Assembly (NCBI GenBank): GCA_019454045.1
Contig: SKCR01007543.1
Coordinates: 1 to 64,000, forward strand
From: Zanthoxylum bungeanum
Lineage: Eukaryota > Streptophyta > Magnoliopsida > Sapindales > Rutaceae
DNA length: 64,000 bases
Reading direction: 5' to 3'
Under the pieces are notes generated by a model. It was not told the origin of the DNA, searched no databases, and worked only from the letters and a program-made list of their open reading frames with translations. Of the stretch, positions 1-64,000 are shown in pieces; within the stretch, counting starts at the first letter, position 1; each line of letters begins with the position of its first letter. Both the position numbers and the translations under genes were made by a program.

Positions 1-43
1 TGATCTGTGCAAATAGTGACGCTATGGGTCATATTATCCAACA
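1..43 (-). repeat. Terminus of a reverse-oriented Copia LTR
   Basis: The first 43 bases are the reverse complement of the start of the ~2-kb Copia LTR found throughout the window (TGTTGGATAATATGACCC in sense). They end in CCAACA and are followed directly by Co-1 coding remnant. The next five bases, ACAAG, are the likely target duplication, so another reverse Copia insertion or solo LTR begins left of the window. Confidence 0.8.
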
Positions 44-1524
44 ACAAGAACCACGTAAGTCGGTGAGAGTCAGAAAACAACCTGGGGTATGGGTTTCTGA
101 TCTCACTTCGAAAGGATGTCAATCTTATTGAGGAACAACAACTGACTGCGTATTAGGAAGTGATACAAGGTATCGACTCCCTAATATGGAAAAGTGCCAT
201 GAAGTCCGAAATGGATTCTATGTATACCAATCAAGTTTGGACACTGGTTGATGTACCGAAAGGCAATGTGCCTATTGGTACTATATAAGTCTTCAAGGAA
301 GACATACATGGAAGGCAACATACCAACGTACTAAGCCAGGCTTGTAGCGGAAAGGTATCATCATCAAAATTGTGTCGATAACGACGAAACCTTTTACATG
401 TTACCATGGTAAATCCATTTGGATAATGCTTGCTAATGCTGCATGTTTCATTTATGAAACATAACAGTTGAATGCCAAAACCGCTTTCCTTAACGGAAAC
501 CTTTTGGAGGATGTTTACAACATCCTGACGGTTTTGTCGTACCAATAACTAGCAAACAAGGTTTGCAGTTTATTCGATCCATGTATGGATTGAAGCAAGC
601 ATAGTGTTCTTGGAATTATCGTTTTGATGTAATCATAATGGTGTATGATTTGATTCAAAACGAAAATGATTCTTGTGTATATAAGGAAGTTAGTGGGAAC
701 GCACTGACAGTGAATGTCCTAACTAATGATGACATATCATTTCTTGGAAATGATATTCACATAATACAATCGGCGAAAGCTTGGCTTTCGAGAAAATTTT
801 CCGTAGAATTCTTGGGAGAGACAACATTTATTTTAGGAATAAAGATCTACTAGGATAGATTTAAAGTTGTTAATAATCTCCGAGAAATCATATATTCAAA
901 AATGTACACGACCTGATGTCTCATACGCTTTGAGCATATGGAGTCACAATCGGGCAGATCCAAGTGATAGTCATTGGATTGATGTTAAGAACATCCTTTA
1001 GTATCTTAGATGAACTAAGGATGCTGTCTTATACTATGGAGAAGGAGAACTTGAAGTGACTGGGATCACAGCTGCAAGTTTCCTAACCGATAAGAACGAC
1101 TATAAGTCGTAACAACGGTACTATAATGTTTGAATAACGGAACAATGAGCTGGAAATCTTCCAAGCAAGGTACTGTTACCGAATAAACAACACAAGTGGA
1201 TTATTGCTGCAGCTGAGGCAGCAATAGAAGCCATTTGGGTCGATAATAATCTAATTAGATTAGATATAATTCTGTTAGCAGCTGAGCTAGGCTTCAGCGC
1301 AAGCTAAAGAATTAATGGTCTCATCAATGATCCAGATATATACTTCGACTATACATCTGATTCGTTCGGATCATACATCATGGCGATGTGATGATCGTAT
1401 AAATCGCATCAGATGATAATCAAGTAAATCCGCTGACGAAAGACTTTTCTCAATAATTTGAGCGAACCGTACATAGTTCGGGTGTAGGACGCTCGAGTGA
1501 CTGGCTATAGGCCAAGTGGGAGAT
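44..1524 (+). pseudogene. Co-1 Copia pol remnant (reverse transcriptase and RNase H)
   Basis: This is the 3' part of a Copia polyprotein, unreadable in one frame. Around 130-320 the conserved RT start can be followed piecewise (EMDSMYTNQVWTLVDVP, then PIGT and VFKEDIHG). The finger/palm region follows to about 850. The YVDD catalytic box should lie at 715-745 but reads TNDD followed by ISFLGND. RNase H is recognisable at 1195-1250 (KWIIAAAEAAIEAIW) and at 1380-1450 (GDV...NPLTK). Stops and single-base shifts occur about every 50-100 bases. It leads directly into a polypurine tract and 3' LTR. The same gene in Co-2, Co-3 and Co-m is equally damaged. The assignment to Copia is firm; the lineage within Copia is not resolved. 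Confidence 0.85.
1511..1523 (+). other. Co-1 polypurine tract
   Basis: GCCAAGTGGGAGA lies immediately before the LTR start. The same AAGTGGGAGAT string precedes the 3' LTR in Co-2 (53890-53902), Co-3 (62680-62692) and, reversed, Co-m (45179-45192). In Copia elements it primes plus-strand DNA synthesis. Confidence 0.85.
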
Positions 1525-3532
1525 TGTTGGATAGTTATGACCTATAGCGTCACTATTTGTACAGATCATGGTGTTGTTGTACAAATTAACTATGTGACAA
1601 AGGAAATTGCTATTTTATCATTTGTGATTAGATCACCAAGATGTATAAATGATGAAAGGTCCATATGATTAGTTCCTGGGTTGAGATGATATGAGACAGT
1701 ATCAATCCACGAAGGTTTAATCATTAAATATCCATAGTCAGAGTATTATTGAGATTGGACATCGATAATGCGAAAAAGACTAGTATTACACTTGTGCGCG
1801 TTGTGAGGGCATAACGACATAGTTCTCAAATATTTGGGTATAGGATACTCATGCAAGTGTGATAGGAGTGTGTTTTACCGATGGTACGGAAAACAGCTTC
1901 GCTCTGGATAGACCCCTCAGAATTCCATTGGTAGTATGACTATGTGTCTATAGAAGTCCGAATAAGGGTAGGTGTATTTGGTCTTAACCTAAGACTTGCA
2001 CCGCTAGTACTTGCGACAATCAATATATTTTGGTTTTGGTCGTCTAGGGCTTTAACAGGTTTTGTGTACGCCTCTTCTGGGTATATTGAGAATCGTAGTG
2101 TATTGGGTGTGATGTCAAGATGGAAGTATCACTCTAGTCATAGTGGAGATGATGATCACGTAGGATACGGAAATTGTTCTCTTATGTACTATAGTCATCG
2201 GGATAAAATGACTAGGTCATGTTTATCTGATATAGAGACTAGTTACCAGAGATCCGATATGTGCTTCGTACGGGGCAGACACATTTCCAGCCCCAAGCCT
2301 TGCACGTGACATCCGATGCTGGATCAAAATACACAATACTACGTATACTACGCCTGATATAGATCACATATTCCTGTAAGGATATTTCTGGAGAATTGGG
2401 TAGGCATGGCGCTTTGCTAGAAGCCAACCTTGTCTTGTAAATCGGTAAAAATGTAGTACTAAGTACTTACGTGTTCGGATAGTCCGACGACCGGATTTAC
2501 TGCCAACATATCCGGGGATCTCATGGGTCGCTTCCCCCGAAGATTCACCGATGACGTATAACTCGCACTTTATTAATCTGGGATCAATTAATGATAAGAG
2601 AGAAAATTAATCTGGGATTAATTGCAGAGATATTTTATCTGGGATAAAATATTAATTAAAAGAGAGAGAACGATTAATTTGGAATTAATCGATAAATTAA
2701 TATATTTGATATATTAAACGAAATTGGATTTCGACGCGGAATTGAAATTAGATTTTAATTCGGGCAAACGAGATAATTTAGAATTAATTCGTTAGCGACG
2801 TGAATAGTAATTTTGCTAGGAAAAGTTATTTAATTAAATTAGATTTAATTTCGTCGCAACGGAAAATTCGTTAATTCGAAATTGATGAACCCGAGCCCGG
2901 GAGTGTTTGCGGACACACTCGCATTTTGAATCGAGTGGAGCCCATAAGTTACATCAAGCGTCAAATCACTTGTCACTTTGAGTGATGTGATAACTAGTCA
3001 CTTGATTGAGTGATTGATGTGAGTTGTTGGAAAGCTTTTGATGGCTTGAAAGACATTTATCAATATTTTATTTGGTATTTGACATTTTTTTTGTGTATTA
3101 GATACACTTAATTTCCAACAACCAAACACTTAACATTTTACTCTCTCTCTCCTCTCATCTCTCTCGGCCTTAGAGGCCAATTCTTCTTCTTCTTTTCTGG
3201 TTTTTGCCGTGACTTGAAGAAGAGCAAAGGAAATTTTGCGGCAAAATTTCCGGAGTGCTAACACGCTTTAGGAGTCTTGCGAAGGTGATAGGGAACCGCA
3301 CCCGTGAGCTTGGAATCACCATTCGAAAGCTTGGAGCTTGGAACTTGGAGATGGCCGAATTTGGAGGACACAAAAACAGCCACTGCCGTGAGCCTTGGAT
3401 GAGAAAAGCTTGAAGTTTTTGTGTTCGTCGCATCGCTCAACTGATTATTGTGAGTATTCCGCACCTCCTTGATGTATTCACATATTGTTTCATAGCTTAA
3501 AACGATCCCGGTTAGACCGTAGAAACCCAACA
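1525..3532 (+). mobile_element. Co-1 3' LTR (2008 bp)
   Basis: The LTR begins TGTTGGATAG and ends ACCCAACA, giving the usual TG...CA ends with an extended TGTTGG/CCAACA inverted repeat. It aligns by eye along its length with the solo LTRs at 18991-20976 and 54800-56879 and with the two Co-m LTRs. Landmarks in order are: a conserved early block (1525-2310), a TCACCGATGACGTAT block (2544-2561), the micro-hairpin array (2572-2895), a GAGCCCGGGAG block (2891-2903), then a CT-rich stretch (3139-3168) and a terminal block ending in GTTAGACCGTAGAAACCCAACA-like sequence. The five bases after it, CGATG, are the candidate target duplication. The sequence beyond continues an older LTR of the same family, so Co-1 landed inside a relative. 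The short ORFs inside it are not believable genes. Confidence 0.9.
2572..2895 (+). repeat. Array of about nine micro-hairpins in the Copia LTR
   Basis: Consecutive short inverted repeats each have a 3-5 base loop of the form TGG, TAG, TTG or CTGGG. Examples are 2605-2623 (7-bp stem), 2630-2652 (9 bp, loop CTGGG), 2671-2691 (9 bp, loop TGG), 2699-2715 (7 bp, loop TTG), 2719-2733 (6 bp, loop TGG), 2740-2760 (9 bp with one G-U pair, loop TAG), 2769-2791 (loop TAG, one mismatch) and 2832-2850 (8 bp, loop TAG). The loops read TGG/TAG only in the element's sense strand. Confidence 0.8.
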
Positions 3533-4493
3533 CGATGACCGTATTTACTGCTAATATATCCATGGATCTCTTGGGTCGCTTCCCAAAGATTCACCGATGA
3601 CATTTGACTCGAACATAATTAATATGGGATTAATTATGAGAGAGAAAATTAATCTGGGATTAATTACGGCAAGAATTAATCTGGGATGAATTATGAGAGA
3701 GAAAATTAATCTGGGATTTATTGCGGTAAGAATTTATCTCGGATATTAAATTCGTCGAGAAGAGAGAACGCGATTAATTTGGAATTAATCGACAAAGTAA
3801 ATTTAATAGTTAAATTGGATTTTACTATTTAATTTATTTAATTGGTCTAAAATAATATATTACATATATTAATTGAAATATGATTTCAATACGGAATTAA
3901 AATTAGATTTTAATTCAAGCGAACGAATTAATTTGGAATTAATTTGTAAACGACTTTCGTAATAATTTTTCTAGGCATTATTATTTAATTAAATTGGATT
4001 TAATTACGTAGTGATGAAAATTCGTTTAGTCGGATTAAATGAACTGGGCCCAAAGTGTATTGTACAAGCCATCTTGAATTTTGAATTCAAAATTGGGTGG
4101 GACCCACCACTCACATCACTTGTCAAAGGTGATGGTGGTAGTTGGCAAAAGTAATTGGTTTTCACAAAACCACTTACTTTTAACCAACCTTGTTTTTTTT
4201 TTTTGGAAAAACAATTATACAACTCACCCTCCTCTCATGGCCGAATACTCCCTCTTTTGTTCTTGAAATTTTGTTGCAAAATTTCATCCAAGCTAGCACT
4301 TAAGGAGTCAAAGAAAGGTGATTGGATAACTCACCCTTGAGTTTGGAATTCAAAATAAAAGCTTGGAGCTTCTACATCCATGGAAAAATTTTGAACTTCA
4401 ACCAACCAATGTAAGTATTCCGCAACTGTCTTTGGTAAATTCACACTTGAATCAATGTTTAGGATCCATGGGCAAGTCTTAGAGACACTAACA
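3533..4493 (+). mobile_element. Co-0: older Copia LTR remnant interrupted by Co-1
   Basis: This is the right part of a divergent Copia LTR of the same family. It picks up at the position equal to about 2500 in Co-1 (GTATTTACTG...GGGTCGCTTCCCAAAGATTCACCGATGAC) and runs to CACTAACA at 4493. The next five bases, TCGAG, are the likely target duplication. It carries its own micro-hairpin array (3617-4010) with stems different from Co-1, for example 3771-3791, and 3805-3829 with ten pairs and one mismatch. Its left part must lie beyond the 5' end of Co-1, outside the window. No gene is visible in it. Confidence 0.8.
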
Positions 4494-4498
4494 TCGAG

Positions 4499-4530
4499 TG
4501 GGATAGAGGTACTCTTCAAGAGTTCTCATG
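4499..4530 (-). pseudogene. Gy-old gag fragment, downstream piece
   Basis: Read on the minus strand across the Tat-1 insertion, the frame from 16986-16847 continues here as ERPPMRTLEEYLYPTR. RTLxEYLYPTR is a typical start of the gag protein in Athila/Tat-type plant Gypsy elements. The frame is then cut by the Co-0 LTR at 4498. The five bases GGTGG (4531-4535) are the Tat-1 target duplication and are repeated at 16847-16851. Confidence 0.7.
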
Positions 4531-4815
4531 GGTGGTGTAGACACTGCATTTTTGTATAAGCCCAATGATGAGCCTAGTATGGAGGCACTACCTGAAAAGT
4601 TGTGGAAGTCGCGTGTAACATCCTGGGTTATTTTAGCGTGTTGCGTGAATTTTATTTTTCGCGGGTGAGACCGCATCTGAGCGCGAGGTTTTTTTTTTTA
4701 CAGTAAAATGGGAACTTTTCATGGAATTAATTATAAGTTTTCATTAAATTAATTTGAGGGGTTAAATTGAAATTTATCAATTAGTAATTATATATATGTA
4801 TCTAGACTTTTCTTA

Positions 4816-5160
4816 CACACACACACACACATGTAACACACACACGAACACATTAAACACACACACACATTTACAACAACACACACACACAAATGAAATG
4901 AAAAAAAAAACAGAATAGAGAGAACAAGAGAGAAATCGAGAGAAAGAAATAGATGATGAAAGACCGAGAGAGAGCATGAGAGAAAGAGAGAAATCGAGAA
5001 AAACTCAAGCCGTGTGTCATCGCCGGTGAGCTTCCAGCGCTGCCTCCGGCGTGAGGATGAGCAGAAACCGTGTGCAGTGGAAGAGTAGGGGCTGGGTCGA
5101 GAGAGAGAAATTGAGAGAGAGAAACCGAGAGACAGAGATGAGAGAGAAGCAGAGCAGAAA
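4816..5160. repeat. CA-rich then GA-rich low-complexity tract
   Basis: Interrupted (CA)n runs at 4816-4896 are followed by GAGAGA-rich sequence to about 5160, inside sol-T. The minus-strand leucine/serine-rich open frame across it is a by-product of the simple repeat and is not a gene. Confidence 0.85.
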
Positions 5161-6859
5161 AGAAAAACAAGATGAGGGAGTCCAGATTTGAAATTCTGAT
5201 TCTGGTCATGGATGCAATTTGTAAGTACTCTATGTGGTGATTTCCTTGAGCTTGGGTGTTTATGGGTTTTCTTTCATTTGTATAAACAATTTTGTTTTCG
5301 AACTGAGAATAGTGAATAAGTATATATTAGAGTAATTCAAAACCGATTTTAACCTTGTAATTGAAAGAAATTAATCGAATTAGAAATTGGAGAATTGGGG
5401 AAAAATTAGGCAGAAACCCTAGAATTTGGGGATTTTTGGATTCGTATTATAGATATATTATATATTTGAATTGTGTATGTTATTAACAGTCTGGAACATG
5501 GAGCAGGAATGAAACTTTGAAATTTATATAAATATGTACATATAGTTCGGAATTGGAGTACCGGTAACAATGTCGGTGGAGTAGGCAGAAACCGAGACAG
5601 TGAGCAGTAGGGGCAGTAAAGTTGGATTTAACTTGGGTGTAAGGAAAATGATTTAAAGAAAAGAAAGACAGAAAAATGAAATCAAAAAGCAAGAACGAAC
5701 ATTGTAATTGAAGATAATGAATAAATTAAGAATATGTTAACTGAATTAGTTATGTATAAATTTATCGTTTCGAAAGTGGTTAAGTAAAGTTATATGATGA
5801 AGTAATTGTTAATAAGAAATTTTGAGTAAAGTATGATTGTTCGAGCAACTAAATGAGTAGTTTGGTGAACTATAAGTCTTGATGTAGTTTCAAATAGTCT
5901 GAAAAGAAGCTGAAGATGTTGTGTGTTTAATTAGAAGTGTGTATGATACTATATATATATATATGGTTTGGAATCCTGGTTTTTCGTGTGTGTGTATCTA
6001 TGATTTGGAAATCTAATATGGTAAATAAGTTGAAGAATTTGTAATTTGAGTGTGTATGCATAGAATATTATAGTAGTAGAATTTTGAATGTATGTGTACA
6101 AGTATAAGTATGGAATTAGTAAGTTAGTATGAGAAGTGTCTGCATATTTCTATTTGTGTAGTATGAGTAATGTTTTTAGATGTTTGTTGTGAGTTTAATT
6201 GGATTATAGAAACCGAAGCTTACAAATGAGTATAATTGTTAACTGATATAGCAGAGAATAATGTAAAATGTTATAGTATGTGAATATGATTGAAATGATA
6301 ATGTAGATATATGGGTATGATTATGAAGTATAGGTTGATATAGAACTGAAATTCAGAATTGAATGTATGTGCTTACGGGTATAACAGTGAAGTAGGTAAG
6401 TGAATAAGCATAAATTTGAAGTCAGTGATTAATGTTTACAGATGTAAGTTATAGAAGTGTTAATGCGTATTAACTTGAGCATGTATGATGAAAGCATATA
6501 AGGAATAGAATACATATATCATTAATTTGTAGGAATGCATGAACATATGCATGAACATATATAATAAAGTATGGTTAGGGTAAGTGAAAGCATTAGAAAT
6601 GTATATGCATATGTGCGTGTTATGATTTTTAGAAAATTGAGTTAAAGTTAAGAATGACTGTAAATTCAAGAGTGTTTTAAGAAATATTTTAGATGCTTTT
6701 GAAAGAAATGTATTTCAGAAAATGTTTCTTATAGTTTTGAGACACGAAATATTGTCTTATATTTTCCGGGGCATGAGGGAAAAACTCAGCCCAGTATGTA
6801 ACTTGAGACAATATGGAATTGACGGATATAGGACATGTGCACATGTAAAGGACTGGGAG

Positions 6860-7183
6860 GACGGCGATACGTAACGCCCTAGATCCTAGTTCAGGACTAG
6901 GGATGCCAGATGCCCCAAAATCCTTGTTTAAGAGCTTGGGTGGTAGTATAGATCCGCACCTCCAGTTATAGTTTGTGGCTTAGGGGACGGCGATACGTAA
7001 CACCCCAAGACCACCAGTTTCAGAGACGCGTAGTTGAGTCATTTTCCTGGGCGTAGAGCACCACCAGTTTCAGAGACAGTAATGGCATGTTTTGGGGGAC
7101 GACGATACGTAATGTCCCAAAGTCATGGATTTGCACTGCTGGTTATAGTTAGGCGTATGGGAGGACGGCGATACGTAACGCCC
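6860..7183 (+). repeat. Four dispersed copies of a 20-bp motif
   Basis: GACGGCGATACGTAACGCCC or close variants occur at 6860-6879, 6986-7005, 7098-7117 and 7164-7183. Each is preceded by a run of G (GGGAG or GGGG) and stands out by its GC content from the AT-rich surroundings. Confidence 0.85.
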
Positions 7184-10100
7184 TTATACATCAAGTTTTT
7201 CAGACAAAGATACAGGTTTCAGACAAAAATTTCAGATTTCAGATACAGTTTTCAAAGAGCTTTTCTAGAAAGAAAAAAATAAAATAGAGTTTTTAGTAAA
7301 GAGTTTCCAGAAAGAAGTTTTCAGAAAAGAGTTTTTCAAAAAGATCTTTCAAGAAGAATTTTATAAAAGTATGGCATGTTAAAGTAGAGAATAGTTTATA
7401 AGTTATGCATAATAATCACATGTTCTAGTAATCATTTAAGTTTCATATAATTGATATTGAATGATAGCATTATTACATTTATATGTATACATGATTAATG
7501 TTTGTATGTTTATATAAGAGGAACCTTTTTGCAAATACTAGTGTATGATATTATGATTACATATACAAGTATACATGATTGAAAATAGTGTGATAAATAT
7601 TTGATAAAACGAATGTTTTATAATTCCGATTTGATGATATTTCAATGAAATAAAAGAAAGATAATTATAATAAATGCCCGAGCTAGATTAGTAAAGAATG
7701 AGTAGGTAAGTATTGAGGTATCAGAGTAGCGCAGCGAAAATGTGATGAGACTTGACTTTTTGGATATAGAAACTTACTGTTTATATTGTGGATGTTAAAA
7801 AGTACACAAGAATCATGATCTAAAATATATGCGTAAATAGATAGAGAGACTAGTAGCAAGTAATAGGTTTGTAAAATGGATAAGAGTTATATAGTTAATT
7901 CAGACTCTGTAAATATTTGCATGGTCACACAGACAACCCAGGTTAATACAGAAACATGATTCAGATTTTGTGTGTGCATGACGCTCAAGGTATGAGCATA
8001 GTTTCTTACTGAGTCTTATGAGTCACTATCCAACAATGTTTGAGTTTTGCAGGTTGGAGACCTGATCGGTCAACCACGGGCAACAGAGTTTGTGGAGCCG
8101 GATAGCAGAGTTGCGGTCAGCCAGTCACCTGGTCTTGGGAGTATAAGTATACATGTAAATAGCTCAAGTGTGTATAAGTTAAGTTGTAAAAGTTTTTGTT
8201 CATATGCATTTTCGGGCATGGAGCCCAATTGTATTATGTTCTGAGTTCATCATTTCAATATCATATTATATGTTTGGGCCCTATAGATTGCATTACATTA
8301 CATATTATGAGTCTTGCATGAGAGTTAGCTAGAGGCTTATGGTGATAGGACAGCCTATCGCCTGCCGGTAGCATCTCCTGTAGCGAGATGTTACATCGCC
8401 GGAAACCAATACCAGAAGGGAAAACTCCAAAATTAGCATCTCATTGGATTCAGACTCACTAGCCAGCCTCGAATTCGCTCAGTCAGTTTCTGTTTCAAAC
8501 CATAGCCTCGGTCCAAAACCCATGCAATCCATACAACCTATCCACATGGCCCATTACCATGCCATACACGCCCATTAAGCCCATGGACCCATGCCATACA
8601 CGCCCAAGCCTTCCCAAATAAATAAAACCCTATGCAAAACACATGCTAAAATCCCCTCAAATCACATTCCAATTTAACAAGATTATGAATCCCATCCTCA
8701 CCAAAATTATGAGATTGTGTTCCCTAAATAAATTGAGAATATATCTCCCAAATTTGATTGATTTATTTCCATGATTTGGAGATCCCTTGTCATTATAGAA
8801 AGGAAGCTTGACCAAACCCTAAGGAGACCAGACACACACTCGGCAATCATCAAGAGAATCCTAGGAGTCTGTCTTTTCTCTCATCACCGAACACACAAAA
8901 CAAAACAAAAATACCCTAGCCACGGGAAGAAACAACTACCGAAACAAAATACCCTAGCCACTAGAAGAAACAATCATCGAAACAAATAACAACCAGCCAC
9001 TAGAAGAAACAACCACCAGAACACACTAAGCCACTAAAGCAGCCCACCACCGACCAGCAAAGAAACAATAACAAAGCACAATAAGCCACTAAAGTAGCCC
9101 ACCACCGATCCGCAAGGAGACACCAGAACTAAGCCCATAATCACCCAAAACCAGCGACAAACCAGCCCCTTAACAACCAGAACTGAGCCCCTCAATCATC
9201 GAAAACCAACAACCAAACCAGCCCCTAAACAACCAGAACCGAGCCCCATCAATCACCCAAAAACAGCGACCAAATCAACCCCAAAAAAGTAGCCCCTAAA
9301 CCGTGAAAATAGAAGCCCCTAAACTAGCAAAATAGTAACAAAAATCACAAAAACATCAAGCCAAAAATAGCAAGAAAATAGTGAAAACAACCAGCCAAAC
9401 AGTAAGAAAAACAACCAAAATAGCAGCCCAAAATCACCAAAAACATCAAACAGAAACAACAAAGAGCAAACAACAAAACAACGAGTGAAACATCAAACCA
9501 GAAAAATAGTAAGCTTTAATCCTTCTGGTGACAGCCTAACGCACTTCCAAGAAAGCAACTTAAAAGGTAAGACCTGAGGGCACCCTATTTATTTTTATAG
9601 TTCAGAACACGGCATGCCTGGCTGGACGTGTAATACGTCCAACCGAGTATGCAAAGTCCTACATTAAAGACGGTCAAATTTATGGTCACATTATTTTTCT
9701 TCTTCGGCATTCTATTATTTATTAAATTTTTTTTTATCTATTTAGGGTTATTTATCATTTTTATTTTATTCATTCATCGTTATTTTATTTCGCATTTTAT
9801 TTTGTTATTTATCTTTCCGTCTATTTATTGTTATTTATTTTATTTCGTATTTTATTTTGTTATTTATCTTTCCGTCTATTTTTTTTGTTATTTATTATTT
9901 CGCATTTATTTTGTTATTTATTTCTTTTAGCGTTATTTGTCTTTTCTATTTATTTACTGGTATTTATCGTTATGTTATCGTTTCGCTTTTACTTTTGTTT
10001 ATGTTTTGCTATATTATCTCGCATCTTCTTTCATGTCCGTTTACATTACATTAATGGACTATGGTGTTTTTATCCCTCGTGGTATATTAGATGGAAACCC

Positions 10101-10641
10101 AGACGTAAATTATGTAGCTGAATCCGAATAGACGGTAGTTTGGTCTGTACTTGGGATACAACTCCACGTACCACTTTGGAAACACTCATATATGCATAAT
10201 TAACCTCCTCTTTGTTTACCATTTATTTATCGACGCTTTTCCCGCTTTAGATTGATTATTGTTATTTTCGTTATTGTACCTTGTATTCCTTAATTTAATT
10301 TTCTTTTATTTATATTAATGTTTATTGGTGTTCAAATTTGTGTGTTTATTTGAATTATCTTGCATGAATTGTATAATACTTGGCTATACCATTGTGTGAA
10401 CCCATCCATTATACTGGCATAAGTAAGAGACCATTCCGAACCCAACGGTTTGAGGTCTTCCCTTGCTAGGGGTGAGTGCGACCTTTAATCTTTTCCCAGT
10501 TCACACTGGGTGGCGACTCCTTTATTCTCCGGTTTAGTCCGCCGCGGGCTACTTCGTACTCTCTATGGGCTGCGAGCCCAACAATATCGTGGTCGTCGAG
10601 CATCATAGGCATAGCGGTAAACCCCGATTCGCTCCTACAGA

Positions 10642-10659
10642 TGGCGACTCCACTGGGGA
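10642..10659 (+). other. Tat-1 primer binding site
   Basis: TGGCGACTCCACTGGGGA lies two bases after the 5' LTR end at 10639. TGGCGAC...GGGGA sites of this kind are used by Tat/Ogre-type elements and have been attributed to tRNA-Arg. I could not check the tRNA of this species. Confidence 0.8.
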
Positions 10660-13340
10660 TAGAGAATCGGCCCCGAAACAATGCTTTGTTATGTCCGTGG
10701 CTTTGGCTTTGGTTACCCAAGTCTCATATATTTTGCATACCCTTTTTACCCCGATGGCCTCATGTATTGTGAAGTCGCTTTCACTGAAGGTGGCGAATCG
10801 TTATGTGATGACCATCACTCATTGGCACGTACCCTAGGGTATAAAAAATGCGCGCTCACTTGGTCGCTCGAAGCCTTGAGTGGGGAGACCTAGTTGTGAG
10901 CAACCCTTCACTAGCGGGAGCCTTTATCCATACCCTTATAAGCCCACATATGAACCATAGTTATATGTCCTCTAGAAGCTACCCCTATGCTTGTGTTTGG
11001 GACCATTATCATTTGGATCCATTTGGACTTCTTGTCATAGGATATGAACTTGTTGGGCTATTTAAACTGGGACGAGTTTGTATCTGATGATGACTGGGCC
11101 AAAAGTTTTCAAAATGACAATGGGCCACCTTGTGTTTGGGCCCCTTATCATTTGAAGTTATTTAGCCACTTTATCGCAAAAGTGTAAACCTGTTTGGCCT
11201 TTTCAACTGGACAATTTTACACCTCGGGATAATCTGATTGAACGCTTTAAAATGATAATGGGCCAACTTGTGTGAAAACCTTGATAGGCTTAGAAGGTCC
11301 AAACATGATCCGAATATGCCAAATGCATGAGTCTGATGTTCGCACTGGCTTTCATCTAGGAATGATACGCCTTGTTACGACATATTTGTATACTTTTGGA
11401 TATCTCCAAGTCCATCCCGACAATCGTGATTACCGAGGGCCGAATTCATCGTTTCTAGACAATTACACGATCCCTATATTAGGCTTAGTCGATATTGTAA
11501 ATGGGCGGTCTTTGTATTTTACCGATGGAAATGGACTAAGGTAGCCAAGGTTCACCCTTGTAGCGTAGAAGATAATGATTTTGTGTACCCCACATGGGTG
11601 CATAAAATAAGCCATACCTAGGACAGAAATGGACTTACCACGAGTGTGGGAGGAATAAGGTCGGAATGATTTTTACTGTTTTGATAACCATATGCATCTC
11701 ATGCATCGCATGCATACACGTATCGCATGCATACACGCATCATGCTAACCCCTTGTTATAAAAGCCATCTTAGATATCTGTTGGGTTAGAGAAGAAGGAA
11801 GACTTGTCAAGAAAAGATTAATAACCATCGATGCGTCAGGCAGTGAAGGTTCCCGCATGGATCAATTGGAGACAAAGATCACCAAAATTATCGAGCAACT
11901 ACAAGTTTTGACCAACGCTATGGCCAGTCTGATAGTACCCCGTACAACCAATAACAGAAAGTTTTACGGCCATAATAGAAAGACCATTGGGGGGCCTTCA
12001 GGGACCAAGCCCACTCCTTCTGAGGTCACCGTTATCTGAAATAGGCGATTCTCTGATTTTGGTAGACCTTTGTCAAAAGTGTTTGAAGAGCTGAAGAGGC
12101 AATGACTCCTAAATCCCTTAGAACCTAAACCACTTCCAAACCCTGTGCCACACTACCTCGACCTAAACCTATACTGTTACCTCCATCAGCAAAAGGCCAC
12201 GAAACTGACAACTGCACCCACCTTAGGCATGGGATCCAAGACCTCATTGACACCCATAAAATACCTGACCCAGAAAAAGAACAACCCAACACACACGGAA
12301 ACCCCTCTACCCACCTACATGATCAACACCAGCCTGCCCGAAAGTTTTGTCCTCCAAACTCACAACCATCATGGGATACATGATAGCAGCGGTGAAGATG
12401 AAACAGAAAAGAAAAAGGAAATTCATCCAGAAAAAAAAAAGATTGTTTGTTTTTAGTCCTTAATAGTTAAGCATAAGTCCAATGATGAAATTGTTTGCTT
12501 TAGGGTGAAATCTTAGAAACGATAAGTTCTTGATGTACTTTTATCTGATACTTTGAGTAGTTTATCTATGTTAGACTCGTAAGCACTTAATTATAGGTTT
12601 TTAGCAGTGAAAACCTGAGTAGTCTGCAAAGTGACTAGTTGACGAAATTGCAAGTCTATGAATGACCGTTTGCTTAGATGTCTATCCTGATTTGTTTGTG
12701 TTATGATGTGTGGTATGGTCGAAAATAAAAGAAAAGTCTCTAAAGAAATAAAATTAAACCACCTATAACCGATAAGCGTGAAGCTACCCATGGGTGAGTA
12801 TTAGGACCACCATGAGGAGAAATGCTACCTTAAAGGATATGTGTGTTGGAAAAAAAGACGAAAGAAAATAAAAAGGAAAATCATACCATATTGAGCACAG
12901 AAAAGGTAATTGCATAGCATAATTGAGATATCTAGGTTGGTTGGACCCATCGATCCCAATTTTTAAACGAAATCATTGAGTTGGCTTACCTAGGAATCAA
13001 GTTGTAAATGAAACTTTGCACACACACACACACTGTGAGTCTAGCTTAGATGATTTATTCAAAGACTTGGATTTGAGTTGCATTAAGTGTTTTAAACGTT
13101 CTCCGGTTTCATTACTGGGCATTGCTTGAGGATAATAGTATGTGTAACTATTGGGACTATTTCGTAGCCTGTAATATGATATGTCGATACGGAATGTCAC
13201 ATCACATAGTGACGAGCAATGAAGTCCAATTTAAGAGAAAAATGCAAACCGAGAATGGCAGTAAACTCCTCAAGAGAGGGCATATTGCATACACGTCACA
13301 TACACACGATTTTTTATTTTCTGTTCGCAAGCATTGAAGA
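10660..13340 (+). other. Tat-1 internal region, unrecognised
   Basis: This is 2.7 kb between primer site and the first tandem array, with no recognisable pol domain. Short open frames exist at 11272-11544 (90 aa) and 11857-12039 (60 aa, start MDQLETKITKIIEQLQ, helical). The second resembles the N-terminal helices of some gag proteins, but it is too short and unsupported to call. From 12145 the sequence is A/C-rich. It may be the decayed gag of the element. Confidence 0.45.
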
Positions 13341-13719
13341 AAAAAGAAAAAAAAATGGCGAAGACAATGAGCTCCTCGGGAATGAGGACGAGCAAGCCGA
13401 GAATGGCACTTCGGGAATAGAGAACAACCTCAGGAATGAAGACAAATCACTCCTCGAGAATGAGGACGAGCAAGTTGGGAATGGCACTCCAGGAACGGAG
13501 AACAACCTCGGGAATGATGATGAGAAAATCATAGGGAATGAGGATGATCAAGCCGGGAATGGCACTACGGGAATGGAGAACAACCTCGAGAATGAGGACG
13601 AGCAAAGAGCCTCAAGAATGAGGACAGATCATGAGGCGAAGTGCCTCACCACCATCAGTTCGTTAGTTCAAGAAGGAATCCTAGGGTCGAGGCCCATATT
13701 ATCAACAGTTTGGGAATGA
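13219..13719 (+). CDS. Hypothetical acidic repeat ORF in Tat-1 (doubtful)
   Basis: This is a 166-aa open frame whose middle (about 13376-13615) holds three consecutive 26-residue repeats rich in Glu, Asn and Asp, containing GNEDEQ, NGT and ENNL. The repeat unit is 78 bp, a multiple of three, so the frame survives through all three copies. No family is recognised. It lies in the hypervariable region before the 3' LTR, where non-coding tandem repeats are usual in this group, so it may well be fortuitous. No promoter or convincing start context is visible. Confidence 0.3.
   Translation: MKSNLREKCKPRMAVNSSREGILHTRHIHTIFYFLFASIEEKRKKNGEDNELLGNEDEQAENGTSGIENNLRNEDKSLLENEDEQVGNGTPGTENNLGNDDEKIIGNEDDQAGNGTTGMENNLENEDEQRASRMRTDHEAKCLTTISSLVQEGILGSRPILSTVWE
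13376..13615 (+). repeat. 78-bp tandem repeat, three copies
   Basis: Three units contain GGGAATGAGGACGAGCAAG followed by GGGAATGGCACT-like sequence and GAGAACAACCTC. They lie upstream of the Tat-1 3' LTR. Confidence 0.8.
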
Positions 13720-13780
13720 ATCCCAGAGGTCGTAGAAAAAAAATCCCTAGAGGATCAAGGATTCACACATGTAGACCAAA

Positions 13781-14410
13781 ATGCTATCAACTCAGCACAG
13801 TTCGGGAATAAAGCCCAGAGATCGAAGTATCTCACACTCGGTGGTTCCGGAACAAAACCCAGAGGTCAAAGCACCTCGCCATCAACTCAACATCAGTTTG
13901 GGAACAAATCCCAGAGATCGAAGCATCTCACACTCGATGGTTCGGGAACAAAACCCAGAGGTCAAAGCTCCTCGCCATCAACTCAACTCAGTTCGGTAAC
14001 AAATCCCAGAGATCGAAGCATCTCACACTCGGTGGTTTGAGAACAAAACCCTGAGGTCAAAGCACCTCGCCATCACCCATCAGTGCGAGAACAAATCCCA
14101 GAAGTCGAAGCGCCTCCGAGATCGAAATATCTCACACCAGGAACGGTTCGGGAATGAACCATCTCACACCAGGAACGGTTCGGGAATGAACCATCTCACA
14201 CCAGGAATGGTTCCGGAATGAGCTATCTCACACCAGAAGCGGTTTGGGAATGAACCATCTCACACAAGGAACGGTTCAGGAATGAACCATCTCACACTCG
14301 GGGGTTCGGGAACAAAGCCCAAGGGTCAAAGCACCTCAAAGGGATGAATCCCAGGGGGCGAAACACCTCACCATCAAATCAACTCAGAGATCGAAGCATC
14401 TCGCAAAAGT
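13781..14410 (+). repeat. Complex tandem array including 32-bp units
   Basis: Alternating blocks contain GAACAAATCCCAGAGATCGAAG, CATCTCACACTCG and GGTCAAAGCACCTCGCCATC-type sequence to about 14130. Five clean 32-bp units follow at 14136-14295 (ACCAGGAACGGTTCGGGAAT, then GAACCATCTCAC), and the mixed blocks then resume. This is the hypervariable pre-LTR region expected in Tat/Ogre elements. Confidence 0.85.
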
Positions 14411-14516
14411 AGCAAAACAACAGGTAAGTCCGGCCACGACCGACGAACTAGGTAAGCAAAAATGCATGCATGACTTTGATAAGGTTGTCACTGTCACACA
14501 TTGCACAAGCCCCATC

Positions 14517-14530
14517 TAAGTGGGGGCGAC
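14517..14530 (+). other. Tat-1 polypurine tract
   Basis: TAAGTGGGGGCGAC lies directly before the 3' LTR start at 14531. The AAGTGGGGG core is a normal plus-strand primer for a Gypsy element. Confidence 0.75.
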
Positions 14531-15918
14531 TGTAGACACTGTATTTTTACATAAGCCCAATGATGAGCCTCGTATGGAGGCACTACCTGAAAAGTTTCGG
14601 AAGTCACGGGAAACGAATGCCGGAAGGGAAAACTCCAAAATTAGCACCTCATTGGATTCTAAATCACTAGCCAGCCTCGAATTCGCTCAGTCAGTTTTTG
14701 TTTCAAACCATTGCCTCGGCCCAAAACCCCTGCAATCCATACAACCCATCCACACAACCCATTACCATGCCATACACGCCCATTAAGCCCATGGACCCAT
14801 GCCATACACGCCCAAGCCTTCCCAAATAAATAAAACCCTATGCAAAACACATGCTAAAATCCCCTCAAATCACCTTCCGATTTAACAAGATTTGGAATCC
14901 CATCCTCACCAAAATTATGAGATTGTGTTCCCTAAATAAATTAAGAATATATCTCCCAAATTTGCTTTATTTATTCCCATGATTTGGAGATCCATTGTCA
15001 TTATAAAAATAAGGCTTGACCAAAACCTAAGGAGGCCAGACACACACTCGGCAATAATCAAGAGAATCCTAGGATTCTATCTTTTCTCTCATCACCGAAC
15101 ACACACAACAAAACAAAAATACCCTATCTACTAGAAGAAACAACTACCGAAACAAAATACCTTAGCCACTAGAAGAAACAACTACCAAAACAAAATATCT
15201 TAGCCACCAGAAGAAATAATCACTGAAACAAATAACAACCAACCACCAGAAGAAACAACCACTGAAACACACTAAGCCACTAAATTAGCCCACCACCGAC
15301 CCGCAAGGAGACACCAGAACCAAGCCCCCTCAATCACCCAAAACCAGTGACAAACTAGCCCATAAACAACTAGAACCGAGCCCCTCAATTACCCAAAACC
15401 AGCAACCAAACCAGCCCCTAAACAACCAGAACCCAGCCCCCTCAATCACCCAAAACCAGTGACAAAATCAACCCCAAAACAACAGCCCCTAAACCGTGAA
15501 AACAGCAGCCCCTAAACCAGTAAAAATAGTAACAAAAACAACAAAAATAGCAAGCCAAAAATAGCAAGAAAATAATGAAAAAACCAGCCAAAACAGTAAA
15601 AAAAAAACAACCAAAACAGCAGCCCAAATTCACCAAAAATAACAAACAGAAACAGCAAAGAGCAAACAACAAGCAGAAAATAGCAAAACAGCGAGTGAAA
15701 CAGCAAACCAGAAACACAGTAAGCTTTAATCCTTCTGGCGACAGCCTAACGCACTTCCAAGAAAGCAACTTAAAAGGTAAGACCTGAGGGCACCCAATTT
15801 ATTTTTATAGTTCCGAACACGACATGCCTGGCTGGACGTGAAATACGTCCAGCCGGGTATGCAAAGTCTACATTAAAGGCGGCAAAATTTCTGGTCACAT
15901 TATTTTTCTTTTTCGGCA

Positions 15919-15954
<36 letters not shown>

Positions 15955-16846
15955 CTATTTAGTGTTATTTATCATTTTTATTTTATTCATTCATCGTTAT
16001 TTTATTTCGCATTTCATTTTCTTATTTATCTTTCAGTCTATTTATTTTATTTCGCATTTTATTTTGTTATTTAGCTTTCCATCTATTTATTGTTATTTAT
16101 TATTTCGCATTTATTTTGTTATTTATTTCTTTTCGGGTTATTTGTCTTTTCTATTTATTTACTCGTATTTAACGTTATTTTATCGTTTCTCTTTTACTTT
16201 TGTTTATGTTTTGCTATATTATCTCGCATCTACTTTCAAGTCCGTTTATATTGCATTAATGGACTATGTGTGTTATTATCCCTCATGGTATATCGGATGG
16301 AAACCCAGACGTAAATTCCCTAGCCGAATCCGAATGGACGGTAGTGCGGTCTGTACTTGGGATACAACTCCACGTACCACTTGAGAAACACTCATATATA
16401 CATAATTAACCCCCTCTTTTTTTTTCCATTTATTTATCGACACTCTTCTCGCTTTAGATTGATTATTGTTATTTTCATTATCGTACCTTGTATTCCTTAA
16501 TTTAATTTACTTTTATTTATATTAATGTTTATGGGTGTACAAATTTATGTGTTTATTTGAATTATCTTGCATGAATTGCATAAGACTTGGCTATACCATC
16601 GTGTGAACCCGTCCATTATACTGGCATAAGTAAGGGACCATTCTGAACCCAACGGTTTGATGTCTTCCCTTGCGAGGGGTGAGTGCGGCCTTAAATCTTT
16701 TCCCAGTTCACACTAGGTGGCGACTCCTTTATTCTCCATTTTAGTCCCCCGCGGGCTACTCGGTACTCTCTATGGGCTACGAGCCCAACAATATCGTGGT
16801 TGCTGAGCATCATAGGCATATAGATAAACCCCGCTTTGCTCCTACA
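14531..16846 (+). repeat. Tat-1 3' LTR (2316 bp)
   Basis: TGTAGACACTG to CTCCTACA, followed by the GGTGG target duplication. It has the same A/C-rich block (about 15110-15720) and T-rich block (15900-16230) as the 5' copy, plus a (TTA)n microsatellite at about 15924-15953 that the 5' copy lacks. The ORFs in it follow these low-complexity tracts and are not genes. Confidence 0.88.
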
Positions 16847-16986
16847 GGTGGTCTCTCGTACTCACTCATGCTGTGTGCACTAAATGTAGATGGTGTGGCA
16901 AAAACATTATCAAATAGACTTTCTAAGTCTGAGTTTTCCTCTTCAATCCTAACAAATCCACCAAACCTATCCCTACGTCTAGGCAT
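16847..16986 (-). pseudogene. Gy-old gag N-terminus, upstream piece
   Basis: A minus-strand frame starts MPRRRDRFGGF at 16986 and reads without a stop to the Tat-1 insertion at 16847. It resumes in the same frame at 4530 (RTLEEYLYPTR). The frame is also open upstream of this Met for about 35 codons, so the true start is uncertain. It is the gag start of an old Gypsy element of the Athila/Tat kind, transcribed from the LTR at 17100-18079. Everything past YLYPTR lies outside the window. Confidence 0.65.
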
Positions 16987-17099
16987 GAATGATTGGTAAT
17001 ATGAAATAGAAACTATGGAAAATACTTTAAGAATATCAGTAGAGAAAGCCGAAAGCTTCGGGAATCCCTCTTGTATTAGCTTCCTATATTCGGTTATTG

Positions 17100-18079
17100 A
17101 TTGCTTTTAATACTCAATTGAAGGTTTCACATCCCAAACCAACAATCATAAGATATTAAATTCAAAACCTATAAAATTCTAAGGTAATCGATGAATTATC
17201 TTCTATATGTTAACAGAACACAAAGTTATCGTTATGACCTATCTAATGTGGACAATATACCCACAGGCAATACTGTAGTAGAAGACCAACTCATAAAATA
17301 ACTTTACCAGTCACAATTGGGTTCCCCAATCACACATAGAAGAAGCATGACTATTCCTATATGCAAGTTGGTAAAACACAATCTCTGGATTAAAAATCGA
17401 AAGATAATAAAGAATAACAACCATCAATTGTATTAAATGTTAAGTAGAATCCAAGAATCAAAACATGAACATAAGAAGTCAATTACAAGAGTTAATCATT
17501 AGTTTTGCCTATGATATTAGTTCTCCATGTAGAAGATAGACATAACCTTGATAGATCAGAGAGACATCATGTCGGCTTGAAGTTCTTCGTCCTACTCTCT
17601 CAAAATTGTGTTTGTGGCTCTTTGATGTGTGTTTCTTCTATATTTCTCTATGTTTTCTCCGTTGTTAGGGTTTTGGACGAAGTTGGGTTTATATAGGGAA
17701 GTCCCAGAGTCCATATATGCGTAAAACACGACCAAAATAAGCTTCAGGAACTCTTCCGGGGCACCGCGGTGCTGGCAAGTGGGCGCTGCGGTACCAAACT
17801 TGCGGTCAATTAGTATGGGGGTTCATGTGGATGCACCTCGGTGCCAAGAAGTGGGCGCCACAGTGCTAGTGCCAATTTTTGGTGTTGTACATGCTGCATC
17901 TCTGCTCTTCCCGCGTGCTTCCGATGCGTCCGTTAGGCCCCGAAACATGTTTAATTGCTCAATTCTTCATGTTCCATTGCTCCTAATAAAAAAGCACAAA
18001 ATAAACTCTAATTAGGATTAAATACATGATAATTAACCTGATTTAGCGATGTTCAAAGTACATTTTCATGCACTTATCA
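17100..18079 (-). mobile_element. Gy-old 5' LTR (left boundary approximate)
   Basis: On the minus strand this begins TGATAAGTGCATGAAAATG (from 18079) and contains a promoter-like TATATAAACCC on the minus strand at about 17687-17697. A transcribed-leader-like AC-rich stretch follows. GC-rich blocks with GCACCGCGGTGC-type palindromes lie at 17755-17870. No convincing primer binding site separates it from gag, so the LTR end is placed loosely. The TGATAAGTGCAT start is common in plant Gypsy LTRs. Confidence 0.55.
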
Positions 18080-18981
18080 GTTTCTCAAGCCACGCTTTGA
18101 AAGTTGTGTAACCATCATGGCATTCTTTAAATGACTGTCACATCATTCTATGGCTTCCTCAACTTCGTCTCCCCAAGATTCCATGTGTCACGTACCCGTG
18201 GCTTGCATGCCAAAAACAAAGATAGTTGTATCCCAACTGGACAATAGCTCTAATCTCATCCTTCCATTTGAATTCAATGGGTGAGACCCCCATCACATGT
18301 GTCACTGATCTTGCCCTCTAGGTTCAATCGGACGATCAAAATTAAGCCTAGCTGCCTATTTAAAGGCAATTGTGCTTCATCGTTCTCTTTCGATACTTCA
18401 CCTTCTCTAAAGAAACTGCAGCAATCTCTCGATTTTCTGCGATTCCAAGCCTTTAACTTCCTTTCAAGCTTCTCAGCATCTTCATCCATTTGAACAATAA
18501 TTTTCTGCTGACTCATTCTATCTTCATTTGTGTTTCTGCTTTCTCAATAATGGTGGTAGTTTGCATGTATTGTATGTTTGTGTTTAGGTTGTTCATTTTT
18601 TATGGTAGTGGGAATACGAGGGGTGAATTTACTCATGCATGTGTATTTCTGTTATCTATGTGTATATCCGGGCATGCTTTTCTGGGTTTTTGTGTGTGTT
18701 TGGTTTCAGTTGTGTTTTGAAGACTTACTAGTTCCACCATTGTTTAAGGCACTTAGAGCCTTATAGGGTTAGTCACACAGTAGGGATGATGATGATGATA
18801 ACCCTAGTTTTAGTGTGCTTCACTAACTCAGATTGTGAACTAACCTTCCGCCTCGGGTTATGTCTTGATAGAAATGTCTGACTTTGAGTCATCTTCCTTC
18901 ACTCCCCTTGAGACCTTGCCTACAACCCCTCCCACACATATAGTCGTAGAAAGCTCGAGATCTAAGAGTCCTAGTGACTAT
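18080..18981 (+). other. Unclassified sequence with promoter-like and ORF-like features
   Basis: This is the only stretch not tied to a known element. A TATTTAAAGG box lies at about 18356-18365, followed by CT-rich leader-like sequence. A possible intron follows (GT-rich from about 18555, ending TTTCAG at about 18707). A short open frame starts at 18869 (MSDFESSSFTPLETLPTTPP) and ends at about 18982, where Ath-1 begins. It could be the 5' end of a host gene or the leader and gag start of another retroelement. I see no domain that decides. Confidence 0.35.
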
Positions 18982-18990
18982 TGATGAATA
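18982..18990 (+). repeat. Ath-1 5' LTR, first nine bases
   Basis: TGATGAATA here joins CTAAAAAGTGCATATTTAT at 20982 once sol-a and one copy of its GAATA duplication are removed. That gives a typical Athila-like LTR start. The five bases before (ACTAT, 18977-18981) are the predicted Ath-1 target duplication, whose partner lies beyond 64000. Confidence 0.7.
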
Positions 18991-20976
18991 TGTTGGGTTT
19001 CTACGGTCTAACCGGGATCGATTCAAGCAAGAAACATACATGTGAATACAACAAAGAAGTTACGGAATACTTACAATGATCGGTTGAGCGATGCGATGAA
19101 GAAAAATCTTTTCCTCCATGGTGATGAAGCTCTCGGCAGTGGGCAGAAATTTGGCCTCCAAATTTTCGGTCATCACCTCCATCAATCTCCAAGCTTTGTG
19201 TTGTGATTCCAAGCTCACAAGTGCGGTTCCCTATCACCTTCGCAAGACTCCTAAAGCATGCTAGCACTCCGGAAATTTTATAGTAAAATTTCCTATTGCT
19301 TCTCCTTGGCAATGGCCTTGAGGCCGAGAGAGAAGAAGAGAGGAATGGAGAGAATGTGTTGGTTGTTGAAAAAAATGTTAAGTTAATTAGTTTTTGATTT
19401 TCCAAAAATCAAATACCAAAAAACCCTTTCCAAATTTCCAAAAGTCAAAGTATTAAAGCTTTGCCAACTACCACCATCAATCACAATGACAAGTTGTCAC
19501 ATCACTCAAAGTGACTAGACATCACATCAATCGATTGACAAGTGATTTGACGCTTGATGTGACTTGTGGCCGCACTTGAATTCGAAATGCGAGTGTGTCC
19601 GCAAACACTCCCGGGCTCGGGTTCGCTAATTCCAAATTAACGAATTTGCCGTTGCGTCGTAATTAAATAATTATGCCTAGCAAAATTACTATTCACGTCG
19701 CTAACAAATTAATTCTAAATTAACTCGTTCGCCCGAATTAAATTCTAAATTTAATTCCGCGTCCAAATCCAATTTCGTATAATATATCAAATATATCATT
19801 TATCAATTAATTCCAAATTAATCGTTCTCTCTCTTTAAATGATATTTTATCCCAGATAAAATATCTCTGCAATTAATCCCAGATTAATTTTCTCTCTCAT
19901 CATTAATTAATCCCAGATTAATAAAGTGCGAGTCATACGTCATCGGTGAATCTTCGGAAAGCGACCCATGAGATCCCCGGATATATTGGCAGTAAATCCG
20001 GTCGTCAGACTATCCGAACATGTAAGTACCTAGTACTACGTTTTTACCGATTTACAAGACAAGGTTGGCTTCTAGCAAAGCGCCATGCCTACCCAATTCT
20101 GCAGAAATATCCTTACATGAATATATGATCTATATCAGGCGTAGTATACGTAGTATACGTAGTATTGCGTATTTCGAGCCAGTATCGGATGTCACGTGCA
20201 AGGTCTGGGGCTGGAAATGTGTCTGCCCCGTACGAACCACATATCGGATCTCTGGTAACTAGTCTCTATAATCGGATAAACATGACCTAGTCATAATATC
20301 CATAGCTGCAGCATATAAGAGAACGAGTTCCGTATCCTACGTGCTCATCATCTCCACTATGACTGGAGTGATACTACCATCTCGACATCACACCCAATAC
20401 ACTACGATTCTTAATATACCCAGAAGAGGCGTACACAGAACCTGTTAAAGCCTTGGACGACCAAACCAAAGTACATTGATTATCGCAAGTATTAGCGGTG
20501 CAAGTCTCAGGTTAAGACCAAATACACCTACCCTGATTCGGGCTTCCATAGACACATAGTCATACTACCAATGGAATTCCGAGCGGTCTATCCAGAGCGA
20601 AGCTGTTCTCCGTACCATCGGTAAAACACAACCTCCTACTACACTTGCATGAGTATCCTATAACCAAATATATGAGAACTATGCCGTTATGCCCTCACAA
20701 CGCGCACAAGTGTAATACTAGTCTTTTCCGTATTATCGATGTCCAATCTCGATAATACTCTGACTATGGATATTTAATCATTAAACCTTCGTGGATTGAT
20801 ACTGTCTTATATCATCTCAATCCAGGAACTAATCATAAGGACCTCCTATCATTTATACATCTTGGTAATCTAATTACAAATGATAAGAGAGCAATTTCCT
20901 TTGTCACATAGTTAAATTGTACAACAACACCATGATCTGTACAAATAGTGACGCTATGGGTCATAACTGTCCAACA
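18991..20976 (-). mobile_element. sol-a: solo Copia LTR (1986 bp)
   Basis: It is reverse-oriented and runs from TGTTGGGTTTCTACGG to TAACTGTCCAACA. It is flanked by a perfect GAATA duplication (18986-18990 and 20977-20981). It is full length relative to the Co-1 LTR and contains the micro-hairpin array on the minus strand (about 19620-19925). It has no internal region, so it is a recombination product. The ORFs within are LTR noise. Confidence 0.93.
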
Positions 20977-21190
20977 GAATACTAAAAAGTGCATATTTAT
21001 TAGACGATAAGTTAATCATTTTAAACTTATAGTTTCACTAATCCCCTTAAATTGATACATTTGTGAAATAATATTTTAAAGTTATGCTTTGAGTGCTTTT
21101 ACTGTGTTATTTTATATGTTTTTGTCAGGAAAAATACTGCTCGGAAGCTCAACGGGACAAATCAGACATGAAAAAGAAAAACATAAATTT

Positions 21191-21290
21191 TGCAAGCACG
21201 TCGTAAATTCTACAAGCACGTCGTAAATTCTACAAACACGTCGTAAATTCTGCAAGCACATCGTAAATTTTTTAAGTACGTCGTGACACA
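21191..21290 (+). repeat. 20-bp tandem repeat, five copies
   Basis: Units of the type TGCAAGCACGTCGTAAATTC occur end to end, the last one diverged. They lie upstream of the Ath-1 LTR TATA box. Confidence 0.85.
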
Positions 21291-21307
21291 TGGAACCTTT
21301 ACGTCGC

Positions 21308-21431
21308 GACACGTGTCCCCAATGTCGCTTCACCATTCTCTGACACGTGTCCCCAATGTGGCTTCACTATTCTTTGACACATGTGCACAATATGCATTCG
21401 CTGGTCTGGGTGGCCAAGTTTCCTATAAATA
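21308..21431 (+). promoter_or_regulatory. Ath-1 LTR promoter: G-boxes and TATA box
   Basis: GACACGTGTC at 21308-21317 and 21342-21351, and the variant GACACATGTG at 21376-21385, are regularly spaced 34 bases apart. TATAAATA follows at 21424-21431. CACGTG cores are bound by plant bZIP and bHLH factors. The arrangement is a plausible enhancer and core promoter, inferred from sequence only. Confidence 0.6.
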
Positions 21432-21729
21432 GGAGCGTGTGACATTAGAAATTTTCATACTTTCTTTCTTGATTCCTCTGTAATTCTTGGAGAAATAGTG
21501 TCTTGTTTATTTATTTACTTAAAGCTTTTTGTAATGTCCTTTTCTTTCAATAATAAAAGTACGAATATGTTTTATTACAAAATTAATAGCTAATTTCTTT
21601 TCTGCTGGAGTAAGGGTGAAGCTTTTATAATGAGAACATATATTAAAATCGCTTTTATTATAATAAATAAATTGAAATCTAATGATTAAAACTTGATTTA
21701 AATCTAGATTAATTATTGACAATCTTTAT

Positions 21730-21962
21730 ACCGCCTTTATGGCTGGTTTTTATCTTTATATCTCCTTTATGGCTGGTTTTATCTGTCTACCGCCTTTATG
21801 GCTGGTTTTATCTTTATACTGCCTTTATGGCTGATTTTATCTTTATACCGCCTTTATTGCTGGTTTTATCTTTATACCGCCTTTATCGCTGGTTGTATCT
21901 GTCTACCGCCTTTATGGCTGGTTTTATCTTTCCACCACCTATATGGCTGGTTTTATACGATT
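21730..21962 (+). repeat. 29-bp tandem repeat, eight copies
   Basis: Units contain CCGCCTTTATGGCTGG followed by TTTTATCTTTAT variants. Related units occur in both Ath-2 LTRs (reverse strand, 30945-31150 and 40815-41045). The hydrophobic repeat peptide they encode in frame with the protease remnant is an artefact. Confidence 0.88.
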
Positions 21963-21989
21963 TTGGCATAATTAAGTACCTTGATAGGA

Positions 21990-22423
21990 CTTGTTATAGA
22001 CAAACACAACCTGTGGCAGGAAGTTTTAAGCCAATCCCTGTAATACTTGGTCGGCCATTTTTAGCAACAGCTAACGCTTTAATAAATTGCAGGAATGGAA
22101 TCATGAATCTTTCTTTTGGCAATATGACATTAGAGTTAAATATTTTTAACATGTACAAACAGCCATATGATGAAGATAATGAAAACGAAAGCGCAGAATC
22201 AATTGAACCTATTATGGATGAGCATATTCAGGTATTGGAAGACGATGGAAAGATTAAAAATTTGGAAGAACTGAGAACATTGGAAGAAGAAAAACATGAA
22301 AAAGCACCCAATTTGGAGTTAAAAGTTTTGCCAGAAGGACTGAAATATTCATTGCAAGAAGATAATCAAACTTACCTTGTGGTAATTTCTTCTTCACAAG
22401 CGATCAAGAAGGTAAACTTTTAA
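21990..22423 (+). pseudogene. Ath-1 protease C-terminal remnant
   Basis: The frame reads PVILGRPFLATANALI, the conserved flap-to-C-terminus portion of Athila aspartic protease, which in Ath-2 appears as PIILGRPFLATGKTVI. An acidic linker (EDNENESAES...) and LELKVLPEGLKYSL follow, which in these elements leads into RT. The catalytic DLG triad and all of gag are absent because the LTR is joined directly to this point. It is in frame with the upstream 29-bp repeats by chance. Confidence 0.8.
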
Positions 22424-22425
22424 AT

Positions 22426-23197
22426 GTGTTAAAAGAACATAAACTGGAAATTGGATGGACATTACAAGACATCAAAGGTATTAATCCATTAATCTGCACA
22501 CACCGAATACATCTAGAAGATAATGCTATGACATATCATCAACCCCAAAGAAGATTAAACCCTCACTTGAAAGAAGTAGTAAAAACAGAGGTCCTTAAAC
22601 ATCTTGATGCATGCATTATCTATCCTATTTCAGATAGTAAGTGGGTAAGTCATACACAGGTTGTACCTAAAAAGTCTAGAATCAGTGTTGTAAAAAATGA
22701 TAAAGGGGAATTAATCCCAACTCGCATTTCATCTAGTTGGCGTATATGCATTGATTATAGAAAATTGAACGACGCAACTAGAACAGATCATTTCATCTAG
22801 TTGGCATATGTGCATTGATTATAGAAAATTGAACGACGCAACTAGAAAAGATCATTTCCATTTGCCATTTCTTGACCAAATTTTAGAAAAAGTAGTTGGA
22901 CACCCTTATTATTGTTTTCTTGATGGTTACTCGGGTTATTATCAGATTCCCATTACTTTAGAAGACCAGGAAAAGACCACATTCACATGCCCCTTTGGAA
23001 CATTTGCATTTAGGAAAATGCCATTTGGACTTTGTAATGCACCATCAAAATTCCAACGATGCATGTTGAGCATATTTAGTGACATGGTTGAACACTGTTT
23101 AGAGGTCTTCATGGATGATATAACTGTCTTTGGAAATTCATTTGATAATTGCTTGAATAATATGGAAAATGTTTTGAAAAGATGTGAAGAAAAATGA
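22426..23197 (+). pseudogene. Ath-1 reverse transcriptase
   Basis: This Athila-lineage Gypsy RT is split by a 64-bp tandem duplication (22725-22788 and 22789-22852) that repeats CIDYRKLNDATR and shifts the frame. Upstream are RRLNPHLKEVVKTEVLKHLDA and IIYPISDS. Downstream are LDGYSGYYQI, TFTCPFGTFAFRKMPFGLCN and the catalytic FMDD (about 23112-23123). The frame ends at a TGA at 23195, after which the connection domain continues in another frame. The motif set matches Athila rather than chromoviruses or Tat. Confidence 0.9.
22725..22852 (+). repeat. 64-bp direct tandem duplication inside RT
   Basis: Copies at 22725-22788 and 22789-22852 differ at three positions. Sixty-four is not a multiple of three, so the duplication alone inactivates the gene. 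Ath-2 has a single copy. Confidence 0.92.
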
Positions 23198-23200
23198 CTT

Positions 23201-23900
23201 GTGTTAAATTGGGAAAAATGCTACTTCAAGACTGATTCAGGAATTGTTTTAGGGCACGTTGTGTCGTCTAAAGGTATTGAGGTTGACAAAGTAAAAATAG
23301 AGGTCATTTCTAAATTACCATCACCAAAAACAGTCAGGGACATTCATTCTTTTTTAGGACATGCAAGATTTTTTAGAAGGTTCATTAAAAAGTTTAGTAC
23401 CATATCCAGACCCTTATGTAACCTCCTATTAAAAGATGCAATATTTGAATGGACAGAAGAATGTCAAAAATCATTCCAAAAAATTATCAGTCTTTGGACT
23501 TCTGCTCCTATTATGCAATCCCCTGATTGGTCTTTGCCCTTTGATCTAATGTGTGATGCTAGTGATTATGCAATTGGTGCAGTTCGAGGGAAGAGAAAGG
23601 AATGTAAGTCGCATGTGATATATTACGCTAGTAGAACATTAAACAGTGCACAAATGAATTACACTATCATAGAAAAAGAACTACTTGCTGTAATATTTGC
23701 ATTGGATAAATTTCGATCATATTTAATCAGTTCTTCAACTGTTGTTTACTCTGATCATGCTGATGTTAGATATTTGATGTCTAAATAGGATGCCAAGCCA
23801 AGATTAATACGGTGGATTTTGTTGCTTCAAGAATTCAATCTCACAATCAAAGATAAAAAATGGGGCATAGAACGTGGTTGTAGATCATTTATCGAGACTC
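23201..23900 (+). pseudogene. Ath-1 RT connection and RNase H
   Basis: It starts LNWEKCYF and GIVLGHVVSSKGIEVDK, then SFLGHARFFRRFIKKFS. RNase H follows, with catalytic Asp in MCDASDYAIGAV, Glu in EKELLAVIFALDKFRSY and Asp in YSDHADVRYLMSK. A TAG stop at 23786 replaces the next codon before [16 protein letters not shown], and ADHLSRL follows in a shifted frame. The RNase H acidic residues are all kept, unlike Ath-2 where the second one is deleted. Confidence 0.88.
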
Positions 23901-25198
23901 ACAAACGAGTCACTAATCGATAGCACTCCTATTAATGATTCTTTCCCCGATGAATTTTTATTTTCGGTAAACATAATGCCTTGGTATGCTAATATTGTCA
24001 ATTTCCTTGCAATTGGAAAGATACGTCCAGACTGGAGCCAACAAGATAAGAGGAAATTTTTGAACTAGGTCAAAAGATTCTACTGGGATGATCCTTATTT
24101 GGTTAAATGCTGCCATGATCAGATTTCCAGACGATGCATACTTGACAGTGAGATAAGTGGTGTTATTCAATTCTGTCATTCAGAAGCATGTGGAGGTCAT
24201 TTCTCATATAAGAAAACCACTGCAAAAATCTTGCAGTGTGGATTTTATTGGCCCACCATTTTCAAAGATACATACACTTTCTATAAAACTTGCGAAAATT
24301 GTCAAAAGTTGGATCAATTACAAAAAGAAACATAATGCCTTTATATCTCATCATTGTCATCGAAATCTTTGATTGTTCGGGATAGATTTCATGGGCCCAT
24401 TTCCACCATCCTTTGGATTCTTATATATTTTAGTTGCAGTCGACTATGTTTCAAAATGGGTCGAGGCAATTCCTTGTTGGAACAATGATCACACAACTGT
24501 GATCAAATTTTTAAAAGAAAACTTGTTGAGTCGATTTGGAATTCCTCGGGCCATCATAAGTTATGGAGGTAAACACTTTTGTAATAGACCCTTTGAATCC
24601 TTAATGAAAAACTATGAAGTCACACACAAATTTTCCACGCCTTATCACCCCTAGACAAACAGACAAATAGAATTAGCAAATAGGGAATTAAACAAATTCT
24701 ATAAAAAATGGTTAACCCAAATCGCAAAGATTGGTCTCTTCGACTAACTGATGCACTCTGGGCATATCGAACAGCTTTCAAAACATCCTTGGGTATGTCT
24801 CCATATCGTCTAGTTTATGGAAAACCTTGTCATTTGCCTGTAGAACTTGAGCATAAAGCATTGCGGGCTATTAAAGCATTTAATTAAAACCTTGAAAATG
24901 CTGGTCATGAACATAAATTGCAACTAAATGAACTTGAAGAGTTAAGGAATGATTCATATGAGAATACGAAAATTCTTAAAGCTAAAAATAAAGCCTTTCA
25001 TGATAGTTGAATTCACGAAAAATATTTGAAGTTGGTAAAAAGGTTTTGCTTTATAATTCTCGTCTTCATTTATTTCCTGGAAAGTTAAAATCCAAATGGA
25101 GTGGCCCATTTATTGTGAAACACATTTACCCATACGGGGCCATTAACATTGTGAATCGTAGGGACTGTGATGTATTTAAAGTAAAGGACAGCGTCTGA
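23901..25198 (+). pseudogene. Ath-1 integrase
   Basis: The zinc-binding HHCC region is at 24150-24320 (FCHSEACGGHFSYKKT, then CENCQ). The core is at 24373-24800, with the first Asp in [16 protein letters not shown]. The second catalytic Asp is replaced: the motif that should read SDGG is SYGG (about 24557-24571). The Glu region follows a TAG stop at 24652 (RQIELANREL). The C-terminal part at 25007-25198 contains [16 protein letters not shown] and PYGAINI, typical of Athila. Several stops and shifts separate the pieces. Confidence 0.88.
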
Positions 25199-25441
25199 AC
25201 CCTTTTTGGAGTACTCAAAATTTCAAGAAACTTTTTTCTTGTCAGACCAATATACCTTGATTGATGTAGTTTCTTTCATATTCTGTTTAATATTTATGTA
25301 ATTTCCATTTTTCTTTGTTTTGCAGTGTTCTTGTTCTTTTATTTTATCTCACACCCCGGTAAAGTAGCGGATAACGGTACTCCGTGACTCAAGTCGGTTA
25401 TTTCAGTTTCCTAAAAATAATGATACCCTACAAACTAAGGC
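25199..25441 (+). other. Ath-1 spacer between integrase and aORF1
   Basis: About 240 bases of AT-rich sequence. It contains a CT/T-rich stretch ending TTATTTCAG at about 25408, which would be a reasonable 3' splice site. No ORF is supported in it. Confidence 0.5.
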
Positions 25442-25992
25442 ATGGAAGAAACTCTCGCAAACCTCCAAAAATAATTTCCTGCCCCACCCCAAAATGCTCT
25501 GACAAAAATTTACAAAGCCTGCACAAAAAGATTGAGAATTCTTATGATTCATGGTATACCTAGTGATATTCGTTGGGTAATTGAAGAAAAAATTTCGTTT
25601 GTCATGTGAGTCACCTGACTTCTTCATTCCTTACATGCTTGGTTCAGGGAAAAGCACATATTCTAAAAAAAAAAAGAGCAAAACAAATGGGTGCTTGTTA
25701 TAAGTGTGCACGTTGTACGTGCAAAACTCGTTGTCGTTCTTTAAGAATGGTGTCTGATAATCGTAACGATAAAATACAATTCATTATGGATGGACTGAGT
25801 AAGGAGCCTTTTGATGATATATCATTGACTCTTGAGACGCATCCTAGTGGATATGTTCATCGTGAAATTCTTAGATTACACACACAATTTCATAAGGAAA
25901 GACAACCATACAGTCTCGGGAATCTGACTTTAAAAGACCCTGTTTGCCAATATATAAGAAAAATAGATGGGAAGCCTATCCCCGACCCATAG
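25442..25992 (+). pseudogene. Ath-1 aORF1: unrecognised extra ORF
   Basis: This is an extra frame between integrase and the LOG gene, with a clear relative at the same place in Ath-2 (33740-34272, minus). It begins MEETLANL at 25442 and has the conserved block IHGIPSDIRWVIE (about 25543-25590). A basic stretch follows (KKKRAKQM), then a cysteine cluster CYKCARCTCKTRC (about 25693-25733). The best preserved part runs from MVSDNRNDKIQFI through ETHPSGYVHREI to KIDGKPIPDP and a TAG at 25990. Several stops and shifts break it in the middle. I recognise no family. The basic stretch and cysteines suggest a nucleic-acid- or metal-binding role, which is only a guess. Confidence 0.6.
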
Positions 25993-26205
25993 AGGGCGTT
26001 CAAGCCGTTACTAGACGTAAAACCAGAGGAAGATGTGAGCCAAAATCACAACTATCAGCACATATTATTGCATTTATTTTCTTTACTTTAAATTATTGTT
26101 TTCCTTTACTTTTTACCAACGGTATCTAACTTTTTTTTTAACGATCTATTTTTCTGATAGTTGTCATTTTGCAGATATTAGTGCATTTCTCACCCACCCT
26201 TTTCA

Positions 26206-26270
26206 GGATCTATAAATTCAGCTCGTCATCTCCATTTCCTCAATACATCTAGCTAAGAGAGGTAGCACAA
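26206..26270 (+). promoter_or_regulatory. Splice-acceptor-like site and TATA box before the LOG frame
   Basis: A pyrimidine tract ends in CACCCTTTTCAG with the AG at 26205-26206. TATAAATTCA lies at 26211-26220, about 60 bases before the LOG ATG at 26271. Ath-2 has the same CACCTTTTCAG and TATAAATTCA in the same order before its LOG frame. One of the two is probably the expression signal: either a spliced subgenomic mRNA, as for retroviral env, or a private promoter. Confidence 0.5.
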
Positions 26271-26830
26271 ATGGAGACAACTTCAAAATGACGATTCACT
26301 ATTATCTGTGTATTTTATGGAACTAGCTCCGGAACTAAACCTGAATTTGTTGAAGGAGCAAGAGAATTGTGTAGAGTTATGGCGAACAGAAATATTCACT
26401 TAGTATATGGCGGTGGCAATCTTGGATTGATGGGGTCTATTTCAAAAGCTATACTATAAGGTGGAAGTCAAGTTTTGGGGATCATCCAAAACCTTTAACA
26501 GATAGCCAAATCATCGAAAACTCAAATGGAGAAGAATGTATTCTCCCAGGTATGTCTGAAAGACTCATTGAAATGATCAATCATGTTGATGCTTTCATTG
26601 CTTTACCAGGTGGGCTCGGAACATTGGAAGAAATATTCACTATTGCGTCATGGGAAAACTTGAATATTCACCAAAAACATATTGGGCTGTTTAATGTTAA
26701 TGGAATTTTCGATTTTCTTTTTGTATTTCTTGAAGATTCCAAAAGGAATGGGTTTATTTCAAAACCGTTGAACTGGTTTGGTAACGATCGAGGCAAAAAG
26801 CGCAAAGTAAACCTGGACCTTAATCTGTAA
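26271..26830 (+). pseudogene. LOG-like: Ath-1 LOG-like cytokinin riboside 5'-monophosphate phosphoribohydrolase
   Basis: LOG enzymes release active cytokinin bases from their riboside monophosphates in one step. Starting at ATG 26271 (METTSK), the frame shows ICVFYGTSSGTKPEF, LVYGGGNLGLMGSISKAI, the MSERLIEM segment containing the conserved Arg, and the signature PGGLGTLEE (about 26606-26632). HIGLFNVNG and GFISKPL follow. There are no introns, whereas plant LOG genes normally have several. Breaks are a TGA at 26289, a TAA at 26457, a one-base loss near 26493 and a C-terminal deletion joining PL to NW, which removes about 30 residues present in Ath-2. It is a dead copy of a gene carried by the element, not a resident host gene: Ath-2 has it at the same place. 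Confidence 0.88.
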
Positions 26831-27278
26831 TATTTAGCTATGACTGTCAATTCCATAATAACCAGGTGATATCTTCTAAACTATTTTTTCTTTCTTTAAA
26901 CATTGCGGACAATGTCTCGTGTTGGTTGGAGGGAGATGATAGTTTAGGAAATAAATAATTTTCATGATTATGTCTGTTTCATTGATGTTAGTTTTTACTG
27001 TGTTGTTATTTTGTGTGTAAAAATATATATCCATATATATACACACAAACTAACAACAAATTTATTTTCTAAATCAAGTGGAATTTTTGTTCAGAGGTGG
27101 CTGTGTAAGGAGTTTTCACTTCTGAGACGGATCTCATTATAATTCGTAACAAGTTATTTATCGTTCCTTTCTTTTTGAATAATTTAAATTTGTGAATTCT
27201 CCATAACATTGATTAAATTTGATCTTTATATGCTCGTCTGGCAGATATTATCAACAATATGGTAACATATGACCATGG
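26831..27278 (+). other. Ath-1 3' non-coding region up to the Co-2 insertion
   Basis: It continues the alignment with Ath-2 past LOG, including ACATTGCGGACAATGTCTC (26904-26922, a near-palindrome). A T-rich stretch and a TATATA run follow. Ath-1's 3' LTR is not reached: Co-2 begins at 27279, so the end of Ath-1 should lie beyond 64000. No gene is seen. Confidence 0.65.
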
Positions 27279-27905
27279 TGTTGGACATATATGACCATAG
27301 CATCACTATTTGTACAAAACATAGTGTTGTTGTACAAATTAACTATGTGACAAATGAAATTTTTCTTTTATCATTTGTAATTGGATTACTTGGATATATA
27401 AATGATAAAAGTCCATATGCTTAGTACCGGATTAATAAGATATAATACAATATTAATCCACAAAGGTTTAATAATTAAATATCCCTAGTTGTAGTAATAT
27501 CGAGACTGGACATCGATTATGCGGAATAAGCTAGTATTACACTTATGCGCGTTATGGAAGCTTAACGGCAAGGTTTTCATATATTTGGGTATTGGATACT
27601 CATGCAAGTGTAATAGGAGGTTCTATTTACCGATGGTATGGAAACAGCTTCGCTCTGGATAGACCCCTCGGAATCCCATTCGTAGTATGACTATATGTCT
27701 ATGGGAATCCGAATCAGGGTAGGTGTATTTGATCTTTACCTGAGACTTGCATCGCTAATACTTGCGACAATCAGTATACTTTGGTTTTGGTCGTCCAAGG
27801 CTTTAACGGGTTCTCTGTACGCCTCTTTTGGGTATACTGAGAATCGTAGTGTATTGGGTGTGATGTCAAGATGGAAGTATCACTTCAGTCATATGGAGAT
27901 GATGT
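27279..27905 (+). mobile_element. Co-2 5' LTR, truncated
   Basis: It starts TGTTGGACATATATGACC and follows the family LTR for about 627 bases, then jumps at about 27905 into internal sequence equivalent to about 58890 in Co-3. The last 1.4 kb of the LTR, the micro-hairpin array, primer site and leader are deleted. The 84-aa-class ORF at 27695-27919 is a recurring LTR frame seen in every copy and is not believed to be a gene. CATGG (27274-27278) is the candidate target duplication. Confidence 0.85.
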
Positions 27906-30017
27906 GCAATTTCGTTTAGATACTTGCCAATACGCGCTCATATCATTTTCGTCAATTTTAAACAAAATATATATATTAGTTGGACTAATATTTAATCATT
28001 GTTTTAATTAAACAGTTGAACTGTATTCAAACTACTTCATTATAGTTGATTATATAATTGGATTATAGTAATCAATATATTTGAATTTAACCAATTTAAA
28101 GTATAGTTGATTATATAGTAAGACTATAGTAATCATTATAATAAATAGTACCTGAAATCGTTGATTGAATAGTTGGACTATTGGAATCAAGATAACTGAA
28201 AGATTAGCGTTTAAAACATAAACCTGGGTAAAAATGTCTTTAAACGGCTTTAATTTTCAAATTGGGAATAGAACCTAAGATAGTCCTAGGAACTGAGAAT
28301 TTATTCTATTTGATAGAGAAAAATCTCGGGCCTGAGCCCGTAGTTGAGCAAATAGTAGAACATGATCTTTGGAAGATTCATTTGATGATAACTTTAGTGC
28401 TCAATCCTTTATACTTAATACAATGACTCTTTAATTCCGTCGTTAGAATTAATGATTAGATCCTTGAACCATGATGATGAAATTAAAGATCTTCATAGAT
28501 TAGATCTTAGAAGTACAAATTACATAAGAAGCTCCTTAGCTCGTGTATGTCAGAGGGTACATCTGTCGAGCACTAGGTGTCGCAGATGATTGCTGACATC
28601 GATCAGCTAGGTTAGCTGGGCATTACCTACGTGGCCGAGACTACCAAAGATTTGATCTTATAGTCTATACCCAAAAGCCGGGGCAGGTTTATTATGAACC
28701 AAGAGTAAACTCTTGGAGAGTTGATGGCTATGCTCTAAGAGGCAGAGCCAGAGCTTCTAATAAGGCAAAATCATCACAGTCTTCTAGGAAGACAAAGGAC
28801 ATATCCAAGATGTCTGCCTAAACTGTGGCAAACGGGGTCACTAGAAGCATGACTGCCATATGGAAAAGTCAGACGTGAAGGAATTAAAGGCGGGGCAAGG
28901 CTCCGGCTTTAAGAATGTTTGTCATAAACATGTTCGCTATTAGTTTCAAAATTGGATTTTGATACTAGATGTGGTACATAAGATATGTACTGATGTGCAG
29001 AATCTGCTGATTAGCAGGATACTGACTTCAGTTGAGATTTATCTGCGAATCACAAACAGGACGAGAGTCGCTGTTTTAACCGTAGAAACCTAAGTTTAGG
29101 AACTACCCTTTGGGTGTGTACCTAATTAGGAACCTGTTATAATGTACCTAGTTTGACTAGAAACATTATATCTATATCAGAGTATAACTCTTTGCGGGTA
29201 TACCTTTATATTCTAGAACACTAAAGTGTTTATTTTATAAAGATGATATTGAGATATACACATTAGATGTGAATAACAGTATTTACATTTTGAATATAAT
29301 GAATCTCAAACGTATAACATGACAAAAAAAATTAGCTCAAACTGAATTAATCAGAAGAGACTTATTTGTAGCATTGTTTTCCGGGACACATTAAACAAGA
29401 CTCGTATATCCACACTTTTGAAGAGTGGATACTAGGACATATTTGATTCTATTTAAATGATGTCTACGAATCTAGTCTATTAGGAAAAGTGCCTAAAACA
29501 CCTTTTACTTGGTAAAAGTACAAGAGCCATCGATCTGTTAGCCCTCGTTCATAGTGACGTAAGTAGGCCCATATCTAGCTAGGCTAGAGGTGGATATGAA
29601 CACTTCGTAACCTTTACGAATGTGGCATTGCGTTATGGTTATGTGTTTCGTTTGAAACACGAATCGGAAACTTTTGATAAATTCAAAGAGTTTCGACACG
29701 AAGTAGACAGACATATCGGCTAAAGTATTAAACCATCACGGTTAGACCATGGTGGAAAATACTTAAGCAATAAGTTTCTTAATTACTTGAAAGAGTATAA
29801 TATTCTTTCAATGTGGACTCTTCCTGGAACACCTCAATTGAGCGGTGTGTCCGAACGGAGAAACCGAACCTTGTTGGACATAGTAAGGTTAATCATGAGT
29901 CGCTCTGAGCTACCATTTTCCTTCAAGTGATACACATTAAACAGTGCAGAACTTATTTTGAATAAGGTTCCATAAAAATCTGTTTGACAGACTTCATATT
30001 AGATATGAACAGGAAAG
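27906..30017 (+). pseudogene. Co-2 gag, protease and integrase remnants (first segment)
   Basis: An AT-rich part with TGG-loop hairpins (27970-28200) is followed by gag. The gag zinc knuckle CX2CX4HX4C is at 28815-28856 (CLNCGKRGH, stop in place of Trp, then KHDC). The protease region follows at about 28950-29020, where TGTACTGATGTGCAG gives ICTDVQNL in one frame and the DTG triad is disrupted. Integrase lies at 29530-29960: HSDV with the first Asp, LDHGGKYLS with the second, and GVSERRNRTLLD with the Glu, all kept but in a frame broken by stops. The segment ends at the GAAAG target of Ath-2. Confidence 0.82.
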
Positions 30018-31508
30018 TGACCGGCGTAAACACACACGTATAACACAAGCGTACGTATCGTTCAAGTAGTATAAAAAGTATCGATCCCACGAGGACTTAA
30101 TACCTAAGTTATTAAGTTTATGAGGTCAAATTATTACTAATATCTAACAGGTTGTTTAATTGATTTGAAATGGCGACGATTCTAAATTTAAAGACAAGTA
30201 AATAAAATTGTTCGAAAGTAGATTTTAAGAAAATTCAATATTAAAAACTATCTAGGGTTGTGATTTCTTTTAATATCATTTTAAAGATGAAGTGGTAATC
30301 TTATAGTTGGGTAAAATATTGATTTATTAACCTGGAACACTAAAATATGTAAAAGCCTCTTCCGATGGTCAATTACAAATACCTAGTATAATCCAATTGA
30401 ACCATATGTCTATGTCAACCAAATTACCTAGATTCATTAAGATTAAGTTCCAATTATGGGTACCCCCGCCCGACAGGTATATTCCTATCTTGTAAGGAAA
30501 TCTATTAAAGGGTTATCTATCCTCAAGGAAGATCATGGGCTATTGAGTCTGAGGTCTTAAACTTAAAATCCATATGTCTAGTTCATTTTAAGTTTACCTA
30601 GTCAATTTAATTAATGACCAGTTAATTAAAAAGTATTAAGATTAAGACTCAATAAATAAATCTTTATATTACCCAAACTATAATCTAACCCGTTATAAAC
30701 CGGTGATATTTAAATTCATCACAACCCCAGATGCTAATTTAGTTACGACACATAGCTAGGGCTGGTAAAATAAAAGACATAAAATACTGAAAAGTAATTA
30801 CGGTAAAGTAAATACTGAAAGGTAAATTACAATAAAATAAATGCTAAGGTAAAATGAATTACTTTTACTACTACCAATTTAGATATCTCCCATAAAATAA
30901 TATATAAACTTGTGACATTATTACCATCGACCAATCTGGCGGTATCCTGATTAAGTCAAATTAAGTCCAATCAACCATTAAGGCGGTATTATTTGTCCAT
31001 AACCAGCCATAAAGGCGGAACCAAAATAAACCATCCATAAAGGCGGAACCAAAATAAAATTACCAACCGACCAATCTGGCGGTATCCTTGATTAGTCAGG
31101 TTTAAACCATATTAAAATTAAATTACCAACCGACCAATATAGCGGTATCTTTTTTAAGTCAAAATTTAAAAAGTGAATATATTATTTTTAAGGGAGATTA
31201 ATTTAAATAGCAATAGTAAAAGAATTACCTTTCACCCTAGTTGGGAAAGTTACCTCCTCATGATGAATAGTAAAAACTGTAAAAAGTAAGAAAGTAAATT
31301 ACTATTATTACAAAACGTAATTAAAATTATCATTTTGCCCTTTTTGCCAATTTTTCCAGTTTTTCCCCAAATCACCTCCAGAATGTCCTGAAACTTTATT
31401 TATCTACAAAATAACACAAAACACATCAAAATATTCACATAACCCAAGAAACTATACAAAATATTAGGTTAAATGAGTGGGAAATAGTGATAGATTTACC
31501 ACTCATCA
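30018..31508 (-). repeat. Ath-2 3' LTR (1491 bp, U3 deletion)
   Basis: In sense it runs from TGATGAGTGG (31508) to ...CGCCGGTCA (30018). It matches the 5' LTR closely but lacks about 690 bases, joining at about 31318-31330 where the 5' LTR has 41221-41909. The lost part holds the G-box array and the TATA box. It retains the reverse copies of the GCCATAAAGGCGG repeat (30945-31150). Confidence 0.93.
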
Positions 31509-31525
31509 CACCCCTAAACCTAACA
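31509..31525 (-). other. Ath-2 polypurine tract
   Basis: In sense, GTTAGGTTTAGGGGTG lies immediately before the 3' LTR start. It is a modest purine tract, placed by its position next to the LTR. Confidence 0.6.
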
Positions 31526-32740
31526 TTTTGCTAGTCCTCGAGCAAAACACAGAATAAAATAACATAATTAAAATTTAACTAAGCCACTTTCGCAGGGATC
31601 ACGGTTGCATTTAGCATATGCAACAAGCCTTTAAACCCCTAGGTGTCCCTAGTGGACGAGTTGTAGTCTCGTGAGGGTTTACAGCAATGATACCCACAAA
31701 CATTTTACAAAAGTAAAATGTTAGTTAAAACTAATGCACACAAAAGCAAAAAGACAAGCGAAAAGAGAATAAAGAAGTAAGTAACTAATCTAGTGAAACT
31801 TCTACTCCAAGTTACTAGTTGTTTTGTTTCATTCTAAATTACCAAATAAGTAAATTCTCCGATCATTTTTACCATTCTTCAGAAACACAGCCAACATAAG
31901 ATTAATCAACTTCATTTTTGCCCACAACAGTCACAAGTATAGTTGATAAGAGAGTAATATTTTTGTCCTAAAGATTTATCAAATTTCACACCTTTTTGTA
32001 GCAATGGAATAATTTTTTTTCTGATTTTTTCTTTGATTTTTTTCTTTATTTTTTTATTTATATACAATACCTTCCGTCTATGTAGCGAGTGTTAGGTCGG
32101 TGGCTCCCAAACCAGTTGGTTTTAGGGCACCAAGTGTTAAGATACCCCTACGGACTTAATTACCCAGACTTCAGATATATATATTTTTGTAGCATCTTTG
32201 ATCCATGTAACGAGCTTTGGGCCAGTGACTCCCAAACCAGTTGGTTTTAGGGCACTAGGTTTTAAAACACCCTTACAGACTTAATAACTCGGATCTCGGA
32301 CGTTTTTTTTTTTTTTTTTTTTATATTTTTTTTACTCCACTGCTTTTTGAGATGCTTCCTCCATTAAACTAGAGCACTGAATATTACAAACTTTTCAATT
32401 TTAGCTCATGTCCGTATGTTTCCATGTATGTTGATAATACTGTCAACGAACTGAACATAAGAAGATCCATTTTAGTCCGTTTTATGGAGATTTTATAGAA
32501 TTAAATAATTTAAAAATGAAATAAACAAAAATTAACTTGTTCCGAAATAGGTTTGATACGTCTCAGGAGTAGAAATTCCTTACTCGGCTATCTCTTACCA
32601 ATTTCACCTTTTTAGTCAAAACAAAAACACAAAAAACACAAAATATTTTTGTAATTTTTGAATTTTTTTCAATTTTTTTGTATTTTTCGAAAAATTTTGA
32701 ACTAAAAATAAAAAACAACACACAAACTAAAAACAAGGTA
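31526..32740 (-). other. Ath-2 3' non-coding region
   Basis: This is 1.2 kb between LOG and the 3' LTR, T-rich on the plus strand, with no supported ORF. It holds a roughly 95-bp direct duplication about 124 bases apart (32080-32175 and 32204-32302, sharing CCCAAACCAGTTGGTTTTAG). It also holds long T runs at 32006-32056 and 32307-32332. Confidence 0.7.
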
Positions 32741-33501
32741 CTAATCAACTAATTCGCTCCCCAAAACCAAAGTGAGACATTGTCCCCAATGTCTTAAACA
32801 GTAGAAGAAAAGTTTAGAAAATAATACCTGGTTAGCTGAAAATCTACAGGAATTAAAGGTTAAGATCCAGATTAATTTGACGCCTCTTACACGATCGTCC
32901 TCGGACCAATTTATATTTGAAATGATAGGGTCAACTTTTGGTTCATAGGCTATGAGTTGGTCAATTAGATCTGGAGTAGTTCTGGCAGTAAATAAGAGTT
33001 CTTTTAAAGGTTTTGATATGAACCCATTTCTCCGAGCATCATCAAGAAACACACAAGAAAATCATAAAATCCATCAACGTTGTACAACCCAATTGGTTTC
33101 TGGTGTATGTTCAGTTCGCCCAAGATAACACAATAAAAATTTCCTCCAATGTACCCAAGCCACCTGGCAAAGCAATAAAAGTATCAGCACGGTTAATCAT
33201 TTCCACTAGTCGTTCAGACATACCTGGTACGATCAGTTCCTCTCCGTTTGATGGTTCATAAGATTTGCCTCTGCCAAGGGTTTTGGGATGATTCCCAAAA
33301 CGTGACTGCCTCCTTCCTGTGCGGCCTTGAAACAATCCCCATAAGTCCAAGATTACCTCCCCGCCATATTTAAGTGCATATTCCTTGCAGCTAAGACTCG
33401 ACCCAATTCCTGTGCTGCTTCTATGTATTGTGGTTTAGTACCAACAGTGCTACCGCAAAACCACAAATGTTTTCAACTCGTCTTCTTGAAGTGGCTTCCA
33501 T
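32741..33501 (-). pseudogene. LOG-like: Ath-2 LOG-like cytokinin riboside 5'-monophosphate phosphoribohydrolase
   Basis: It begins with ATG at 33501 (MEATSRRR) and can be followed by frame changes through the Rossmann-type start (FCGSTVGTKPQYIEAA), GIIPKTL, the conserved Arg in MSERLVEM and the signature PGGLGTLEE (about 33142-33168). IGLYNVDGFYDF and NGFISKPLKELL follow, then an extension past the usual LOG end to SELVD. The region of about 220-250 codons is close to the normal LOG length of about 215 aa. At least four small indels break it: after ICG, at the GGG loop, after SWAN, and before FLDDA. Between the two copies, the MSERL-to-SKPL segment is about three quarters identical by eye. 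It lies between aORF1 and the 3' LTR, where Athila relatives often have an env-like ORF. No introns. Confidence 0.9.
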
Positions 33502-33540
33502 TTTTTTACTCTGGATGTCTTCAAAAGTGCAATGATGAGT

Positions 33541-33560
33541 TGAATTTATATACCTGAAAA
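33541..33560 (-). promoter_or_regulatory. Conserved TATA box and splice-acceptor-like site before Ath-2 LOG
   Basis: In sense, CACCTTTTCAG (AG at 33555-33554) is followed by TATATAAATTCA, 40-50 bases before the LOG ATG at 33501. The order and sequence match Ath-1 26191-26220. Conservation in the non-coding strip between two frames argues for function. Confidence 0.5.
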
Positions 33561-33739
33561 GGTGAGTAAAAACAGCACAAGTATCTTCCAGAGGATGATT
33601 AGTAGCGAAATAATATCGTGATAGTCAAAAAGGTCTGGATCCTATCGGAGAAAAAAAAGAAAACAACAAAAAAAATTATAATTATTAAGAAAAGACAAAG
33701 AGATATAATATGTACAAGATTTTACAGCTTGATTAACGT

Positions 33740-34272
33740 CTATGAGTCAGGGACAAGCTTCCCATCCAATTTTCTTATAAATTGGCAAACATGGTCTTTT
33801 TGAGTCAGATTCCCGAGACTTAACAGTTGTCTATCTTTTTGAAATTGTGTATGTAATTTGCGAATGGCTATATGAACATATCCACTGGGATGCGTCTCAA
33901 GAGTCGAAGATATATCATCTAAAGACTCCTTACTCAAGCCATCCCTAATGAATTTAATTTTGTCTTCGCGATTATCAGATACCATTCCTAAAGAACGACA
34001 ACGAGTATTGCAATTCCATCATGCACATTTGTATCAACATCCATTTGCTTAGCTCTACGTTTCTTTGCATAGGTGCTTCTCTCCACAACCAGGCAGATGT
34101 GAAATAACGATTCAGAAGACTCACCTGCCAATCGGACTCGTGCTTCAATTACCCAACGAATATCATTAGGAACACCATGGATTGTTAGTAACCTCATCCG
34201 TTCCAGCGAGTTTTGTATACTTTTATCAAGATTTTTGAGGAGAGAAGAAATTGCTTTGAAAGAGATTTCCAT
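33740..34272 (-). pseudogene. Ath-2 aORF1: unrecognised extra ORF
   Basis: It starts at ATG 34272 (MEISFKAISSLLKNLDKS) and reads as one frame to about 33988. It holds IHGVPNDIRWVIEARVRL and the basic YAKKRRAKQM. A small shift at the cysteine cluster (in the other frame CNTRCRSL) leads to the second frame, MVSDNREDKIKFI to LDGKLVPDS, ending at 33740. It is the counterpart of 25442-25992 in Ath-1, with the C-terminal 80 residues clearly alike (ETHPSGYVH shared). Total length would be about 177 aa. No known family is recognised. It sits 240 bases upstream of LOG and 300 bases downstream of integrase. Confidence 0.65.
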
Positions 34273-34569
34273 GATGTCTTAGCAGCTTTTCATACCATTT
34301 GATTAACCAACTATTAAAATGTCTTCATGCATGCATTAAACTCTCATCGTATACAAATCACTTAATCATTCACAAAAGCTTATTTCACTGACCACAACCA
34401 ATTGACTATCAACAAAAATGCTTAAGTAATGTTTGCCTCCCAGCGTAATCATTTACCCAAATCACAATACAAAAATTGCATGGGTTGCCTCCCTACGTTA
34501 ATTTAAAGTCGCAGCTAGACGTGACTTCTGAACGTTAGGCTGGATCTGAAAGTGTGACACTTTCTTTTG
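34273..34569 (-). other. Ath-2 spacer between integrase and aORF1
   Basis: Non-coding. In sense it contains GGGAGGCAACCCATG (about 34477-34491) and a second GGGAGGCAAAC (about 34435-34445). A GGGAGGCAACCC-like string after integrase is common in Athila elements. Confidence 0.6.
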
Positions 34570-35667
34570 TCACTCAAATGATTCTCCCCAGTAGTGCTTG
34601 ACACGCTGACTGTTAACCTTGAATGTGTTGTTGGTATTGGGATCCAGTAACTCAACAGCTCCATATGGTAAAACCTGAGTGATCACAAATGGACCTGACC
34701 ACCTAGATTTCAACTTTCCAGGGAAAAGTTTCATTCTCGAATTGTACAATAACACATGCTGCCTTGGTTCCAACTGTATGTGCACTATTTTTCGGTCATG
34801 CCATTTTTTGGTCTTTTCCTTGTACAATTTGGCATTCTCATAAGCCTGTAGACGAAACTCCTTCCAATTCGTTGAGTTGGTGCAGTCTTTTCTCTCCTGC
34901 AGCTTGTGAATCAAAATTCAACTTCTTCAGTGCCCAGTACGCCTTGTGCTCAAGCTCAACTAGTAGATGGCACGCTTTCCCAAACACCAATTGATATTGG
35001 GACATACCAATGGGTGTCTTGTAAGCTGTCCGGTAGGCCCATAATGCATCATCTAGTTTTGTTGACCGGTCCCTCCTTGTTGATCCAACGGTCCTTTCTA
35101 GGATTCTCTTGATCTCCCTGTTTGAAACCTCAACCTGTCCATTTGACTGTGGATGGTAAGCAGTGGCAACTTTGTGAGAAACTCCGTATTTGGATAGGAG
35201 TGCATCGAAGTATTTGTTGCAGAAATGAGAGCCACCATCACTGATAATTTCCCGAGGTGTTCCAAACCGAGTGAAAATGTTCTTTTTCAGGAATTTGATC
35301 ACCACTTTTGAATCATTAGATGGCAATGCAATTGCTTCGACCCATTTGTAGATGTAGTCTACACCAACCAGGATGTACAGGTTTCCAAATGATGGAACAA
35401 AGGGTCCCATGAAATCAATACCCCATACATCGAATATCACCACTTCTAGAATGTTTTGCAACGGTCCTTCGTTTCTCCTGGAAATATTTCCCATTCTCTG
35501 GCACCTGTCACATTAAAAAGCAAAAAGATAAGCATCTTTAAAAAGAATGGGCCAGAACAAACCTGATTGTAGGACTTTGGCTGCAGTTTTTTTTCCGCTG
35601 AAGTATCCGCCATATGGTGATGAATGAATGTGTTGCAAAACACTGTTGATTTCCTAATGTGGAACAC
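34570..35667 (-). pseudogene. Ath-2 integrase
   Basis: The zinc-finger part is at 35667-35500 (HIHSSPYGGYFSGKKT, then a stop, then CDRCQR). The core at 35494-34838 is one open frame of 218 aa with all three acidic residues: Asp in GIDFMGPF, Asp in IISDGGSHF and Glu in GQVEVSNRE. Also present is YHPQSNGQ, followed by [14 protein letters not shown] and [10 protein letters not shown] shift near 34880 leads to the C-terminal frame ([23 protein letters not shown]) ending at 34570. It is Athila type, the best preserved integrase in the window, but not a single frame. Confidence 0.9.
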
Positions 35668-36240
35668 ATCGTCTCAGTAGTTGATCAGCACACCGTTTGA
35701 ACATGTATGGTTCATCCCAGACATAATGTTTGACTTCTTTGAAGAACTTCTTCCGTTGCTGAGTTGTCCATTCCAACGGCCATTTTCCTGTCACAATGTA
35801 ATTGACATAGTCAGCATACCAAGGGACTTCATGTTGTTTCATGGCAAAAAGTTGTTCATCTGGAAAAGTTTCTTTGATTGACAATTCTTTGTCAACTGTT
35901 TCTCCATTCTCGAGCCTCGATAGATGATCTGCCACCTGATTCTCTGTTCCTTTCCTGTCTCGAATTTCCACATCGAATTCTTGCAAAAGAAGTATCCAAC
36001 GAATCAATCTGGGTTTGGCATCTTTCTTTCGTGATCAGATATTTGATTGCTGAATGATCTGTGTAGACCACCACTTTTGTACCTAGCAGATAGGAACGGA
36101 ATTGAGTCTTCGGTGGTTGTGTAGTTGAGTTGAGCTTCATTCAAAGTTCTGCTGGAGTAGTAAATTGTGTGGAAAATCTTTGCTTTACGTTGTCCCAAAA
36201 CTGCACCTACAGCAAAATCACTAGCATCACATATTACCAC
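35654..36240 (-). pseudogene. Ath-2 RNase H and linker
   Basis: Catalytic Asp in VICDASDFAVGAVLGQRK is present. The segment that should carry KELLAVxFAxxKF is deleted after NYTTTE, so the second acidic residue is lost and the frame shifts. [17 protein letters not shown] resumes in another frame (35892-36140). A third frame (36007-35654) continues [26 protein letters not shown] and the RT-integrase linker. RNase H is therefore dead in this copy. Confidence 0.88.
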
Positions 36241-37468
36241 AAATAGAAGGGTCCAGTCTGGTGCTACTATGATGGGAGCAGAGACCAGCTTTGTTTTTTA
36301 AGATTTCAAAGCTTCTTCCTGGCATTCTTTGGTGAAGTGGAAAGACACATCCTTCTCTCCAAAGATTGCATAGAGGTTTAGCAATCTTGGAAAATTCTTT
36401 GATAAATCTCCTGTAAAAACCTGCATGTCCAAGAAAACTTCGAATACCATTAACTGATGTTGGTGGAGGTAGTTTTTTCATTGTCTCTATCTTAGCTTTG
36501 TCTACCTCTATCCCTTTTTGTGAGATCCGGTGTCCGAGAACAATGCCTTCTTGCACCATAAAGTGGCATTTCTCCCAGTTGAGTACCAAGTTTGTATCTT
36601 CGCACCTTTGTAACACATGTTCCAAATTTTGCAAACAATGGTCAAAAGAATCTCCAAATACAGAAAAGTCATCCATGAATACCTCCATACTCTGCTCTAG
36701 CATGTCTGAGAAAATGGCCATCATGCAACGCTGAAATGTGGCAGAGGCATTACATAATCCAAATGGCATCCTGCGGAAAGAAAAAGTACCATAGGGACAA
36801 GTAAAGGTAGTTTTCTCCTGGTCTTCTGGTGCGATGGCAATCTGATTGTACCCTGAATATCCGTCCAGAAAGTAATAGAACTCATGTCCTGCCAGTCTGT
36901 CTAACATCTGGTCAATAAATGGTAATGGAAAATGGTCCTTCCTCGTGGCTTTGTTCAGTTTTCGGTAATCCATGCATACTCTCCATCCAGTAACTGTTCT
37001 TGTTGGGATTAGCTCATTTTTTTCATTGGTGACCACAGTAATTCCTCATTTCTTTGGTACACACTGCATAGGACTCACCCAACTACTGTCTGAGATGGGG
37101 TAAATGATGCCAGCATCTAACCATTTGATGATTTCTTTCTTCATGAGTTCCTTCATGATTGGATTGAGTCTTCGTTGATGCTCCACTGTGGGTTTGTACT
37201 TATCATTCATCAAGATTTTGTGCATGCAAAATGATGGACTAATGCCTCGAATGTCTACTATAGTCCAGCAAATGGCTCTCTTGTGCTCTCGTAACACTCT
37301 CAACAACTTTTCTTCCTGCTCCAATGTTAGTGAAGAAGAAATAATAACAGGTAATTCAGAAGAGTTTCCAAGAAATGCATACCTGAGATGGCTCGGAAGT
37401 AACTTTAGCTCCAACTGTGGTAGTTCTTCAATCGAAGGCTTGATTCGATCTTTCTTTGGTAGTTCCAA
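36227..37468 (-). pseudogene. Ath-2 reverse transcriptase
   Basis: A first frame (37468-37046) holds the RT N-terminal approach: RRLNPIMKELMKKEII, IIYPISDSSWVSPMQCVPKK. A shift at the TVVTNEK junction leads to a clean 269-aa frame (37036-36227) with VCMDYRKLNKATRKDHFPL, LDGYSGYNQIAIAPEDQE, RMPFGLCNASATFQRCM, catalytic FMDD, LGHRISQKGIEVDKAKIE and SFLGHAGFYRRFIKEFS. These strings place it firmly in the Athila lineage. The palm domain is intact. The connection and RNase H are not. Confidence 0.93.
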
Positions 37469-38310
37469 ACTTTCAACTGGTGGTGTTTTACTTTGAATCG
37501 GAATGGTTTGTCAAGGTAGTTGATACATTCCAGGATTTCAGCATCTAGCTCACTGTCAGTCATGTTGGTGATGCAAGCTTCAAGTGTATCTGTGGGATTT
37601 GGCTCAGTATTTTGAACGATACTTTCAACAACATCAACTCTGAAGCATTCTTCTTCCTTTTCATCACTCGGGAATTTCATGGCTTTGAAAACATTAAAGG
37701 TCACTTGTTGGTCTTGTACTTTCATGGTCAGTTCTCCTTTTTGCACATCAATCACAGTTTTACCTGTAGCCAAGAATGGTCTCCCAAGAATGATAGGTAT
37801 TTCTTTGTCTTCTTCCATGTCAAGGATGATGAAATCTGCTGGGAGAATTAGTTTGTCTACTTTTACCAACACATCTTCAACAACACCTCTTGGAAATGCA
37901 AGTGTTCGGTCAGCAAGTTGCAATGAAACTGAGGTAGGCATTGCTTCTCCAATCTGCAGTTTCCTGTAAATAGAAAAAGGCATCAAGTTAACACTATCAC
38001 CTAAATCACATAAAGCCTTACCGATATAATGTTCTCCAATGGTGCATGGAACTGTGAAACTGCCAAGATCTTTCAACTTCGGGGGAAGTTTCCTCTGAAT
38101 AATGGCGCTGCATTCTTCCGTTAATGCTACTGTTTCGTAGTCTCTCCAATCTTCATTTTCGTAAAGAATATGTTTCATGAATTTGACATAACTGGGCATT
38201 TCTTCCAAGGCTTCTGCAAATGGGATGTTGATGTGCAGCTTTTTGAAAACCTCCAGGAATCGAGCAAACTGCTTGTCCAGTTTATTTTTCTGAAGACGCT
38301 GAGGAAAAGG
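37405..38310 (-). pseudogene. Ath-2 aspartic protease with upstream linker
   Basis: The Athila-type lead-in LDKQFARFLEVFKKLHINIP and ALEEMPSYVKFMKHIL (38310-38165) is followed by a 267-aa open frame from 38208. The catalytic triad reads ALCDLGDSVNLMPFSIYRKL, where Athila elements normally have DLGAS: the Ala is replaced by Asp next to the catalytic site. SLQLADRTLAFPRG, DVLVKVDKLILPADFIILD and IPIILGRPFLATGKTVID complete the domain. An acidic linker follows to RT. The frame is open, so this protease is only doubtfully inactive. Confidence 0.88.
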
Positions 38311-38658
38311 TGGAGGTGGAGTGATCTGTTCTTTTTTCCTTTGCTTCTTTCCTTTACTCTTCTTTCTTTTCCTTTACTTCTTTTTCCTCATCTATTTTCA
38401 GCTTATTTGGAACTTCTTCTTAGGACATCTTGATTCCAACATCTTTGTTGATTTCAGTACCGCTTTTCAAAGTAATGGCTTGACATTGCTCATTCCCTCG
38501 GTTCCTTGGATTGGGTTCTGTGTTGCTGGGAAGATTTTATGGTGGTCTGTAACTCTGAGCATTGGCCAGTTGTCCGATTTGATTCTCCAGTGCTTTGATG
38601 GAAGCTGATTGGCTTTGAAAGATAGCATCGTACTTTTTTAACTGAGCCAGCACTTCTG
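38311..38658 (-). pseudogene. Ath-2 gag C-terminal lysine-rich linker
   Basis: In sense this is A/G-rich (38330-38400), encoding a Lys/Glu-rich low-complexity stretch, preceded by Gln-rich sequence. It joins gag to protease. The frame is broken by stops. The plus-strand ORFs rich in Phe and Leu here are shadows. Confidence 0.65.
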
Positions 38659-39782
38659 CTAATCCTGGTTCATTTTCCTACTCCGGGCCTTTGTTCTGTT
38701 GCTGGAATCCAGGTGGTGGATAGTTCCGCTGTTGGCTTGAATTGTTGCTCCATGAAAAATTAGGATGATTCCTCCACCCTGGGTTGTAGGTGTTGGAATA
38801 GGGATTGTTCCCATGTCTGTTGAAATTGTTGACAAATTCATTCACCGTTTCTTCTTCAAGTTGGTTTGATTCTCTGTGCTCCTCCATATGGTGAACTTGT
38901 GGATCCAGTGGTAAGAGTTTCCATGAATTTGCATATCTGATCTAGCTTGGTGTTGACTGCTGTATTAGCTCCACTTTCATAAATTCCTGCAATTCTTTGG
39001 ATCATGCTCCTTTCAGTTGGCGACAATGAATTGTTGTTGGCCATTTCTTCGATTAGTTCCCAGGCTTGATCTTCTCCTTTTGCCATTAAAGCTCCCCCAG
39101 CACAGCATCTATTGTGGTTCTCATTATTCCAGAAAGTCCATTATAGAATGTTTGGACTTGAAGCCATTTTGGAATCTCATAGTGTGGACATTTCCGGAGT
39201 AAATCTTTGTACCTTTCCCAAGCTTCGTAGAGAGTTTCTGAGTCTTGTTGCACAAAGGATGTGATGTCATTCCTCAGCTTTCCGGTTCTGGCTGGTGGAA
39301 AGTATTTTGCAAGAAATTTGGTGGCTAAAGTGTTCCATGTTGTGATAGAGCCTGCTGGTAGTGAATGTAGCCAAGCTTTAGCTCTGTCCTTCAAGGAGTA
39401 TGGAAAAACACGCAGTCTCATTGCTTCTTCAGCTTCTCGATTGTAATTGAAAGTGCCGCAAACTTCTAGGAAGTTGCTGATATGGGCATTAGGATCTTCA
39501 GTTGCATTCCCCCCAAACTGAACTGACTGCTGAATCATTTGAATGCATGTTTTGATGTCTCCTGCATTTGCTGGTAAGGGAGGAAGTACAATACAAGAAA
39601 TGAGTCTGTCAATCACCAGAATGGTTCTGTCTCGAATGGGAATTGGTGGTGCAACCTCCAAGGTTCAGGTTCCAAGTTGACTAAAGCTTCTTGGCCTTCT
39701 CGTCTTTCCTTCTCGACTGTCTGATGGTTCTTTCAATTTCTGGGTCAAGCGGTCGAAGTTCAAAGCTTCTGGTTCATCTCAT
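38659..39782 (-). pseudogene. Ath-2 gag
   Basis: The likely start is ATG 39782, followed at once by a stop and then ELRPLDPEIERTIRQS. The core frame (39661-39086) contains DPNAHISNFLEVCGTFNYN, RLRVFPYSLKDRAKAWLHSL, TWNTLATKFLAKYFPP and ETLYEAWERYKDLLRKCPHY, the retrotransposon gag domain (PF03732 type). A second frame (39086-38856) continues AKGEDQAWELIEEMANNN, and a third holds NPGWRNHPNFSWSNN and PPPGFQQQ. No CCHC knuckle is seen, as usual for Athila gag. At least four frame breaks. Confidence 0.9.
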
Positions 39783-39890
39783 GAAGTTTCTGATGACCTG
39801 AAACACAATTAAAACGAAAATAATAAGTAAAAAGAAAATTAGACACAAGTAACGGTATCTAACCCCTAAACTAATATAAAAGATAAATAA

Positions 39891-39907
39891 GTCCCCGCCG
39901 GGCGCCA
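39891..39907 (-). other. Ath-2 primer binding site
   Basis: In sense, TGGCGCCCGGCGGGGAC lies six bases after the 5' LTR end (39914). Athila elements normally use TGGCGCCGTTGCCGGGGA, matching tRNA-Asp. This site keeps TGGCGCC and GGGGA but has a changed, shorter middle. Confidence 0.75.
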
Positions 39908-39913
39908 AAAACT

Positions 39914-42088
39914 TGACCGGCGTAAACCACACGTATAACGCAAGCGTACGTATCGTTCAAGTAGTATAAAAAGTATCGATCCCACGAGGACTTAATACCT
40001 AAGTTATTTAGTTTATGAGGTCAAATTATTACTAGTATCTAACAGGTTGTTTAATTGATTTGAAATGGCGACGATTCTAAATTTAAAGACAAGTAAATAA
40101 AATTGTTCGAAAGTAGATTTTAAGAAAATTCAATATTAAAAACTATCTAGGGTTGTGATTTCTTTTAATATCATTTTAAAGATGAAGTGGTAATCATATA
40201 GTTGGGTAAAATATTGATTTATTAACCTGGAACACTAAATTATGTAAAAGCCTCTTCCGATGGTCAATTACAAATACCTAGTATAATCCAATTGAACCAT
40301 ATGTCTATGTCAACCAAATTACCTAGATTCATTAAGATTAAGTTCCAATTATGGCTAGCCCCGCCCGACAGGTATATTCCTATCCTGTAAGGAAATCTAT
40401 TAAAGGGTTATCTATCCTCAAGAAGATCGTGGGCTATTGAGTCTGAGGTCTTAAACTTAAAATCCCTATGTCTAGTTCTTTTTAAGTTTACCTAGTCAAT
40501 TTATTATGGCCAGTTAATTAAAAAGTATTAAGATTAAGACTCAATAAATAAATCTTTATATTACCCAAACTATAATCTAACCTCTTATAAACCGGTGATA
40601 TTGAAATTCATCACAACCCCAGATACTAATTTAGTTACGACACATAGCTAGGGCTGGTAAAATAAAAGACATAAAATACTGAAAAGTAATTACGATAAAG
40701 TAAATACTAAAAAGGTAAATTACAATAAAATAAATGCTAAGGTAAAAGGAATTACTTTTACTACTACCAATTTAGATATCTCCCATAAAATAATATATAC
40801 TTTTGATATTATTACCAACCGACCAATTTGGCGGTATCCTGATTAAGTCAAATTAAGTCAAACCAGCCATTAAGGCGGTTATATTTGTCCATAACCAGCC
40901 ATAAAGGCGGAACCAAAATAAACCAGCCATAAAGGCGGAACCAAAATCAAATTACCAACCGACCAATCTGGCGGTATCCTTGATTAGTCAGGTTTAAACC
41001 ATATTAAAATTAAATTACCAACCGACCAATATAGCGGTATCCTTTTTAAGTCAAATTTTAAATAGTGAATATATTATTTTTAAGGGAGATTAATCTAAAT
41101 AGCAATAGTAAAAGAATTACCTTTCAGCATAGCTGGGAAAGTTACCTCCTCATGATGAATAGTAAAAACTGTAAAAAGTAAGAAAGTAAATTACTATTAT
41201 TACAAAACGTAATTAAAGTTATTACAAAACTAAAAAATAAAAATAAAACGAAACTTAGAGAGAGAAACTCCCTATTTACATCAAAGAAATGGGAGAGAAT
41301 GGTACAACAAATTCTGAAATCTCGAGCTCAATTTATAGGCGCGGGTAAGCTTCCAGCGTCGCGACGCCAAGGGCTTTGGCATCGCTACGCCAGAATATGA
41401 ATCGTGGCATGCTCTCGGCTTGACACGTTGCTAGGTGGCTAAGAGGATAAGGTGATACGTGGCGTGGCGGCTAAGAACTCAATTATTATGCTGACGTGGC
41501 GATGATGTGGCGCTGACGTGGCAAGGCGGCTGAGATCAATTTTCGGCACCGTAGGATTGCAACACGTGTCACGCTGTTATTGGCTGATGCTGACGTGGCA
41601 TGTTGACTCGGTTGACCTTCTGACGTGGCACGACACGTGGTAGAGTTGACTCGTTGACCGATGACGTGGCGATGACATGGATGACACGTGGCACACGTGG
41701 TAATTGAGAGTGTCGGCACCGTAGGATGATGACACGTGGCACGACGCACATTAGCAGCTCGGCTGTGATGGTGACACGTGGCACGGCGCATTTTAGCAAA
41801 GTCAAACATCTCAAATTCTGATCTGTTGACCCGGCGCATGTTAGCAGACTCCGGTGCAAGTTAGACGTCGCGACGCTAATGACTTGGGCGTCGCGACGCG
41901 GAGAAATTACCATTTTGCCCTTTTTGCCAATTTTTCCCGTTTTTCCCCAAATCACCTCCAGAATGTCCTGAAACTTTATTTATCTATAAAATAACACAAA
42001 ACACATCAAAATATTCACATAACCCAAGAAACTATACAAAATATTAGGTTAAATGAGTGAGAAATAGTGATAGATTTATCACTCATCA
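39914..42088 (-). repeat. Ath-2 5' LTR (2175 bp)
   Basis: In sense it runs from TGATGAGTGATAAATC (42088) to CGCCGGTCA (39914). In order: a conserved start, the promoter region with a dense ACGTGG/CACGTG array (41790-41445), GCGTCGCGACGC palindromes (41860-41900 and 41355-41395), a TATA box at 41337-41331, then the CCGCCTTTATGGCTGG repeats (41045-40815). It matches the 3' LTR except for the ~690-base segment missing there. Confidence 0.93.
41331..41790 (-). promoter_or_regulatory. Ath-2 LTR promoter: G-box/ABRE-like array and TATA box
   Basis: Between about 41445 and 41790 there are roughly a dozen ACGTGG or CACGTG cores, many within GACACGTGGCAC or GCTGACGTGGC. In sense they lie 110-450 bases upstream of TATAAATT (41337-41331). 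ACGTGGC elements are the classical targets of plant bZIP (ABF and related) factors. Ath-1 has a smaller version of the same design. The regulatory role is inference. Confidence 0.6.
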
Positions 42089-43104
42089 GAAAGAAACATG
42101 GTTTTCTCGTTTCTGAAGATTTGGGAATGCTAGGCATATGTTTGGATGATACCAAACTAAAACCCAAATCGGATAAGTGCCTAATTTGTAGGTTATCCTA
42201 GGGAAACCAAGTATAGTACTTATACAACTCACAAGAGAACAATGTAATTGTTGCTCGCCATGCAGTTTTCCTGAGAAGAATACCTATATGCAGTGGTAAG
42301 TGGGAGGAAAGTAAAAATCGATGAAAATCGGAGTAATACTGTTCAAGGCACCGATTCCTTAATGGAACACAAATAGTTCATCAGTGATGAAACTATACCA
42401 CAATCTTCAAATACACAAGAACCGCGCAAGTCGGAGAGAGTCAGAAAAAAACCTGGGAGGTATGGGTTTCTGATCTTACCTCATGAAGATGTCAATCGTA
42501 TTGAGGAATACAAACCGACTTCGTATGAGGAAGTGATACAAGGTATCGACTCCCTATTATGGCAAAGTGCCATGATGTCCGAAATGGATTCCATGTATAC
42601 CAACCAAGTTTGGACACTGATTGATGTACCGGAAGGCATTGTGCCTATTGGTACTATATGTGTCTTCAAGGAAGACATACATGGATGGCAACATACAAAC
42701 GTACAAAGCTAGGCTTGTAGCGAAAATGTATCATTATCAACATTGTGTCGATTACGACGAAACCTTTTACTCGTTGCCATGGTTAAATACATTTGGATAA
42801 TGCTTGCTAATGCGGCATATTTCATTTATGAAATATGACAGCTGAACATCAAAATCACTTTCCTCAACGGAAACCTTTTGGAGGATGTTTATGAATATCC
42901 TAACGGTTTTGTCGTACCTAAACAAGCAAACAAGGTTTGTAAGTTAATTCGATCCATTTATGAATTGAAGCAAGCATTGCGTTCTTGGAACTATCGTTTT
43001 GATGTAATCATAATGGTATATAATTTAATTCAAAACAAAGATGATTCTTGTGTATATAAGGAGGTTAGTGGGAGCGCACTGACAATGATTGCCCTATATA
43101 TAAT
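42089..43104 (+). pseudogene. Co-2 pol remnant (second segment: integrase end to RT)
   Basis: It continues Co-2 after Ath-2 with the second GAAAG. Around 42480-42680 RT begins: RIEEYKPTSYEEVIQGID, SLLWQSAMMSEMDSMYTN, QVWTLIDVPEG, PIGTICVFKEDIHG. The stretch 42878-43104 is open and gives VYEYPNGFVVPKQANKVCKL, IRSIYELKQALRSWNY and DSCVYKEVSGSALTM, ending exactly at the RT catalytic box where Co-m inserted. Several stops occur between these blocks. Confidence 0.85.
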
Positions 43105-45178
43105 TGTTGGTTTAAATCTAGGTCCCAAGATCATACAAGCTATGAAAACATGCGTGAATACACCAACGGAGGTAGCGGAATACTCACATCGATCGGTTGA
43201 GTCGATTTGGAGACAAACAAAGGCCAAAAACGCACTGCCAAGGACGCCCAACAGCAGCAGTCCACTGTCTCCAAAAACAGAAATTTGAGATGCGAAACGG
43301 AGCCTCCTAGCTTCGTCCGACGGATCCCGGCTCATGGTCGAACCTCCCTACCACCTTCGCAAGACTCGGTGTGCTAGCACTTGGATTTCTCACCATGAAA
43401 ACCCAACTCTTGGCTTCCCTATTCACGCCATTTCTGGTTCAAAACCAGTGAGTTTTTCAGCAAATGGGCGTGAGAGAAGAGAGCAAAATGAGAGAGAAGA
43501 AATGTGTTAAGTTAAGTTGAAAGTCTAAAAAATATTACCTTATATATTTTCCAAAATATATTAAGGATATACACAATTTTGGCTTTCAAAAAGTCAATGA
43601 TTTTAACTTTCCACAACCTAAAACTATTCCAACAACTTACATCACTCAAAGTGTCACAAGTTGTCTTTTCAATCAATCAATCAATCACATCAATCAATCA
43701 CATCACTCAAAGTGACATTTGATTTGACGCTTGATGTGACGAATGATTTGACGCTTGATGCGACTTGCGTTGCCGCACTCGAATTCGAAATACGAATGCG
43801 CTCGCAATCACACTCGGGCTCGGGTTCGCTAATTCCAAATTAACGATTTTTCCGTCGCGTCGTAATTAGATGATTACGCCTAGCGAATTCACTATTCACG
43901 TCGCTAACGAATTAATTCTAAATTAATTCGTTCGCCCGAATTAAAATCTAATTTTAATTCCGCGTCGAAATCTAATTTCGTTTAATATATCAAATATATT
44001 AATTTAATCGATTAATTCCAAATTAATCGTTATCTCTCTCTAGACGATATTTTATCCTAGATAAAATATCTCCGTTATTAATCCTAGATTAATTTTCTCT
44101 CTCTTCTATATAATCCCAGATTATTCAAGAGTGCGAGTTGTGCGTCATCGGTGGATTATCGGGAAGCGACCCATGAGATCTCCGGATAAGTTGGCAGTAA
44201 ATACGGTCGTCGGAGTATCCGAATCACGTACGTACCAAGTACTACGTTCTACCGATTTACGAGACAAGGTCGACTCCTAGCAAAGCACCAAGTCTACCCA
44301 ATTCTCCGGACATATCCATCTAAGAATATTAAGATCTGTATCAAGCGTAGTATACTATTGTATTGTGTATATCGGCCCAGTATCGGATAGTCACGTGCTA
44401 GGCCTGGGGCTGGATAAGTGTCTGCCCCGTACGAAGCACATGTCGGATGTCTGGTAACTAGTCTCTATAATCGGATATACATGACCTTGTCATAATATCC
44501 CGATGGCCGCGCAGCACTTAAGAGCACTAATACCGTATCCTGCGTGACATCATCTCCACTATGACTGGAGTGATACTTCCGTCTTGACATCACATCCAAT
44601 ACACTACGATTCTCAATATACCCAGCATTGGCGTACACAGAACCGGTTAGAGTCCTAGACGACCTCAACTAAAGTATATTGATTGTCGTAAGCATTAGCG
44701 ATGTAAGTCTCAGGTTAAGACTATACACACCTACCTTGATTTCGGCCTCCCATAGACACATAGTCATAATACCAATGGGATTCCGAGGGGTCTATCCAGA
44801 GCGAAGCTGTTTCCCGTACCATCGGTGAAACACAACCTCCTATCGCACTTGCATAAGTATCCAATACTTATATATATGAGAACTATGCCGTTGTGCCCTC
44901 ACAACGCGCACAAGTGCAATACTAGCCTATTCCGCATTATCGATGTCCAGTCTCGATAATACTCCGGCTAGGGATATTTAATGATTAATCCTTCGGGGAC
45001 TGATACTGTCTCATATCATTCTCAGTCCAGGAACTAATCATAGGGACCTCTCTTCATTTATATATCTAAGGTGATCTAATCACAAATGATGAGAGTGCAA
45101 TTTCCTTGTCACATAGTTAATTTGTACAACAACACTATGATCTGTAAATAGTGACGCTATGGGTCATATTATCCAACA
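43105..45178 (-). repeat. Co-m 3' LTR (2074 bp)
   Basis: TGTTGGTTTAAATC at 43105 to ATTATCCAACA at 45178. It differs from the partner LTR at roughly twenty positions, many of them single-base indels. The micro-hairpin array lies at about 43830-44130. The LTR's outer 700 bases (43105-43800) are more diverged from the other Copia LTRs than the rest. Confidence 0.93.
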
Positions 45179-45192
45179 ATCTCCCACTTGGC
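45179..45192 (-). other. Co-m polypurine tract
   Basis: In sense GCCAAGTGGGAGAT precedes the 3' LTR start, identical in core to the tract in Co-1, Co-2 and Co-3. Confidence 0.85.
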
Positions 45193-48100
45193 ACATAGCC
45201 AGTCACTCAAGTGTCCCACACCCGAACTATGTACGGTTCGCTCAAATTGCTGAGGAAAGGTTTTCGTCAGCGGATTTGCTTGATAATCGTTTGACGCGAT
45301 TTACACGATCATCACATCGCCACGATGTATGATCCGAACGAATCAGATGATATAGAAGTATATATCTGGATCGTCGATGAGACCTTTAATTCTTAGCCTG
45401 TGCTGACGCCTAGCTCAGCTGCTAACAGAACTATATCTAATCTAATTAGATTTATTTTCGATCCAAATGGCTTCTATTGCTGCTGCCTCAGCTGCAGCAA
45501 TAATCCGCATTTGTTGTTTATTCGGCAACAGTTATCTTGCTCGGAATATTTCCAGCTCACTGTCCCGTTATTCAAACTTTATAGTACCGCAGTATTTAAC
45601 TGTTTGGAAACTTGCAGCAGTGATCCCAGTCACTTCAAGTTCTCCTTCTCCATAGTTTAAGACAACATCTTTAGTTCTCTCAGATACTAACAGATGTTCT
45701 TAACTTCAATCCAGTGACTATCACTTGGATTGACCCAATTGTGACTCCATATGCTCGAAGCGTATGAGACACCCTACAAGTACATATTAAATGTACAATT
45801 TCCCAGAGAGTGTTAACAACTCCAAATCTATCCCAGTAGATCTTTATTCTTTGAATAAAGGTTGTTACTCCCCAGAATTCTACGGAGAATTTCTATTGAA
45901 AGAATATCTATGAAAGCCAAGCTTTCACCAATTGCTTTATGGGAATTTAACTGTCAGTGCGCTCTCCCCCACTAACCTCCTTATATACACAAGAATCATT
46001 TCGTTTTGAGTCAAATCATAAACCATTATGATTATTTCAAAACGACAGTTCCAAGAACCTTATGCTTGCTTCAATCCAAACATGGATCGATTAACCCGCA
46101 AACCTTGTTTGTCGGTTATACATAATCGTCAGGATGTTGTAAATATCCTCCAAAAGTTTCCTTTTCAGGAAAGCGATTTTGATCTATAACTGACACATTT
46201 CATAAATGAAATACGCAGTTATCTACAAGCATCTTCAAAATGGATTTACCATGGCAACAGGTAAAAGGTTGAACCGTTATTAACACAATGTTGATAACGA
46301 TACCTTTCCGTCAAAAGCCCAGCTTTGTACGTTGGTATGTTGCCTTCCATGTATGTCTTCCTTGAAGACGTTTAATGTACCAATAGGCACAATGCCTTGT
46401 GGTACAACAACTAGTATTCAAAAATAGTTGTTATACATGGAATCCATTTCGGACTCATGGCACTTTGCCATAATAGGGAGTCGATACCTCGTATCACTTC
46501 CTCAAAACGTAGTCGGTGGATATACCTTCATAAGATTGACATCTTTATGAGGTTAGATCAGAAACCCATACCCTAGGTTGTTTTCTGACTCTATCCGATC
46601 TACTAGTTTCTTGTGTATTTGAAGATTAATGGTATAGATTCATCATAGATGAACTATTTGTGTTCCATTAAGGACTTCGTGCCTAGAATAGTATTACTCC
46701 GATTTTCATCGAGTATCACTATCCTCCCACTGACCACTGCATATCGGTGTTTTCTCTCAGGAAAAACCGCATGGTGAGCAACAATCATATTGTTCTCATG
46801 TGAGATTTATAAGTACTGTACTTATGGTTTCCCTTAGGATAACCTATAATTGGCACTTATCCAATTTGGGTCCTTAGTTTGGTATCATCCAAACGTTATG
46901 CCTAGCATACCCAAATTATTAGGAATGAGAAACCCTGTTTCTTTCCTGTTCATATCCTATATGACATCTGTCAAACAGATTTATATGGAACCTTATTCTA
47001 AATAAGTTTTGCACTGTAGATACATATCCGTTGAAGGAAATGTAGCTCAGAGCGACTCGTGATAAACCTTATCATGTCCAACAAAATTGGGTTTTCGTTC
47101 GGACACACCGTCTAACTGACGTGTCTCGGGAGGAGTCCTCATCTGAAAGAATACTATACTCTTTCATGTATGTTTGAAACTTACTGCTTAAGTATTTTCC
47201 ATTACGGTCTTACCGTGACGGAATAATACTATAGTCGATCTGTTTTTCTATTTCGTGTCGAAACTATAAAAGTTTCCGATTTGTGTTCTTCAAAAGAAAC
47301 ACATAACCATAACGTGATGCCACATCCGTTAAGGTCACGAAATATTCATGTTCACATCTAGCTTAGCTAGATATGGGCCCACTACTTCTTCACCATGAAT
47401 AGGGCTAACAGATCGGTGGCCCTTACACTATTACCAAAGTAACAGGTTTTAGGTACTTTACCTAATAAACTAGATTCGTAGACTTTATTTGAATAGTCAA
47501 ATCAGTCCTAGTACCCACTCTTCAAAAGTGCGGATATACGAGTCTTGTTTAATTGTGTCCCAGACAACAATGCCACAAATAAGTCTCTATTGATCAAATC
47601 AATTTGAGCTATTTATTTGTCATTTTATATGTTTGAGATTTTATTATATTCAAAATATAAATACTGTTATTTACATCTAATGTATTTATCTCAGTATCAT
47701 CTTTATATAATAAAACACTTAGTGTTCTAAATATAAAGGTTTTATCCGCAACGGATTAAACACTGATATAGAGATAATGTCTCTAGTCAAACTAGTTACA
47801 TTATAACAGTTCCTAATTTAAGTACATACCCAAAGGGTAGTTCCTAAACTTAGGTATCTACGGTCGAAACAGCGCGACTTTCGTCCCGTTTCCGATTCGC
47901 AGAGAATCTCGCTTGAAGTCAGTATCCAGCTCATAGCGGATTCTGAACATCAATACATATATTTTATGTACCACACTAAGTATTTAAAATCCAATTTCAA
48001 TACTAGTAGTGAACATAACTTTGACAAATATTTTTAAAGTTAGAGCCTCGCCCTTTCTTTAATTCCTTCGTGTCTGCCATATCCAAATGGTAGTCACTTT

Positions 48101-48900
48101 GGGATATGTCAATTATCTTTTCAATATTTCACAAACCTTTGGCCAAGCCTTGGGTTCGGAATATCGAAATGATGTGCACCTTGTGCACATCGCCCAATTG
48201 CAAACTTTGACTTTTCATCTCTAGAATAGTCAAATCAATTCTCTAAGAATTATTAATTGCAATTTAATACTTTTAAATCTAAAAATAGATTTATGATAAG
48301 TATATTAATTAAGCACTAAAGTCATCATCACATAAATCTTCCAAAGATTTTATGCTCTACTTATTTGCTTAATTATGGCCTTGATATAACAAGTTATTTT
48401 ATCAAATAAAGTAACCTATTTTTATTCCCAATATGAAAATTAAATCATTTAAAACATTTAATCCAAGGATTATATATTTTAAATATTCAACTTTTCAATT
48501 CTTCTTGATTTCAATAGTCCAACTATTTAATCAATTTTAATAAGGTACTATTTATTATAATGATTACAATAATCCAATTATTTAATCAACTATAATTTTA
48601 ATATTGATTACTATAATCCAATTATAAAATCAACTATCATTTAATTCAATTATATTGATTATTATAATCCAATTATAAAATCAACTATATATTGAATGAG
48701 TTTGTATATAGTCCAACTATATATATATATAAAACAACATAAAATATTAGTCCAACTAATACTTTTTAATATATGACGAGTGATATTTGATTGAGCGCGT
48801 ATGGCGAGTATTGAACGAATATTGCAAATTCAATCTTGCCTCCCACTATTTTTCGTCGAGCCTCTAACCCTCTGTCGAGTACTCGGGAAACCGTGTTTCC
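45193..48900 (-). pseudogene. Co-m gag-pol remnant
   Basis: The colinear remnant of Copia pol can be matched base by base to Co-3 (59300-62690). RNase H is at about 45250-45700, RT at 45940-46600, integrase at 46980-47480, and the protease/gag end at 47900-48250. Near 45956, where the RT catalytic box should be, about 43 bases are missing. Near 48090-48105 the CX2C part of the zinc knuckle is missing. Substitutions and indels are heavy throughout, far more than between the LTRs. Confidence 0.85.
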
Positions 48901-51026
48901 TAGTGGGCTAGGATCCCGTTAAATATCACACAATCTTGACTTTGGCCAACAAATTGTATGATAATTAACTAGGTAGATCTCGAAGATCAATTGGATCTCA
49001 TCCAACTCCTAGATCCAGTAGGTGGACATCCAAGTCCCAAACATATATTTTATATATGCCTATACATCGAATGTATACCCTAACTTTTTTCCTCTGAATC
49101 AACTAGGCCTTGGCTTTGGCACAACAAACCTGATGATCCCAGTCAAGCGCGGACCCATTGACCATGGAAGCTTCGTAATCAATGTCGTTGGACAAGAAGT
49201 GGTCTTGACTTTGGCCAACAAACCACAACTTGGACAAGACACCGATATGGAACAAAGCCTCGTGATTAAAACACATCTTCGACGGAAAAGGGCTTGACTT
49301 TGGCCAACAACCCCTGCCAATCTCGGATCTTGAGTAAGAATCACTCAATGGAAGGAAAATAAACGCTTGATATATAACGAGGGTTTTTCGCGTGCAAATT
49401 GGCTACCAATTTATTATCTTTGTTAAGGTCTCATCATCATCATACACCCTTAAACATGCATTCTAAATACATAATAAAGCGAGTATGAAAATAAATAATA
49501 ATGATATGCGGATGGATACTTAACACATTGATCCTAGATCAAATCTCTCCCTTTCTCACTCAAGCTAGCACTTGTATTACTTCTACCCTTACACTACACT
49601 TCTAAAGAAACCTCATATACATAGAGGGGAAGGTGAGAAGAGAATACAAAGAGAATAGAGGTGATAAGGCTGGACACGCAGGTCCAATTTAATAAATCGA
49701 ATTTATTACAACAATTTCCAAAATTGCCCCCCCGACTAATATCCATCCGATATACATTATTCATTCAACACAACCACGTATTCACACATAAGCATGCTAT
49801 CAATCAATCTAATCAAATTAATTAATCTGATAATTAAGTGATCATCCAATGTTCAAACAACGATTTGATTTTGTTCGAGTCAAACTCGTTTTTGCGAATA
49901 AGTACTCAAAGTACGAATTCATGAATTAAATTAAACTACATCATTAAATCTAATTTAACATGTATTTAATACTAATTCACTATTCAATTCAATTCCAAAT
50001 TAAATATTACACTTTATTTAATAAACCTTTTACGATTTAAATTCCAAATTTAATCGTAACGCGTCTCAAAGACCGATTAACGTCCAACGTCAATTCAATT
50101 AAAGTCCAATGGGCTTTTAATTGATTTCTTAAGGCGTGGACTTTTGGTCAACTCGGGTCAAACCGATAACCAAAGTCCAATCCGGGATTTACCCCATAAG
50201 CCCATAAATCAATCTTGGCCCATTAGGCCCAATTGAACTTTAAAGGTTCATTAGTTGCATTTGGGCTTATGGTTAAGGTTTTGGGCCCAATTGGATCCAA
50301 TCCATTTGGCCTAAACCCAACTTGATAAAATCAAGCCCAATAGGCCCAATTACAACTTTAATAGCCCAAATCCAATTTAAGGCCTCAATAATTAAATTAC
50401 ATAAATCCAATTTAGCAATTTAATTACCTAAAGTGCATTACATGATTAATCAACTAAATCAACATTTCCAAAACATCAATTAGTCCAATTAATCATACTC
50501 AATTCATTATTATATGTCCAACACACAAAATGAAAAATCAAACCCATTTACATGCTTCAAAGCTCTCGGCCAAGGAGGGATTTTGTGTCCGATTTGGTTT
50601 CGATCCAATCGAACCCACAATCGACATCAAATCACCATCCAATTTGATTTTATACACATCCAATGTCACAAAATCAAAATCACCAAGACATTAGGGCAAT
50701 ATCACATTCGGCCAACATAGAATTTTTGGGGTTTTTGTCCAATTCGAAATCCAATCCAATTCGATTCAAATTAACATCATCCTACATGATTCTAACTTCA
50801 TCCAATGAATCAAAATCAAAAATTCCAAGAATCCAAAATTCACCATACCATTCGGCCAACATGATACATTTGGGGAAAATTATTCCAAATCAATTTTCAA
50901 CAAATTGGTCCAACCAAAATGCAATTCAACATCATTTAAACATGCTCAATCAAACAATTTAACTAAATCATGCTCAAAATCAATTTTCCCAAATTTTAAC
51001 CCTAAATGTTTCATGCTTGAACCTAA
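48901..51026 (-). other. Co-m leader between primer site and gag
   Basis: An unusually long (2.1 kb) AT-rich leader. It contains repeated CTTGACTTTGGCCAACAA on the plus strand (48931-48952, 49204-49221, 49289-49306). TGG-loop hairpins in sense lie around 48500-48760 and 49930-50100. It also contains many copies of GGCCCAATT-like sequence (50160-50400). No gene is supported; the ORFs at 49022-49344 and 50514-50962 follow repeats. Confidence 0.7.
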
Positions 51027-51041
51027 GGCTCTTGATGCCAT
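51027..51041 (-). other. Co-m primer binding site (tRNA-iMet type)
   Basis: In sense, right after the 5' LTR end, ATGGCATCAAGAGCC resembles the Copia consensus TGGTATCAGAGCC, with one substitution and one inserted A. Initiator-Met tRNA priming is usual for plant Copia. Confidence 0.75.
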
Positions 51042-51604
51042 TGTTAGTTTAAATCTAGGTCCCAAGATCATACAAGCTATGAAAACATGCGTGAATACAC
51101 CAACGGAGGTAGCGGAATACTCACATCGATCGGTTGAGTCGATTTGGAGACGAACAAAGGCCAAAAACGCACTGCCAAGGACGCCCAAACTGCAGCAGTC
51201 CACTGTCTCCAAAAATAGAAATTTGAGATGCGAAACGGAGCTCCTAGCTTCGTCGACGGATCCCGGCTCATGGTCGAACCTCCCTACCACCTTCGCAAGA
51301 CTCGTAGTGTGCTAGCACTTGGATTTCTCACCATGAAAACCCAACTCTTGGCTTCCCTATTCACGCCATTTCTGGTTCCAAAACCAGTGAGTTTTTCAGC
51401 AAATGGGCGTGAGAGAAGAGAGCAAAATGAGAGAGAAGAAATGTGTTAAGTTAATTGAAAGTCAAAAAATATTACCTTATATATTTTCCAAAATATATTA
51501 AGGATATACACAATTTTGGCTTTCAAAAAGTCAATGCTTTTAACTTTCCAACAACTATAACTATTCCAACAACTTACATCACTCAAAGTGTCACAAGTTG
51601 TCTT

Positions 51605-51640
<36 letters not shown>

Positions 51641-53118
51641 CATCACTCAAAGTGACATTTGATTTGACGCTTGATGTGACGAATGATTTGACGCTTGATG
51701 CGACTTGCGTTGCCGCACTCGAATTCGAAATACGAATGCGCTCGCAATCACACTCGGGCTCGGGTTCGCTAATTCCAAATTAACGATTTTTCCGTCGCGT
51801 CGTAATTAGATGATTACGCCTAGCGAATTCACTATTCACGTCGCTAACGAATTAATTCTAAATTAATTCGTTCGCCCGAATTAAAATCTAATTTTAATTC
51901 CGCGTCGAAATCTAATTTCGTTTAATATATCGAATATATTAATTTAATCGATTAATTCCAAATTAATCGTTATCTCTCTCTAGACGATATTTTATCCTAG
52001 ATAAAATATCTCCGTTATTAATCCTAGATTAATTTTCTCTCTCTTCTATATAATCCCAGATTATTCAAGAGTGCGAGTTGTGCGTCATCGGTGGATTATC
52101 GGGAAGCGACCCATGAGATCTCCGGATAAGTTGGCAGTAAATACGGTCGTCGGAGTATCCGAATCACGTACGTACCAAGTACTACGTTCTACCGATTTAC
52201 GAGACAAGGTCGACTCCTAGCAAAGCACCAAGTCTACCCAATTCTCCGGACATATCCATCTAAGAATATTAAGATCTGTATCAAGCGTAGTATACTATTG
52301 TATTGTATATCGGCCCAGTATCGGATAGTCACGTGCTAGGCCTGGGGCTGGATAAGTGTCTGCCCCGTACGAAGCACATGTCGGATGTCTGGTAACTAGT
52401 CTCTATAATCGGATATACATGACCTTGTCATAATATCCCGATGGCCGCGCAGCACTTAAGAGCACTAATACCGTATCCTGCGTGACATCATCTCCACTAT
52501 GACTGGAGTGATACTTCCGTCTTGACATCACATCCAATACACTACGATTCTCAATATACCCAGCATTGGCGTACACAGAACCGGTTAGAGTCCTAGACGA
52601 CCTCAACTAAAGTATATTGATTGTCGTAAGCATTAGCGATGTAAGTCTCAGGTTAAGACTATACACACCTACCTTGATTTCGGCCTCCCATAGACACATA
52701 GTCATAATACCAATGGGATTCCGAGGGGTCTATCCAGAGCGAAGCTGTTTCCCGTACCATCGGTGAAACACAACCTCCTATCACACTTGCATAAGTATCC
52801 AATACTTATATATATGAGAACTATGCCGTTGTGCCCTCACAACGCGCACAAGTGCAATACTAGCCTATTCCGCATTATCGATGTCCAGTCTCGATAATAC
52901 TCCGGCTAGGGATATTTAATGATTAATCCTTCGGGGACTGATACTGTCTCATATCATTCTCAGTCCAGGAACTAATCATAGGGACCTCTCTTCATTTATA
53001 TATCTAAGGTGATCTAATCACAAATGATGAGAGTGCAATTTCCTTGTCACATAGTCAATTTGTACAACAACACTATGATCTGTACAAATAGTGACGCTAT
53101 GGGTCATATTATCCAACA
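51042..53118 (-). repeat. Co-m 5' LTR (2077 bp)
   Basis: TGTTAGTTTAAATC at 51042 to ATTATCCAACA at 53118. It is near-identical to 43105-45178. It contains a longer (CAAT)n run (51606-51640) and the micro-hairpin array at about 51770-52065. Confidence 0.93.
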
Positions 53119-53903
53119 ATAATGATGATATATCATTTTCTTGAAATGACATTCCCATAATCAATCGGTGAAAGCTTGGCTTTCATGAAAATTCTCCATA
53201 AAATACTTGGGAGAGACAACTTTTATTCTAGGAATAAAGATCTACTGGGATAGATCTAAAAGTTGTTGGAACTCTCCAAGAACTCATACATTGAAAGAAA
53301 TGTACGTGACCTGGTGTCTCATATGCTTTGAGCATATGGAGTCACAATCAGGCCAATCCGAGTGATAGTCACTGGATTGATGTTAAGAACATCCTTAAGT
53401 ATCTTAGATGATCTAAGAATGCTTTCTTAAGCTATGGAGAATGAGAACTTGAAGTGACTGGGTTCACTGCTGCAAGTTTCCTAACCGATAAAAATGACTA
53501 TAGGTCGTTATAAGGATACTATATAGTTTAAATAACGGAACAGTGAGCTGGAATCTTCCAAGCAAGATAGTGTTGCCAAATAAACAACAAAAGAGGAATA
53601 TTGCTGCAGCTGAGGTAGCAATAGAAGCACTTTGGATCTTAATAATCCTAATTGGATTAGGAGTACTTCTGTTAGCAGCTGAGCTAGGCTAAAGAATTAA
53701 TGGTCTCATCAATGATCCGAGTATATACTTCAACTATTCATCTGATTCGTTCGCATCATACATCGTGGCGATGTGATGATCGAATAAATCGCATCAGATG
53801 ATAACCTTGCAAATCCGCTGACGAAAGAATTTTTCTTTGAGCGAACCGTACATAGTTCAAGTATAGGACACTTGAGTGATTTGCTATAGGCCAAGTGGGA
53901 GAT
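53119..53903 (+). pseudogene. Co-2 pol remnant (third segment: RT end and RNase H)
   Basis: It resumes Co-2 with the ATAAT duplication. Joined to 43104, the catalytic box reads YNDD. The RNase H signature is at 53585-53640 (CAGCTGAGGTAGCAATAGAAGC, cf. EAAIEA). GATAACCTTGCAAATCCGCTGACGAAAG near 53798 gives the NPLTK end. The polypurine tract AAGTGGGAGAT follows at 53892-53903. Confidence 0.82.
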
Positions 53904-54037
53904 TGTTGGACAATTAAGACCCATAGCATCACTATTTGTACAGAACATGGTGTTGTTGTACAAATTAACTATGTGACAAAGGAAATTACTCTTTTATCAT
54001 TTGTAATTAGATTACCGGGATATATAAATGATAAAAG
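53904..54037 (+). repeat. Co-2 3' LTR, first 134 bases
   Basis: It starts TGTTGGACAATTAAGACC and is cut at AAAAG (54033-54037) by Co-3. The remainder should follow Co-3 beyond the window, starting with a second AAAAG. Confidence 0.85.
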
Positions 54038-54799
54038 TGTTGGACAATATGACCCATAGCATCACTATTTGTACAGATCATGGTGTTGTTGTACAAATTA
54101 ACTATGTGACAAAGGAATTTCTCTTTTAACATTTGTGATTAGATCACCAAGATATATAAATGATGAAAGGTCCACATGATTAGTTCCGGATTGATAAGAT
54201 ATGAGACAGTACCAATCCATGAAGGTTTAATCATTAAATATCCATAGTCGTAGTATTATCGAGATTCGACATCGATAATACGGAATAGACTAATATTGCA
54301 CTTGTGCTTGTTATGGGAGCATAACGGCATAGTTCTCATATATTTGGGTATAGGATACTCATGCAAGTGTAATAAGAGGTTGTGTTTACCGATTGTACGG
54401 GAACAGCTTCGCTCTGGATATACCCCTCGAAATTCCATTAGTAGTATGACTATGTGTCTATGGAAGTCCGAATCAGGGTAGGTGTATTTGGTCTTAACCT
54501 GAGACTTGCACCGCTAATACTTGCGACAATCAATGTACTTTGGTTTTGGTCGTCCAAGGCTTTAACAGGTTCTGTGTACGCCTCTTCTGGGTATATTGAG
54601 AATCGTAGTGTATTGGGTGTGATGTCGAGATGGAAGTATCACTCCAGTCATAGTGGAGATGATTATCACGTAGGATACGGAACTGGTTCTCTTATGTACT
54701 GTAGTCATCGGGATAAAATGACTAGGTCAAGTTTATCCGATTATAGAGACTAGTTACCAGAGATCCGATATGTGCTTCGTACGGGGCAGACACATTTCC
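54038..54799 (+). repeat. Co-3 5' LTR, first part
   Basis: This is 762 bases matching the family LTR, ending ...GGCAGACACATTTCC. The LTR continues at 56885 after sol-b with AGCCCTAGGCCTTGCACGTG. The 99-aa ORF at 54454-54753 is the recurring LTR frame (also at 1944, 27695 and 63107). It varies in length and has no supporting signals. Confidence 0.88.
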
Positions 54800-56879
54800 T
54801 ATTGGAAAAAATGACCCATAGCGTCACTATTTGTACAGATCACGGTGTTGTTGTACAAATTAACTATGTGACAAGGAAATTGCACTCTCATCATTTGTGA
54901 TTAGATCACCATAAATGTATAAATGAGAGAGGTCCATATGATTAGTTCCTGGATTGAGAATGATATGAGACAGTATCAATCCCCGAAGGATTAATCATTA
55001 AATATCCCTAGCCGGAGTATTATCGAGACAGGACATCGATAATGCGGAATAGGCTAGTATTGCACTTGTGCGCGTTGTGAGGGCACAACGGCATAGTTCT
55101 CATATATATAAGTATTGGATACTTATGCAAGTGCGATAGGAGGTCGTGTGTTTCACCGATGGTACGGGAAACAGCTTCGCTCTGGATAGACCCATCGGAA
55201 TCCCATTGGTATTATGACTATGTGTCTATGGGAGGTCGAAATCAAGGTAGGTGTGTATAGTCTTAACCTGAGACTTGCATCGCTAATACTTACGATAATC
55301 GATAGACTTTGGTCTTGGTGGTACAGAGCTTTAACCGGTTCTGCGTACACCACTTCTAGGTTTATCAGGGAGTCGTAGTGTATTGGGTGTGATGTCAAGA
55401 CGGAAGTATCACTTCAGTCATATTGGAGATGATGTCACGCAGGATATGGTATTAGTGCTCTTAAGTGTTGCGCAACCATCGGGATATTATGACTAGGTCA
55501 TGCATATCCGATTATAGAGACTAGTTACCAGACATCCGACATGTGCTTCGGACGGGACAGACACTTATCCAGCCCCAGCCCTAGCATGTGACTATCCGAT
55601 ACTGGGCTGATATACATAATACTACGGTATACTACGCTTGATACAGATCTATATATTCCTGTAAGAATATTTCTGGAGAATTGGGTAGGCATGGCGCTTT
55701 GCTAGAAGCCAACCTTGTCTTGTAAATCGGTATAAACGTAGTATGAGGTACTTACGTGTTCGGATAATCCGACAACCGTATTACTACTGCCAACATATCC
55801 GGAGATCTCATGGGTCGCTTCCTGAAGATTCACCGATGATGTATAACTCGCACTTAATTAATCTAGGATTAATTAGAAGAGAGAGAAAATTAATCTGGGA
55901 TTAATTACGGAGATATTTTATCTGGGATAAAATATTAATTAAAGAGAGAGAACGATTAATTTGGAATTAATCGATAAAATAATAATATTTGATATATTAT
56001 TAGAAATTGGATTTCGACGCGGAATTAAAATTAGATTTTAATTAGGGCGAACGAATTAATTTAGAATTAATTCGTTAGCGACATGAATAGTGATTTCGCT
56101 AGGCGTAATCATTTAATTACGACGCGACGGAAAATTCATTAATTTGGAATTAGCGAACCCGAGCCCGGGATTATTTTCGAGCGCATTCGCATTTCGAATT
56201 CGAGTGCGGCACGCAAGTCAAATCGTGCGTCAAATCGCTAGTCACATCAAGCGACAAATCAAATGTCACTTTGAGTGATATGACATATTGTCACTTGATT
56301 TGAGTGATTGATGTAGAAGTTGAAAAAGCAACATTTTCTTTTTTACTTTTTGACTTTTGAATTAAAGTAATATATATGTTTTATTTAATTTACTTGGTAA
56401 ATATAATAAACATAATATTAAAGCTTTATCTTCTCTCTCTCACATGCAGACATACGGTCTTCTTCTTTTCCCTCTCTTTTCTTCTCCCTCTCATTCACGG
56501 CTTCACTGCCGATTTCTTCTCCAAATAAATTTCTGGTTTGACCGAAATTTTGAGAAGCAAATGAAGAAGAGTAGTGCTAGCACACACATGGGTTATATTA
56601 TGGTGATAGGAAACGAATTTGTGAGCTTGGAAAGCTTGAAGCTTTGAGCTTCCATGGAGTCTTTCATGGCCGATTATTGGAGCCTCAAAACAGCCCCCCC
56701 AACCGAGCAGTCCACTGCATGAGGAAGCTATTGCCGAGCTTGGAGGGAGGCAAAAACGCAACTTGTTCTTCATTTCATCAAAACCCGTTCAATGTGAGTT
56801 TATTCCGCACCTCCTTTGATGTGTATTCACTCGTTTTTATGCATGATTTATGATCTTGGGACTTGATTGAAACTCAACA
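54800..56879 (+). mobile_element. sol-b: solo Copia LTR (2080 bp)
   Basis: It runs from TATTGGAAAAAATGACCC (a decayed TGTTGG start) to ACTCAACA. It is flanked by perfect TTTCC duplications (54795-54799 and 56880-56884). It contains the micro-hairpin array (about 55855-56150). It is a same-family insertion within a family LTR, with no internal region. Confidence 0.92.
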
Positions 56880-57015
56880 TTTCCAGCCCTAGGCCTTGCA
56901 CGTGACATCCGATACTGGATCGAAATACGCAATACTACGTATACTACGTCTGATATAGATCATATATTCCAGTAAGAATATTTCTGGAGAATTGGGTAGG
57001 CATGGCGCTTTGCTT
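56880..57015 (+). repeat. Co-3 5' LTR, second part and deletion junction
   Basis: It continues the LTR to GGCATGGCGCTTTGCT, where the family proceeds AGAAGCCAACC. Here TCTTTGATCTAGGCTTGGCC from the leader follows instead. About 1.1 kb of LTR including the hairpin array, plus the primer site, are missing. Confidence 0.85.
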
Positions 57016-58880
57016 CTTTGATCTAGGCTTGGCCGAGAGTTCTATTGCCCTAAATGTCATGGTATTTTTTGTTTCTTTGATCACTGGATGACTTGAAACA
57101 ATTGGGTAATGTTGATTGTAGTTTTAATTGGATTGAAAACAAATCGGACATGAAAATCCCCAAAATGCTGAGACAAGTATAGCATGGAAAATGAGTTGAT
57201 TTTTGATTAAAATGTGTTGGACATGTTTTGATGATAATGAGCATAATTAATCGTACAAATTTTTGTTTTGGAAATGTTAATTTGGGTAATTAATTATGGC
57301 TTTACACTTAGGTTAATTAAGTTATGAAATTTGGAATTTTGTAATTTAATTAATTGGGCCTGTTTTGGAAATTTGGCTTGAAAAGTTGTAATTGGGCTTA
57401 ATGGGCTTGGTTGTACCAAGATTGGTTTAGGTTAAATTGGTTGGATCCAATTGGGCCCAAAACCATTTCCATAAAGTCCAATTATTACTTAATGGAACTT
57501 TAATAATAATGGGCCTAATGGGCCTAAATTGGTTTCTTGGCAAATAAGGGTGATTCCTTAAATGGGCTTTGGTATTTGGGTTTGACCCATATTGACCAAA
57601 AGTCCATGCCTTAGAAATTAATTAAAAGCATATTGGACTTTAATTAAATTAACATTGGATGTTAATCGGGCTTTGAGACCCGTAACGATTAGATTTAGAA
57701 TCTAAGTCGTAAAGGTAAGTTAAAAAGTGTAATATTTAATTTGGAATTAAATAATGAATTAGTATTAAATGCAAATTAAATTGGATTTAATGTTGTAGTT
57801 TAATTTAATTCAAGAATTCGTACTTTGAGTACTTATTCGCAAAACGAGTTTGACTCGCGCAAAATCAAATCGTTGTTTGAACATTGGATGGTCATTAATA
57901 TTCAGATTAATTAATTGGATTAGATTGATTGATAACATGCTTGTGTGAATACATGGTTGTGATGTATGAATAATGTATATCGGATGGATATTAGATGGGT
58001 GGGGCAATTTTGGAAATTGTTGTAATAAATTTAGAATTTATTAAATTGGACCTGCGTGTCAAGCCTATTACCTCTTTGACTCTGTGTATTTCTCTTCTCA
58101 CCTATTCCCCTCAATGTAAATGAGGTTTCTTTAGAAGTGTTATGTAATCGGGTAGAAGTAATACTTGTGCTAGCGGGAGAGATTTGTTCTAGGAACAATG
58201 TTAAATATCCATATGCATATCATTATTATTTTATTACTTACGCGCCTTATTATGTGTTTAGAATGCATGCTTATGGGTGTATGATGATGAGACCTTAACA
58301 AAGATATTAATTGGTTGCCAATTGCACGCGAAAAAAACCTCAAATCATATTAAGCGTTTTTCCTTCCATTGAGTGATTCTTACTCAAGATCCAAGACTGG
58401 CACTGGTTTGTTGGCCAAAGTCAAGACCTTTGTCCGTCGAGGATGTGTTTGAATCATAAAGGCTTTGTTCCATACTGGTGTCTTGTCCAAGTTGTGATTT
58501 GTTGGCCAAAGTCAAGATCACTTCTTGTCCATCGCATTGATTACGAAGCTTTCCAAGGTCAATGGGTTCCGCTTAACTGGGATCACTAAGTTTGTTTTGC
58601 CAAAGCCAAGGCTTAGTTGATTCAGAAGAAAAAGGTTAGGCAATATATTGGATATATTGGCATATATAAGATATATGTTTCGACTTGGATGTCCACCTAC
58701 TGGATCTAGGAATTGGATGGGATCCAATTGATCTTAGAGATCTACCTAGTTAATTAGCATACAATTTTTGGCCAAAGTCAAGATTGTGTGTTATTTAACG
58801 GGATCCTAGCCCACTAGGAAACAAGGTTTCCCGAGTACTCAACAGAGGGTTAGAGGCTCGCCGAAAAAAGTGGGAGGCAA
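57016..58880 (+). other. Co-3 leader
   Basis: This is the sense version of the leader in Co-m. TGG/TAG-loop hairpins lie at 57685-57710, 57733-57753, 57775-57791 and 58024-58042. ATTGGGCC/GGGCCTAA repeats lie at 57350-57560. TTGGCCAAAGTCAAGA appears at 58411-58426, 58502-58517 and 58769-58784. No ORF is supported. Confidence 0.7.
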
Positions 58881-59840
58881 GTATTAAATTTTCAATATTC
58901 GTTTAGTTACTTGCCATACGCGCTCATTCAAATTTTCGTCGTTAAATTAATATATTAGTTGGACTAATATTAATTATTGTTTAATTAAAACAGTTGTTGT
59001 ATTCAAACTATTTCAATTAATAATTGATTTTATAATTGGATTATAGTAATCAATATAATTGAATTTAATCAATTAAATTATAGTTGATTATATAGTTGGA
59101 CTATAGTAATCATTGTAATAAATAGTACCTAAAATCGTTGATTGGATAGTTGGACTATTAGAATCAAGATAATTGAAAGATTAGTGTTTAAAACATAATC
59201 CTGGGTGAAAATGTATTTAAACGACTTTAATTTTTAAATTGGGAATAAAATTCAGGATAGTCCTGAAAACTAAGAAGTTACTTTATTTGATAAAATAACA
59301 TCTTAGGCCTAAGCCCGGATTTAGTAAGTAATAGAACATGATATTTGGAATATTCATGTGATGATAACTTTAGTGCTTAATCCAATAAGCTTGCCAAATA
59401 GACTCCTTAATTTCTTAATCAGTACTAAGGATTGGATCCTTATAGTATGATAATGGAATTGAAGGATCTTCATAGATCTATCATTAGATCTTAGAAGTAC
59501 TAAACTTGCAATAGAAAACTCTTGGAGAGTTAATGGCTATTCTCAAGGAGACAAAGCCAAAGTTTGCTATAGGGCAAGAAGCGCAAGACGCATCTTACTT
59601 CGACATCCCAGAAGGCCAAGGCTTGGCCGAAAGGCTTCTGGAGTGTGGAAAACGGCAAAGGCAAAGTCATTATAATCTTCTGGGAAGACAAAGGACATAT
59701 CCGAAGATGTCTGCCTAAACTGTGGCAAACGGGGTCACTGAAGCGTGATTGTCGTATGGAAAAGGCAGACATGAAGGAATTGAAGAACGGGCAAGGCTCT
59801 TACTTCAAATATGTTTGTCATAAATATGTTCGCTACTAGT
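58881..59840 (+). pseudogene. Co-3 gag remnant
   Basis: After an AT-rich part with four TGG-loop hairpins (58952-59158), gag C-terminal sequence appears at 59520-59830. The zinc knuckle at 59712-59752 reads CLNCGKRGH, then a one-base loss, then KRDC. A Lys-rich tail (MKELKNGQGSYF) follows. The N-terminal gag is not recognisable. Confidence 0.75.
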
Positions 59841-61200
59841 ATTAAAATTGGATTTTAGATACTAAATGTGGTACATAAATATTTGCTGATGTGCAGAATC
59901 TGCTGAGAGTAGGATACTGACTTCAGATGAGATTAATCTATGAATAGGAAATGGGACGGAAGTCACTGTTTTAACCATAGATACCTAAGTAAAGAACTAC
60001 CCTTCGGGTGTGTACCTAAATTTGGAAACTGTTATAATGTAACTAGTTTGACTAGAAACATTATCTCTATATCAGGGTTTAACCCATTGGGGTATACCTT
60101 TATATTCTAGAACACTAAAGTGGTTTCATTTTATAAGATGATATTGAGATAAACACATTAGATGTGAATAACAGTATTTATATTTTGAATATAAATAAAT
60201 CTCAAACATATAACACGACAAACAGATAGCTCAAACTGATTTAATCAGTTGAACTTAATTGTGGCATTGTTGTCTGGGACACAATTAAACAAGACTCGTA
60301 TATCCACACTTTCGAAGAGTGGGTACTAGGACAGATTTGATTCTATTCAAATAAAATTCTACGAATCTAGTTTATTAGGCAAAGTGCCTAAAATACTTTT
60401 CACTTGGTAAAAGTGCAAGTGCCACCGATCTGTTAGCCCTCGTTCATAGTGACGTAAGTAGGCCCATGTCTAGCTAGGCTAGATGTGGATATGAATATTT
60501 CGTGACCTTTGCGGATATGGCATCGCGTTATGGTTATGTGTTTCTTTTGAAACATAAATCAGAAACTTTTAGAGTTTCGACACGAAGTAGACAAACAGAT
60601 CAGCTAAAGTATTAAACATCATGATTGGACCGTGATGAAAATACTTAAGCAATAAGTTTCTCAAATACTTGAAAGAGTATAGTATTCATTCAATGAGGAC
60701 TCCTCCCGGAACACGTAAGTTTGACGGTGTGTCCATACAGAGAAATCGAATTTTGTTGGATATGATAAGGTTAATCATGAGTCGCTCTGAGCTACCATTT
60801 CCTTCAACGGATACGCATTAAATAGTGCAAAACTTATTTTGAATAAGGTTCCATAAAAATCTATTTGACAGACTTCATATTAGATATGAACAGGAAAGAA
60901 ATCGGTTTTCTCATTCCTGAAGATTTGGGAATGCTAGGCATATGTTTGGATGATACCAAACAAGAACCCAAATCGGATAAGTGCCTAAGTTGTGGGTTAT
61001 CCTAGGGAACCAAAGTATAGTACTTATACAACTCACTAGAGAACAATGTAATTGTTGCTCGCCATGCGATTTTCCTAAGAGGAATACCTATATGCAGTGG
61101 TAAGTGGGAGGAAGTAAAACTCGATGAAAATCAGAGTAATACTATTCCAGGCACCGATTCCTTAATGGAACATAAATAGATCATCAGGGATGAAACTATA
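59841..61200 (+). pseudogene. Co-3 protease and integrase remnants
   Basis: The protease site is at about 59848-59890: WILDTKCGT, with Lys in place of the Gly of DTG and a stop after it. Integrase: HSDVSRPM at about 60448, VTFADMASRYGYVFLLKHKS (60508-60565), then stops. The Glu motif is at 60720-60760, where GVSERRN has become GVSIQRN, so the catalytic Glu is lost. The rest is broken by stops. Confidence 0.82.
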
Positions 61201-62680
61201 CTAATAATCTGGAATACACAAGAACCGATAAGTCGGAGAGGTCAGAAAACAACCTGGGAGGTATGGATTTCTGATCTCACCTCATAAAGATGTCAATCTT
61301 ATTGAGGAAGACCAAATGACTACGTATGAGGAAGTCATACAAGGTATCGACTCCCTATTATGGGAAAGTGCCATAATATCTGAAATGGATTCCATGTATA
61401 CCAAATACGTTTGGATAATAGTTGTTGTACCGCAAGGCATTGTGCCTATTGGTACTATATAAGTCTTCAAGGAAGACATACATGGAAGGTAACATACCAA
61501 CGTACTAAGCTAGGCTTGTAGCGAAAAGGTATCGTTATCAACATTGTGTAGATTACGACGAAACCTTTTACCGGTTGCCACGGTAAATCCATTTGGATAA
61601 TGCTTGCTGATGCTGCATGTTTCATTTATGAAATATGGCAGCTGAATGCCAAAACCGCTTTCCTTAACTGAAACCTTTTGGAGGATGTTTATTACATCCT
61701 GACGGTTTTGTCGTACCAAAACGAGGCAACAAGGTTTGCAAGTTATTCGCTCCATGGATGGATTGAAGCAATCATTGCGTTCTTGGAATTATTGTTTTGA
61801 TTTAATCATAATGGTGTATGATTTATTCAAACGAAAATGATTCTTGTGTATATAAGGAGGTTAGTGGGAGCGCACTAACAGTGAATGTCTGTATAATAAT
61901 GAATATCATTTCTTGGAAATGATATTCCCATAATACAATCGTGAAAGCTTGGCTTTCGTAAAATTTCTCCGTAGATAATTCTTGGGAGAGACAACCTTTT
62001 TTCTAGGAATAAAGATTCTACTGGATATATTCTAAAGGTGTAGTACTCTCGAGAACTCGTACATTGAAATAAATGTACGCGACCTGGTGTCTCATATGCT
62101 TTGAGCATATGGAGTCACAATCGGGCAATCCAAGTGATAGTCACTGGATTGATGTTAAGAACATCCTTTAGTATCTTAGAGGAACTAAGGATGTGTCTTA
62201 TACTATGGAGAAGGGAACTTGAAGTGACTGGATTCACGTGTGCAAGTTTCCTAACCGATATAAACGACTATAAGTCGTAACAAAGGTACTATAAAGATTG
62301 AATAACGGAACAGTGAGCTGGAAATCTTCCAAGCAAGATACTGTTATCGAACTAAACAACAAAAGTGGATTATTACTGCAGCTGAGGCAGCAATAGAAGC
62401 CTTCGGATTGATAATAATCTAATTAGATTAGATATAGTTTGTTTAGCAGCTGAGCTAGGCTACATCATAGGCTAAAGAATTAATGGTCTCATCAACGATC
62501 CAGATAAATACTTCAAATATTCATCTGATTCGTTCGGATCATACATCGTGGCGATGTGATGATCGAATAAATTGCATCAGATGGATAGTCATGCAAATCC
62601 GCTGACGAAAGCCTTTCCTCAGCAGAGTTTGAGCGAACCGTACATAGTTGGGTGTAGGACACTTGAGTGATTGGCTAGTG
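61201..62680 (+). pseudogene. Co-3 RT and RNase H remnants
   Basis: RT starts at about 61260 (ATGACTACGTATGAGGAAG; AEMDSMYTN-like block at 61380). Frame breaks are frequent. The catalytic box at about 61887-61900 reads YNNE in the matching frame. RNase H blocks lie at 62365-62405 (AAEAAIEA) and 62560-62625 (NPLTK). It ends at the polypurine tract 62680-62692. Confidence 0.82.
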
Positions 62681-62693
62681 CCAAGTGGGAGAT

Positions 62694-64000
62694 TGTTGGA
62701 CAGTTATGTCCCATAGCATCACTATTTTACAGATCATGGTGTTGTTGTACAAATTAACTATGTGACAAAGGAAATTGCTCTTTTATCATTTGTGATTAGA
62801 TACCAAGATATATAAATGATGAAGGTCCATATGATTAGTTCCGGATTGATAGATATGAGACAATATCAATCCATGAAGGTTTAATCATTAAATATCCCAA
62901 GTTGTAGATTATCGAGATTCGACATCGATAATATGGAATAGACTAGTATTGCACTTGTGCGCGTTATGGGAGCATAACGGCATAGTTCTCATATATTTGG
63001 GTATAGGATACTCATGCAAGTGTAATAGGAGGTTGTGTTTATCGATTGTACGAGAACAACTTTGCTCTAGATAGACCCCTCGGAATTCCATTGGTAGTAT
63101 GACTATGTGTCTATGGAAGTCCGAATCAGGGTAGGTGAATTTGGTCTTAACCTGAGACTTGCACCGCTAATACTTGCGACAATCAATGTACTTTGGTTTT
63201 GGTCATCCAGGGCTATAACAGGTTCTGTGTACGCCTCTTCTGGGTATATTGAGAATCGTAGTGTATTGGGTGTGATGTCGAGATGGAAGTATCACTCCAG
63301 TCATAGTGGAGATGCTGATCACGTAGGATACGGAATTGGTTCTCTGGTGTACTGCAGTCATCGGGATATAATGACTAGGTCATGTTTATCTGATTATAGA
63401 GACTAGTTACCAGAGATCCGATATGTGCTTCGTACGGGGCAGACACATTTCCAGCCCCAGGCCTTGCACGTGACATCCGATACTGGATCGAAATACGCAA
63501 TACTACGTATACTACGCCTGATATAGATCACATATTCCAGTAAGAATATTTCTGGAGAATTGGGTAGGCATGGCGCTTTGCTAGAAGCCAACCTTGTCTT
63601 GTAAATCGTTAAAAACGTATTACTTGGTACTTACGTGTTCGGATAGTCCGACGATCGGGTTTACTGCCAACATATCCGGGGATCTCATGGGTCGCTTCCC
63701 GAAGATTCACCGATGACGTATGACTCGCACTTTATTAATCTGGGATTAATTAGATGAGAGAGAAAATTAATCTGGGATTAATTACGGAGATATTTTATTT
63801 GGGATAAAATATTATTTAAAGAGAGAGAACGATTAATTTGGAATTAATCGATAAAATAATATATTCGATATATTATACGAAATTGGATTTCGACGCGGAA
63901 TTAAAATTAGATTTTAATTCGGGCGAACAAGTTAATTTATAATTAATTCGTTAGCGACGTGAATAGTAATTTGCTAGGCAAAGTTATTTACTTAAATAGA
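62694..64000 (+). repeat. Co-3 3' LTR, cut by window end
   Basis: It starts TGTTGGACAGTTATGTCCC and follows the family LTR to about base 1307, including most of the micro-hairpin array (63733-63980). The ORF frames at 63107-63406 and 63403-63591 (minus) recur in other LTR copies and are not supported as genes. Confidence 0.9.

What the first reader, a model, noticed from the sequence alone, without database searches (positions are those of the whole stretch)
26271..33501. A Gypsy (Athila) family that carries a cytokinin-activating LOG gene
Seen: both Athila elements (Ath-1 + strand, 26271-26830; Ath-2 - strand, 33501-32741) have, between integrase and the 3' LTR, an intronless frame with the LOG pattern: the GGGNLGLMG-type loop, a conserved Arg in MSER, PGGLGTLEE and a GFISKP C-terminal segment. 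Known: LOG proteins make active cytokinin from nucleotide precursors; Athila relatives often carry an env-like ORF at this point. Inference: the gene was acquired as spliced RNA by an ancestor of both elements and spread with them, so it may have given the element a way to affect host hormone state. The two copies differ at about a quarter of residues yet keep the catalytic segments, which argues for a time of selection.
Basis: partly seen in the sequence, partly recalled or inferred. Interest (0 to 1): 0.92.

Follow-up and report, generated by a model that had tools for sequence, protein, structure and literature searches.

The report
Retrotransposon carrying virus-like and LOG genes
A very abundant plant retrotransposon family carries two extra genes between its integrase and its end repeat, one resembling a plant-virus silencing-suppressor protein and one derived from the hormone enzyme LOG, and both have been kept by natural selection, which suggests the element uses them to influence its host cell.

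Summary
The LOG observation is real, but it is half of the story. Both Gypsy elements have a LOG-like frame downstream of integrase. Both window copies are interrupted, so neither could make the full protein as written. It matches the flexivirus nucleic-acid-binding / silencing-suppressor families (Pfam Carla_C4 and Viral_NABP).

In the host genome (3.96 Gb) the pair is a fixed cassette. ORF-A was found behind 25 of 26 sampled integrases and LOG behind 24 of 26. Both genes show purifying selection (dN/dS 0.16 for LOG, 0.26 for ORF-A). LOG's catalytic residues are kept. Three residues of the pocket that binds the cytokinin side chain are changed in this family, so "cytokinin-activating" is not shown.

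A LOG-type domain in Gypsy elements is already published (Citrus, poplar). I found no paper on a flexivirus-type protein in a retrotransposon, nor on the pair. Most likely reading: an accessory cassette that helps the element against silencing and adjusts the host cell.

The parts
20977..27278 (+). Ath-1: truncated Ty3/gypsy element (RT, RNase H and integrase pieces, ORF-A, LOG), lying between outward-facing LTR ends of another LTR family at 20976 and 27279; its own LTRs were not identified
   Evidence: self-comparison of the window; Pfam on its ORFs
22808..23785 (+). Ath-1 reverse transcriptase and RNase H pieces
   Evidence: PF00078 1.2e-19; PF17919 1e-31 and PF17917 7.4e-27
24373..24651 (+). 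Ath-1 integrase core piece
   Evidence: PF00665 8.6e-15
25442..25989 (+). Ath-1 ORF-A, flexivirus-NABP-like gene, interrupted (1 stop, 2 frameshifts)
   Evidence: tblastn with P0123, 86% and 76% identity in its two main pieces; lesion count
26200..26219 (+). conserved TTTTCAGG...TATAAATTC ahead of LOG (possible splice acceptor and/or TATA box)
   Evidence: conserved between both window elements; TATAAA in 19 of 20 and TTTCAGG/TTTTCAG in 19 of 20 LOG-sampled genomic loci within 110 bp
26271..26830 (+). Ath-1 LOG-like gene, interrupted (2 stops, 1 frameshift, 31-residue deletion)
   Evidence: PF03641 6.4e-20; 87.6% identical to P0003 over aligned codons
30013..30017 (.). target-site duplication GAAAG of Ath-2, left copy
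30018..31508 (-). Ath-2 3' LTR (TG...CA)
   Evidence: 96.5% and 97.3% identical to the 5' LTR in two blocks, K2P 0.029
32853..33501 (-). Ath-2 LOG-like gene, interrupted (7 single-base frameshifts, no in-frame stop)
   Evidence: tblastn with P0007/P0009; 84.4% identical to them over aligned codons
33542..33560 (-). TTTTCAGG...TATAAATTC ahead of Ath-2 LOG
33743..34275 (-). Ath-2 ORF-A, flexivirus-NABP-like gene, interrupted (4 frameshifts, 1 stop, 1 residue lost)
   Evidence: tblastn with P0130, 79% and 64% identity in two pieces; lesion count
34841..35494 (-). Ath-2 integrase core, used to sample genomic copies
   Evidence: PF00665 1.7e-15
36230..37036 (-). Ath-2 reverse transcriptase
   Evidence: PF00078 1.5e-30
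37408..38208 (-). Ath-2 protease region
   Evidence: PF08284 0.0063, below its cut-off
39089..39661 (-). Ath-2 gag
   Evidence: PF03732 1.1e-22
39914..42088 (-). Ath-2 5' LTR (about 680 bp longer than the 3' LTR), followed by a TGGCGCC primer-binding-type sequence
42089..42093 (.). target-site duplication GAAAG of Ath-2, right copy

Best explanation
The two elements belong to a high-copy Ty3/gypsy family of Athila-type layout that carries a fixed two-gene accessory cassette between integrase and the 3' LTR, in sense orientation. (1) ORF-A, 182 aa, has a basic stretch, a Cys4 finger and a conserved C-terminal half, and is homologous to the nucleic-acid-binding / RNA-silencing-suppressor proteins of flexiviruses. 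(2) A 217-aa LOG-family enzyme keeps the catalytic Arg and Glu, has a remodelled substrate pocket, and ends in a basic LxLxL tail. Shown: presence, order, spacing, fixation in the sampled copies, purifying selection on both frames, and the residue changes. Likely but not proven: the viral homology of ORF-A. Inferred: ORF-A binds nucleic acid in the nucleus and blunts host silencing of the element or alters transcription; LOG cleaves a nucleoside monophosphate to raise a cytokinin or cytokinin-like base, or removes a host signal nucleotide. Together they would make the cell more permissive for the element. LOG is probably translated from its own short mRNA (conserved TATA-like or splice-acceptor-like site just upstream).
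For: Fixation: integrases sampled by rank, blind to flanks, have ORF-A in 20 of 20 and LOG in 19 of 20, and in a second subfamily both in 5 of 6; LOG-sampled loci have ORF-A in 19 of 20, at the usual spacing in 18. Selection: dN/dS LOG 0.164, ORF-A 0.26 over 16 of the 20 integrase-sampled copies; between the two window copies LOG 0.12 (dS 1.7, near saturation) and ORF-A 0.37 (bootstrap 0.24-0.57). Open frames: 16 of 20 LOG-sampled loci have a 216-219 aa LOG frame. ORF-A homology: 81 of 98 relatives hit Carla_C4 and 79 of 98 Viral_NABP at E <= 1e-3; 4 of 4 of this genome's ORF-A copies tried hit both, each over at least one curated cut-off. In a structure search against viral proteins, 17 of the top 21 rows are proteins of viruses named as flexiviruses, none of them at E <= 1e-3. 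LOG: PF03641 8.4e-37 and TIGR00730 7.5e-50 for a genomic copy.
Against: No expression, enzyme or silencing data. Both window copies are broken, and of 16 integrase-sampled copies only 3 have an uninterrupted LOG and 7 an uninterrupted ORF-A. Masking the ORF-A basic stretch and finger removes the Pfam hit, so the homology rests mainly on that core. The Cys spacing (C-x2-C-x4-C-x3/4-C) differs from the published carlavirus ones (C-X2-C-X9-C-X4-C and C-X2-C-X12-C-X4-C). The ORF-A models are poor. LOG pocket residues differ from cytokinin-active LOGs, and in a set of window-like relatives 10 of 37 have Gln in place of the catalytic Arg. The Athila label was not tested with an RT tree.
Confidence: 0.7

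Rival explanations
1. LOG in these elements is an ordinary cytokinin-activating enzyme that raises active cytokinin in the cells where the element is transcribed.
For: Catalytic Arg and Glu, the PGGxGTxEE loop and Trp129 are kept in most relatives. LOGs of Xanthoceras, several clusters on different contigs, keep the whole His/Lys/Glu pocket (10 of 10 rows checked).
Against: In the window's own family His97->Ser, Lys100->Leu, Glu125->Ile or Thr (20 of 20 LOG-sampled loci; 13 of 16 integrase-sampled copies read Ser/Leu/Ile, one more has Pro for Leu and two have missing codons). These are the positions said to be identical in AtLOG3, OsLOG and CpLOG (PMC4979012). The proteins score 117-120 bits against NCBI's equivalog model for the enzyme, whose cut-off is 300; the Xanthoceras form scores 127.5, so that model does not discriminate here.
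Confidence: 0.3
2. The LOG protein is no longer an enzyme of hormone metabolism but a nuclear binding protein: its basic tail and C-terminal LxLxL (EAR-like) motif recruit or titrate a TOPLESS-type co-repressor.
For: 112 of 138 relatives of at least 205 aa end in LxLxL and 129 of 138 have a basic cluster in the last 25 residues. The tail lies beyond the region that aligns with AtLOG3 and AtLOG8. Some relatives lost the catalytic Arg but keep the frame.
Against: Catalytic residues are kept in most. No binding data. Tails of cellular LOG10-type proteins were not available for comparison. EAR, nuclear signal and TOPLESS are recalled, not tested.
Confidence: 0.2
3. The cassette is a passenger: two captured host or viral sequences carried by a successful element and slowly decaying.
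For: Both window copies are interrupted; only 3 of 16 integrase-sampled copies have an open LOG. Elements with an open integrase match but a broken LOG are common in that sample.
Against: dN/dS 0.16 and 0.26 in the same copies. Disruptions are mostly private frameshifts (43 frameshifts, 3 stops), at about the density of gaps between the two LTRs of Ath-2, which fits decay after insertion or indel errors of a draft assembly rather than decay in the active lineage. Relatives with full-length frames occur in several plant genera.
Confidence: 0.1
4. The likeness of ORF-A to flexivirus proteins is convergence of a basic stretch plus Cys finger, and ORF-A is a cellular or retroelement zinc-finger protein.
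For: The signal vanishes when the core is masked. No relative found in IMG/VR. Cys spacing differs. The AlphaFold models are poor (pLDDT 56 and 64). No viral structure match reaches E 1e-3.
Against: In several members the match extends over about 80-90 residues of Viral_NABP in the same register. The reversed sequence does not hit these families (it gave one unrelated weak hit, PF01657 at 0.0058). The viral structure search is dominated by flexivirus proteins, though that program also uses the letters, so it is not independent.
Confidence: 0.2

Closest known systems
Athila-like elements with a LOGL4-like extra ORF (Steinbauerova et al. 2011, Genetica, doi 10.1007/s10709-012-9654-9; not held; content recalled, cited in PMC9289625 section 12)
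   Same: LOG-family extra ORF in the 3' region of Athila-type Ty3/gypsy elements (recalled)
   Different: No ORF-A partner, pocket analysis, selection estimate or fixation count known to me from it; I could not read it
YgdH (LOG) domain in Gypsy consensus sequences of Citrus sinensis, C. clementina and Populus trichocarpa (PMC9289625 section 12, read)
   Same: Same domain in the same superfamily; multi-copy Populus LOGs are relatives here
   Different: Listed there without anatomy; no flexivirus-type protein is among the domains that section names
Flexivirus cysteine-rich / nucleic-acid-binding proteins (Carla_C4, Viral_NABP)
   Same: Basic stretch followed by a Cys4 finger; Pfam matches and top rows of the viral structure search
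   Different: 182 aa against 91-144 aa for 15 of the 17 flexivirus proteins in the top rows; other Cys spacing; carried by an LTR retrotransposon
Phalaenopsis Gypsy elements with a functional AlkB RNA demethylase (PMC9289625, abstract and discussion read)
   Same: A Gypsy element carrying a domain also used by flexiviruses and retained over rounds of replication
   Different: Different domain, host and element lineage
Plant LOG enzymes (AtLOG3 2a33, AtLOG8 1ydh)
   Same: Family, catalytic Arg/Glu, PGGxGTxEE loop
   Different: Pocket residues, basic LxLxL tail, element-borne and multi-copy

Membership tests
LOG (cytokinin riboside 5'-monophosphate phosphoribohydrolase) | LOG/Lysine_decarbox domain over its full length | tested here: met
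   Two genomic copies: PF03641 1-131 of 131, E 8.4e-37 and 1.5e-36; TIGR00730 above cut-off
LOG (cytokinin riboside 5'-monophosphate phosphoribohydrolase) | catalytic Arg99 and Glu122 beside the PGGxGTxxE motif (CgLOG numbering, PMC4979012) | tested here: met
   Arg and Glu-Glu at these places in 20 of 20 LOG-sampled loci; among P0003-P0041 Arg in 26 of 37 with Gln in 10 and Lys in 1, Glu122 in 37 of 39
LOG (cytokinin riboside 5'-monophosphate phosphoribohydrolase) | prenyl-group pocket Met96, His97, Lys100, Glu125, Trp129 | tested here: not met
   Window family: Met and Trp kept, His->Ser, Lys->Leu, Glu->Ile/Thr
LOG (cytokinin riboside 5'-monophosphate phosphoribohydrolase) | hydrolysis of cytokinin riboside monophosphate | not testable with these tools
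   needs a purified protein
Flexivirus NABP/CRP | scores over the curated Pfam cut-off | tested here: met
   4 of 4 genomic ORF-A copies exceed the cut-off of at least one of Carla_C4 (20.9) and Viral_NABP (23), two of them both; the broken window piece 25606-25989 does not (18.7 and 15.3 bits)
Flexivirus NABP/CRP | basic motif directly ahead of a C-X2-C-X9/12-C-X4-C finger | tested here: inconclusive
   Basic motif in 97 of 120 and a Cys4 finger in 94 of 120 listed relatives (fragments included), but spacing C-x2-C-x4-C-x3/4-C
Flexivirus NABP/CRP | nucleic-acid binding and silencing suppression | not testable with these tools
   bench assay needed
Athila lineage (Ty3/gypsy, non-chromovirus OTA) | gag-PR-RT-RH-IN order, extra ORF 3' of IN, 5-bp TSD | tested here: met
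   the protease match is below its cut-off and RNase H was matched in Ath-1 only
Athila lineage (Ty3/gypsy, non-chromovirus OTA) | RT/IN phylogeny inside the Athila clade | not tested
   no reference set of named element RTs was at hand

The most novel reading that the evidence does not exclude
An abundant LTR retrotransposon lineage has assembled and kept under selection a virus-style host-control cassette: a flexivirus-type silencing suppressor / nuclear regulator next to a LOG enzyme with a re-tooled nucleotide pocket and a nuclear repressor-recruiting tail. The element would counter silencing and shift host hormone or nucleotide state in the cells where it moves, a transposon counterpart of what plant viruses do.
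Probability: 0.35. Interest if true: 0.88.

Novelty: new variant of a known kind. Interest (0 to 1): 0.68.

Why it matters
LOG in Gypsy elements was a side note in a published survey that cites an earlier one. Here it is one half of a cassette that two diverged subfamilies share, at constant spacing and under purifying selection, in a genome where a loose first look gives tens of thousands of LOG candidates (not a copy count). The other half looks like a flexivirus silencing suppressor. That makes a concrete, testable link between plant RNA viruses and retrotransposons, alongside the orchid AlkB case, and offers a direct test of whether plant retrotransposons encode active counter-defence and host-state genes. 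The lineage-specific change of the LOG pocket, with Lys100 and Glu125 lost together, also gives natural variants for asking what LOG-family enzymes can act on.

Tried and rejected
Chance likeness: rejected. Two chance insertions: rejected. The idea that LOG and ORF-A of Ath-2 died before pol: a minimum-disruption count gave 4.6 per kb for LOG, 1.9 for ORF-A, 2.2 for pol, but this measure undercounts (3 against 7 by homology for LOG), so it is left open. The LTR distance printed (0.071) is inflated by a misaligned 700-bp gap; (0.029) replaces it. dN/dS for pol between the window elements could not be computed (dS saturated). Viral contigs (IMG/VR): no LOG or ORF-A relatives. Solved structures: nothing convincing for ORF-A (two hits at E about 0.4). 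No RNA family at gathering threshold and no tRNA in the window. Contig-length coincidence of LOG and ORF-A relatives (two exact matches among 17 x 24 contigs of about 4-15 kb that I copied from the listings, 0.045 expected) was superseded by direct linkage. Literature on ORF-A: 7 papers listed; none; 5 listed; judged from titles and abstract starts, none joins these viral families with retrotransposons; only open-licence papers were searched. Paper ids not held; one search opened an unrelated paper through a wrong id of mine.

What I saw of papers: PMC9289625 abstract, sections 12 and 17 and passages; PMC7264820, PMC6317226, PMC3689765, PMC8839810, PMC4979012, PMC10219291 passages only; PMC12172455 section 5 and passages; Steinbauerova 2011 nothing (recalled).
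Full report
WHAT IS THERE. The window is a nest of LTR retrotransposons. Two Ty3/gypsy elements matter. Ath-2 (minus strand, 30018-42088) is a complete insertion: LTRs at 30018-31508 and 39914-42088, TG...CA ends, a perfect GAAAG duplication on both sides, a TGGCGCC primer-binding-type sequence after the 5' LTR, gag, RT and integrase by Pfam, and a protease match below its cut-off. The LTRs differ by 42 substitutions in 1485 sites, K2P 0.029, about 1-2 million years at rates that I recall (1.3e-8 and 7e-9 per site per year). Ath-1 (plus strand, within 20977-27278) is truncated; I found no LTRs of its own.

LOG. Both elements have a LOG-like frame between integrase and the 3' end. The best piece of Ath-1 (26552-26827) hits PF03641 at 6.4e-20 and Arabidopsis 2a33 at 9.5e-18. 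Full-length relatives of 217 aa exist in public data: P0003 is 87.6% identical to the Ath-1 copy, P0007 and P0009 84.4% to the Ath-2 copy, over aligned codons. Both window copies are interrupted: Ath-1 by two stops, one frameshift and a 31-residue deletion, Ath-2 by seven single-base frameshifts.

A SECOND GENE. Directly upstream of each LOG is ORF-A (25442-25989 plus; 34275-33743 minus), a 182-aa family with 204 database relatives, 120 of them listed, some from named plants: Xanthoceras, Acer, Populus and Orobanche. The source table tags 115 of those 120 with PF01623 and/or PF05515. My own scan of 98 of the 120 (the 22 shorter than 140 aa left out) gave Carla_C4 in 81 and Viral_NABP in 79 at E <= 1e-3, best 3.7e-8 and 1.1e-8. 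Four ORF-A copies from this genome all hit both families at E <= 0.0014, and each exceeds at least one curated cut-off. Controls: the reversed protein does not hit them (one unrelated weak hit, PF01657, 0.0058); masking the 27-residue basic stretch and finger removes the hit, so most signal lies there. AlphaFold models are poor: mean pLDDT 56 with 27 sequences, 64 with 98. Against BFVD no match of the latter reaches E 1e-3, yet 17 of the top 21 rows are proteins of viruses named as flexiviruses, 14 of them labelled RNA silencing suppressor or nucleic-acid / RNA binding; three rows have no name and one is a negev-like nucleoprotein. Six of the viruses were checked in the taxonomy as Alpha- or Betaflexiviridae; the others I place by name and recall. 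I take homology as likely (about 0.8), direction of transfer unknown.

FIXED IN THE FAMILY. The host genome is 3.956 Gb in 51,709 contigs. A PF03641 search had 47,331 first-look candidates (not a copy count) and scored only 150; 147 of these have no stop inside the match. Twenty LOG places on long contigs (of 150) were fetched: ORF-A is found in 19 of 20, at the usual spacing in 18, partial and displaced in one; several of the 19 are partial. Because these were picked by LOG, I then searched with Ath-2's integrase (79,301 first-look candidates, 150 scored), took 20 by rank and flank length without looking downstream, and found ORF-A in 20 of 20 and LOG in 19 of 20, three of these LOGs partial or displaced.

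SELECTION AND DECAY. In 16 of the 20 integrase-sampled copies (L028, L034, L038 and L039 left out as rearranged or incomplete), pooled dN/dS is 0.164 for LOG and 0.26 for ORF-A, codons near frameshifts excluded. Between the two window copies it is 0.12 for LOG (bootstrap 0-0.22; dS 1.7) and 0.37 for ORF-A (0.24-0.57); for pol dS is saturated. Among LOG-sampled loci with a 217-aa frame (14 found, 13 used) it is 0.23 overall, 0.14 inside the Pfam match that selected them and 0.42 outside it, so that set is biased and the integrase-sampled value is the one to use. Pairwise medians for ORF-A frames of 170-200 aa run from 0.54 at low to 0.24 at higher divergence. Among the 16 copies 3 have an uninterrupted LOG and 7 an uninterrupted ORF-A, with 43 frameshifts and only 3 stops in the two genes together. 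That density, about 2-3 per kb, is close to the gap density between the two Ath-2 LTRs (7 gap openings in a 1315-column block of two copies). Indel errors of a draft assembly, or indels after insertion, explain most of it; I cannot separate the two, so "dead" should be said with care for Ath-2, less so for Ath-1.

WHAT LOG MAY DO. From PMC4979012 (passages): catalytic Arg99 and Glu122; prenyl-group pocket Met96, His97, Lys100, Glu125, Trp129, identical in AtLOG3, OsLOG and CpLOG. In 212 relatives (fragments included) Met, Glu122, the PGGxGT loop and Trp129 are kept in most, while His97, Lys100 and Glu125 are replaced in lineage-specific sets: S/L/I or T in the window's family, S/L/H in 7 of 9 Populus rows checked, H with I or M and Q in Reevesia, Q/I/Q in Diplodiscus; all three are kept in 15 rows, among them all 10 Xanthoceras rows. 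Lys and Glu are kept or lost together. Ten of 37 window-like relatives have Gln for the catalytic Arg. This points to a changed substrate in most of these proteins. Further, 112 of 138 relatives of at least 205 aa end in LxLxL and 129 of 138 have a basic cluster in their last 25 residues, which I recall as the EAR repression motif after a nuclear signal; the AtLOG3 and AtLOG8 alignments end before it. Tails of cellular LOG10-type proteins were not available. In a quick tree of 45 rows rooted on AtLOG3, AtLOG8 and a bacterial LOG, the rows of each named host group together; without the hosts' cellular LOGs this does not show a single capture.

EXPRESSION. The stretch ahead of LOG keeps TTTTCAGG followed by TATAAATTC in both elements; TATAAA occurs within 110 bp in 19 of 20 and TTTCAGG or TTTTCAG in 19 of 20 LOG-sampled loci. 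Either a promoter of its own or a splice acceptor would give LOG a separate mRNA. Inference only.

KNOWN AND NEW. LOG in Gypsy elements is published: PMC9289625 section 12 lists the YgdH domain in Citrus and poplar Gypsy consensus sequences, in line with Steinbauerova et al. 2011 (the latter not held). Flexivirus CRPs are published as silencing suppressors, and the one of chrysanthemum virus B as a transcription factor inducing hyperplasia (PMC12172455, passages). I found no paper on such a protein in a retrotransposon (open-licence papers only, listings only). Hence: new variant of a known kind. The mechanism is inferred; anatomy, fixation in the sampled copies and selection are shown.

Noticed in passing
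window ORF-A / LOG, and L006-L025: Between the two subfamilies synonymous divergence is two to three times higher in LOG (1.7 in the window pair) than in ORF-A (0.65), though the genes are neighbours. Recombination between subfamilies or constraint on ORF-A synonymous sites could cause it.
   Followed up: partly
26200-26219 and 33542-33560: TTTTCAGG...TATAAATTC conserved ahead of LOG in both elements; TATAAA and TTTCAGG/TTTTCAG each in 19 of 20 genomic loci. Could be a promoter or a splice acceptor.
   Followed up: partly
21722-21956: 29-bp unit repeated about 8 times in Ath-1, upstream of RT where gag would be expected.
   Followed up: no
22725-22858: 64-bp tandem duplication (95% matches) in the RT region of Ath-1; 64 is not a multiple of three.
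   Followed up: no
32044-32293: 125-bp imperfect tandem pair between LOG and the 3' LTR of Ath-2.
   Followed up: no
41223-41903: About 680 bp present in the 5' LTR of Ath-2 but absent from its 3' LTR: an insertion, or a deletion in the other LTR.
   Followed up: no
43103-45180 and 51040-53120: Direct repeats 98.7% identical over 2.1 kb, possibly the LTR pair of a younger element of another family.
   Followed up: no
P0032, P0037, P0039 and related proteins: LOG relatives with Gln in place of the catalytic Arg but a full-length frame, suggesting a non-catalytic role in that subgroup.
   Followed up: no
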